Assembly (NCBI GenBank): GCA_963678705.1
Contig: OY783207.1
Coordinates: 21,736,001 to 21,800,000 of the forward strand
DNA length: 64,000 nucleotides
Source of the DNA: Panorpa germanica
Lineage: Eukaryota > Arthropoda > Insecta > Mecoptera > Panorpidae
Reading direction: 5' to 3'
Shown here: piece after piece, positions 1-64,000 of the stretch
Layout: each line of letters opens with the position of its first letter
Numbering within the stretch: position 1 is the first letter of the stretch
Position numbers and translations under genes: made by a program
The notes under the pieces: generated by a model
What the model was told of the DNA's origin: nothing
Seen by the model: the letters and a program-made list of their open reading frames with translations, nothing else
Databases searched by the model: none

Positions 1-472
1 ATTTTATGAAATTTTGTTTTAGTTGCGGTTCTGATTTCTTTTGTTTGTCTCACTATCTATTGAAACCTTAGATTATATACAGGGTGTCCCATAAATCGAC
101 GTCAAGTCGGAAATGGGCCATAGGCCAAGTCATAACAGTTATCAGAAAAATATAAAAAAAAAGTTTGATATTTAAAAAATTATTAGCATTTAAAAAAAAC
201 GAGAAAATCTGCACCCTGTGACAGTCTTTTTACTCCTGAGCCAGACTCCCTTCATCCCCCTTTCACGCCCTTACAAGTTTGTATCCTTTGGTCTTAGAAG
301 CTGAAGAGGATTGTTGCTACGCGCACACAAGCCGTCTCCGTCACGCCCAGTAAAATTGTAACAGTATCTTATTAGTGATGTGTTATATTAGATTTTGAAA
401 TGGATTGTTAACCATTTATACTGAATACTTAAATATTTATAAGATATATTCGTAGATGATTTATCTATTTGT

Positions 473-1583
473 CGTACACATTGGTGCGACTTAAACATGC
501 GGCATCCAACATTTGTTGGAAGAAGTTGTATAACACGTCGACACTGGCGTGACATGTAACTTACTACGTCGGAAGCTTTCATATTTTCGAATGAATTTTT
601 TCAACTTGTTTCAGAAAAAAATATAAAACTCAGTTCTTTAACAATAGTGTCTATTCTGCAAAGCTCTATTGTTCAGCCCGTGTAAGCAGAGGATCGTCAT
701 CATTGCAAGCGTATGCAGCGGTATCTTATTTTTTTAATTCAATGTGTTGGCTGCTTGTTATGAACACTTACTGCAAAACAGAGATAATATTTTATTTATT
801 TTATTGTTTTTGATATTGAATATGGAATCTTGTCATGTCGCAAGGCTGACAAGATGTTCTGTTTGTCTGTGAAGATGAAAAGCAAATGCTGGGTTCATCA
901 ATGTCTACAAAGGAGAAAAGATTATGGTGAAAATAATTTATTAACTGATTTGATAAAGGACGATCTTGTCGATGTCAAACTACGGACTGATTGATGGCTC
1001 TCTTAAAAAATTTATGAGTATGTCCAGTTCAGATGTGGAGGTGGGAACTAATCATTTGGAAACGAAGCTATCACCAGCTCCAGACTTTTCCATATCTCTG
1101 TATTTTTATGCTCTCTAAACTTTGCTTTACAAATGTTACTCGAAGCGTCGAGCTTATATTCCCTGTTTTTATACTTCATGTCCTTTGGATTCCAAATACA
1201 TGGATATTGTCTATAGTTTTCAATTCAATCTTATACAAATTCATTTGTTCATTTAAACACCATTTTCAATTATGTTTACTTATTTACTAAACACAACTAA
1301 AGAAAACGTCGAAACACAGTGAAATTATACTAGAGATTGAGTAGATAGATACTCGTCCCATTTGTTCGAGATCACATTCAAAATCGCAATCCTTTATGAA
1401 ATACCGCCGGAGGACTGAAACATTTTTGTAAAATATATTTATTTGTGTTGCATGTTTAAGTCGCACTAGATGTTCGTTAAAAGTAGAACACATTTAGTAC
1501 ACTCATGTCTAAATAATGTCAACTTATGAATAAAAATATATGAATGTTAGATGTCGCATGTTTAAATCACACCAATGTGTACG
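473..1583. mobile_element. Long TIR element, CGTACACA family
   Basis: The left end (from 473) reads CGTACACATTGGTGCGACTT and continues with AACATGCGGCAT; the right end (to 1583) is its reverse complement with few changes. It is about 1.1 kb. The interior shares about 200 bp after the left end with the short element at 50806-51082, and an extra TIR-like piece lies near 1445-1490. No transposase was recognised, so it is probably non-autonomous. Confidence 0.6.
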
Positions 1584-2265
1584 ACGCATTATATTATGAA
1601 CTAATACATTGACGTTAGAATGTTGGATTCTTGTTTCTACTTTCTATCAAGACTAATTCAGCACTCGTAAGTTGTAATTTAATCCAGTAGTGAATTTGAT
1701 AGCTACGAATTAATGATACAACAATAAACGAACGTCTGAAATTCTGGAAATAGCAATGAAAAACCTTGTTTTCAGAGATGGAGGTAATAAAAGGGAACAT
1801 AAAATACAAGATACATTAAATCCTTGAGTTTGTGAGAAATAGTGCCGTAAATTTCCTGGCATTATATCTTGCTGTATAGTAAACACGTTGTGTAACTAAT
1901 ATGTTAACATAAGTCTCATGGATCGTCCCCACTGGACCAACTTGTCCGTATACAAAAACAACTTTAGTGTTTTACACATTCACACCAAACATAAAACTGT
2001 TCACTACGGTTTAGGGTGTTCTCACACTGCAACTGTTTTCTTGCGATTTTTTTAGGAGAGTGTAGTCGCTTTAGCACACTATGTAATGAGAGATAGTTTC
2101 TATTTTGATGTTTATTAATAGGCCACTGTATGCCACTGTTCGCCTGTATTATAATACAATTCATACGTCTCACCATCAAACTGTACTTCATGTTCCAGAA
2201 AACCGAAAAATCTTGTTTTTTATAACAACGATGTCCTCTGCAACGCCACCACTAAATACCTTATA

Positions 2266-2994
2266 TACAGGGTGCGGCGCAGGAACTTCTTTATTTAAAA
2301 CGTGCACCACACAGTGGCCGTTAATCTTCGGAGAGTGGGGTTGTGGGTTTTCGATAAAGTGTTGTAATAATCATGCAGTGGATGAAAAAAGAGTATTTTT
2401 ACGTTACCAACGATTATTGCAACGCTGCGTACATTCAGGAAACATCGAGCCTGCAGGCATCGTGTTCCTAATCGAAAATTGACTATTCAGTGTGTGGACA
2501 CGTTTATGGACACTGGTAGTGGGTGGAAGAAGAAGAGGAAAGAAACGAGGATCTTCAAGAACCACCAGATGACACAAATGAAAGATAAGGCTGTTTTAGT
2601 CACTTCTGAGCATTATGCCAAGGTGATTAAGGAGTTTTTTTTCCCATAACTTGAAGAAATGGATTTCGGGGATATGTGGTTCCAACATGTTGGCGCCATA
2701 GCAACATTTCCTCGAACAACTCATCTCTTTGAGGGCCGATCTTCAGCACTCCGCGATTATTTTTTATGGGGATATCTTAAATCATTGGTGTATACCAATC
2801 CTCCAAAGACCCTGGATGACATGTTGGATAAAGAAGATCGAAACTTCTGATTAAGACTCTATTGTACGAATGTATTGACCAGAACGAAGGCCACCTTCGG
2901 GATATCATTTTCAAAAAGTAATTAAAAAAAACTTTAAATGCTCCTCTATGGAATTAAAGTGGTATCTCCAATACTTCCCGCGCTACACCCTGTG
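2266..2994 (+). mobile_element. Internally deleted mariner-type element
   Basis: TIRs ACAGGGTG(C/T)(G/A)GCGC(A/G)GGAA at both ends, with TA just outside each (2264-2265, 2995-2996). Inside are broken pieces of a transposase of the family that ends in DFFLWGYLKS: KEFFFP, MDFGDMWFQH, then [20 protein letters not shown] near 2755-2815, and an N-terminal piece RVFLRYQRLLQ near 2390. Frames are disrupted and most of the catalytic core is missing. Confidence 0.75.
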
Positions 2995-3929
2995 TAATAA
3001 CATAAGTATCTTGCATTTTAACATGCACAAAACATCACAATATGCTCACTTTATACCTTACCTAACAATCTAAAAACCCGTCAAACCTTTCCTAATTTGT
3101 ACCTCTGCAATATATCAGTTTTTTTAGGATATTTAGGTTATATCAGGACCTGTAGAACTGTTCTCGAGATATATATGTAAAGAAATTATATTTCTTTAGT
3201 TGGTAACAATGACCAGAGACATGAAAACTGATTTCTGGTCAGATAAGCTAACGGTATATATTAGTTATAGCTACTACCATTGTAGTGTGGGCCTACCACC
3301 CACTATAGTTGATATTTGGAGTCGACAGAACTCACTGTGCATAATGTTAAGTTATTATAAAACTAGATAAAAAGTAATTGACAATTTAAATAATAAACTT
3401 TAAATGTCGTTTCTTTGATTTCAGGTAAGATAGTATGATTCAAGTTAAACAGTGTAATTATTATAATGTGTATGTAAATTACTAAAATAAAAGTCTTTGA
3501 TTTCAGAAGCAACACATAAGTCTGATTAAAAATTTATAATTACTAAAATGTCTTATATACGTTAAATGCCTTTTTTATATTTTGTAGAACTCTCTTGCTT
3601 GTTAAATATGCTCACTTTAATTATTAATATATCGCTTCACAGCAGGTAGATACGTTGGAAAGATTGCAATTAAATTAAGGACACTTATATTAACATCATA
3701 TTAAAATTTTGTCAATTTCTGTAAAAAAGTGATTTTACTTGAGAAGAGATTTCTTCCCCCTTAAGAGATCTATTATACTTACTTTGGCATCAAATAAAGA
3801 ATTCCTCTTCGATGTCAAAACCGTTAGATGTTGAATATCTCTCCAAGTTAATTGCGGGCTGAAATATTAAGGCGAAGGATTATTGCTTTGAACGTAATTA
3901 AATATATTACCATATATACTTCTACTTAC

Positions 3930-4030
3930 TTAGCTTCAAGTGCAAGAGCAAAAACTCCAGCAGCTTCCGGAGCTGCAGCGGATGTTCCCGAATGAGTTGT
4001 TGTACATTTGCCATATAAATCAGTTGTTGC
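3930..4030 (-). CDS. amon: amon exon carrying the catalytic Ser
   Basis: 101 nt, phase 0 in and phase 2 out. It encodes [20 protein letters not shown] followed by [13 protein letters not shown] and two bases of what should be Asn. The Ser in SGTSA is the nucleophile. The acceptor is GTTTCTAG and the donor GTAAGT (3929-3924). The next exon (expected to start near LTWRD, before the P domain) was not found in 1-3929, so it probably lies outside the window. Confidence 0.96.
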
Positions 4031-7000
4031 CTAGAAACATAAAAGAAAATTACGTAAGCTGAATTTCGTAACGTATAGCGAAGACTTAACATCATTTATG
4101 CTCTTTACATTTTAAGAGTGCTGTGAATTAACAAGAGCAGCCGGTGATGTTTAAACGAGAATGCCATTAAAATATTTTCATAAGAGCGATCTTACAACAT
4201 TTATCAAATAACTCGAAACGCATTACTTAATATAAAATCGATTTAGTCAATATTTCCAAAATAGGAGCATAAAATATGAATAGTAATACGGTACTTACGA
4301 CGCCCGTATTGGGGTCCTTAGCGCCGTTGCTGAACGTTGAAGCCAATGTGGATGAACAGCTTTCATCGTAGTGTGCATTTTGTCCGTCATTGATGGCGCT
4401 GTTAATCGACACCGTCCACATGGAAGCTGCGTAGCCATCACAGTTGCAATCATCATCCTCTCCTCCGTCTCCAGAAGCCCATACGTAGATGTTTCCTAAC
4501 CCATTGCGACCCTGGAATTATTTATTCGGTTAATAGTAATACACTTTATTTGGTAAAGCTTTCGGTATACCATCTTTAGATTAAGAAACTCTAAAGCACT
4601 ACAATTCTATGAAATTATTGAAGATAAAGTTATGTCTTAAAATGTTACTCTGAAGATAAGACTTTATTAAGACATTTGAGACATTGAGACAACCGGATGA
4701 AGATCAAATAACTTTTCGACTTTTTACCTTGTTATGGAACATATGCTAGTGAGTAAATTATCTTAAGACAACTGTCGGAGCAAGATGAAGAAAATACTTT
4801 ATGAATTCTTTGATTAAATAGAGACAAGCTATTATTTTTGTCATGGTTTAATAATATAACAAAAAGAATAATCCCTTCTATTGTTTGCTCTTATAGTCGC
4901 AGTACGCATACATTAGAGAAAAGAATCAACTATCTTAAGATTATCGTATTACCAATGCACAATCGCACTGAAGACCTTTTTACACGAAATCAGTTCTGCA
5001 ATCAGATTCAGTTCCGATTTTAGTTTCGTTTTATTATCTTCAAATTACCAGAGACCGGTAGTTTTTACAATTCAGTTCTTTTTTAAAGTGCGATTTTAAA
5101 TTGTACTTTTGTTTTGTATTAAGTGTACAGTGCATTATATTCGTACATGGATGAAGACTGTTTCACTGCAGTAATCTTAGCTTTAAAGGTATATATGAAC
5201 ATTGAAGCAGATCAAAAATCAGCCAATACAGACTTCACAGACAATGTCCAATGGCACGATATCGTATTCATTTTTTACATATAGTTTGCTGTACGTACTT
5301 AGTGAGCGTTACTTGCGGACTTTGGGTCTTAGATCTCCTTCTTCGCTTTAATTCAGATTTGGGTATGTGACACTCCTTCTAAATGTGAATCTAATTGTGT
5401 AAAAGGGTCATTAGGACCCCATTTTCCCTTACTGTTTTAATTTACATTTAAATTTTAATTTTAGTTGTCGTTAGTGAGATTGATGATTAAATTAAAAATG
5501 TAGTAAATTGTTCAGTTGGCAGGAAGAATGGAACGAAGAAACTGATAACAAATTAATGTAAGTGAAGCTATCAATTTGCAAAAAAAAGTAATTGGGCGGA
5601 CTAAATAGAAGGCTGGAAGTAGTAATATGTAGACTCATTATAGGTCATACAAATCTCACACATAATTACTTATTCAAGAGAGAACCACAACCAATATGTG
5701 AACAACGTAACAGCCCACTAAGAGTAAAGCATAATATTCTACGATGTTCCAGGAAATATAGGCAGATATTTGAAAGCAGGGAAATTTTGAAAAACCTTAT
5801 TGATTTTATCGATGAAAGTAATTTAATCTCTTTATTTTAAGTACCCATACTCGTGTCTATATGTTGTAAATTATGTATTACTAATATGTATAATATATAT
5901 TGTTTTAAGTTTTAATAATTGTTGAAAGTTGATGCACTCAAATGAATATTTAAAAAAGGAATGATGATTACGCTTATTGCCATATGCTAATTGAAATTAA
6001 AATTAAAGATAAAAATAAAGTAGTCATTTGAAATGGGGCATGATTGTCTGATGGATTCTACGACAAAGACATAACTACCTGAAGATAATCACGTCTGTAG
6101 TGTGCGATCACCATTAAATGAGTTTTTCATGTTCTCTCAATTTTTATTACACCATAGGTTTCAGTTTACACAATCCGGTCAAAGCGTAGTTCCCAATTAT
6201 CTATATAATATCATATAGTCTTCCCATACTGTTCGATCAGATCTAAGGTACGCCTCCTTTCAGATCCGACGTTCGGATTTTAGTACTTACGCATACATTA
6301 AATGGACAGTTCGTCTGAATCTGAATCGCATCAGATCGTACAAAATAATTTTTAAACTGCTTTATTCGAATGTTCATACACCAGCTATCTCATTACTCAA
6401 TAAGTTCGTAGGATGATATACAGATTGACAAATCTGATATCTCAAATTTTAGATAGTACGAAGCTTTAAACGACATATCTCAAAATATCATGACATTTCG
6501 TCTATTACTTTACGAGGTGCAGTGGTTTTACTGACGCTACTTTTGTAATTTTCAAAACAATGTGCTTGTGTCCTCATTTTTTAGTGGTTGATTTTTCAAT
6601 TGTTGATTGAAATTGATGTTAATAAATGTGTATTGGCGTGTCTATTTTATTAAATATCTAAATATTGACGGAGATATAGCAATTAAAAGTTTGAATTGTA
6701 GTTTTAGCGTTGGAAATGGTCGGCCATATTTGTATGACGTGAAATGCATTTTAACGTCAGTTATTTGTTGAATAGGTCAGTGCTGTGGTAATGTTTTGTA
6801 GCTGTTGGTAATCAACTAATCAAGTCAAGTCAAAGAATAATAAGTTTTTATTTTATTTAACCCTGCTAAGCCAGACATAATATTGAAATTTGATTGTTCT
6901 TGAAATAGCTGTAAATAATATTTGATATTTTAATATATAAATACATATAGCAGAGATTTATGATCTGTAAAGTTGGTAACCTTACACAAGGATTGTGATG

Positions 7001-10000
7001 TCACATGCACTTGGAATGTGTACAACGTTGAATACCTTTAATAATTAAAGAGACAAAATGACTTTTTTAATTGTTAATATCTCTTAACATATAAGGAGTT
7101 ATTAAAAAATAATTGAACATTTGAGGTTCTAGTAACCCACTTTATCAATATATAGAACACTTTTGTAGAAATTAAGACATAGGACACAAGCCCATTGAAA
7201 AAATGTAATCGTATATTTATAAAGCATTGATATTTAATGGAAAAAATAGCAGAGATTTTAATCGTATGATCGCCTAGGTTTGTTTCGCTCCGAATCTTCA
7301 TATTTTATGAGGTTGTTATCGTAAAAACACACAAATTAATCACATAGCTTTATTATCTTACAGGATATTACCACAGATAAGTTGAATAAGCATAATTAAA
7401 TAATGTTTATTACATTTCCATATAATAAAAGTTTTATATTTATCCTTGGGTTGTGTTGGTTAGAAACGAAGCAGTAAAGAATATGAATATGTAAAATGAT
7501 ATTCAATTTAAAATAAATTGCTATTTGAATGGAGTCATTTGCAGGTCTTCTACATGAAAGAGGACATGCTCCAATGTTCCCATGCTTCTATACTGACAGC
7601 TTCATTTCTTTGTGAAGTCTACAACAAAAGAAAAGCAAAAAAATGTCTTTGTAAAATTCAGCCAATGAAGAACAGTTTTATTTTACAAGTTTTGAGACCT
7701 GTCTGACAGATTGGAGACATTAAAGTTTGTCACGTTTTACGGTTCTCGGAATGTTGTTAGTGAGTTTCTTCGAGGATATTTTATGGTCTTATTTCTTACC
7801 TTTTTCTCTAACGTCTTACGTCATGGATTAGACTAATGTGCTATTCATTTGTTTGTTAATATTGGGAAATAAAAGTTGAACCTTAAGGTACAGTTTCACT
7901 ACAATTATATTTGCCAATACTAAGAAACAAATGAATATCACATTAGTCCAATTCATGAGGAAAGACGTTAGAGGAAAAGTTACAAAAGAGGGCTTTAAAT
8001 TCGATTTATTTCCAGATTGTAGATGCAGTATTGTATATTACAAATGAAAGACTGCACCAAGACCTTGAGATGTCTCCAGTGAGACAAGAAATTAATACTC
8101 GAACAGTCCCAGTAAACATTTTGGAGTAAATTCTACTTAATTTCTATTACATATCATGAATTTTTTGTCTGGAACGTGTTCGTTTTCTATTCAGTCAAAG
8201 CGGAGTCGGTTTATGATTTATGACCGGAGTTATAAACTTGAAAGCAGCAGGGGCATAACACTTAATGAAATTTTACTTTTTAAAGTCTGCAAAATATAAA
8301 TATTTAAATGAAGAAATAAATAGATGTAATCTTTAGTACGGATCGTGATTTTTTTAATGAATATTATTCATCTTCAACAATACTCGTTATATTAGTTTTT
8401 TACATTGTTTTGGTGATTCAAAAATCCACGATCGGCAGGTCTGCGTTAGGTTTAAAACCTCTGTCTTACCATCGCTAGGTACTATCTTCGTTTATATACA
8501 TTCTATTCGGGGATTGAGGGAGATAGCGTCTGTCTATTACCGTTAAAGAAATATTTGTTGAAAAAGGATAGCATATACTTTAAACATCTGTACAGAACGA
8601 AATATTATACAAGTATACAAGTGTAACGGTGAAAAATATATTTTACTTGTCTAACGCATCTCGTTTCTCTCTCACTTTCGAATAAATGAAATGAATGTGA
8701 ATTTAAAAAAATATATATCCATGTGGGAAAGAAACAGAAATACTTAATGAATGATGTTGGAAAAAGAAAGAATATTATTATGAAAAACTAACACAAAATC
8801 TGTGACAGGTAGAGAACTTGTAAAGCGTTAGAATAGAATTGTACGAGTGACTCGAACTTCACCAAATAGGGCACTTCACCAAATTGTTTACTGGGGTGAA
8901 ATATAAAGACAGTGTAGTCAACCATCAAAATACATTAGTGACCAACCTAATGTAAGATAAAACTACTTTCAGCAGACTGAAGAGGAGGGCGCCTCAGTAG
9001 TTAATTAAATGAAATAATAAATAGATACGGTTGTTTCACTGGACACAGAAGTTGAACTTAATCTACACCTATTCTTAAAGATATATAAGACAGAACGTAG
9101 TATAAATTAAAAAAAAATCAATAATATGTCAGAATAATTGATCAGCTTTCTACGCCAAGACGCTGATGTAAACTACATTATCTTTTATAAAATGAATACG
9201 AGGATAAATACGAATTCAGGGACTCTTTGAATTTCCCGCGTAGCACCCGTCAACTGCCATTTATTTATATACTACTGTTAAATTTTGAGTAAGTTACGTC
9301 ATTTAGTTTGTGTTTAACAGCCATTGAAAACAGACAACCAGCCATTGAAATGAGCTACCCGCGCGATGGGTGCCGCGATTGCGATTGAGTATGTACCCAG
9401 TAAACATTTTGGAGTTACTTTGTCATCATATTGCAGATGCCTATGATTCTTTTGTCATGAAAGAGTTAATTTACAGTTCAGTTTCTCACAGTCGTTCATA
9501 TGAAATGGCGAAACCACTTCACCTGTCGGAATACAAATGAAGATAAAGTTGATGCGAATTTAAATTGAAGTGCAATAGTGAACGACTGGGCGGTAAGAGA
9601 TTTGGGTCTAACATAGAGGTCATCACAGAAACAAACGGCTAATTTGAAAGCCTTGAGAAAACCTATTACTTATAAGGAATGGGCTTGTGTCCTCATTTTT
9701 TAGTGTGCGATTTTTCAATTGTTGATTGAAATTAATGTTAATAAATATGTATTGACGTGTCTATTTTATTAAATATCTAAATATTGACGGAGATATAGCA
9801 ATTAAAAGTTTGAATTGTAGTTTTAGCGCTAGAAATGGTCGGCCATATTTGTATGACGTGAAATGCATTTTAACGTCAGTTATTTGTTGAGTAGTTTAGT
9901 GCTGCAGTAATGTTCTGTAGCTGTTGGTAGTCAAATAATCAAGTCAAGTCAAAGAATAATTTTTTCGCAGTTTTTATTTTATTTAACCCTGTTACGGCAG

Positions 10001-13000
10001 ACATAATATTGAAATTTGATTGTTCCTTGAAATAGCTGTAAATAATATTTGATATTTTGATATATAAATACATATAGCAAAGCTTTATGAGCTGTAAGGT
10101 TGGTAACCTTACACAAGGATTGTGATGTCACATGCATTTGGAATGACTTTTTTAATTGTTAATATCTCTTAAAAATAAAGTTATTAAAACATAATTGAAC
10201 ATTTGAGGTTCTAGTAACCCACTTTATCAATATATAGTACACTTTTATAGAAATTAAGATATAGGACATAAGCCCATTAAAAAAATGGAAAAACGCTGGA
10301 CTAAATGTATCCAGCTTAAAGGAGACTATGTTTATAAATAAAGCGCTTTTTGCCGCAAATTTTTTTTATTGATAAATAAAGCGTTTTTTAAAAAAAAGAA
10401 TGTCGCTGAATTGTCAAACTACTCTCGTATGTTGAAAGTACATACATAGTGTAAACAAATAGTCCTTTTACAAAACAAATACTTATACAAATAGTGTAGT
10501 CGTATTAGAACGAGGCTGCTGCTAAACCTCTCATTTTTTGGACTGTTCTATTATGGTGTTCCAACGAAACCTTCGCTTTAGTAGCCATAAAAACCCCATC
10601 GCTGTCACCATTATCACAATACGGACAGTTTCATAGAGAAAGAAAACCATTGAATCAAAAAATTTGGAAGATAAAATGTTGAAGTACCTCCCTTACACCG
10701 AATGTTTTTATTTATACTGCAAGAGACTGAATTTATCTTCATGATGTTTTTCCATTTTCTTTAGTGTTGTTTTTCATTTTTATGGTTTTATGAACAATAC
10801 GTTTGGTCTAGATCATTTATCTGCTGTGATGTCGTCGAGGGATCCGTCGCAGAGTCGCGTCGGCGGTACATTCTTGCTTGGGTTCAAATACAACTCAATC
10901 AAATATGATAAATGAAGATTCCGAGTATATGGCATGAGTATAGTGGTTTATAAATAAAAATTGAGGTTATGTCAACTGTCAAATTATCTCTGGACAGTAG
11001 CTGTCAAAATCATTTCGTAGTTTATGCATTATAAAGAACAACTGTTATTTAAACATAGGTTTGCGGATTTTACTTTTATGGTATTATAATATAGTGAACA
11101 AACTATTTGCAAATAAAATCTTGAGCGGTAGCTGCATACTGCACAAAAAACAAACAATATGTGTGAGAGGTTTGAAACGATCAAATCAATTCCGATTTGA
11201 ATTCAGATAAAGTTTGTTCAAGAAAAGTTGAATACTATATGAATCAGTTTTACAGTCACACATTTCATATATGTATAAATACAGATTTAATTAATATTCA
11301 ACTTTTCTTGAACAAACTATTTATCTGAATCGGAATTGGTATTGTATCTGGCCTTTTTCAATTTCAGCTCTAGGTCATATTCGCAGACCATTATCCTTTT
11401 AAACATCATTACTATCAAGCAACATGTGCGTCACGGTGATGTTTCAACTCGTGCTTTGCTGCTATAGTTTTGATTTCTTCTCCGACTGTGTTGATCTTCA
11501 GGTCTCTATGTATGTCGTCATATACCACGGTGCATTAACTATTCCTCGCAGAACTTTATTTTGGAACGTTTGTATTTCTTTAACGTTGGATTTCTTGGTG
11601 CAATCCCAGAGTTGCACTCCATACGTCCACACTGGCTTTAGCACTTGTTTATATATGAGCAGCTTTTAGCCAATACATATTCCTGTATTTTATGTTCACG
11701 TTTTCTTTTTCCCTTCGCATGCTTATCAAACCTTATATCTCTTACAGAATATTATTAAAAAGCAACATTTACTATTGCCGAACATTTCTCATTTCGAAAA
11801 ATAAAGTTCTGCGAGGTATAGTTAATGCACTGTGGTATATCCGCAATGACGACATACATAGAGACATGAAAATCAACACAGTCGGAGAAGAAATCAAATC
11901 TATAGCAGCGAAGCACGAATGACGCAAATGTTGCTTGATAGTAATGATGTTCGAAGATTTCGCGGGACTAAGCCCTCAGACCTAGTAACCTAGTCATGTA
12001 GAATTGTTTATTGGAGCAATATCTACCACACCGTAGAAACTACTAGATAAATATATCTATACTTAGTTGTAGTATTATAAAAAAAAAAATTGTATCTGCT
12101 ACCCCAAAAAGTGCGCCGCTTTCAAGGTAGCAAGAACGCATACTACATATTTTATACAATAAATTCTCAAAATCTTAGCTTACATAGCAACTTATATACA
12201 TAGATAATATAAAAATAACTAATATTATTAAAGGGCTGAGTCCTTAATGGTAGTTGTCGCTCTAAATAAGTAAAATCTATAATAAAAAGCAAGTTTTTAT
12301 TCTGTTCATTGAACTACAATGAAAATGACGATGGTACAACGTTATATCAGACGTGTTCATGTAGAATGAAACAACATACGACAGCATGACAGTCCAGGAG
12401 CAGGAGGAGGAGCACGAGAACGAGAACCAGAAGGTATCCAATTTACTTGATGTTTACAGCCGCGATTTTAGCAATTTGTATCAGTACATTAAATAGTAAT
12501 AGGTGTATAGCAAGAAAATGACTTGCTTGTGCGTAGGCCGCGCGTTTAGAACATTCATATTTATGCATATTATGGTAAACTCGTAAATTACATGCTATTA
12601 ATAACGGCGGTACTGTATGTGTATGTGTACATATAGCGGTAACGAAAGAGACAAAAGATAGAGAAAGGGAGAGGCTTATATATTAGGTAGTATATACTTA
12701 TAATTAATTATGAATAATAGAAATTTAAATATGAATTGTTATTATAACTTAAAGTTGTAACATGTTTCAACTCACTTCATTAACCCCTCGCACGATGGCG
12801 CGCATGGTTGCATTGCGAGGTCCATCAACTGTTTTGCCGTCATCTGTGGGGCCCCAGGAAGCGCTGTAGATGTGTATTTTGTGAGGTTCGTGTCCCATGG
12901 AGTTGGCTTCAATGAGGTCCGTCATGTACGGCTGGTCCAGCATACGAATTCCTAGAAATTAAAGAGAATATGAGATAACACTATAAGGATGATTTTCGTG

Positions 13001-16000
13001 TCCCGTAACGAAATACCGATAATAATGATAATAAATCGGTAACTGTAGTAAATTGAACAATAAAATTATGTACATGTCAAAATTTTGGTAAATAACATTA
13101 TACATATTTCGTTACTATCATCAATTCGTTTTTACTTCTTTGCTATTTTATCCAATTATGGTTAAAAAAATGAAATAAATATAAATAAAAAGATGACTTC
13201 AAAACAACGATAATTTGTAATTTTCAAAAGGTCGTATTTAGAGCTGTTCTTCCAGTTCTCAGTTAATGTTTCGTTATGGCATAACTGCGTTTAACCTAAA
13301 AAATGAATTTTTCAATTTAAGTTTTGTCAAAGAATGTAACTGCGGTATATAACTCAAACAAAAATGAGAATTGAATAACAACCGTGTCAACCAAGGATTA
13401 TAATAAACCTCGTCAACTGATTATGACAGAAACTTATGGCTTTTGGTGAGTAAAGTTTAAATCAGGCCAGACCCGCAGTCCATATAGTTTAAATATTGGG
13501 TGATTTGAAACGGTGGGCAGACAGCCTAAAGCGTTACAAACTCTAAAGTGAAAAACTCTAAAAAATACAGAAGTGAAATTTGATCAATGGAATTCAATTT
13601 TCACATCCTTTACACATATTTTGCCTTACACAAAATATGACAAACAAATTGGGACGGAATCAGAATACTCGTATATATTCGACTGATGTAACAATTTTCA
13701 CTAATCATGACTACTGCACATTTTTCAATTACAAAGTTAATATTTGTTTCATTCTATCCTAAAGTAATATAAATATTCCATCTCTTTTCTTAAAGTAGGA
13801 TTTATTAAAGTAGGATAATTGTATTGTTGTTTAAATAAATGAGAATTATAATCAAAAGGAATTTACCTGCTATTTTGGAGTCGTACGCGACGCCGACGCC
13901 ACAGACGCCATTATCGCGTGCCGCAGAGACCTCCCCCGCACACCGAGTGCCGTGGCTGGAAAAGAAAAGCACAAAGATGAAAATTGGTTTCTAATTTACA
14001 TTTATCAAGTAAATGGTTCTTTTATGTACAGAGAACACAGAACACAGAGCAATTGTTTGTTTTGTGGAATTATTTCATGTTTATTTTAAACGGCAGTGGT
14101 TTATGTTCTGCTGGGATAATATTATAAATTTCGTTTTGTTTGTCGAATTTGCTTAACAAGCGGTTAATTTAATTGTTGTTTGATTAATTCAAGGAAATAC
14201 CTTTGTTAAAGAGCCTTCTTATTTGATTGAGTTAAGTATCACCCTAATTAGGTTTAAATGGTAATTACCAAATTCAGCCGTTAGGGCAAGTGAAATATTT
14301 ATAACTTGTTTATAATGAGCTTGTGACTCTTTTGTTGAACTTATTGGCGTTCTTATTTTTTTAAATATTCAAAAGTTGATGGAGTTATAGGTAGCTATAT
14401 CAAATTTGTATTTTACTTTTGCCTTATGTTTTTGATATGCACAATACGTCATAAAACAAATAAGTAATCCGAGATTATTTTTACTTTTTTTTGCAATCTT
14501 TTTCATATAATATTTATGGGATACACAACACATCTGTTAGTAGTAAATGACGTATCATACACATGTTCTATAAAAGAGATAGCAAAATCGTTGGATGTGA
14601 CGTACCATACATTGGAATTTTCTATAACGTTCGACCTCTTTAATAATTAAATAAACAAATGACGTTTCATGTCTTCTTGTAACTGTTAAGTCAATTGTCT
14701 CTATGTATAATAACAGAACGCTTGTTTAAACAGAACTGACAAAAGAAAGGGCTCCTTAGTTTAGTTTCATGCGAATTCGTTTCCAGTTATAATTTGAGCA
14801 AGGATTCGTATACGTTACCATATTTGCGCATGTTTATCTTGATTTGGCATACTTTTATTGCATATTTCAATTAATTCGTTTTATTTTAAGTGTCGAAGAG
14901 CTGATTTCAGGGTTACGATGTTCCGGCATGGTACTAAATTCTTATCATTTTGCATATTTGTGTATATTTGTCTCGTTTGTTTATATATTGGTTTCATATT
15001 TTAACTTAATTCAAAATTTGGTGTTGTCAGAAGCCTGGGAATAGCAGAGGAGAGTACACAAAAACTAGTAAGTGTCCATGAACCATTGGGTCCAAAAATC
15101 AAAGCAAAATTTAAATACGTGTTCGGAAACAATCTGGAGCTAGAAAATTTACACTGCAGTTCCTCTTCCTACTCCTCCTCCTACGTGGTCCTCCTTTATT
15201 CAACGAGCTAGGCAAAGAGTTCATGTCTTTGATTAAAAATGAGTACAATTTATCTACCAGAAAAATTCAAGTAGTAAGAGCAGCTGTGTACTAAACAGAA
15301 GATCTGGGTTCGAAGCCAGTTTTTGAAAGATATTTTAAAACTCATATAATTGCTTTTATGATTAATAACGAGATCTTTGGACCTTCCATCACATAAAACT
15401 ACACACAAGTATCTTCAGCGGTAGGTCTGACGCCACCTACACCTTGATTGAGTGTTCATACAAAGCGATTCACTACAATCTGATAAGCACATTTCCACAA
15501 AGCTATAATTTCCCACAGACCAATTTCCATCCTTCATCCGCCATTCCATTCCATTTCCAATTCTCACTGAAGGTACTTATCTATTTTTATCTGACTTTGA
15601 TTACACAAAATAAATCCCTTGACGGATTTATTGTGCTACGTATGAATTATTATTTTAATAAAGAAAACATAACGTCACGATCGCTATAAAGATAAAAACG
15701 TGTTATTGGAAAAAATTCGCAACGAAATAAAATAAAAGGTAGAAGAAGCGTTTCACGGTTCCACCCACGTGAATTGGTCAATTTTGTTGAGGTTTTCATG
15801 TAATACTACATAGTAAGAGGTGGTCAGTGAGAGGTGGAGGGAGGAGGTAGCATGGCAGCTGTCCTAACTGACACGAGGTGCGCGCTGCCACTCAAACGCC
15901 GGCCACGCGAACTGTTAATGAAGCTAAATTAGCTTCGTTTTAACTGTGGTTTCTAAAGTGGTTTATTTTGAAACGTGACATTTTTTAGAAATAATTGAAT

Positions 16001-19000
16001 TACTGAATAACACAGTCACAAAAACTGATGTGAGTCATTTTATGTGAGAAATGTAAATTTATATTTCGGTGAAATATTAGAACAAAAGGTTCTAATTGAG
16101 GTTCTATGTGGCTAGATGTACTCCTATAATTCTTCATGTCTAAATTAACTTATTATATTTTTGTGTTGTTCACTTGTCATCATCATCTTGGCCCTAAATT
16201 CTATGTAGAGAACTAGCGTTCTTAAAGATATTTAAGAATTATTTCCTATTGGTCGCCTTGCTCTTCCAGTTCACCACACATAACCCCTAGGTCCTTCTCC
16301 ATTTGTCTCTCTCTTTCCTCCTCACCCTGGGTCGTTTGATTTCTTGGTGTAACCTTATAGTTGCACTCCATATGTCCACACTGGTGTTAGCACTTGTTTA
16401 TATACAAGCAGCTTGTTTCAATGTTTAATTCAGAGCGTCACGCGATAAGCCAATACATATTACTGTATTTTATGTTCAGTTCTTCTTTTTTCTTTTTGGT
16501 ATGCGTTTTCCACCTTTAGCATCTAGCGTCATTCCCAGTTTTTGAGTTTAAGAGTTTGATTGGAAGATTTGCAGTATTCTTTTGGTTTGTGAAATTTACG
16601 TGTGTTAATTTAGACTCATTGAGTTTAATTCGCCACACTTTTGTCCAGGAGCTGATCTTATCCACTATATATTATACTTATACGATTATACTTTTCAGAT
16701 TTAAAAGACCAACCTACTAACATTCCGTTATAGATGAAAGAATATAATATATTACGAGTATTACTATTGGTCCTTTAGAAACCTCTATCTTTGAAAGTAT
16801 TAACGGATTTGTTCGCAACAGGCAACGTTGCTATTCAGAACTTTAATGCGATTATGATAGTTAAGCGCTAGGAGAGTAAACAACAAAGACTAGGGTCGCC
16901 TTGTGGTGTGTTTCGTGTATGGTATCCTTCCCGCAGTGAAATTTTCAATATTATTTTCATGTTCATTTTATATTACGAGTATTTTCGCTGAGTGTTTTTT
17001 ATCTTTCGTTATTTTTATTTTGAAAATCAAACTTGTAGATAATCGGATTATAACTCTTCGTTTACCGAGCGATAACTTGCAGCCGTGGTACCAGTCGTGG
17101 TACGTCTCTTGTTGCCGTCGGATGAAGGAATACAAAGAAACTGGAGAGTATGAAAGATCAATAATTCAGATTCAGGAAATTAAAAAGAGACCAGGTTGTG
17201 GTTTTGATGCAGGAGGATGGGAAATTATTTCCTGTACGGTTTAAAGAAACATTAAATCTAGTATACTTAGTGGGAATTTTTAACGCAGAAAAATATATCT
17301 TGTAAAAAACATGTTTACCTGTTGAACCAGTCGTCCGTGTACCTGGGGTAGGGGTAGGGGTCGTTGCTGCTGAAGTCGTAGCTGGCTTCAGCGTTCTGGA
17401 AACAAAAACACCACAATGTTAATTTAGAGGACCATGTTTTATAAAATAGGCGCAGTATCGCTGTTCAGTACGCGCCATGGGAGCATATGGGAACGCGTTA
17501 ATTGTGTCTTAAGGTAGTTCACTAGTGACGGTCGGAGGCAAAAGTATAGTTGGATATTAGGTACAAACGTGTAACGATAATTCAGGATAATAGATGTCAG
17601 TCTCGTTATAGTCTTTTAATAGGTCTTCGTTGGTCGCAGGGTACCATCACTCTTCTATGTCTTCTATGAACTAAAATTACACACTGACTCTATGAGCGTG
17701 TGTATCTTTATTGTAATTACAAGTAAATTAAGAACAATTACGAGAATATAGGTTATCATATATGGTGTTTTCTTAGTGACAAACTACATGAAGACAAAAT
17801 TGTTAGTGTTGTCTCTGTTTATTCAATATGTTCACATAGTGTTGTCTCTATTTTTCCACAAGACAAATTATGACACCAACTTATAGTAACATTTTTTAAT
17901 ATTAAGTATATATACTAGACTTTTATCACACTAAAGTTTTGTAATTATGAATTTATAATCTAAATAATTAATTGCATAAGTTTTAACGTTAATGATGTCA
18001 TTTATTTAAGCCTACACAGCGGAAAATATTTCAAATATTATCTTCAATCCGGCGAGCTGGACCATGGAAAATATTGTTAGATAATTATCCAATCCGGCAA
18101 GCAATACATCCAACGTTTATAATGTAACAGTTTTCGAGTTAATGTAATACACTGCCTTTTTAATCAAATTTGTATTGTATTTATCATTATTGAAAGTAAA
18201 TTTAGTAATAGCACCTATGCCAACATTGACTTGTTTATCTTCGATGCTAATTTTTGATCAAGATGACGATTGAGGCGTCTACTGCAAATTAGTGACTGCT
18301 CTGAGCTGATTCCTTAAATTGAATTTTACCCAAACAAAACGGTTGTCTTGCTCATAAAAAACTAGCAGCGTTGGCATAGCACCGCATACAATAAAATAAA
18401 AATAATGGAACATAATATTAAATTGACAATAACCAATAAAAGGAATAAGTGAACATTGTCATGTAGTTGCATATGCAGGTACTTGATAATATTTCTGTAC
18501 CAATCATGGATATATATTTCTGCTAACTTATAATCTGCTAATGATTATTTGTATCTCGAATTTTACTTTATTTCCGTTCAATAATTTGCTACACAGTTTG
18601 TTTAGGTACGCTTGTGTGCATCTGCAAACATCCAGTGATCGGTGATTTGGAACTAACGGGAATGTGTTGGTGGTAAAAACGCCATAAAATAATTTTAAAA
18701 ACATTTTCTCCATCTACTAGTAACCTGCCCACAATATCAAACGCAAAGAACAAAACGCAACATCAGTGGTGAACTAAAGGACATACTTTCAAACAATGCA
18801 GAAAAAATTCAAAAAGTGCTGGAGTTCCTTAATGATATAAATATAATAAACCAAAGTTAATTAAAATAAATTAACTTCAGGCGAATATGACCTTGTTGTT
18901 GGAATCGCCTCAAACTCTGAAATAAAAAAAAATAAAAAAACATTTTCTCCGTAAGTTAGTAGTACTGTATCCAATTACTATGCCAAATAGTAAAGTAAGA

Positions 19001-22000
19001 GAGTCAAGAGGAAATAGTAAAGATAGAGCGTCTATGCCTGTAATAGACATATGTGGAGAAGTGAAAACGAAGAGAGAAGGCAGGAAGGATAGTGAAAAGA
19101 TAATAGAGGGTTTGTCGAGAGGAGACAAGGAAGGCAAGAGGTGATAGATGAAGATACAGGCAATAAGGAAGGAGAAGCAGAAAACGGTGTGAATGAAGGA
19201 GGAGTAGGGGACATGAAGAGAGAGGATCATCTACTATTCGAAGTAGTAATAGTCTAGAATAGTTTAAGTTTAGTTTTAACTTTGAATTTATATGAAATGC
19301 ATTAAGAAATATAATAATGTAGATTGTAAAGCCGAAAGGCACACAATTAATAAATTAAATAAAAAAAAAAAATTACTATGCCCAATATGAGCATCATATT
19401 GAAATATAATAGGAAATGGAAAGTATGCCGAGTGAACTACAGATTAGTTATTTGAAGGTTAAGGATTAACTGTTGATGAGGAATTTAGCTGCCAAGTGCA
19501 GTAAATGCCATTACTTAGGCTTCCCACTGTGAGTGAAAGAATGAGACGGTGAGAATATTGCCGAGATAGCAATATTCTACGTAGTTGTACGTTCGATGGT
19601 TTACTTGCACCAAATAGACAAGTACAAAAATATATATTAAACAGTACACCTATCTAAAAACCTAATAAACAGTAAACCTAAATCAATAAAATACTGTATA
19701 ATATAAAATAGTTTATACAAAATATCGCAAGATATAAATATTCGAAGATTATGCATACTTGGGGCATGTCGTGAATATTTTGCTTCAGCACCATTTTTTC
19801 TGAATAGAAAGCGAAACCATGGACAGTAACAACATAAATTCTACAAATTCTTTTCGAGTTTTAAGAGAGTGTTCGTTAATTGTAGCGAGAGACAAGAATC
19901 TGCCTAAGCCCGAAATTCTCGAGACATTCTCATGTAGACACGTTAGCTTTTACATAGTTTGCAAAATGACTACGTAATAAAACTTTCCCGTAAGAGAATT
20001 TAATTTTATTACATATAGAATTCCAAGATAAATGAAGTTAAATATTGAACTTTACAATAAGAATATTTAGCTGGAGCTTTTGAAAGCTTAAATGAAGTTT
20101 ATTTCTGGATTCAATAGGAACAACGTAGAACAAATATAATAAGTAAATAGCTAGGAAAAGAGAGAGAGGGAGAGGGAGGGAGAGAGGTACGTAGGAACAG
20201 AATAGCTTGGAGTTCTTCGTGACGTTCAACACTGTAATATTATTTTCTTTAAATATTTACAATGCTGTTATAAATTGTTCAAACAATAAATGTTAAATAA
20301 ACATAAAGTTGGCAATGTCAGTCCCTAGTTTACCGACCATGACTCTACGGGGCTCTACGGGACTCTACGCGGTCTACGTCGAACGGATTTGATTGGATTG
20401 CAGTCGACATGACAACGTTAAACATTTGAAGATGTGTTTACGATAAGAGAAACAAATGTATGCATAAGTAATAAAAACATACCGGTTAACATTATTGCTG
20501 ATAGTGGCACTGATAACGACTTGTTTTATGATTGTTTGATAACAAAATCATTTATGATAATTTGTGTGAGGTGAATCAGAGCACACGAAACAAACAGAAA
20601 TAAACGCGTAGGTGTGAAAATGCAAATTATATAGGAAAAATTGTAACGCCGAGTCCATAGATGCGTGTTCGTGTACACATATATGATATTTGTACATAAA
20701 CACGAACGTGTTTGTTGTAATAGCGGTAAATAGCATACATTAAAGCTTCCGCCAGTAGGTTTGCAAATATGTTCGTGCACGCCAACTCATCCACGAACAA
20801 TCGAAAGAAAGCACAAATAATCAAACGTGCATGTATAGACCCGGAGTAATAGAATGTAGTTATATTTCTCCATCTATACCTCCTCACAATACTTCTTTTT
20901 ATTTCTTAGTCTACTTAGCTTTTTTTAGTAATTCATGTGTTTGAGAGAGTGGTAGCTTAATTTGTGTGTAGTAACACAATTTTGAAACAATTCTCTTTTT
21001 TGATTTCAGTTTTTTCTACCTCCACCCGTTAAACACAAAACTTATTTAAGTTTTACTTAAGTAATTTTAAACCAAATTAGATGAAAAAGAAAAATATCCA
21101 CAGGTCTGTATGGCTAGCGTCAAATGCACGGGATTTATCGTATCAACCGTGAAAGATTAGGATGTAGCCTTGACCATTACTGGGTTGCTGAGACAACAGC
21201 TGAGATCGGCTCTCGATCGAATATCTGAGATCGTGTTGCCCTTCGAAGCAACTCGTTGAAAATGCCATTTTTAATCTTTAAAACGATTTCTAACGATTAT
21301 GTAATTCTGAAAAGTGTTTTTAAAGAAGTAGTTCGTATTAAATTAAGACATAGCTGGACTATTAATGCTGGACGCTGATTGCTGTTTATTTATGTAATTT
21401 AGGTTATGTTATGTACATTCTCAAAAAAAACTGTATACATTTTAGAACATTAACGCATATTTTAGAACCAGGTATTAAAAAAAATCAGATCAAAGTATAT
21501 TAATTTGTATAACATATACAGTGCATTTTCAATGAATTCTTTAACAAATTCAGACAAAATATATAAAAAAAAAAGAAATTAATAACCGGTTCTTAATTTG
21601 AATTCGAATCTGTCTACTAAATTTGTATTAAAATTAAGAACATTTTTAACAGTGTACATACATAATCATAAACTTGTTAGATAGCGGTGTATTTCACATA
21701 TATGAGGTTACGAAATCACAAAAACTGCCCACACAGTAGGAGATCGTAGGTGATGATTAAATTGTAAAATGAAGTTAAAATACCTTATTCCAACACAGCG
21801 AAATATCTTGGCATGACGCTAGACGCGAAACTCAAGCGGAAGGAGCATGTTAAGATAAAAAGAGAAAAGCCTAATAATAAATTCAGGAAGAAGCATTGGC
21901 TTATGAGAAAACATTCTCAGCTTACAGTGCACAAAAAGCTGTTATTGTATAAGCAAATACTGAAACCCATATGGACTTATGGTATACAACTTTGGGATTG

Positions 22001-25000
22001 TACCAAGAAAACTATCTACGGAGCATTACAAATACGCCCTGGTACACCGAAGAAAGATGCTCATTATAGACGAAGAAGCCAGGAAGGCAGCAAGAAAACA
22101 TCTATTGCGACTGCAGAACCACCAGAATGAAGAAATTCTGTATCTACTTAATAACAGAGAGAATTTGCGCAGATTGAAGAGGACTAAGCCGGAAGACTTG
22201 ACTCTGTGATTCTGCTACTACAAACCGCATAAGCGTTTTTCGTAATGTTTAAAATTTTGGAACTAGTCAGTGGACTAAAACTGAACAAATCTGTTTAACT
22301 TTATATATAAATTACTTGATAAGCCACGCTTAGTTGTAATAATCTTTGTGAATAAAAAAAAAAAATGAAGTCATCATATAAGTTGGCCATCTCTTGAAAC
22401 ATTACGTAACCAAACTCTATATATTTGAGTACCAAATTTTATAGAACACTGAGTGAAGTTTTACTAGATTCAAAACACAAAAAGCAAAAATGAAACATCA
22501 ATGATCGATTACTGTTTGGCTTTAAATTCATATCAATATTGTTAAGTATGATGAATGTATCAAAATCTAAGAACAAAACACACATACACACGTGTACCAG
22601 CCAGACTTGCAATAACAGTCAATCAAATAAATTACATTTGAAAATATATTTATACAAAATGATTGATAGGAATTGTTCTCGCATCTGTACAGTGTGGTAA
22701 ATTATACAGTGTTTCCATTTCTCTACTACAGCATGTGGTTACATATTTGAAGCAATCCTACCACGTCTCTTTGTAAACATATACACTGAGTACATGCATT
22801 TATTTTACATTCATAGAAGATATTTTTGGCGCAGACCACTTTATATGTTAAAACGTGTGTACGTACCAGTAGTTCATCTGCCAAGAACATAAAACAATTT
22901 GCGGTTTCATTTTATGCACTTAAAATGGCGTTATCTTGGCATGGTGTACCCATGTGGGCATTAAGAGACAGGAATTTTATTTCGTAACGGAATTACTTGG
23001 TATATACTTAAACATTAAGGAAGCATCGAGGTCTATTAGTAATCATTACTAAATTGTTATGTACTTCATTTGTAGAACCGCTAGGCTCAGTGACGTACCT
23101 AGTGCTTTTGCCACCCGGGACGGTCTGCAATTTGCCGCCCTTTCTAAGTCAATCAAATAATGGTTTTTATAAATTAATAAACATAAATAAATAATTATAA
23201 TTGAAACAAACTATAGGCGAGGAACTTTTTTTACCATTAGATACTATATTTAATGTAGACTAGGGATGTAACGAATATTCACATTCGCATTCGCTAATTT
23301 GTTGCGAATTTAATGCTCTCAAAATTTATATTATTTCTAATTTCTTGTTCTATAGGTAATATTGCAAGATTTTGTAGTAATAAATCACTCATTGTAGAAC
23401 GTAGATAATTTTGAATCAACTTCAATTTGGACAAGCTTCTTTCGCAACTAGCAACACTGACAGCAATTGTAAAGCACGGACTAGTACATAAAACTTCTAC
23501 TAGACGAGGAAAAATACTTAAAATCATATATGGCAGAAATTCATAGAAATTTAATAGTTTACTTATGAAGTGAACAAATTGTTTTTTCTATCGGACTAAA
23601 AAGAAGGTTGGAAGTAGTAAAATGTAGATTTATAATAGGTCATACAAATCTTGCTAATACATACTAATTCAAAAGAGAACCCTCTAACGGTAAAGCATAT
23701 TATTTTTCAATGCTTAAGGTACTCGTCGCACAGACAAGAATTTAATATACCGGAGGAAAATCTAAAAAACCTTATTCAGTTTATAAATAAAACCAATTAA
23801 ATCTCTTTATTTTAAGTGTGTTTATAAGTTGTAAATTATGTATTGTAAAGTTTATAAATGTACGAGTATATATTGTTTTAAGTGCTAATAACTTATGAAG
23901 GTTGATGCACTCAAATAGGTATTTAAAAAAAGTTGTTTATTACAACTAAAACTAAATATAAAAAATGCCGTCCCAAAATATATTCCGCCCGGTTTGGAGA
24001 TACCCCGCCCCTCCTTCTAGGTACGCCGCTGAGTAGACTAAGTCTCTCCACACTCGTAAAAGGTAAAGATTTGACTAGATACAATTGATTTCGTGTGGAA
24101 ATTAAAAAGAAAGTTATTTAAAGTTAAAGTTTGAAGACACTAAGTAGTTTTGCTAAGGAAAACTTACATTACAATCGTTTACTACTATCTTTCAAATGAC
24201 ACCATACACAATTTCAGAGTGATTCATGGTTAGCCTTGATTTGACATATATTTTTATTAAACGTGTTGTGTGTTTTTCGATACAACGGAAAAAGAACAAT
24301 ATAGATCCGTTTATTCAAGATTTTCACTTTTGGATGGAAAAACGAAAACGAAAAATGTCTTGGTTCACTCACTCTCCATTTATACAAGGTCAGAGAATAT
24401 AAATGAATCATAAAACATGTGGCACAGACGTGAGGACTCGTGGGTGGAGGCCATCGGGCATGCCCCATAAAACCGCCTGCTACGATAAAAACACCATACT
24501 ACTTTCTTTAAATAACAATTTATAAAAAGAATAACATCTTCTTTGAAGATCCATTTCTTTGGAAAGAACTGCTCTATGTTTAGCGTACAAGGTATATTCC
24601 AAAAGTAACCAACCATATTTTTTGTGCGTAAACGAATAGAAGCGTGGGAGACGATGGGGGTTATTTGGTGGATGTACGCAGACAATCTTAATGTGATTGC
24701 TTGAATTTTTTCCGCCTGCATAAGCTTTATATTGCTATCAGTTACAAAAACTCACGATAATTCATTAATACAATATCTGGGACAATACACACGTGACAGC
24801 TACCCTTCAAGATGAAATACAGATTACCAAAAGACGCAATCCTCTAGGTGTTTACTTGCACAACATAGACATACAGTGGTCGGCGCTCGAACTGTTACCA
24901 ATTTCACGCTGCTGTAGCAACCAAACGGCTAAGGACAGCGGGCTCATTTTTTGACAAGCGTTAGTCTGTTATGTTGTTTACAAGCCTACAGAAGCATATC

Positions 25001-28000
25001 GTTTTTCGTCGTAGATAAAAATGGAATATTTTCGACAAAATAAAACAGAGAAACTTGAACATGAGGTACTGCATTAAATTTTGTGGTGATCTGCAATGCT
25101 TTTGAGGAAGAAGTAATGATCAGAACACAATTAAAGGAGAACACATCAGTGCAGAGTGAAACATGTTGATAAGCCTTTAACATCCAAAAATGAGATTAGA
25201 TTGAGCAAGTTAGCGTGCTGGTGATGCAGTATCGTCAAACCACGATAAGATACTACTTTCAGACATCCTGTGGGCAGTATGCAATTGGCAGCTACATCAT
25301 AACAACGCATCAGTCCATTCTTCACATGTAATACATAGTTTCTGACAAAAACACTTCGTCAATGCTTCCGCTATGGCTCCGTGAGACTCCCAGGAACCTG
25401 ATAATGCCCCTGGAAGGACATGATTTCAGTTCAGTGAAGACATTGTGCAGAAAACGACACGTCAGCTACACATCACCTCAAAATAGTCCTTTAGGAGAAT
25501 TAGAACCGTTGCAAGGACAGTGTAGTAGCCCAAGAGGACTAGTTTGGAGGACTGGAAAGAGAATTGGTAAAGAAGGCCATAAAACGAGGAGTAGTTATTA
25601 ATTAATTGTTAAATTAATAGAAAGAACCAATAAAATGGTGTCAAGTCAACATTTAATGACAGCTAGACCAGTGACTGGTCATCGCATATCGTAAACCGTT
25701 TATGAGACATTAAAATATTAATGCTGATTTTTATTTATGGCATTAAACTGACAATATTATTTCATCGATAATATTAATAATATAGTGTCTCCACCAATGA
25801 TTTCCACCATCTTACATGAACGATTTTTTTCTAATGTAGAACATCTTTTAAATAAAAAATTCCCCTATAAAGCCTGAAAACCAAGTGTCCAATGCGGTAA
25901 ACCAGGGACGAAAAAAATATCGTAACAAAGTATAAAAAGGCATTGTTTCAACGTATATCTCGAGAACGGTCCTCTAGATTTCTTTAAAAACACAGGACTT
26001 CACTCTCTATGGATATTATAGCTAGTCTACTTAAGCGTTTTTGTTCCATCGAAGATCGCAAGTACGTTTTTAAGAGGTTTAGCTTACTATATATACGAAG
26101 AATATAACATACTATCCTATACGGAGTGGACGTAAGGTTTGTAGTTAATATCCGACTATACTTTTTCCTTCGAATGTCATTAATGCTTTAACACAATACG
26201 TCTTACGGTTTCTACGACAAAGACAAGACTGTCTTAAGACCAGTGGTGTAGCTACTGCCATATCTGCCGTATCAATGATACAGCCCCCCGGGCTACAAGG
26301 GCCCCAAACGTGTGTAAGCAAAAATTCGAAAAATGTTATCCACAATCTCACTTAAACTCTTAGGCCGTACTTAGCTTAGTTCCTATGAGTATTAATTATA
26401 AGTAATAACGTATAATCAATATATAATTTTAATTCAATGCGAGCGTTTTTGTTCTTTTTGTGAAAAATCTTTACCCATCATTTGGGCCCCCAAATAAATT
26501 TTGATACCGTCTAAGGCACGCTACTTTACTGCTTAAGACAGCCGTGTTTTCAGCGTGCGACTGTTCTACGATATTCTCTTGTCTATAGCGCCTCTGACAC
26601 TTCTGAAATATAATGTTTCTTTCTATTTTATAATAGAAGGCTTTAGAAGTGAATACCTAATAAGAATATTTCTTTATCTTTAGATAAATATATTCCGTTA
26701 TCTGATAGCTGATAAGTCCATTTATTATTCAAACTCTGGCTATAATATATACTTTTGCATTTGAATCCCTCGAGCAACTTCGATCGTTTTACAAACAAAC
26801 GATATTCCCAATTCCACAGTGAGTAAATAAACTGGGAAAACAGTAAACATTAAACCTCGCGAAAAATATTGAGGGGTGAGCAGTCGCGAGAGGTAGTGAG
26901 AACTGTGAGAAATGGTTTATTTGAAATCCTGCAAATAAGGTCCAGAGCTCTATTTTAAATAAAATTACATTTTGTTGACCTAATGGTTTTAGATAGAAGT
27001 TGAGATAACAGGATAAGTAAAATTAAAATTAAAATTATTATAATACAATGATTATCAGAAGATAACAAGCCTCCGTGGCGCAATGGCTAGCGCGTTCGGC
27101 TGTTCCCAGAAGTTAATCGTCAGAAGTTAACAGACGTCAGGTAAGCAATTATAAAATAGGCCCTACAGTTTTACATTGATTACAACTTACTACTATGACA
27201 GTTTTACGAAATGATCAACGGAAACTACAACAGTATAATTCATTTATTGTAGTTTTCTCAATTCTCAGTTAACTGAGGTTTATTATAAAACCTGGATGAT
27301 ACTTTTCTTTCTCAGCTATCCTTCTTGCTCGGGTCGAACATAAACTTAGCTTAACCTTAGCGTAACTTAACAACATCTCTGTTACATTTTTCGTTAGTTA
27401 ACTGTGGGCGATTAATGACGAAACTAGAATTGAAAAACCCAATTTTTATGTTAAAGTTTATTTATGCCATAACTGAAGTTTAAGTGAGAATTGTAAAAAG
27501 ATTCTAAATGGTTCTTTATTCCATTACCTCTGTATAATTATATCTTTGTCTGTGCAGTACATACTCATAATAAGTAGAATGCCACGTGTTTTACATAACC
27601 TCAAATACAAAGCACATGTTTAACACAACGTGTGTTAGCGTTTATAATTATCTCTATAATTGAATAATGTCACACACATCCTTGTCAAATGTACATTAAA
27701 TTAAATAGCCTTGCAACTGACAACCTAATTTAATTATTCCACAACTTTGTTAATAAACTACTTGGATATAAACAAGGAAAGTTATAAATGACTGGCCTTT
27801 CAATTTAGCGACATTTTACAGACAAGTAAGTAAAAGTTGTGTCAGAACCCGCTAACGACTAAATACAATAACGTGTTATTCAAATGTTGGCAATAAATGT
27901 TTCCGTCAAAATAAAGTATGTCGGTTTCTCCCAATAACGGTATTGAAAATATTTTAAACCTAATTTATATATTAACAAAATATTGTGTAACGAGAAATGT

Positions 28001-31000
28001 CTGACAATATTCAAAAATATGTATATTCAAATGAAAACCCAAAAAAAGGAATAAAACATTTTTATTTTGGGTCTAGAACGGTCCCACAGGTTAAACCGGT
28101 ATCCGACGGGCTTTTTCTGGGTCGCCTAGTCAACCAGCCTGTCGAGTACTTACAAATTGCTGAGCTTTTTAACATAGTTATTTTTATATTTTCAAAGAAA
28201 TTCCATTGAAAACGGTTGAAAGCAAATAAAATCATTATAATAAAAATACGAGTATTTCCCTCTGGTCTAAGCACTTGAAATTGTATTGAGAAATATCAAA
28301 TAATGAGCATTTTATTATCGATTTATCTAGAATGGGTGTGTGTTTGTATAAATTGTAGGAGCTATAACGAAGAATATTGGGATTAGATTATATTTACTGC
28401 CTTGACGTAGAATCCCATAAAGACGATAAAATGGGAAATTGAAATTGGAAATTGCGAACAATGTAAGCACATCTACATCCTGCCACACAACTTGCTACAA
28501 TCCTTGTAATTCTATACTAAAGTCTTTTATTGGTCTCGTTTTACTCACGTTAACGTATTATCCATTATTCGTTAGCATCTGACGTCACTTCATCGTTAAT
28601 AACGGTCGTTTATCTTTGTTTGCACAAGCAGCTCGCTACCTGTGCTTTCCGTTAAACGGGATACGGGATACGGGGAGTCTGCTTGCGAATGGGAGTCTTT
28701 CTGGAAGATAGGATTTTATTAAGCTGAAAAATCATCAAAATGTAAAGACAATACTTCGTTTTGTTTTAATTAAAATTTCCACAGTTTCATTTTAAAGGAT
28801 TTATTTTAAGTCTTACGATTAAACGATTTAATTTAACAAGAAAGTACTTAAATGCTTCACGTCGTATATTCCGCTTAATGGAATTGATTAACTGGAAACG
28901 GAAGCTCTGTATTTATACTCGTAAAAAGAACATTTCAGAGGTTATGTAACTATGCCAACTTTTATACGATTCATATACGTATAGCAACATAAATGAAAGT
29001 ATTTTTAAGTAGTTTTATCATTATGTTAATGAGCATGGAAGTAGATTTATTTTTCAAACAGCTACAAATTGGTCACAAACGGTTGTATATTAGGTTATTA
29101 TTTTATTTTGTTGTAATATTTTTGTCATTAGGCACTATATTCTTCCGCCTTAAATCCTTAAATTACATAGCATTGTGCTTAATTACTTCCGAAAGAAAAA
29201 AGAAAAATACAAACAAAACAGATAAATTTAAACCCGTACTTCTTTGTTCTTCCTGGTACTCTCCCTCCTGTTTCTACTAAGAACTTCCTTTTCTTTCCTC
29301 GCTCCTTCTCTCTCTCTCTCACCGTCATCCACCGCTTCCCTTCACTGCCTCCCTTTAATAGCTGCACAGTCTTCATTTCATTTTTACTCTTTTCTCACAT
29401 GAATACCTAATGTGCTCTAGCACACCCGGCACATCTTTTCTCTCTATTTTCCAAGTATCTGCTGCCTTTCTCTTCGTTTCCCAATCTAAATCTTGCGATT
29501 CTTCTTATGTTCCTTGTGTATTTTTCTCGTGTATATTCCGGTATTTCTCTGTTCCAAATTCTCTTGTATCTTATTAGGTAACATTGTTTATGTGACAGGT
29601 AATTTTTTTGTTATGTTAGATAAACATTGGTGCACCGTTTTTAGTATTATCTGTAAAGAGTCGTGGAAGGAGTTTCGACGAGCTATCCTTGTAATGCATG
29701 AGGGTCTCAGTGGTTGTCATAGTAGATGTGTAACTGTCACTGCATATGCCTTTCATTCCACTCCTCTACTCTTCGACATTTTATTCAATAAAGTCAATGC
29801 GTTTACAGCGAGCGGACCTGTGGTCGCTTACCTTTAAGCTATAAAGAACATTGCCTATTGTGGTTCATACAGGATTTAAATTGAATTATTACACCGTATC
29901 TAATTTTAAGAATAAAAGAACATTCTAGTATTCAAGGACAAAGACTTATAGCCTGAAATATCTTTCCGATTGATCTAGCAAATAATAAAAGGACAATTTG
30001 ACGTATTTTTAATCTAAATTGGAGGACACTTTCAAAAGATCTCTGATGCTATCATATCAATTCCATTACGTTACTCTTTGGTTCACGGCTGCGGTATACG
30101 ACTTGGTTTCAAATTGAAATCATTTTTATTTTAAGGAATATAAATCACATACTGAGTTTTCTGCCCCCTTTCTTTCTTTATTGCCACCCTGATTCACCCT
30201 CCTCGGCCAACCAAAAGTAGCTATAAAACTTTAGGTTTATTTATTTCATTTCATTTGGAGAAGTTGATCGTATTATTTTTCACTCAATTTTCAAAACGTT
30301 TGATTTTATGAAATAAATGTCACGAATATATTAAATTAGAATCCACTGGCAATACTAGTCTTACCAGCATAGAATGAGATACTCGTACTTTACTTCGACT
30401 GTACAGACCCAATATGTCAGACATTTGATATTTTTATATGTCTTATAAAGTAGTCGTAGCTTGAAGCACTTCTCGGTTTTCTTTCTTATTTCCATTCTCT
30501 TTCTTCTCTTTTTCTCCTTTTTGAAGCCGACAGGGAATTTTTCAGAATTCCTCTTGCAGCTGGTCGATCCGATCAACTTGTTTTGAAGGGTACTAAAGCT
30601 TTACTGGAATCGGATGTGGAGAGGGTGGACTGAGGGAGCGGGATGGGGAGGGTCATCAGAGAGGGGTGCTTTAGTATAATAGAGATATATTTCAAAGTGA
30701 AGTTCGGGGATATCAGCTTCGGAGTTCGGAGTAACGAAGTATTTGAAGGACTCAAATAGTTAGATCTCGTACACCACCAAAATTCTTTGTAAAGCCTTAA
30801 GACGGCTGACGGCCGCACACTAGAGACATACTCGTATAGCTTATTTGAAAGAAGACTGACGTAATTCAAAATTCATGATGTCTCGAAAACAAGGTCTAAA
30901 GTTCGCCTTGTCTATGTAAAATGTACAAAATAATTGAGACATTCGAGTAGATGTGTTCTACATGATGAAAGTATATCACATTTGAAGGGGACTTGTGAAC

Positions 31001-34000
31001 CATGACTTAATTGATTCAGCTGGCTACCAGAATTTTTTTTTAATAACTTCTTATATTTTAGAATATATTAATAATTAAAAAAGTTAGAAGGACACAACTG
31101 AGACGCATACGAGTCTTTATTTTCTACTAAAGCTGGGTTGTGTGTCCCATCAAGTATTATATTACAAAGGTTACGGTTAAGGAAAAGGAAGCCTAATCTC
31201 TTACTATTACTAATTCCTTCTGTGACGTATAATGCTTACCTGAAACATGCAGAAAAAACTAAAACTCAAATTTGATGTAGGTATTATATTTACAAATAAA
31301 TGAATATCATTAACTGGAACGAAGCTAGCAAATCGTACGTCATATCCAGCACTGCGCTAGTATGTGCGAAGTCTGACTTAGGAATAAAAGATCTTTAAAT
31401 ATTTTGATCTAACAAATAACTTGTTTATTTAACTAATAAAAATTCAGTAAACTATAATTTTAATTTTTAATAATTTTTTTATTATTTTAATGTTTTTGCT
31501 ATTAAACACTACATTCTTCCGCACATATTATTGTGCTTAATTACATTTTATTTGTGATACTTATTATATCTATGCATTCTCACCTCACTCCTTCCAAGAA
31601 AAAAAAAATAAAAACAAAACAGATAAATTTAAACTCTTACTGCCTTTCCCTTTCTGCTACTCTCTCTCCTGTTTTTAGTCTGCCCTTCCTTATCTTTTCT
31701 CGCTCCTTTTCTTTATTTTCGCTATTCATCGCTTCTTTTCTTTGCCTCCCTTTAATAACTGCACAATCTTCGTTTCACTTTTTCTCACATGAATACTTAT
31801 TGTACACTTTGTACATCCTCTTTATTTCCAAACCAAAATCGAAATTTTGCGATTGTTCTTATGTTGCTTGTCTCTCTTTTTCTCGTATGTATTCCGGTAT
31901 CTCTCTCTCCCAAATCGTTTTGTATCTTTCATTATATGTGCTGTTATCAATTTTTCCCATTCCTTCTCGCTGCTGTATCTCTGTCTCTGCTCCTTAGCTC
32001 CTCTTCCACACTTGTGTTCAGTAAACTACAAGTTGATGTTGATGTAATAAGGTATTAACAATCAAAGAACACATTAGAAAGTCAAAAGTTTTCACTGAGC
32101 CACAAACAAACTGTTGCGCGTAGACAGGTTAATCTTAGATGCTTATGGCTTGATTGATGAAAAGATTATCTCTTAAAAATGCAGTCCCGCTCTGAAGGAA
32201 ACATTGAGATGTCAATATAAATACAGAGATGTTTTATAAATATTCAGCAGGCTGTAGGTTCGGTAAACAGTACAGAATAACTTAATTATTGAAGAAATAT
32301 AAAAAACAAATAGTTCCAATTAAAATTACTCGAAGAATACACAGGCAATGGTTTGCACAAGCATAGCACGTCGTGGTATTTCTTCTCCATTAAGAAATAA
32401 ATGAATATCGCATTAGTCCAAATCATGACCCATAACGTCATAGAGAAAGTTACGAAATAAGACCCTTAGCAAGAAAAATGAAGTTGGATTTCAGGTAAAT
32501 TATTGTAATTGAATTTTTAGTAGTAGGAAGGGAGTCTGATCGTTCAAAACGTTTTTATGCAGAAGTTAATTCATGCAAATTGTACATCAATTGCAAAGAT
32601 GGTTTATTGTTAATTAAATCTTGAAATTAATAAGCTACAAGGAGAACAGCACAGATATCAATTCAGGGTTTCCGCTGAGCTGATGAATAATACAACACAA
32701 CCAACCCCTTTGAATGAACAAGAACTGACGTGGTAGTAAATGGGTTTGCTATTATTGCTCCTTGTTTATTAATACAACATACTCGCATACGGGGTGGGAA
32801 TCGGGAGTGGTGGTTGTCTTTGGAGCTGCCATTCACAGCCTTATCTTCAACGTGACGTCTTCAAAGCATTGTTCCGTCCGTTTGATTTACTAACATACCC
32901 TCAATGTTTTGTCGTCTGTGCTAATTTTCAAAGACTATTTTGATATCATTAAACATGTTTGTTTTGGAGAGTAAACAGCTTAGAAATCATTAACTAATAT
33001 TGGTAATTAACTCGGAATACTTGAGTTAATTGTTATTAACTCAAGTGAAGTGAATGAAAAGTAGATCAACGGTATTGCTAATATGGTAAACAGTTAAGAG
33101 ATGGCAGCATGGTTCCCGGATTCTCGTTTGAAAGCCATTCTGTCAAATTGTCGGGTACTTTTGTGCTCTGATGTAATGGAAAACAAATATCACATATTAT
33201 TTCGTGGCACAACGATGTTATTCCATTGTAGCTAGCCAGCTTTGTATTCCATTCTACCGCACCGTCTATCACAACGCCTAGATGAAGACTACTATTCATT
33301 CATTACATATAGGTAATTAGTTAGCTTAGCAGTAGATAAAAGATAATGGTTCTATTTGTAGCCGCGTAACAGAAAACATGGAAATTACCTTACATACTCT
33401 TACATGCAATCTTTTAAGTAAACAAAACCTATTTTAGACCGTTATTTGTTTAACTGTTTTTCAAACGCCTATATTTGCTAAATTAGGCTACGTAAGTTTA
33501 CCAAAAACTATTAGCCGACCTTAAATGAAGAGTAAAATAAATTCTATATCTTGGAGCGGCTTCAAATAGCCTAACTTAGAAAATATAAGCCTTTGAAAAA
33601 TCGTCAGCAATGAATGGACGCCAGTTAAAAGGTTATGAAGTACGGTCTTTAGTTTTAGTTTTATAGTCAACTTTTAGTTAGTTGGAATTATTATAATTTA
33701 TTGATGTAAACGTATAATTCTTCTATTCTTAAAGACCCCAATACATATTTATGTTGCTTGGCTCCGCTTGGAACCGAGAATGCTTGCGGTTCGGGATACA
33801 CGACCGAACCACAGCTTACAATCAAATGTCTCGACCTTCTTATCTTACTTGTATACAAAAAATAAAAATATTTTTAATATAAATGTTTTGTACATGTTTT
33901 AATGTAATACTTATTGTTATTATTAAATCAGTGGAATAATAAATCCTTAAACTTTTCCACAAGAACTTCTTAACTCTCTCTTTTTATGTTGTTGCTATAC

Positions 34001-37000
34001 TGTTCAAATTCTAAAGTCTTTGTTCCCTATTCAGACTTAATCCATTCCGAAGCTTTCTATTATTACCAAATGACATTTCTATTAAATTCGCAATTAAGTA
34101 CTACAGAATAATAAAGACTTGAGATACGTTTTATACCACGTCAAGAGTTGAACTAAATTGTAAATGATCAACATGCTGCCGTTTTGTCACACATGTACAT
34201 GACCTCGTGTTGGCAGTGATCGTAAAACTGAATTTCGAGCCTAGTACGCGCATATCTAAATAATCAAGCGAATTGGCTGAGCCACGTGCATAGGGCGTTT
34301 TAGTTATCGCAAGTAGCTTTTGTTGCTTGCGATCTCTTCCGGATGATTTTTCAATAGTTATTTAACTGTGGATTTTTGTTCGAGCCGAACATAACTGTAG
34401 TTTAACCAAGCAAAATATCAGGATTATATTTTACATTAGTTAACTATGGTCGGTCTTTGAAAAAACTAGAATTAGGAAACCCATTTTTTAGGTTAAACTT
34501 CTTATATTCTATAACTAAAGTTTAACTGACTATAAAGGACGAGTTATTTGCGATGCATGTTTAGTTTCCAAGCTGCAAACATGTCCGTGATTTTGATGCA
34601 TATTGCATATAGTATACGACTGGCATAAAACGTTTTTACATCAGTGTTTTTATTTATAAAAAGTTCAATAGCTTTACAAGTAACATCAAAATTACTTTAA
34701 TGGATTATAAAATAAAATAATGGTAAGCGTAGGAGTACGTTTTTACGTAGCACGTGTAAAGCAGAAAACAACCCCATCTCTCGAAGCCTATTTGAATTAT
34801 TACTAGACGTAACACACCGTACTCAGCGCTGGCGATATTTATACAACATTATTTATGCACCTCCATCATTAATAATGCAAGATTTAATATAAAGTGGGAG
34901 ACGCGGGGTGTTAGAGGTCGTAGGGGTCCTCGTTTTCGTGAATTCATGTCGCGTACACATCTATAAATAACACGTGGAGCTTAGATATGAATTTAATAAA
35001 ATATTCAGTGAAACACAGTACCACACATGCTGTTCCGTTTCAATATCCGCCATCTTGAATTCAACGTTGAAATCTTTATTATTGTTATTATCCTCGGAAT
35101 GTATTGAAATGCTACAGCGATCTGCCAAAGAAAAGCGCTGCAACAAATGCCATGGATAGATGGTTCATTCTTTTTTTAGTTCAGAAATGTTAGGAATTTT
35201 CTATGGAAGGAATTCTTTTAGTACGTGACCATACAAATATTTTATTTATTTCTTTTATATTTGAGCTATGAAAACTATACACAGTGAAATTGTTTTCCTA
35301 CTTTTCTAAAGTTGTTAGATCAATTTGTTTAAAAGTTTGTTCAATGTTCTAAAACTTTGTCAAGCTGCGGGTGGTTCTGTGTGTAACTCTTTGAGACAAC
35401 TTCACTGAAGGCAACAAATCTGCTAATGACAGAGTAGATAGTATGAACGCTCAGTAAGAAATTTTACTGACAATTTGATCGTACTGTTACTGACAAGTGT
35501 TGCCATAGATGGGGATACTAACTCGCAATACTGTCAGTATTCGGAATACTGTCAATATTCCTGTCATCACCAACTTTAATGATAAGGATAGCTATATATA
35601 GTTAACTTTATTAATGAACGTAGGTATTATTATTGTTTCTGAATATTTATTAGTTGAATTTAATGAATTATAAGCACAATTATTATATCTTCTTATATCT
35701 AAACTTATTTTAATGGGCTTGTGTTCTACGTCTTAATTTCAACATATTGATAAAGTTCGTTACTGGAACCTCAAATGTCCAATTATTTTTTAATAACTTC
35801 TTATATGTTAGGAGAAATTAACAATTATAAGTCATTTTGTTCCTTTAATTATTAAAGAGATTTAACGTAATAGAACATTCCAAGACATGTGACACGTTAG
35901 CTAAGTTGATATTTATTTTATACAACAGTGCATATTCAACACAGATCTTTTATCCATAGAGAAAATAACTAACCTACCATTAATAGTACAGACATGTTAC
36001 GTCATAAACATGGCCGACATCTGTTGCGCTAAAACTACAATTCTAATTTTTAATTACTATATCTCCGTCAAAATTTAGATATTTAATACAATAAAAACGC
36101 CAATATATATTTATTAACCAATTTGATCAAATTAACCAAATTGTATTATCAATTTCAATTAACAATTGAAAAATCGACCACTAACAAATGAGTATACACA
36201 CTCATTTGTTTGAAAATGGACCACTAGCTTATAACTTTTAAACATTGGCATTGTATATTATGAACAATTGTGAGAAACTGAGTTTGGTTACAACACTTTC
36301 ATGACAAAAATTCATAGATTGTAGTAAATATGATTTCGAATGGAATCGAAATTGTACACTGATATGTTTTAGTTGGCAATAAAGTTGGGTGTTACCGTTA
36401 CAGAATATATCAGGATGGCACAGGACCGAGCGATGAGTGTGACCTTTCTAACAATATCTTTACTTTATCAAATTTTACGTGTGCTGAATATTAAATCGTT
36501 TATAATTCCCTCTAAGATTATTAACTACTTAAATATACGCATTTTGTTTACGCAATCATTGACAGTCTGTTAAAAATGAACTCTAGTTTATTAATTTACG
36601 AATAAATTACATTTGTCTGCAGCGAACACGACCACGTCTCCATCGCGAACTCCAGCAGCGCTGGTGTCTGAGAGAGAATAAATATTCCTCATTTTCTGTC
36701 AACTTTCAAATTCATCTCGACAAATATTTATATTAGATTCCATTTTGTACTTGATTGAATTTATTTCCAGAATGAAGCTAATGTAAGAAAGTCAGCTACG
36801 CATTTCTGAGTTTGTGCTTTTGTGCTTTTCTGACGTACGGACTTTAAAGTTCTCAAGCGAAGTTGGTCAAAGTATGGGTGTTTGTAGAAAGTGTGGGAAG
36901 TGGGCAACAGTGACAACAAGACTCAGTTCAATTCAGTATAAATTTGACACAGCGTCACAACATTTGGTAAAAGAATATCCGTACAAGTTGTAACGCTCGG

Positions 37001-40000
37001 TAGGTGTATTTCACATTGCATTTACATTAGTAAATCTTTTGAAGAAAAGTTTCGGCCAAATTGCTTGATCGTTTAGTAAAACAAATTGTGCGGTATACAT
37101 CTTCGATATAATGAAAAATCAATTTTTATATAATGTATATAGAAAAGAATAGGCTAAAATTCATTACCATGTCGCCTTCGTGAGTGACCGCCTATTTCTC
37201 GTAATTTGTACTATACATTATAACTAAAACTTTCTATAGAATTTAATTTCACCCAAACCTATTGTCCGTTTTTTTAACATGTTCCGAACGTTGAATCTGC
37301 TTGGCTCGTACGCTGTTACTTGTTCTTTTTCAGTTTATATGCAAACGCCGTTTGAACTTGAAGATGATTTCATTCCACAAGACTGCATTTCCTTACAAAC
37401 TTTGTTTTTGTGAACTTCGAACTGAACAATGTTCGTAAACGATGTTCATTTGTAGCGTTCACTCGATGCTCGCAATATACTATGTTCATGTTCGGGAATT
37501 TCTTCAGGGAATTCAAGGAAACTTATATTACGGTCTAGATTTACTACATCTATGTATCTATGGTACATCATAGTACAGTGTTTTATAATTTATTTTTATA
37601 TTTTCATGTTTCACTGTGAAATTATACTCCTGGAAAAATGTTAACCTTCGGAATGTTAAATACGGATGAATATTTAGTAGGTGAATTGAACACTGAACTA
37701 AAGAGACGGGGGTTCAACAAGCACACATAACTGTGCAGAGACAACATCATGCAACATCATTAGGACGTTCGACACAATACTCTTCAATAAAAGAAAAAAA
37801 TCTGCACATGTACAATGTACATATTATGTCCATACAGATATACATATGGCTCAAAGATCAGTGTACTCATCAGATACGCGTATATTGACGCTCTCGATAT
37901 TGAAGAAGCTATTAATAAATTTAATTATATGAAATATCTTAAATGAATAATTACAAAAAAAGTTTTCAGTTATTTGGCAAACTAGAACCAAAAAAGGTTA
38001 ACCCAACTAGAACCCTATCAGGTCCTCGACTAGAACACTATCAGGTTCCAAACCACAACCCTATCATGTTTCTGATTTGAACTTTATGAGGTTTTCCCGG
38101 TAAGACCCTCGTGAAGTAGTCGCGTTTTTCTGCTAGATCTACTTCATTGCCCTTACATTCTTATCAGGATCCTTATAACATCTAGGATAACATTATACTC
38201 CGGCTGTGGAGCGGGTTCAGACCATTAAATTTAGTAAATGTCTGTCTATATTCCTCACTTTACTTCACAGTAGACATTACTTAATTATAAGTACATAAAT
38301 CAAACGTTGCAGCTTAGACGCCATACCTTAACTACGTCACATGCTAAGTAGGTAGGAAGGGGTCTGCATAGTGTGGCAAGTGCAGAGGAAGTAGAGGGAA
38401 ATTTGACTTTCAAAGAAAAAGAAAGAATATGCTCAGAAAATAAAATAAGACTAAGAAAAACATATTTTTGCAAATATGTGACAATGGCGTTAAGAAACTA
38501 TGAAATTTGTATGACGTAGTTTATGGATGCCCAATTGCCCACTTATTAAAAGATAATGGTTCAGTTGCCGAGAGTATTAATGTTTAATAACTGCGTCTTC
38601 GAGTTTGATCTACGGAGTAGCGCTAAACTTGCTGGGTTTCTTTGTTATCAAATTTTAAATGTTTATTTGCTAAACTCATTAGGCAGTGGTGTAGTTCATA
38701 TAGCTGACGCCACGACAATTAGTCGGTGATAAAATTTAGCATCGGAAACAGACATCGGAACATATATTAAATAAATCAAATAAAAATACTTATTCTAAAC
38801 CCATCCTCTTCTGCATAATAAAGCTCATAGAAGTTGGTGTTGATCGCGTTTTAGGCCTCGTTGATTTCATGAGATTACTTTATCCAAAAGTGACAGATGC
38901 GAGACATATTGTTCAATTTATAATCCACATTATAAATACCATCACATAACCATAATATGTCTATTTATTCGGGACGGTGTTCATTTTCCTTCTGTGTCAT
39001 CTGGAGCATAAGTAATGCAGTCAATTCGATCTTCATCAAGTCACACACCGCTGCACACAACCCTCTTCTCCATTTCACACGCTGGAGCTGAAACTGGAGC
39101 TGGAGCTGCTGTAGCCGTGGTAGGATTTTACTCACAGTGCTTCAAGTATATTAAAATGACTTGTGAGAAAATGAAATCTACCAATGTGAACCCATAACTG
39201 ATATTATATAGAACTGCAATGTAGATTGATAAAGTTGGCTATCAGAACCTCAAATATTCAATTATTTTTTTTCCAATTCGATATATTATAGAAGTTATTA
39301 ATGATTGAAATAATCAATTTTGTTCTTTTGTCATTAAAAGGGTAGAAAATTATAAAAAATGTTTGACTAGTTGATATTATTTCAATCCTCACAACCATTT
39401 ACCTACCTTTGCCATCGTTGTTAAACAAGGGAGGTGTAAAAGAGATGCAAAATCTAATGTCACAGCGCTCAACAAATACAAAGTGCACCGTGGAAATTTC
39501 CTTATTTGAAACGCGTGCCACTCAGCGGCCATTAATCATTGGAGAGTGTGGTTGTGCGCATTCTAAAGCCAAACGTCTTTTATACAGTTAGTTTAGTAAC
39601 GACCATGCAGTGAACGAGAGAGGGGCACGCGTTTGTTGTGAAGACTTACTTTTTAAACGGCTGTTCCATCATTGCATTCAGAAAACAATTTAACATCAAT
39701 GGGTGGACCTGGACACGTTCATAGATACAGATAATGTGTGGAAAATGAAAGCAGTACTTTTAAGAACCACCAAAACACCAGAAGAGATCGAGAGAGTAAG
39801 CCTGGCGATTTTGAAATCCCCTATTTACTCTTACAATTTTTGATCGCATAGAGAGACGAATTCTTTATGCTGACCTGAAATTTCATCTATAGAAGCTGCA
39901 GTGGTGCAAAAACTTGCTTAAATCCTTGGTATATACCAATCCAGTGCCGCATTTAAAGGTGTGGAGGGCCTGGGCAACGAAGAAGCGGAGGCCCCTAATT

Positions 40001-43000
40001 ATTTTCCGAGTAAAAAGAACAATTTTTTTCCGACCAGTCTTTCAAAAATTTAGTGCGTTGATCTCTATTGTGGAGGCTCCTTTCTTGTGGATGCCCCGGG
40101 GCAGTAGCTCCGCCTGCCCTCCCCTCAAAACTGGGCCTGTACCAATCGTCCAAAGACTCTGGGTGAGCTGAAGAGCAATATTCGTGTTGCTACTGCCAAC
40201 ATAGACACAGACATACTGGACAAAGTGGATATTTTTTGTCATAAATTTATGTAACATTTATGCTATATTATATATTTATGCATTTATTATATAGAATGGG
40301 AAACGAGGAGAAAGGAAACAGATACAGGGCAAATAGCGAGAGAAAGGATGTGCAGGATGTGCAGGATGTGCAGGGTGTGCGAAACGGAGATAGAAACATT
40401 GGAGCACATTAAGTTTTCATGTGAGAAAAAGGTATAAAGCAAAAAGAATATTGGGCAGTTATTAAAGGGAGGCAGTGAAGGGAAGAGGTGGATGGCGAAG
40501 ACAGAGAAAAGGAACGAGGAAAGAGAAGGAATTGCAGAGTAGAAACAGGAGGGAGAGTATCATCAGGAGCGAAGTAGTAGTAGTATTGTTTTTATTTTTA
40601 TAAGGATATATATATTTGGAAGTAGTGAGAATGTTTATATATAATAAGGATCAAAAATGAATTAATAAGCACAATGATATGTAATTTAATAAGTTAAGGC
40701 AGAAGAATGTAGTGCCCAATGACAAAAACATTAAAAATAAATAATAATAATATAATATTTATGCTATATGAGTTTTCAACCTTTCGAAGCAGTATAGCCC
40801 CTTAAGAAAAGCTTTTACTAAATCATCGCTCCTTCTTAATTACACAATAAAACAACTTAATATTCACAGTTACATAGAAAATTAAATTTGAAATTTCAGT
40901 AAAACTTTATTATAACATTTCTTTTTCCTTAAATGAATCAGCCCATTGTGCCATTGTTAAAACTCTTTTGTTTTGTTTTAAAAGTTTAATATTCCAATTA
41001 ATGTTTTAAAATGATAAAATAAAAAACAAAAGAACATAAATTGCTGTTACTCTGCTTCTATACGAGAAGTAGTTCAAACGAACATTGAGCATAACATAAG
41101 AGTGAGTGAGATAGAAGTATCTTGTCATATGGCTAAGTTTAATGCCACCAGGAGGCAGGCATTGTGCCAGTTGGAAAAACAGATGATACATTTAACGGCA
41201 TTAATAAAAAAACAACAAATGAGGAAACTTTATGTAAATACCGGTTATGTTTTTATTATTGGACAGTTTAATGTGGCAATGAAACACACAAAAATGTTCC
41301 TATTTTTATATAAGTAGCGGTTGCCCCGTTGCATAGCAACGTGTGTAATATTTGATTAAAAATTATTAACTTGGACATACTGCTCACGTAGAAAATGTAA
41401 CGCTTTAGTAAGCTAGCAAGTGTGGAACGGCATTTTTAGGCTTTTTAAATTACTAATTTTTCAAAAACATTGCTGTGACCTTAAAAATGATGATTTTAAA
41501 GTAGTTCTAGTGACAATCGTAGGCAAAAGTATAGTTGCATAAGTACAAATTTTACATACACTCTGTATATGATAATATTATAATTTTTGGAGTTTCTACT
41601 CAATATAAGCTGTTATGTACAAATGCAGACTAAATACTATTACACTGTTGAGAAATATGGCAACGCAACCACTGTATTACTCACACATATTAGATATTCG
41701 CTGTATATTCATATATAGTAACTACCCGGATACCGAATAAATATTTTTACTTCGTTTTTCAGCTGCTTAAATTTTGTAATTAAAATTAAGACACTTATAT
41801 TACCATCTTATTAAAATTTTATCAAATTCTCTATGAAAATATTTTTACTAGCGAGCTATTAGGGAAAGTTACGAACAGGATCAAGCCAGAAGTCCCGTGC
41901 GGTACAAATGATAAGTCTCTTAGATACCTTTCTTTATGAAACAAAATCTGTTCACATTAAGAAAAAGCACTTGCCCCCCAGTCATATTGAATAACCTACA
42001 ACTTCCACAAGCAGACGCATTAAAATACTTAGGTATGCATTTGGACAGACGTAGACAGACGACTAACTTGGAGAACATACATCTGGAACAAACGGGTGCA
42101 GTTAGAAAGTAAACGTAGGGACATGTATTGGCTCCTCGGCTGGAAGTCGCAGCTATCCACCTATAACAAACTACTTTTTAACAAGACACCACTAAAACCC
42201 ATATGGACATGTGGGTACAGTGATGTATTTGGAGTCTGGAGGCACTGGGGCAACGAAGGAGCGGAAGCCCCTAATTATTTTCCTAATTAGGTAAAAATGC
42301 GAAAAAAAAGTCTGTTTGGAAAAAAACTGACCCGTCGAAATTTGAATATTTCTTTTGTTCTCTATTGTGGAGGCCACGGGCAGTAGCCCCGCCTGCCCTC
42401 CTCAAATCCAGGACTGGACATAGAGCTATGGGGTAATGCAAGTACATTCAACATAAAAATCCTTCAACGTTTCCAAAATAAACTGGTTAAACAAATCATT
42501 AACTTTCCCAGATATGCTTTTTTTTTTAATATAGTTTCTCGGGCTTCCTAGGCACGTAGCCTTTTATCGCTCATAATATTGTTCTGATTCTTCTTATACG
42601 TTATATCCAGACAACAAGAATGATCTATTCATGGTTACTGCAGTTATAAATTTCGGTTTCTCAATCAAAAAGGGGGTGTTAACAGTAAGGGTCTGCGAAG
42701 TCTGTAGCATCGCCCTTTGGAGTCGATTTCTTGCCATTGCTGTATTTTTACATTGCCACAGAATGTGGTCAGGATCTGCCTCCTCTTCACCACATTCACA
42801 TATAGAGTTTGGAATGATTTTGTTTCCTGCTAGATGTTTTGGAGCTCCAGTATGATTCATTCTTAGTCTTGAGGTCATTGTTATTAATCTTCTTGGCCAT
42901 GTTAGTTTGGCAAACCATGGCTTACGTTTCAGTATTGGTTGTATTTTATAAAATTCTCTACCTTTATCAGAATTATCCCACTTGTCTTGCCAATTCTTCA

Positions 43001-46000
43001 TTTCATTTTTTTCTAATTCAGCTTTCATATCTGATTTTATAAAATATGAAATATAGTTATCACAGGAAGCAGCTAGCTCGGCCATCCCAGATATGTTTCA
43101 AACTGGCTTATACACCAAGATCTACGTACGCCTTACGTTAAGGACGAAATTAAAGTCATCAGCAAGAAATATCTACGAAAATTACGAAATCATCCAATAA
43201 ACTTATGAACAACATCATAGAAGTTATTTGCTTAGTTGCATGTTAAGCTGAAGAGTACTTTATCAGTGGATGTAAAACTCACATGTCAGTTTTATATATC
43301 AACTAAATTATGTAAATTATGAATTGAAATAATAATAATAAAAAAAACCTTCTTTCGCCTCATTCAATTTCAATTCAATTGTATCTAGTCGCAGCTATCC
43401 GGGGGCCCATTTGGCTCTGAGATCTGAGCACACAATTCGTCATCCGAGACGAAATATATATTTTATACCAGAAAATTAATGTACAATATTTATTACATAG
43501 ACTGTACAGTGTACACGAATGAATACTCGTATGATATTATAGTGTTCTTTTTTTGAACATTACAAACAGCAGATGAAACAGCGCCCCCTATTATGTTGTT
43601 GTTTCAGCACCTCCACCATTTTATTCTTGAACTTTGTGTATAAAAAAATTCCACAAAGTGAAATCTAATTATCTTTGAACAGCTTCTCCACGTAGTTTTT
43701 TACCGACTAAATGAAATTGTTTTCTTGTAATTTTGTTATGGTAAATGTATTACTTAAGTTTTAAGATAATGGGTCGAGCCTAGCCCGGGGTGGGACGCAA
43801 AGCTTTGGGTTGCTTGTTGTTGATAAGTTAGGAAACTTCATTTTAAACAGAAATTCATAAACTGTATTTTAAAAGTTAATATATTATCCATTTTAAAACC
43901 CAACCCACCCAGATTGTTTTATTACAAGTATTATGAAACAGTGGAAGTTCTGTGTGCTTTATGGTTTAATACTTTTAGAGTACTAACACATGCGCGTTTA
44001 AAAGTACTCGTATACAATATAGAACGAGTAAACCCAGGTACAATAAACAGCCGTTATTAAGTACGTGCATTTTGAAAATGTTACCCGAAGTATACACTCG
44101 TAACAACCAGAGACGGGTTTGAGGAGAAGGTTTTGTTGCTATATTATAATACGTAATATAGGATAATGTACCAGGTGTATGTTTGTTGCTGAAATTCGTA
44201 TGATAGAATGAAAACGGCTTTATCAATGTTTCTGAAAATTTCCTATTTCGTAGAGAAAAAAATTCAAAGACTTTTGGCGTCCTCGAATTTTTCCTTGAAT
44301 TCTGGGAATTGTATCTAATCGAATAAATAGTTGCGCATACATTTTATATAGAACCATTCACACGACGTTTGTCCTGCAAAGAAAACGTACACAGCTAAAC
44401 ACGTTTCTTTTCAAGCAAATCGAATGAACTTTAACGTATTCAGCGTACAGTGGCGTATAGTATTATTCGATATCTTTCACACGGCGTGACTTTTATCGAA
44501 TAGTAGCCGAACAAGTGTTTAGTGCTGAAGTATCATTTGCAAGTGTTTGCAAAAATAAAAACAATTGTATGAGAATACAGAAAAAAGTATTTTAACAAAT
44601 TTGCAAAACGTATTGGGTATACTGTTATGACTCTACAGTCTGCTCTGTTTGAAAGAGAAAAGGTATTCTCAGTTTCGTCAAATTTTTTATCAAAAAAGAA
44701 AGAACATATTTGTGTGATTTTACCCTTTAAATGTAAAAAAACAATTATTTGCAGTTTTTAAATTTAATTTAAGCATAAGTAATACTGTAATAAAGCCTCA
44801 TTCCCACTCACTGTTTTGATATTTAATTTACTGTTTTTATTTAATATTGTAATCAAGATTTCAGGTTTTCGTTTAAGAATTCCTTTTCACATTTGTGTTT
44901 TTTACTTTAAGTTTAGTTAATTTAGTTGGTGAGTATGCATCGTTCGTAATATAAATTTTGACAGTTCGACAAAATTGTATGTGAAATAATTAAAATTGCT
45001 ATTTTTAATAACAATTAGTAATTGAAATTGTTTTCATTCTATATTTTTCGAACACTGGCATTAAATTTCTTTTAAAAATAAATCCTACTGCATTTTGACA
45101 GATTGTCACATTTTGGAGGTTGTAATATAATATAGTTTTTCTTAATTTAATATTTTTAATTTAAGACATTGGACCTTGTAAGGTTATAAAAGAACTACGA
45201 AAACTTAAAAAATAAATTAAATTACAAATGATACTGTTAATGACTACGCGTAGTGCCATATACTAAACAATTTAAATTAGATACAAAATACAAAATCAAA
45301 TTAAAACAGTGAGTGGAAATGATACTAAAGAATATGTTTTGTTACATACATTTTTTATTTTTGACTAATTTTGATAAGCCTCATTTTACACATAAAAAGA
45401 TATAAATATTTTGAACATTATTATTTTATTTATTATGAGAAACATAATATATTATTTCTTGAATGGAAATAAACATAAGTTAAAAAATTAATGTAAAAAA
45501 TGGTATGTTCCTCGGGAGATTAGATTTGAAGGTTATCTTTCACAGGGACAATAATAAATTGGGAAAAAGCATCCTGTAACTAGGAGGAACACTTTGACCT
45601 CGCTTCTATTCACAAGAGACACACGCGCCGACCCTGAGGGGGTTGCAAGCCATGGAGGGTATTTTTGCACTTCGCAACCTATAGATTGTATTTAGAGATT
45701 TCTTATCTGAAATGGGGAAGAAAATTATTACACGTGTCTGTTTGTTAAGGGTTATCTCCCTTGGGGAGGCACCGGGTATAAAAGTTTATTTCTATAAAAA
45801 ATATAAAGAAATAATAATAACAAAGCAGGGAAGCTCAACCTAAAGATCTGGACTAAAACGTCTTCAGATTAATAATGATTGATTTTTACTTTCAATAGAA
45901 AATAGTTAATGAGCATCTAAAACATTTACTCCTTAAAAGACTTCTTAAGATTTTATAATCCTTAGAAGGTATACTTAAGAAGATTTTATGATTACATTAA

Positions 46001-49000
46001 GCGGGGGTAAGGCAAATCGATACAAAAGCATATTTTCGATAATGTTTTTTGACGACACAGTTATTATATAATTATTTCTATAATTACTACATGATAAAAT
46101 AACATTTGAAGAATACTTTATAAAACTTTCATAAATGAATATCAAGAAATGAGTCATTGACAGCGAATCTCCGCAGACGTCACAAAAAAAAGTTTCATTG
46201 TGGTGTTCCTGATAACTCATCACTGGATTATTTGAAATAAAAAAATCAAAATGATTTCATCAGAATATAAGTTTCTGCAGGTAACCCTGTCGTATTTTTT
46301 ATTGATTTTTCAATTTTTTACAGCACTTAGAAGTTAAAATACCGATTTTAACCAGACCGGTGAGGTGAAGACTTAAAACTCTATATCTCCAAAAATTTTA
46401 CTCCAATCGACTTTTTTTTTATATATAGTTTCTTCCTAAGCACGTAGCCTTTTATCGCCCCTAATATTGTTCTGCTTCTTCTTATACGTTATATCCAGAC
46501 AACAAGAATGATCTATTCATGGCTACTGCAGTTATAAATTTCGGTTAACTATAAGGGGGTGCTAACTCCAATCGACTTTAAATTCTCACAATAAACTTAA
46601 TATGTTGTATATTAATATAAATAAAGTAAAAAAAAAATGAAATCTTACTCCTCCCCCAATTAGCCCATAATGCATAAAAAGTAGGTCACAAGATTGATAT
46701 TAGATTACATTTATGTAACAGGTAAATGTTGTTATGTTAGATAAAGATTAAATACACGTAACTGTAATTGTGTTTTACTAAAGGCCCCGGGCCCTTTCCT
46801 AACTTTCGTTCTATAGTAATGTGACATAAACCTCTCCTTCTTTTAATCAAATTACATATGATTTTTTGAAAAATGAAGGTTCTCTTTCATATTATTATTT
46901 ACAATTTTCACAATTTTATGTATTCGTATAATTTAATTCATTTATTCGCTACAAATATTCTATTTTTTATGTGTCGATTTGAAACTGTGGAACGCCTGTT
47001 GTGTCGACTGATTTGACCTACTGCGGCGAGTCGCAATTACTTACCCTAGCCCCTTTTGAACTGGATGAAAGTGGTTTGCAAGCCCTGTACTAAAACCTAC
47101 AAAACGAATGACATTTTATGACTATACTATGAATCTATATTTATGAATTAACGTCGCAATAGAATTGACGTATAAACTTCTTGAGATCTTCACGGTCTAT
47201 GGATGACGTCATCGTTATTCAAACAAGGCTGAAGAGTGAGGACTAATTTAATAACAAAGAAACGAATTGATGGGAATGGGTGTTTGAATAAGTAAGGGGG
47301 TGGACAGTTTTAATTTTGTAAATGGTGAATAAAGTACATTAAAGAACTTCTTAGGTACTCGCACTTTGCATTAATACTTTTAGTTTGTTGACAATACTTT
47401 TAGTTTGTTGAAGTTTTTTGTGTGCATTTCAAATAGCGCTTTCATTAGACAGCGAGCAGGATTTTTGGTTCTATTTTTAGGTTATGTGGAAAAATGTTTA
47501 AAGCTTATAAAAACCTTCCATTTAATTTCTCTTTTATATTCTGTCGAATATAAAGTCTATCGAAGTACTACACAATCCAAATATATTTGATCTCAAATTC
47601 GTTTATATGATTTTGCTTAGGGCCCATATTTGGTTGAGTGGACCTGAATCCAGAATTCATTATAATAAGGTTAGAAAGCTGCCTTAAATTTATCGAGCAA
47701 TGGCATACGTAGAAAGTTAGACGGAGTGCGCAACACTTTAAATTTCATTGTATCTAGTATACTCTTATAAAACTTTTACAAAGTAAGATAAATATCCCTC
47801 CTTTGTCTTTACCTGTGGAAGTTACCTAATGATTGCAGGTTGGAAAAAATAGACTTTTCTATATCATTAACAAAACATAGATTCTAAATATTTTTTTTAT
47901 TTTGGAAATAATAGTGTTACAGAAAAATGTTCGGATTTGAAAATGGTACCCATTCAAAAAATAATAGGTTTAAGTAAGTAAATAATACGATACCTATTAA
48001 GGATCATCAGTTATGGCATAACTAAAGTTTAAGCTGGAAATCATTTTTTTAATTATATTTTAACAAAGAGTAAGGTTTTAACCTAAAATGTAAGTATCAG
48101 CCTGTGAAATATAAAGAAATAAAATTATTTATATTAAATACAATAATTTATATTAAATATAAATAGTAATTATTACAAAATAATGTACGAGTATATTACT
48201 GACGCATAACGCATGATTTCATAAGTTCAAAGTTACATTTATGGTTAAAACCTTAAATTTTACCTTAAATGGAGCTTTAATTAAAGGTAAAATTTTTAGA
48301 TAGTTAACTATTTAAAAATTTTACCTAACCGAGATATTTTATTGGTTAAGCGGCAGTTATCACTTATGCTCAATTGAAACAAAAAAAACAGCTGAGCTGA
48401 GAATTAATTTTAACAAAATTATTAATCAAAGTTTATAATAAAATTAAAGTTAACAAAGACTTGAATAATTCATCCTAAATAAATAAAAATAATTTTATGT
48501 GAAGTTACTCATTCCCTGTTTGACTACTTCTAGCTCCCGATAACAAAACTAGCTAGTCAAACATTGTTAAGTATTGAGGGAATATTTAACCCATTGTTAA
48601 AATTTTGGAAATATTCCGTTACCTTTAATATTTCATCAATACAAGCAGGTAAAGTCCATGAAGATTAATACAGTAAGCAGGTATGTGGTCGGAGAGCTGA
48701 CAGAAGTTATTTTTAATAAACAACAAAATATAGAAATTTCGTTGTTGAGATTTTATAGCAAATACCTCATCAACGAAACAATGCATTCATTTGGTCTTTA
48801 GATTTTTTATCGAATTAATGCAAATATTGAAATATGAAATGATCATTTAGTGTAAACACAATAGTGTGTCTCAAGTTATAGTAAATTACATCTTTGCGAG
48901 TAAATACAAGTTAGACATCTTTAGTAGCTCGTGGTTCCAATTTGGCGTCTTTATTAAGCATTATTTCCACTCCTGTTTTAATTTTGTATTTACTTTAAAT

Positions 49001-52000
49001 TATTTAGCATATAGGTATGTGTATAGGTGTAGGTCTCTGTATCATTTTTAATTTAGAATTTGATTTTTATTTTCTTTGTTTTTTTCCAAGGTCCTGTTTT
49101 GTGACGTTTCTATCTCTATTGCCAGGGCAGGATTTAAAGGAGCGGAGGCGTCGAATAAAAGAAACAATTTTTTCTGTCAAGTCTTTCAAAAATTTATTGC
49201 TTTTATCTCTATTGTGAGGGCCCCTCTCTTCTGTAGCCCCGTCTGCCCTCCCTCAAATCTGGGTCTGACTATTGCACTTCAATTATAGTTCGCATCAACT
49301 TTATCTTCATTTGTATTCCGACAGGTGGAGTGGTTTCACCATTTGTAGCCGATAAAATAGACATTTTATATGAACGACTATGAGAGAAACTGAACTGTAC
49401 TCTTTCAGTACAAAAAAATCATTCTCAAAAAATGCATTCTCAATATGATGGCAAAGTGGCTCCAAAATGTTTACTGGAATGTAGTTTCAAGATTAATTTT
49501 GATAGATTGTCAAAATACAGTAGGTTTTATTTCTAAAAGAAGTTTAATGTCATTTTATCAAAAATAAAGAAAACAGCAATTTTAAGTATTCCATATTTAA
49601 TTTAATTCAACTATCGAACTGTCAAAATTTATATTACTACCACCAACTAAATGAACTAAGCTCGAATATGACAAGGAATGCCTATTCTGAAAACCTGAAA
49701 TTTAGATTAAATTATTAGATAAAAAACAGTAAATTAAATATCAAAACAGTGTGGGAATGAGGCTTTATAGGGCGGTATTTAGATAAAGAGCGTCAAAATT
49801 TAGAAAGGGGCGCAATTTTTATGGTGAATCGTTGTAGTTAAAGCGGAGAGGCGCCAAATTATCACCTCGCATCTGCAATATATTTCTCTCGGTGCAGCAC
49901 TGGTTACCAATTGTTACCAATATAGCTAGAGAGTTCAGCTACTGTATTGAAAATGATTCACCTTTATAAATATTAAGGTAGTTATTTTGACATGAGCAAT
50001 GTTGCCATATCAACCAATACATTTAAACAATTTTCTTTATAAGTAAAAAAAGACAAGGGCGAAAAAACATTCTTTGAGGAAATGTCTTGAAAATGGGTAG
50101 TATTTGAAATTGAATACTTGAAAATTTGTTGAAGAAATTACCTTTTCTTAGCTCTCGCTCTAACAAATGAAAAGGAGAAATATAAAAACATATTCGCGGT
50201 ATGTTGGGTTAGGGAACAGCTCGCCCCACAATTTGTGCCTACAGACTAAAAGCGGCCCTGTGTCGTTCGTTTTATGATTTTTATGTACTAGTCCAGCTAC
50301 AAAGTTCAACTGATAGTCAGTCTAATACCAGCACTCAAACTGTGACATAGTGATAGAATCGTTAGGCTTTGTTTATCCAAAATTGTGTTTGTCTTCATTT
50401 AAACTATCGTGCTTATTACAACAAAATTAGAAGGTACCGTAAAATACATTGTTTATAGGTTATGCAGTTTGTTGTTCCTTGTCAATCATTTGTGTAGTGT
50501 CTTCTTAATGTGATAAAGAAATAAAGCAAATTTTGTTCAAAAGCAAAATGACAAAAGACATAGTTTTATTTAGGAACGCATAGAAAACAAAACAATGGTC
50601 TCACGTTGATACAATAGAAAGTGTTAGTTGGTTTATTTAATATTATCATTTTAAAATAATTTCAACAAATGTAAATTTAAAAATGAAATTCTGCCTTAGT
50701 AAATTCATTTATTTATATTCATATATTACAATTTTTGGTATATTAGCAAGCGAACACGCGCTATATATTATACATTTGCAGGAATTATTTTGTTTACTAA
50801 AGCTGCGTACACATAGGTGCAACTGAAACATGCGACATCAAACATTCAACACTCGTGATTCTATTGTTCAGGTTTTAACGAGTTAGCAGAGGCCTTGTTA
50901 AATAACTGAGTTTTATTACTTTTTTGTAAAATTTTTTTTGTTCTACAACAGGTTGAAGGAATTCGTTCGAAATATGAAAACTTCCTACGTATTAAATTGC
51001 ATGTCGCACTAGTGTGGGACGCTGTACAACTTTTTACAACAAATGTTGAATGTCGCATATTTAAGTTGCACGTGTGTGTACGGGTCTTAACAACACAACC
51101 AAATCAACAACTCATATATAGAATTACAACGTACAACTGAACAAATGTATTACAAATACAAAATGAAATGAAGTATTAAATGGGCTTGTGTCCTCATTTT
51201 TTAGTGGTCGATTTTTCAATTGTTGATTGAAATTGATGTTAATAAATGTGTATTGTGTGTATTATGTGTGTGTCTATTTTATTAAATATCTAAATATTGA
51301 CGGAGATATAGCAATTAAAAGTTTGAATTATAGTTTTAGCGCTAGAAATGGTCGGCCATATTTGTATTACGTTAAATGTATTTTAACGTCAGTTATTTGT
51401 TGAGTAGGTCAGTGCTGTGGTAATGTTCTGTAGCTGTTGGTATTTAAATAATCAAGTTAAGTCAAAGAATAATAACTTTTTATTTTATTTAACCCTGCTA
51501 AGGCAGACATAATATTTAAATTTTATTATTCCTTAAAATAGCTGTAAATAATATTTGATATTTTGATATATAAATACATATAGCAGAGATTTATGAGGAT
51601 TGCGATATCACATGCACTTGGAATGTGTACAACGTTGAATCCCTTTAATAATTAAAAACACAAAATGACTTTTTTAATTGTTAATATCTCCTAACCTATA
51701 AAGAGTTATTAAAAAATAATTGAACATTTGAGGTTCTAGTAACCCACTTTATCAATATATAGTACACTTTTATAAAAATTAAGACATAGGACACAATCCC
51801 ATTAAACCGGGTTTGTTTCTATAAACGATTCAAACTAATTTACAACCAGGTAAGTATACGTCACAGCAAGAACACCAACGCGTCGACTCTTGACTTCATT
51901 ACAAACTTTATTTGTCATTTAGAACATAACAACAAAATGTTTCAAAAAATCTGATTTTGTATCTTTTAATCTCATTTTTATTTTAATATCAAAATAAAGT

Positions 52001-55000
52001 TTGACATAAATTTCGAGCGTATTATCTTTCATTTCGAGATTTACCCATTTTTCACCTGAAATAATTGTAGTTTTAATGTTTTTGTGTATATCTAATAAAT
52101 GCTGAACTATAAACTACAGCACTTTACTAATATTCTGAATCTAATTATACTGTAATCTTTTTGTAATATACTCGTATTTATCTTTCTTTTATAGATGGAG
52201 TTCCAACGTTTAAAACTACAGTCTTCGGATGGCATTCTATTCGATATGGATGCACATCTTTTTGACTGCTCCAAACACATTCAGAGTGAAGTGAGAAAAT
52301 TAGTGCCGGTTGAAAACCTGATTGGTTTTCGTCTTCAGTTCTCAGAGATTGATTCAGATATTTTAAAAAAGGTATTTACTATTTATCCCACGCCACCATA
52401 AAGTTATGTCGTAGTTAAATATTTAAATTTGTACAGGTGATATCGTGGAGCTACCACGCAAATGTCTACCATTTACGTAAAAATTTAGAAAACGTTGAAG
52501 CAGCAGATTTAAGCCAATGGGAAACAGAGTTCTTTAAACTTGATTTCAAGACTTTGCAGAGTTTGTTGGAGGCAGCAGAATATTTAGAAATCGACGACTT
52601 ATCAACTAAGGTATCCAAAGGAATTGAAAACCGTAGGCGTGTGTTTGAAGAGCATAAGAAAAAAGTACTAGCAAATAAAACTATACACTATGCAGAAATT
52701 TTAAATATAAAAAGGATAAGGGAAGATACTGATTTCATTTTCATTTTTTGTTTTGTACTTTTGGGTATAGCTTTAACATGCCTTCTTTATCGAATATTTT
52801 ATGCAGATTTTTAGTGCATCTTTTTTAATTTTTTGATATACTCGTATATACCTTATATATTTATGTACATAACTTCCTAGACCTATTATCTTAGCTGAAA
52901 GTAACCTATGTGGTGTTAGATATGGTTAAAATAACAAAATAAGACGTATCAGTAGTAATCTATATCGGAAAGTTTATTTATTAGCTAAGGTAACATTATG
53001 TAATATTTTTCTTGCGAAGAATTCAAAGCATTTTTCTTTTAGTAAAGTTATGGTTATAAATAATAATTGAATATACAAAATTGATAAACAAAATTGAACT
53101 AAGTTTTCAAGTTGTTATATATACTTATATCTTAGGTGAACAGTGAGCAATAAACTGATTCTATTGTTTAATACGAGTATATTATATCAGGTGATTAAAA
53201 ATAATTATGTTGATTTTACTTGAATTATAAGATGATGATTTCTTTTCTAATAAAATAAATATAACAATAATAGCAAGATTTTTAATACATAATTTTATTT
53301 CATTTAAGTGTAATATACATAATATTGTTAATATTGTTAGTGTACATATATTTTTTTTAATTTTTAATTTGTGTACATATAATTATATATCATATTGAGG
53401 GCCTTAATCTGAAATTTTTTCTCTGACTTCATGCGTTATAGTGTGATATTTATTTGTTTATTATTACCAACTAAAATTGTGTTGAAAATGCAACTTAAGG
53501 AGGGAGCAATTAACGTCAAATTGATAGAAAAAAAGATATTTTCGATAATGTTTCTTGACGACACAGATAATATAGAATTATTTCTATAATTACTACATGA
53601 TAAAATAACATTTAAAGAATACTTTGTGAAATTTTCATAAATAAATTCAAAAAATGAGGCATTGACAGCAAATCTCCGTAGACGTCACAGAAAAAAGTTT
53701 CGTTGCGGTGTCACTCATAACTCATCACTGGATTATTTGAAATCAAAAAACCAAAATGATTTCATTAGCTGATAAATTTGTGCAAGTAACGCTGTCGAGT
53801 ATTTTTTAAATTGGTTTTTCAATTATTTACAGCACTTAGAAGTCTAAATACCAATATTTTGTTATTTTAAAATACGTTGAAATTAAAAAAAAAGAAAGTC
53901 GACATGGTTACTTCGGCATTTATGTAAAGAAAGAGTGTGCAAAATTTCAAAAGGATCGGTGCAATAAATTTTGAGCTAGAGAGAACATCGACTCTGAAAA
54001 AACTAAGTGTGAGAAGAAAGCGTTTAAAAGTTTCAAAGGAAGACGAAATCAGACAAGAGAGATGAAGCCTTAAAACTCTATATCTCTGACAGTTTTACTC
54101 CAATTGACTTCAAATTGGTACACAATAAACTTAATCTATTCTACATTAATATAAAATTTATTTACCAATGTTAACAAACAAATGCATATCATAGTAGTCC
54201 AACTTATGACGCATGACTTCAGAGACTAGAGTTATAAATTAAGACACTTAGCCTATTTAATTTCAGATGTGAAATAAAAATTTTAAATGATTCTTAACAA
54301 TAGTCATTCATAACATAGAATAAAATTATTTAAGTAAAAATGTACAGCATCTGACTTCGCCTTGAACTCCCTACAGTGGAGAAATTAAGTTTCTATGAAC
54401 ATTACTAAAATATTTAAATAATTAAATAAAACAACAATTAAATAAGGTGTAGAATGTAAGGATAGACATTACATTAAAGGCTTCTATAAGCTTTCGTAGA
54501 GTTTTGCATCTGTAATTACCTTGGTTTTTTAAATGATTATTTTATTCAATAACATTACGAAAAAATTCATTAAAAAATTCACATTTCTAAAATTTAAGAT
54601 ATTTTTCATAACTCAAATTAAATTGTATTATCCTGTGATAAAAAAGGATAATTGTACTGGTCCTACTTCAAATGTAAATATAATTCTAAATTAAATTAAT
54701 GGTGCAGGGAATGACTACGCATATTCCCATATGCAATACAATTTAAATTAAATACAAAAAGGGTGAAAGAAATGAGTGGAAATACTACTTTACATATTTA
54801 TCTTACTCTTTGTGTTCCCCGCAGCAGTAAGTCTGAGAAGGGATTAAGGCGCCTTAATTTACTGCAAATCACTTGGGATATTTTTACGAAGCAAACGCTA
54901 CGGTAGCAGTCGGAGTAGACGAGGTAATGCACTAATTAGCAAATAGCAGCTCGCTCAGCTTCATTAATATCAGATGTCACAAAAAGCAAATTCAAACAAT

Positions 55001-58000
55001 TTGAATTTTCTCGTTTGCTTTTTCTGTTTATAGAAATAATTGAGTTTTATCATCAGTCGCCCTGCGTTTTACATTTTACGCTCTACTCTTATAGAATTAC
55101 ATTTTGCGCTGTGCGTTTTGATATTCAAAGCAAAATGATGAAGGAAAAAATATGATTAAAAAAATAGGAACATGTAATTTGATTTTCTGGGGCGCCTAGA
55201 TTGAAATAATGTACGGACGGTACGATGTGATTTTTAATTTATTTTTCTCGTGATGGAATGTAATTAGCTTTACGAATTGCTACCCCCAGTGGCCACCCTA
55301 GTGCCTACCCCTGCCCCCGCTTTTGCCTTTACTTTGTACCACAGTGTTTCACCCTGCTACGGCGTGCCATTCCCCCCGTCCCCAATGTGCTGTTGTTGGT
55401 TTTGTTAATTCAATATAACCGCAAAAGTCTGCGTTTGTAATTAACGGTAATTCCAGTTTAATTTTCAAATGTTCAATCATCTGATTCGTTTATTTTATTT
55501 TAATAATTCATTTTTTTAATTACCATGGAATTAATCTTTCATGTTCATTACAAATTAATGTAATTATTATGTACTCATTTTAAATGAAGGTAATCTTTTT
55601 TCATTTTTATTAGCTGGATCAGATTATATACATTTGAAGATAGATGTTACACAGTAAAATTTTACGTAAAAAATTGTATGTTTTGTGCCCTACTTTATTG
55701 CAATATCTAACGTCGACTTTTCAATTGTTGATTGAAATTGATGTTAATAAATGTGTATTGACGTGTCTATTTTATTAAATATCTAAATGTTGACGGAGAT
55801 ATAGCAATTAAAAATTCGAATTATAGTTTTAGCGCTGTGAGATGGTCGGCCATTTGTATGACGTGAAATGCATTTATACGTCACTTATTTGTGAAGTAAG
55901 TCAGTGCTGTGATAATGTTTTGTAGCTGTTGGTAGTCGAAATAATCAAGTCAAGTCAAAGAATAATAAGTTTTTATTTTATTTAACCCTGCTAAGGCAGA
56001 CATAATATTTAAATTTGAGTGTTTCTTGAAATAGCTGTAAATAATATTTGATATTTTGATATATAAATACATATAGCAGAGATTTATGAGCTGTAAGGTT
56101 GATAACCTGTAAACTTGGCAGAGCTCTGTTGTATAAAAGAGATAGCAACTAGCGGTTGTGATGTCACATGCATTTGGAATCTCTTAAATAATTAGTTGAA
56201 TCCCTTTAATAATTAAAGAGGAAATATTCCCTAAAATATAAGGAGGTATTGAGAAATAATTGAACATTTGAGGCTCTAGTAACCCACTTTATCAATATAT
56301 AGTACACTTTTATAGAAATTAAGACATAGGACACAAGCCCATTAAAGGACTATCACATCAGTCACTAAAGTTGAAGGATAACATATAGGTGGCGCCACTA
56401 TTGACAAATCCATATGATTTTTAGATAGTATCAATCTTCCTTCTATAAATGTTAAAATTTCATGATATTCCGACCATTAGTCTTATATATAACACTTGTC
56501 AAGCCATTGCTTTGCTTCAACGGTATTTTCTTTCCCATTAGAAAGCAATGCTTTATCAGCAATACTGTTAATAATAGAGTCACTTATATGACATCCAACG
56601 AATTTAATGACTGATTTGATAACTACGTCATACAAATTTAATGATTTTTTAACCCCCTGTCCACATTGTTACGTTCTGTCACACATTGCGTATCCCGTCC
56701 CCCCTGTTGTGACAACACATATTTATGTCACATCTTGTCACACTTTGGAGACCCTCTCCCCACTGGTTTGTGTATGGGCAAAGATAGCATATGTACCGGC
56801 ATTTAAAAAAGAAGTGCAAAACTAAGGTAACATTTTTCTAAAAATATAACACATTTAGAACACTCTAGTACTCTGCTTGCTGTGTAGATAACTTGTAGTA
56901 AAATAATAAACAATTTTTAACGCAGTTATTATTGTAAACATAACCTAACCGAATTTTGTTATATGCAAATTACACCTAGGTTGATGTTCAGTCCGCCTCT
57001 GATGCTTAAATGGGCAATTTGAGACCATATAAATACGAGTTTCTATTTGTAAAAGCATCCATAAGACACAAAGTTTATATCAGTCAAAGAATACAACGAA
57101 TGGAGACGCAGCTGATGATTCTAGTACATAAATAAATCAGGTTGATTGCGTCGAGTTCTAAATGCTCACACTGGGGACCACTGAGACACATTCTACAGCG
57201 CTGAATGAGGTTGTTGTAAGGATCGAGACACGAACTTACTTTAAGCACTGGATTTATGTTTAAAGGTTACTGTATAAATAAAAGTTTACTTACATAGTTG
57301 TACTTCAGGTCAGGGTGCATGTAGTCGACTCCTGCAAATAAAAAAACCATTTGTGTTATTGGAAGATGATGATGGTTATTGCAACAATATCAGTTACAAA
57401 GCGTAGTGATTCTAACTCACGACGTGAAAAGTAGCCAGAAGAAAAATCAACATAGGAACTCTGCTGCAAACCCTGATACGTTAGTGCTCTCTACGATTTG
57501 AGCTATTGGTTACAGATGAATACAAAACGAACGATTTCTATAGCTATTGTACACAAGGGAGGTCTTTTATGTAAAATATATTTAACTGGTACAAGGCATC
57601 ATAGCAATGGTATTGAATATTATGAGATTTGTTTGTATTCATTTAATCATTTAATTTTTCTTTGTCTAACTTAATCTTTCTAAATTGCCTCTTCTATACT
57701 ATAGAAAAACCTGGACAAACTTTCTTCATGGAAGAACGTTGGTATTTACTTTACAAATACAGAACAATGAATGAACAAACCATCTTAAATTCTAGTTAAT
57801 ATATACTCAGTCCTACATTAGTTTTCAGCTAGATTTAATAGGTTTATTTTTATTACTTTTGAGAATGCGTTTAGTTAATTTCGGTAAGCACATTCCCTCA
57901 CGTATTCAATCAGTAGTTTAAAGTTTCTCATATTTTAATTGCTTTAACCTTTGACTTGGTTTCCGTTCACAATATACACTTAGTAATCACATTATTTTAC

Positions 58001-59672
58001 GACTTTTCTAGCTCGGGTGTTATAGTTATGATTACTTTGTATGCTCGATTTATTTTTACGATTCCACATATATATAGGGCATTAGTAAATATATCGAAAA
58101 AAAGTGACTTGCTTGGGAACGTCCTTAGGACACTTATTACTTTACATTACATTAGATTAGCTTCATTAAATTCTGAACAAACGTGGTTTTACTAGTGATT
58201 TACCTTAACAGTAGTTTAGAATCTCCTTTCCAGTCTCTAAAATAAAACTACTACTTAAAACTTGTCATTTGCAATAAAAGATTTGATGGCAACTCCAAGC
58301 GAATGGAAGAAGGAAATGGAACCAATAAACATTTTCTCCAGCGACTGTATTCGACGACGTGTTACTACAGGTCCCTTAAAGCTTTGCTTGTATTTTGATT
58401 TTAGGTTTATTCAGAGTTTCTTATTGAATAGTAAGTAGTGTGGTGGGAGGGTGACCTGTGTGTGACGCTTTAGCTTATCCAAGTTAGTACGGTAAGGGAT
58501 AAGGGAGAGGGGAGAGAGGCTTTTCGTTTCGGATAACGCCTACGCACACATTGACATGTTTGTTCCGTATCTTGTTCAAGTCTTTTTCGACCTTGGCAAC
58601 TCGAATGTAATTGGCTTGGTTGCTTTGGAATTGGATTAGGGACGTGTTTCCACTGGGCAAGTAATTGTCGCGACAGTGTTCACTGGAATCACATGGATAA
58701 AACGTAACGTTAGGTAAAAAATATTACGTTAAATAATACACAATTTTGTGTTTTGTGTTTAGACGGTAGTAGTCGTACATATTCTGTAATATAAGAGAGT
58801 GTCGTACTCCTGCTATCACATTTTTCGCAAATTAAAACAAAAAAATTATCATTTATAAAAACAATATTATGTTTAATGTATTATGTTATATATAAAACTA
58901 TTATGGAAGGTTATAAAATGTTTTCTTTTAAACTAATTAGTAACAGATTTTATGTTTATTTTATAAATGTATGTAAGAATGTGTTTGATAACAAATATTA
59001 CGTATATTAGTAGCTTTCGTTTAAATAAATTGTTAGCAGTATTTAAGGTAATAGACACATAAATAGACAATGAACTCCACAAAAAGAGTCTAAAAGTCTA
59101 GAACCGTCAACTCCGCTAACATTTTCTTTTTAATTTAAAATATATTTTAGATACTGCAATCATAAACAGTGACACAGATTTGATTTTTGACTTTATGATA
59201 TTTTAAAACAAAAATTATCCAAGTAATAATAGGCTGTCAAAGAATCAGCTGTTTCGTATTCCAATTACATTCCGATACGCTAAGCTTTTGATTTTGTCTG
59301 AGCCCTGGAGACTTAACGGGAACAGGGGTCGCAACATTAGCATACTAATGAAAACAGCAAAGATGTCAATATGCAGATTTCAAGTTGAACCTTACCGTCA
59401 TCCATGATGGCTGTAGTAACATTCTTCCCCGTCACTCCTTGCGCCCAGGCTGCCTGCACGTTAAGATCCAGACGAGGTTTGCCCCCGTTTTGTCCCGTGT
59501 TGCGTAAATACCATTGTAACGGGAAGTAGGGATCCGTTGGAGGCGCTCCTGGTGATCCCACTAAACTACTAGCTTGCGGATGTACAGGGGCTCCTACGTT
59601 TAGGGAACCCGCGTAAGAACGGAAACCGCGTTTAACCCGGAGGAAGCCTGGTTGCTGAATTGCCGTGTGCAC
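3930..59672 (-). CDS. amon: Prohormone convertase 2 (amontillado), partial, 7 exons visible
   Basis: Subtilisin/kexin-family serine endopeptidase that cleaves neuropeptide and peptide-hormone precursors at paired basic residues in the regulated secretory pathway. Visible exons, in order on the minus strand: 59396-59672, 57294-57331, 17319-17395, 13867-13955, 12776-12951, 4299-4511, 3930-4030 (971 nt; phases at the junctions 1, 0, 2, 1, 0, 0, then 2 into the next exon). All introns are GT-AG. Motifs seen: RVKR prosegment cleavage site, catalytic Asp in IMDDG, catalytic His in [15 protein letters not shown] with Asp at the oxyanion position, which is the PC2 hallmark (other convertases have Asn), and catalytic Ser in [11 protein letters not shown]. 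The signal peptide and most of the prosegment (right) and the P domain and C-terminus (left) are not in the window. Identity as PC2 rather than furin or PC1/3 rests on the oxyanion Asp and the overall match to PC2 remembered from the family. The gene hosts a second, opposite-strand gene in its largest intron. Confidence 0.96.
4299..4511 (-). CDS. amon: amon exon with the PC2-type oxyanion Asp
   Basis: 213 nt, 71 codons, phase 0 at both ends. It encodes [17 protein letters not shown], then [19 protein letters not shown], then [16 protein letters not shown]. The Asp in ASGDGG takes the place of the oxyanion-hole Asn of other convertases, a feature specific to PC2. The acceptor is AATTCCAG and the donor GTAAGT (4298-4293). 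Confidence 0.97.
5594..5958 (+). mobile_element. Non-LTR retrotransposon 3' tail
   Basis: Encodes [20 protein letters not shown] followed by YLFKRE and a CEQ...H.L.C pattern, the C-terminal end of the RNase-H/zinc-knuckle region of insect LINEs. It ends in GTTGATGCACTCAAATG and an A-rich run. Related tails lie at 23594-23931 and, inverted, 60361-60695. It is 5' truncated. Confidence 0.75.
6559..7196 (+). mobile_element. TIR element, AATGGGCTTGTGTCCT family, copy 1
   Basis: 638 bp with 16-bp TIRs (one base changed at the left end). No coding capacity seen. It shares its whole length with copies at 9678-10278, 51179-51803 and 55712-56343, and with inverted 35712-36206. In most copies the right end is followed by TTAA, which hints at a TTAA-targeting (piggyBac-like) transposase. 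Confidence 0.8.
7788..7995. repeat. Foldback repeat
   Basis: Two arms of about 70 bp in inverted orientation (7788-7860 and 7922-7995) share CTCTAACGTCTT and GACTAATGTG.TATTCATTTG around a loop of about 60 bp. Single arms recur at 32385-32460 and 54172-54250. No coding capacity. Confidence 0.65.
9398..9592 (+). repeat. Dispersed repeat, about 195 bp
   Basis: Begins CCAGTAAACATTTTGGAG and contains CACCTGTCGGAATACAAATG; a second copy lies inverted at 49276-49486, and the first 20 bp also recur at 8105-8125. Ends may be short inverted repeats (CCCAGT). Identity unknown. Confidence 0.55.
9678..10278 (+). mobile_element. TIR element, AATGGGCTTGTGTCCT family, copy 2
   Basis: 601 bp, both TIRs present, followed by TTAA on the right. 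It is very similar along its length to copy 1, which lies only about 2.5 kb away in the same orientation. Confidence 0.8.
11188..11338. repeat. Inverted repeat with about 45-bp arms
   Basis: Arms 11188-11234 and 11296-11338 pair through AGTTTGTTCAAGAAAAGTTG and its complement, with a short extra TGAAT in the left arm and a 61-bp loop. It sits just before a jockey fragment. Confidence 0.7.
11397..11660 (-). mobile_element. Jockey-like retrotransposon fragment, minus strand
   Basis: The minus strand encodes [19 protein letters not shown], then [14 protein letters not shown], the conserved segment after the RT fingers/palm of jockey-clade LINEs. It is truncated at both ends and faces a second partial copy at 11790-11995. 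Confidence 0.8.
11790..11995 (+). mobile_element. Jockey-like retrotransposon fragment, plus strand
   Basis: Encodes [20 protein letters not shown] and then [17 protein letters not shown]. It overlaps in content with the inverted fragment at 11397-11660, including the shared TTGCTTGATAGTAATGATGT end, so the two form a broad inverted pair. Confidence 0.8.
12384..12435 (+). other. Exon-like Glu-rich open stretch, unassigned
   Basis: An ATG opens [16 protein letters not shown] and is followed directly by a donor-like GTATCC. It is purine-rich and low in complexity, and no partner exon is visible. It could equally be a simple repeat in the amon intron. Confidence 0.15.
12776..12951 (-). CDS. amon: amon exon: GIRMLDQP to GVNE
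   Basis: 176 nt, phase 1 in and phase 0 out, 58 full codons. It encodes [18 protein letters not shown], then [19 protein letters not shown], then an NAT sequon and GVNE. The acceptor is AATTTCTAG and the donor GTGAGT (12775-12770). The SASWGP block is a core subtilase/convertase motif. Confidence 0.96.
13867..13955 (-). CDS. amon: amon exon carrying the catalytic His
   Basis: 89 nt, phase 2 in and phase 1 out. It completes [13 protein letters not shown] (catalytic His is the first full codon) and continues [17 protein letters not shown]. The acceptor is TTTTCCAG and the donor GTAAAT (13866-13861). Every intact family landmark expected here is present. Confidence 0.96.
14310..14690 (+). mobile_element. 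Diverged relative of the AATGGGCTTGTG TIR element
   Basis: Shares, with many changes, the blocks GAGCTTGTGACTC, TATTGGCGT.CTTATTTT.TTAAATAT and CCTCTTTAATAATTAAA in the same order as the intact copies. An old copy without a recognisable right TIR. Confidence 0.45.
15263..15320 (+). repeat. tRNA-like (SINE-like) segment
   Basis: GTAGTAAGAGCAGC resembles a D-arm/A box and CTGGGTTCGAAGCCAG resembles a B box, at near tRNA spacing. The acceptor stem is not paired, so it is more likely a SINE head or tRNA relic than a gene. Confidence 0.3.
15820..15915. other. GC-rich non-coding patch
   Basis: About 95 bp far richer in G+C than the surrounding intron, with no open frame or repeat partner seen. 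It is followed by a near-palindrome around GAAGCTAAATTAGCTTC. Possibly a conserved non-coding element; unproven. Confidence 0.25.
16335..16670 (-). mobile_element. Jockey-like retrotransposon fragment
   Basis: The minus strand reads [20 protein letters not shown] (RT palm end), then LGMTLDAK, then VWTYGVQL with an in-frame stop. Same family as the fragments at 11397-11995 and 21795-22240. Degenerate. Confidence 0.75.
17319..17395 (-). CDS. amon: amon exon: segment between catalytic Asp and His
   Basis: 77 nt, phase 0 in and phase 2 out. It encodes [20 protein letters not shown] followed by DDWFN and the first two bases of the Ser preceding the catalytic His. The acceptor is TTTCCAG and the donor GTAAAC (17318-17313). 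The sequence is nearly identical to the mammalian PC2 segment I recall. Its GC content is much higher than that of the surrounding intron. Confidence 0.96.
18940..19371 (+). mobile_element. Non-LTR retrotransposon 3' end with poly-A
   Basis: Purine-rich coding remnant with Arg/Glu/Lys-rich, stop-riddled frames, then GCCGAAAGGCACACAATTAA and a run of A ending at 19371. The layout matches the 3' end of R1-like or related LINEs. 5' truncated. Confidence 0.6.
20645..20850. mobile_element. Short TIR element (about 205 bp)
   Basis: The ends GTCCATAGATGCGTG and its approximate inverse TGCATGTATAGAC face each other; the interior has no coding capacity. No target duplication was resolved. Confidence 0.4.
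21110..21275 (-). repeat. Dispersed repeat shared with 61085-61205
   Basis: In reverse complement it shares GGCATTTTCAAC, GCTTCGAAG(G/A)GCAAC, TTGT.TCTCAG and the GATAAAT block with 61085-61205. More GC-rich than its surroundings. Family unknown. Confidence 0.5.
21795..22240 (+). mobile_element. Jockey-like retrotransposon 3' fragment
   Basis: Encodes [14 protein letters not shown], then [20 protein letters not shown]; a frameshift follows and the next frame gives [18 protein letters not shown] and ends near 22209. Typical of the end of jockey ORF2. Broken by at least one frameshift and internal loss. Confidence 0.85.
23294..23527 (-). pseudogene. hAT transposase C-terminal dimerisation fragment
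   Basis: 77 codons containing [20 protein letters not shown] followed by RSTMS, the hallmark hAT C-terminal dimerisation motif. The rest of the transposase is absent. Located inside matching hAT TIRs. Confidence 0.85.
23594..23931 (+). mobile_element. Non-LTR retrotransposon 3' tail inside the hAT remnant
   Basis: Matches 5594-5958 along its length ([17 protein letters not shown] region, then the A-rich end after GTTGATGCACTCAAATAG), with frameshifts. It inserted into, or travelled with, the hAT remnant. Confidence 0.75.
24990..25600 (+). pseudogene. Degraded mariner transposase (second family)
   Basis: The N-terminal piece [10 protein letters not shown] lies near 25050-25085. The catalytic piece [19 protein letters not shown] lies near 25278-25340, followed by stops and frameshifts, then [16 protein letters not shown] near 25405-25460. 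The HHDNA-type Asp is Asn here and the centre is deleted, so it is inactive. Confidence 0.7.
26241..26531. mobile_element. hAT-type miniature element with perfect 8-bp duplication
   Basis: Starts CAGTGGTGTAGCTAC and ends with the approximate inverse GCTACTTTACTG; flanked on both sides by CTTAAGAC (26233-26240 and 26532-26539). 291 bp, no transposase. Confidence 0.85.
27069..27104 (+). pseudogene. tRNA-Asn 5' half
   Basis: GCCTCCGTGGCGCAATGG, then CTAGCGCGTTCGGCTGTT, matches the acceptor 5' strand, D arm and anticodon 5' strand of metazoan tRNA-Asn(GTT). The match stops directly after the GTT anticodon; no T arm or 3' acceptor strand follows. Pol III A box present, B box absent. Confidence 0.75.
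27266..27500 (+). repeat. Dispersed repeat rich in TTAACT/GTTAAAC motifs
   Basis: Shares GTTAACT(G/A)TGG.CG, the AAACTAGAATT block and ATAACT.AAGTTTAA in order with 34345-34545; related inverted pieces lie at 13235-13360 and pieces at 47995-48345. No coding capacity. Family unknown. Confidence 0.5.
29093..29600 (-). mobile_element. Non-LTR retrotransposon 3' end (family with 31440 and 40275)
   Basis: The minus strand encodes [12 protein letters not shown], then a long Arg/Glu/Lys-rich tail. It aligns along its length with 31440-31960 and with the plus-strand copy at 40275-40755. The visible open frames in this stretch are relics of this element. Confidence 0.7.
31440..31960 (-). mobile_element. 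Non-LTR retrotransposon 3' end
   Basis: Inverted copy of the same LINE tail: CACATGAATACTTATTG, GCCTCCCTTTAATAACTGCA and CAGATAAATTTAAAC blocks match 29093-29600 in order. The long plus-strand open frame at 31533-31997 is antisense to it and not a gene. Confidence 0.7.
34345..34545 (+). repeat. Second copy of the TTAACT/GTTAAAC repeat
   Basis: Shares ordered blocks with 27266-27500, including AAACTAGAATT.G.AAACCCA and ATAACTAAAGTTTAACTGA. Non-coding. Confidence 0.5.
35712..36206 (-). mobile_element. TIR element, AATGGGCTTGTGTCCT family, inverted copy
   Basis: 495 bp, inverted. One end AATGGGCTTGTGTTCT is well kept and preceded by TTTT; the other end is worn (CTCATT for CCCATT). Interior blocks match the other copies in reverse order. 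Confidence 0.7.
36609..36670. other. GC-rich exon-like patch, unassigned
   Basis: About 50 bp of high GC in an AT-rich intron. On the plus strand it is bracketed by GTCTGCAG and a GTGTCT; on the minus strand it follows TTATTCTCTCTCAG and reads [14 protein letters not shown] before a stop 6 codons later. No family recognised and no partner exon seen. Confidence 0.2.
39203..39375 (-). mobile_element. Partial copy of the AATGGGCTTGTG TIR element
   Basis: Matches the right-hand 170 bp of the element in reverse (AGAACCTCAAAT.TTCAATTATTTTTT, then the ATTAAAGGGTA block) without a TIR. Old fragment. Confidence 0.55.
39475..40235 (+). mobile_element. Mariner remnant split by a hAT-type element
   Basis: Same family as 2266-2994: [19 protein letters not shown] near 39505-39560, then KSLVYTNP near 39918-39941, where a 198-bp element interrupts it; the reading resumes with the SK.L...IR helix region after 40140. 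Many stops; no intact TIR found. Confidence 0.65.
39942..40139. mobile_element. hAT-type miniature element with perfect TACCAATC duplication
   Basis: Starts CAGTGCCGCATTTAAAGG and ends CCTCAAAACTGGGCCTG; flanked by TACCAATC on both sides (39934-39941 and 40140-40147). Shares its body (GGAGGCCCCTAATTATTTTC, then CAGTAGC.CCGCCTGCCCTC) with 42218-42416 and 49123-49267. Confidence 0.88.
40275..40755 (+). mobile_element. Non-LTR retrotransposon 3' end, plus strand
   Basis: Encodes a Cys motif with an expanded RMC repeat, then [17 protein letters not shown] and [12 protein letters not shown], and a 3' untranslated part ending in AATAATAAT-rich sequence. Same family as 29093-29600 and 31440-31960. 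Confidence 0.7.
40345..40380 (+). repeat. 9-bp tandem repeat, 4 units
   Basis: AGGATGTGC three times, then AGGGTGTGC. In the LINE reading frame each unit encodes Arg-Met-Cys (last Arg-Val-Cys), so it multiplies part of the zinc-knuckle. Confidence 0.9.
42218..42416. mobile_element. hAT-type miniature element inside jockey
   Basis: Starts CAGTGATGTATTTGGAG and ends CCTCAAATCCAGGACTG; body matches 39942-40139. It interrupts the jockey coding sequence exactly between TWTCG and ELWG. The target duplication is worn. Confidence 0.8.
42517..43084 (-). mobile_element. 5'-truncated LINE fragment with 11-bp target duplication
   Basis: Inserted inverted in the jockey element: poly-T (poly-A of the minus strand) at the left, TCCCAGATATG on both sides (42506-42516 and 43085-43095). 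The minus strand keeps an open frame of about 160 codons with [29 protein letters not shown] and a [17 protein letters not shown] zinc-knuckle. It is a retrotransposon tail, not a host gene. Confidence 0.88.
44803..45330 (+). mobile_element. TIR element, CCTCATTCCCACTCACTG family
   Basis: Left end GCCTCATTCCCACTCACTG, right end its approximate inverse (CAGTGAGTGGAAATGATAC). Related pieces: inverted 49500-49772 and 54690-54800. No coding capacity. Confidence 0.6.
45985..46640 (+). repeat. Dispersed repeat of about 0.5 kb, split by a LINE fragment
   Basis: TTTTCGATAATGTTT(T/C)TTGACG and many later blocks match 53510-54190 along the length. A 150-bp LINE fragment interrupts it at 46415-46564; similarity to the other copy resumes after it. 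Confidence 0.75.
46415..46564 (-). mobile_element. Short LINE fragment with 15-bp target duplication
   Basis: Poly-T at left, then the same 3' end as 42517-43084 (GCACGTAGCCTTTTATCGC, then GACAACAAGAATGATC). ACTCCAATCGACTTT lies on both sides (46400-46414 and 46565-46579). 5' truncated after about 150 bp. Confidence 0.88.
46783..47087. mobile_element. Candidate hAT-type element flanked by TACTAAA
   Basis: The ends GGCCCCGGGCCC and GCAAGCCCTG are weak inverted matches; TACTAAA occurs directly outside both (46776-46782 and 47088-47094). About 305 bp without coding capacity. Confidence 0.45.
48285..48326. repeat. Perfect 14-bp inverted repeat
   Basis: AGGTAAAATTTTTA at 48285-48298 and its exact complement at 48313-48326, with a nearly palindromic core ATAGTTAACTAT. 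It lies in the TTAACT-type repeat region 47995-48345. Confidence 0.8.
49123..49267. mobile_element. hAT-type miniature element
   Basis: Starts CAGGGCAGGATTTAAAGG and ends CCCTCAAATCTGGGTCTG; flanked by TCTATTGC and ACTATTGC (7 of 8 match). Short member of the 39942-40139 family; no coding capacity. Confidence 0.8.
49276..49486 (-). repeat. Inverted copy of the repeat at 9398-9592
   Basis: Shares CATTTGTATTCCGACAGGTG and CTCCAAAATGTTTACTGG in reverse order. A hAT-type element sits directly at its left boundary. Confidence 0.6.
49500..49772 (-). mobile_element. Inverted partial copy of the 44803-45330 element
   Basis: Carries the CAGTGTGGGAATGAGGC end at 49750-49772 and the CTACTG.ATTTTGACA block in reverse. 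Truncated at its other end. Confidence 0.5.
50806..51082. mobile_element. Short TIR element, CGTACACA family
   Basis: 277 bp with about 40-bp TIRs: CGTACACATAGGTGCAACTG at the left, the inverse CGTACACACACGTGCAACTT at the right, then AACATGCGACAT-like sequence. Shares its right 200 bp with the left part of 473-1583. No coding capacity. Confidence 0.75.
51179..51803 (+). mobile_element. TIR element, AATGGGCTTGTGTCCT family, copy next to the nested gene
   Basis: 625 bp, both TIRs kept; TTAA lies at both edges (TTAAATGGG and CCCATTAAA). Its right end is 46 nt from the putative leader-exon donor of the SKP1-like gene. It carries a small TGTGTATTATG tandem expansion near 51250. Confidence 0.85.
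51850..52194 (+). other. Putative 5'UTR intron of the SKP1-like gene
   Basis: A near-perfect donor (CAG then GTAAGT, intron starting 51850) and a pyrimidine-rich acceptor (TTTCTTTTATAG, ending 52194) bracket 345 nt directly upstream of the ATG. This is inference from splice-site quality only. The leader exon would end at 51849, 46 nt after the end of a TIR element. Confidence 0.5.
52195..52814 (+). CDS. Divergent SKP1-like protein with a C-terminal membrane segment
   Basis: Two exons, 52195-52371 and 52437-52814, joined in phase 0 across a 65-nt GT-AG intron; 184 codons. Residues 6-13 (LKLQSSDG) match the SKP1 N-terminus; ILKKVISW (56-63) matches the ILKKV.W helix; [12 protein letters not shown] (84-95) and [13 protein letters not shown] (102-114) match the SKP1 dimerisation segment. 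SKP1 bridges F-box proteins to cullin-1 in SCF ubiquitin ligases. Here the F-box-binding end is lost: the terminal WCEEK-type helix is absent, and residues 159-177 are a strongly hydrophobic stretch followed by RIFYADF and stop, the layout of a tail-anchored protein. The ATG directly follows a splice acceptor (AG 52193-52194), so a leader exon is likely. The gene lies on the opposite strand within the 39.9-kb amon intron. Membership of the SKP1/POZ fold is well supported; the function is unknown. Confidence 0.85.
53149..53154 (+). promoter_or_regulatory. Candidate polyadenylation signal of the SKP1-like gene
   Basis: AATAAA about 335 nt downstream of the stop codon. It is a plausible transcript end; other A/T-rich variants are nearby, so this is tentative. 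Confidence 0.3.
53510..54190 (+). repeat. Dispersed repeat, uninterrupted copy of 45985-46640
   Basis: Matches 45985-46400 and 46579-46640 in order, and contains an additional middle stretch (53880-54060) absent from that copy. No convincing frame; identity unknown. Confidence 0.65.
54690..54800 (+). mobile_element. Right-end fragment of the 44803-45330 element
   Basis: AATGACTACGC, CAATTTAAATTA.ATACAAAA and GAGTGGAAAT blocks match 45235-45325 in order. Left part not found. Confidence 0.45.
55280..55390. other. GC-rich non-coding patch
   Basis: C-rich stretch (CTACCCCTGCCCCCGC, then CCATTCCCCCCGTCCCC) in an AT-rich intron. No frame or repeat partner seen. Possibly regulatory or a simple-sequence relic. 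Confidence 0.2.
55712..56343 (+). mobile_element. TIR element, AATGGGCTTGTGTCCT family, left end missing
   Basis: Begins within the element at the GTCGA.TTTTCAATTG block and runs to the intact right TIR, followed by TTAA. Contains a small extra segment (56100-56160) relative to the other copies. Confidence 0.8.
57294..57331 (-). CDS. amon: amon 38-nt microexon
   Basis: 38 nt. It completes the Gly of MDDG and adds [12 protein letters not shown], the conserved segment just after the catalytic Asp. The acceptor is TTTGCAG and the donor GTAAGT (57293-57288). It enters in phase 1 and leaves in phase 0, fitting both neighbours exactly. It is 2.1 kb from the preceding exon and 39.9 kb from the next one, which leaves a very small exon beside a very large intron. 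Confidence 0.95.
57332..59395 (-). other. amon intron (2.06 kb)
   Basis: Between the prosegment/Asp exon and the microexon. No gene or repeat that I can support inside it; a short GC-rich stretch lies near 58440-58690. Confidence 0.85.
59396..59672 (-). CDS. amon: amon exon: end of prosegment and start of catalytic domain
   Basis: 277 nt, 92 codons plus the first base of a Gly codon. The acceptor is a poly-T tract ending in CAG just above 59672; the donor is GTAAGG at 59395-59390. It opens with the last prosegment residues, with the RVKR cleavage site at exon residues 12-15, then a Gly/Pro/Ala-rich stretch of about 30 residues before [10 protein letters not shown]. The conserved block [17 protein letters not shown] leads to IMDDG, where the first Asp (exon residue 91) is the expected catalytic Asp. 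The stretch between the cleavage site and DPYF is clearly longer than in mouse PC2. Confidence 0.96.
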
Positions 59673-60360
59673 CTGAAACAAAAAAAACAGACTGTATCTC
59701 TCCTCATTTGCATACAGACATCCCACAAACAAACAATAACATGTCTTTCATATACTATGCCTTTGTAGTGTATACTACATAGTACATACGCGTTAAAAAC
59801 ATACATATATATGAGTACAGTTCAGATCAGTTTTGATTCAAATTAACCTATGCGATTTATTTGCAAGATTATTGGAGCTATTTTAGCAAGTTTATTGAGT
59901 CAAAACAATACAAAATATTTTCGCACCCGTGCTTTTACAGTTTCTCAATTATTTGAGGTTATGTAGACGATATAATTAGTAATAAATATAGGTTATTTTT
60001 AAACGTCATAGTCGTTAACTCACGTGCGTACGGTACCTCGAACATGGCCGAAGTAAATATTCTAGTTTACCGACACTAAACCGAAAATGTTTGTTCTTAT
60101 GTGAAAATTGCAAATGTTTCTTAAATGAGCACGAACTTTGTACACAAAAACCAAATGTTTGAATCTTAATGCGCAAGTGTAAACGCGGCCTAAGATTAAC
60201 TGCATTATGCAAAAAAATCGGCTGATCTGCAATTTCCAGCAATCGTTTGTAAGATCGCAGCCGGATCTTGGTTATTTTAAAGGCAAAGTAAAAACTTAAA
60301 TCTGCCGCTCTTATTAATCTTTGCAGTAAAATTTTAGATATTTTACATGCACTGATAATT

Positions 60361-60695
60361 TTTTAAAATATTTATTTGAGTGCATCAACTTTCAACAGTT
60401 ATTAGCACTTAAAACAATATATACATTTATAACCATTAACAAAACATAATTAACAACTTATAGACACGAGTATGGGTACTTAAAATAAAGAGATTAAATT
60501 AGTTTTATTGATAAAGTCAATAAGGTTTTCCAGACTTTCAAATATCTGCCTATATTCTTCGAGCATATTACAGCCTTATATGTGCGACTAGTACCTGGAG
60601 CATTGGAGAATAATATGCTTTACTGTTAGTGGGCTGTTACATTGTTCACATATTAATTGTGCTTCTCTTTTAAATAAATAGGTATGTGTGAATAA
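60361..60695 (-). mobile_element. Non-LTR retrotransposon 3' tail, inverted
   Basis: Reverse complement matches 5660-5958: RKYRQIFE-like coding followed by the GTTGATGCACTCAAATA end. It carries a small insertion around 60575-60600. 5' truncated. Confidence 0.7.
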
Positions 60696-61084
60696 TTTCT
60701 TAATTCATTCAAATTTTTTAAATATGAGTATAAATCCTAGTTAATGTTGGTGTGCCACTCTTGAAAATTGAATTTGTCGCTCAGAGTAGCACCCGTTTCT
60801 ACCACCCTGCCGCCTCACCCGCCAGCACCATTCGGTGCTGTAAGATCGCTCTCTTGAATTATAATACTCATAATAATGCTCTACTAAGACTCATAAGCAA
60901 TTTGCAAAAGCTTTTATCGTTACTGTATGTATTAAGCTAAGCGTCTACAGGTCCGCAAAGCTTGCCTCAAACGTATTTATCGCATAAAACGCACAAGAGA
61001 AGGTAAGTACTGAGGAAGATGTATACAGCAAGTACTACGGTTTTTAATGGTATCTGTATGGTTAATCGTATAAATGTGTTATAG

Positions 61085-61205
61085 TAATCGGCATTTTCAA
61101 CAATCTCGCTTCGAAGAGCAACTCTATCTTAGATAACATATCTTAGTTGTTATCTCAGTAGACCCGTAGGGATCGCGCAACCCCTTCCCTCGATAAATAC
61201 GATAA
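61085..61205 (+). repeat. Dispersed repeat shared with 21110-21275
   Basis: Inverted relative to the other copy; shared blocks start at GGCATTTTCAAC and end in GATAAATACG. Family unknown. Confidence 0.5.
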
Positions 61206-62471
61206 TAAAATTTGTTTTTCTATTGCAAGTTCTACCATACCCCATTGTTAAGTGGAACCCTTTTCTTTTTAAAAAATAAAATGAAACTGTCAAAAGTGTT
61301 TTCGCGTGTCTAAAACCAAATTTAAATATAAATAACTCAAGCGTATTTTTCCTTCGTTTCGAATAAATTATGTAAATCTAAACAAATAACAAAACAAAAA
61401 TAAAAGAGCCATTATGGTGTAATTATCATAATGCATACTCCAATATACTACAGCCCCCCCTCCATGCTGCCGCCCCCGTCTCACCGTCCCGCCATTGCCA
61501 CCGGTTGTGTTTGTTTTCGAATCCACAAACACCCACCAGATGTCTACACAGTCCATGTTATGACACAGTGTCAAGTCAACTGGAAAATAATGGAAATGTA
61601 CTCGTATATAGTGGAAAGGAAAATTCATGTTTCTTGTGAGTTGTGGTGGTTGTTGAATGTTGGTGGTTTCTTGTTTTCGATGGCTTCGACAGGTGTCACT
61701 GCTGTACAAGACATTAGTCCACAAGAAAATAAATTGAAGTGGAAACACAATAGTCGTAACAAATAAATTGCATCAAAAATATTATAACTTAATTGTCTTC
61801 ATGAAAAGTAACATTTTTGAAATTCAGTGTATAATTTGGCGACAACACTTCTGCTTAATAAATATTTATATATGGCAAATAATATTTGCATATTATGAAT
61901 CTAGTAATTTAAGAATTAGATCGGTCATACATTGAAGACACGACTATCTTAATATATACACTATTAGAATTGTCTTAGTTGTACAAAGATAGAGATTACA
62001 TTACGATAAGTCTTCAACTTACGCGATTAATTCTTTCCAACTTTTAGGGGTAATCACTAAATCCCATCACACATATTTTATGATTTTTTAACCTCTTATG
62101 ACGTCTCACATCTGAATTTGTTTTTCTTGTTTCCTGGTCTTGTTTTTATTTCACGAAGCTTAAGACTCCTCCTCTCTCCTATGTTTTGTTACACTTTGAA
62201 GACAGGAGGGGTGTCTTTGCATATGACGTAGATAATGGATGTCCCCTTAACGTGGAAGTAAAGAAACCGCGTAAGTTGAACTAACATTGTAATCTGCTTA
62301 GCACATTAATGAAAGAAAGTAATGAAAGAAGAATTCCAATGAACTATCTTTGTTTATGGAAGCAAAACTTTATTTAAAACTTATCAATGGGTAGTACCAA
62401 TGACTACAGTTAGAACTTAGAAGGCTATACTTTTGTTCTTGTCTTCGATTAAGAATGAGTATGAAGTGTTA

Positions 62472-62520
62472 AATGGAGAGCATTTTGTGTTAAATGGGAA
62501 ATATGGGATCGAATCCACTT
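62472..62520 (+). repeat. Possible tRNA-like relic
   Basis: GGAGAGCATTTTGTGTTAAA followed by GGGATCGAATCCAC looks like an anticodon-arm to T-arm remnant with a B box. The acceptor stem and D arm are not convincing. Confidence 0.2.
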
Positions 62521-63439
62521 GCGAGTAGACATGTTATTATTCATATAATATTGAAATATGAACTTAAAACGAGAATTATGAATTTCAAATTCTTAAAAAT
62601 TCATATGTGAATACGTTCACTTTTAAAAATTCGCGTAATTCGATTCCGTGTAAGTCGAGGTGTTACTGTATTGAACATTGAACAAACAAAGACAACGCTA
62701 ACAATTTTGTCTAAAGAATTTCCCTCTCATGCCTCATACTGAGTAGCTACACTGACATATATTTAATAAAGTGGCATCAGTGGAGACGCTCATATAAAAC
62801 ACCAGGTAATAAAAACGAAGTTGATTATATAGAAACCACAACCTTAATATTAAATTAAGCGAAAGAACCGAGGGTGGAATAAAATGAATGTAGAAATAAG
62901 TGCAAATAATGGAGGTTTCGTTACTTAGCGCCAACTTTATTGTGAAGACAGTGTTATGAAACAGACACTGTGTGTTTCTGAAATTTATCGCATTTGTAAC
63001 GATGGCGCTGTCATCAGAAACTCACAATCACATAAAGTCCTTTATCTAATTAAATAAAATCCTTTTCCAGTAAATACTTTAGTGTCCAGATCATTTATTT
63101 CAGTGTTTTTTAAACTATCAAGATATAGCAAAACACTTAGTAGGAATATGTGATAAGCAACCTTGGAAAGGGTAGTCTCCTTTTGTCCAAGTCCGAAACA
63201 AATTATTATTTGTTAACGTTAAAAAAATTAATTTCGTTATCGTAACACTAAAATAACGTTTTCTTATGGCGGTTTCACACTTGCGCGTTGACATATTAGT
63301 GCTGTTTGCCAATTATCTGAGGTCAAATATAAATGCACGATTATTTGCCGAACCACCTGTCCTTACTTCTAAAATATATCAAATATTCAAATCCCAAAAC
63401 ACTCACTCAAACTTTCGTTTGTTTGTTTGACAACTGTCA

Positions 63440-63610
63440 AACTTGGATGATATAAATACTAACATAATAATAATTTTTTTTATAAATTTAAAATAATAAA
63501 CAATGTAGTAATGTAAACAATAATAAATATTTTTGATGTTATGTTATTAATAATATTTTGATACATATTATGTATAAATATTTTTATTTTAAGTTATTTT
63601 TATGTTTTGT
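63440..63610. other. Very AT-rich stretch
   Basis: Almost only A and T for about 170 bp. No coding signal or repeat partner identified. Confidence 0.5.
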
Positions 63611-64000
63611 TGTTAAGCATAGTCACCAAAGCATGTGTGTATGGTACCTGTAGAGCATTCTCAAAGCAAATGTTTAGGCGCTATGTGTACGAACTCCAAA
63701 TGTTTGCCAACTGAGCATGAACTATGTTTCCACATATGTGTCTTTGTACACTTTGCAATCTATATAGATCACCTTGTAAAACTTACTATTAATAAAAACA
63801 AGATGTGTCAAATGCAACGAAAAAATATCATTTGAATCCTTGTATTTAAATTATCGGGAGTTTTTCTATCTTTTTACAGTTTCACCATTTCATTTTTGAC
63901 CAACGTGAACTGTTTATATCTTTCACTATTCAAAGGGACTTACATTTATATGTTGTTGATGGGACTTTTTATTACGAGAGAATAACCAGATTTATTTCCT

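Follow-up and report, generated by a model that had tools for sequence, protein, structure and literature searches.

The question raised by this locus is whether a relative of SKP1 has acquired a membrane anchor and, if so, whether it still serves as an SCF adaptor. SKP1, known as a soluble protein and among the most conserved of eukaryotic adaptors, normally helps to mark other proteins for destruction. In the window, by which is meant the whole stretch of 64,000 nucleotides of Panorpa germanica DNA that was analysed, a SKP1-like gene on the forward strand begins with an ATG at 52195 and ends with a TAG at 52812-52814; its exons (52195-52371 and 52437-52814) encode 184 residues when joined. 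The best explanation, with a probability of roughly one half, is that the two exons form a strongly diverged paralogue of SKP1 encoding a tail-anchored protein, with a role independent of ordinary SCF assembly. If true, an essential hub would have been redirected after duplication, with the POZ core kept, the SCF surfaces lost and a membrane anchor gained; if the tail is run-on translation, the locus is merely an ordinary decaying paralogue. The features of the gene are as follows:

52195..52371, + strand: coding exon 1 (residues 1-59), carrying the N-terminal half of the POZ fold of SKP1 (Pfam)
52372..52436, + strand: putative intron of 65 nt, GT-AG, phase 0, between ILKK and VISW (splice consensus, restored SKP1 alignment)
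52437..52634, + strand: SKP1-like part of coding exon 2, residues 60-125 (tblastn, phmmer)
52635..52733, + strand: charged linker, residues 126-158, not detectably related to the C-terminal helices of SKP1
52734..52790, + strand: predicted transmembrane segment, residues 159-177 (hydropathy and a biological hydrophobicity scale)
52791..52814, + strand: C-terminal tail RIFYADF (7 residues) and stop codon (translation)
53149..53154, + strand: possible poly(A) signal, the first AATAAA 3' of the stop codon (motif match alone)

Descent of the encoded protein from SKP1 is supported by several lines of sequence comparison. Residues 5-125 match SKP1 in a phmmer search of the PDB sequence set (E 7.5e-10). 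No other family is matched strongly: of the 33 chains listed with E values no higher than 1, all but one are SKP1 or SKP1-like proteins of plants. A tblastn search of the window with human SKP1, in a form consistent with the text of the PDB set, links two stretches at a joint E of 2.3e-07. Local alignment with the human protein scores 135, against a mean of 30 for shuffled sequences and with none of 2000 shuffles reaching 135, and 40 of 119 aligned residues are identical (about 34%). Both proteins have an N-terminal POZ fold and share the blocks E/D-F-x-K-x-D and AA-x-YL-x-I. Weaker similarity to the Pfam families BTB (E 0.0046) and DUF5805 (E 0.17) falls under their cut-offs, and an NCBIfam search gave no match. 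Elongin C belongs to the same POZ superfamily and is without helices 7-8. It is not matched at E up to 1 when the SKP1-like protein alone is the phmmer query, and is matched only by a profile that includes two ordinary SKP1s. No second SKP1 copy was found in the 64-kb window, other matches having E values of 2.0 or worse.

The Pfam evidence also bears on the gene model. The joined exons match Skp1_POZ (PF03931) at E 7.7e-06, with 26.4 bits against a cut-off of 21.9, whereas exon 1 alone reaches 16.9 bits (E 0.0072) and exon 2 alone has no match; the 65-nt splice is supported because only the joined exons pass the cut-off. Its donor reads AAG/GTATTT at 52371/52372 and its acceptor TTTGTACAG/GTG at 52436/52437, with a poor pyrimidine tract (11/20). 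A scan of alternative introns of 45-200 nt, with GTA or GTG donors at 52301-52420 and AG acceptors at 52381-52520, found two that preserve the frame of exon 2, of 65 nt and 134 nt; the SKP1 alignment is intact only with the former, while the latter cuts residues out of the conserved part. The junction at 52371/52437 and the 184-residue frame given in the preliminary description are thus present in the sequence, and its alignment of the N-terminal 115 or so residues to SKP1 is borne out by four SKP1 blocks found in order. The gene would be spliced and expressed in this form. Directly 5' of the ATG stands TCTTTCTTTTATAG, which may mean that a 5' leader is spliced to an exon starting with this ATG, or may be fortuitous.

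When exon 2 alone was folded as a single sequence, the model had a mean pLDDT of 73.5 and a pTM of 0.41, with one helix (H53-123) that starts where the SKP1 part ends and continues to the C-terminus. In a Foldseek search with this model the best 50 of 107 matches were SKP1 or ASK1, as judged by titles and chain names; the best E was 0.13, and none of the matches listed reached E 0.001.

The feature that sets the protein apart lies beyond the SKP1-like part. Residues 159-177 form the hydrophobic peak, with a mean Kyte-Doolittle value of 2.75, and are followed by residues 178-184, so that the 19-residue segment and 7-residue tail noted earlier can be read directly from the translation. On the biological hydrophobicity scale this segment sums to -4.17 or -4.35, depending on which of two values is used for Val; among segments that start before residue 130, the best has a sum of 15.18, to be compared with the -4.17 of residues 159-177. 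The presence of a C-terminal hydrophobic segment is therefore supported as far as hydropathy scales can tell, and by the same scales the layout is that of a tail-anchored protein, with a single C-terminal hydrophobic segment, no other, and a tail of 7 residues. Tail-anchored membrane proteins likewise have one hydrophobic stretch, placed at their very C-terminal end and followed by a short tail. We know of no tail-anchored protein that carries a SKP1 domain.

How often such a tail might arise by chance was estimated in several ways. A 19-residue hydropathy of at least 2.74 within the last 45 residues occurs in 2 of the 192 frames of the window (stop-to-stop, at least 59 codons, the SKP1-like frame included), and one of at least 2.0 in 14 of 192. 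On the biological scale, 1 of the other 191 frames matches the tail in strength, and 4 of 191 have a sum of 0 or less. The last 26 codons of the gene are 55% T. Among T-rich open stretches of 26 codons, which overlap each other, 27 of 1606 are as hydrophobic without the locus itself and 35 of 1621 with it; for any composition, and again without the locus, the equally hydrophobic open stretches of this length number 37 and come from about four places. When the bases of the T-rich tract were shuffled, 202 of the 5204 shuffles that stayed open were as hydrophobic. An open frame of 59 codons was present at 471 of 18058 sampled positions (2.6%). A hydrophobic tail by chance is thus unlikely, but not impossible, and the chance figures taken together with the T-rich tract therefore make the tail suggestive rather than proven.

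The main rival follows from these same figures. The locus might be a decaying or recently dead SKP1 copy that has lost its true C-terminus, so that the frame runs by chance into T-rich DNA. Such a history would agree with the end of the SKP1 match at residue 125, with the T-rich end of the tail, and with third-position G+C. This stands at 0.37-0.39 in the SKP1 part but at 0.19 in residues 126-184, less than the total G+C of the DNA on either side (0.23-0.27), a fall to be expected of a tail that is recent or unselected. Repeats on both sides of the gene (51179-51806 and 53517-53858), neither of which covers the exons, also fit with decay. However, the 125 SKP1-related codons are free of stops and frameshifts despite only about a third of residues being shared with human SKP1, and such an intact frame across diverged codons argues for past selection. 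Under decay, moreover, the open tail and its hydrophobicity (matched by a single other frame) would both need luck. A decaying copy is considered unlikely, though it is the alternative that carries most weight. The preferred reading is still that of a SKP1 paralogue that has probably gained a tail anchor.

Alternatively, the SKP1 paralogue may be functional but have a main transcript without the hydrophobic tail. There is a good donor within exon 2 (TAAG/GTATCC, 52611), from which splicing could run to an acceptor, TACTTTTGGGTATAG, at 52770 or to a farther exon, perhaps beyond the end of the window. Against this, the homology of exon 2 runs beyond the donor (SKGIEN in the SKP1-like protein, CKTVAN in SKP1), and the splice from 52611 to 52770 terminates immediately (CTT TAA). 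Nor did tblastn find in the window a farther exon encoding a true SKP1 C-terminus: SKP1 residues 109-163 gave eight chance-level matches (E 1.6 to 8.2), none of them on the + strand downstream of the gene, and full-length SKP1 gave one chance-level match downstream (55574-55651, E 2.5), to a part already present in exon 2. Skipping of the tail in the main transcript is quite improbable on these grounds.

If the tail is translated, the remaining question is whether the protein would act as an SCF adaptor at a membrane, which was the first of two possibilities raised in the preliminary description. One paper describes SKP1 as a POZ fold followed by C-terminal helices 7-8 that bind the F-box, and states that the PxPN motif of strand B3 is involved in contact with Cul1 (PMC1257465); another counts helices 5-6 in the F-box interface as well (H5-H8; PMC12680543). 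In Dictyostelium Skp1, F97 and L101 are reported to belong to an ordered homodimer surface, and the dimer interface is overlapped by the F-box and Cul1 sites (PMC12101541). SKP1 has the C-terminal Skp1 domain (PF01466), whereas in the SKP1-like protein Pfam does not list it at E up to 10, the PxPN and dimer-surface residues are changed and a hydrophobic C-terminal segment is added. Two ordinary SKP1s served as positive controls for PF01466: SkpA of Drosophila scored 101.2 bits and ASK1 of Arabidopsis 107.4 bits. The PxPN motif aligns to QFSE (residues 48-51), and the two Dictyostelium residues, F97 and L101 (human F101 and L105), correspond to Q100 and E104. Human N108 is replaced by E107, and Y109 is kept as Y108; Asn108 and Tyr109 of human SKP1 presumably also contact CUL1. 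Human I127, a third hydrophobic residue of the dimer surface, falls outside the part aligned with human SKP1, and in the alignment with Dictyostelium Skp1 its position faces a gap.

The linker was also considered as a possible remnant of the SKP1 C-terminus. Global MAFFT alignments had suggested homology of residues 126-158 with that region, and this was rejected by shuffling, in which 1897 of 2000 shuffles reached the alignment score of 16, and by the Pfam searches with their positive controls.

An SCF adaptor held at a membrane and still linking CUL1 to F-box proteins would be compatible with SKP1 descent and with the retained equivalent of human Y109, and the stretch of helices 5-6, counted in the F-box interface by the paper cited above, is partly retained. 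This reading is nevertheless disfavoured, because PF01466 is missing and the Cul1-contact and dimer-surface residues reported for SKP1 have been replaced by polar or charged ones, and it is regarded as highly improbable. The other possibility raised at the outset, that of a POZ-fold protein whose role is new, is in better agreement with the evidence than the anchored adaptor. The predicted protein is more likely to be a POZ domain of SKP1 origin carried on a membrane stalk and to have ceased to act as an ordinary SCF adaptor.

Very hydrophobic tail anchors tend to be directed to the endoplasmic reticulum (ER) in preference to mitochondria. In the proposed arrangement, a SKP1-type POZ domain (residues 1-125), presumably cytosolic, would be joined by a charged helical linker (126-158) to one transmembrane helix near the C-terminus (159-177), beyond which only a very short tail extends. 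Insertion into the membrane would be post-translational, and the strong hydrophobicity of the segment makes the ER a more likely destination than mitochondria. Outside ordinary SCF assembly, the protein would most likely serve as a membrane-bound scaffold or binding partner. The fuller account, in which a SKP1 paralogue was rebuilt as a tail-anchored protein by loss of its SCF interfaces and replacement of its F-box helices with a membrane stalk, and took on a scaffold role, is put forward tentatively.

Lineage-specific expansion offers a further comparison. Nematode SKR and plant ASK paralogues are not known to depart from the two-ended adaptor plan. Going by the titles of papers, Skp1 reportedly has a structural role in the nematode synaptonemal complex. 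By analogy with that role, and with the 20 and 23 SKP1-related genes reported for two nematodes (PMC12680543), the gene might instead encode a protein that derives from SKP1, evolves fast and acts in the germline or another restricted set of tissues, its membrane attachment being incidental; this is the least probable of the readings considered. The nematode SKR and plant ASK genes are lineage-specific SKP1 copies too (PMC12680543, PMC1257465). No membrane-anchored SKP1, or SKR or ASK paralogue with a C-terminal membrane anchor, was among the matches listed in searches of the openly licensed literature, which is weak evidence of absence. In viral contigs, 43 pattern matches to exon 2 and 58 matches in a profile search for SKP1-like relatives yielded none that was confirmed, and the same was true of 74 profile matches in prokaryotic contigs; these negatives are weak because the collections are viral and prokaryotic, rather than insect genomes. 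One repeat motif was sought in viral contigs, without a match.

The SKP1-like gene lies antisense within an intron of about 40 kb (about 57.3 kb to 17.4 kb) of a PC2-like gene. A tblastn search with human PCSK2 found minus-strand stretches at 59534-59394, 17395-17321, 13966-13865 and 12976-12776, and further ones at 4514-4284, 4030-3932 and 3851-3789; a missing short piece starts near 57329 according to a pattern scan. In Pfam, two of the PCSK2-like frames matched nothing with an E of 0.1 or lower. The minus-strand stretches between 3789 and 59534 are likely, as judged by comparison with PCSK2, to be exons of a gene for a PC2-type proprotein convertase, known in flies as amontillado. Searches of the window with Rfam at the gathering threshold and with a tRNA scan were empty. 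Two frames, at 21768-22127 (+) and 42597-43097 (-), resemble the ends of non-LTR retrotransposon reverse transcriptases, though neither matches a Pfam family at an E of 0.1 or lower. The repeat downstream of the gene, at 53517-53858, has a copy at 46013-46349. The upstream repeat belongs to a family of about 630 bases found at five places in the window (51179-51806, 6559-7199, 9678-10281, 55712-56346 and, as reversed pieces, within 35709-36207), which are 69-89% alike across aligned pieces. A remnant of a hAT transposase dimerisation region is present at 23297-23587 on the minus strand (Pfam PF05699, E 1.9e-05).
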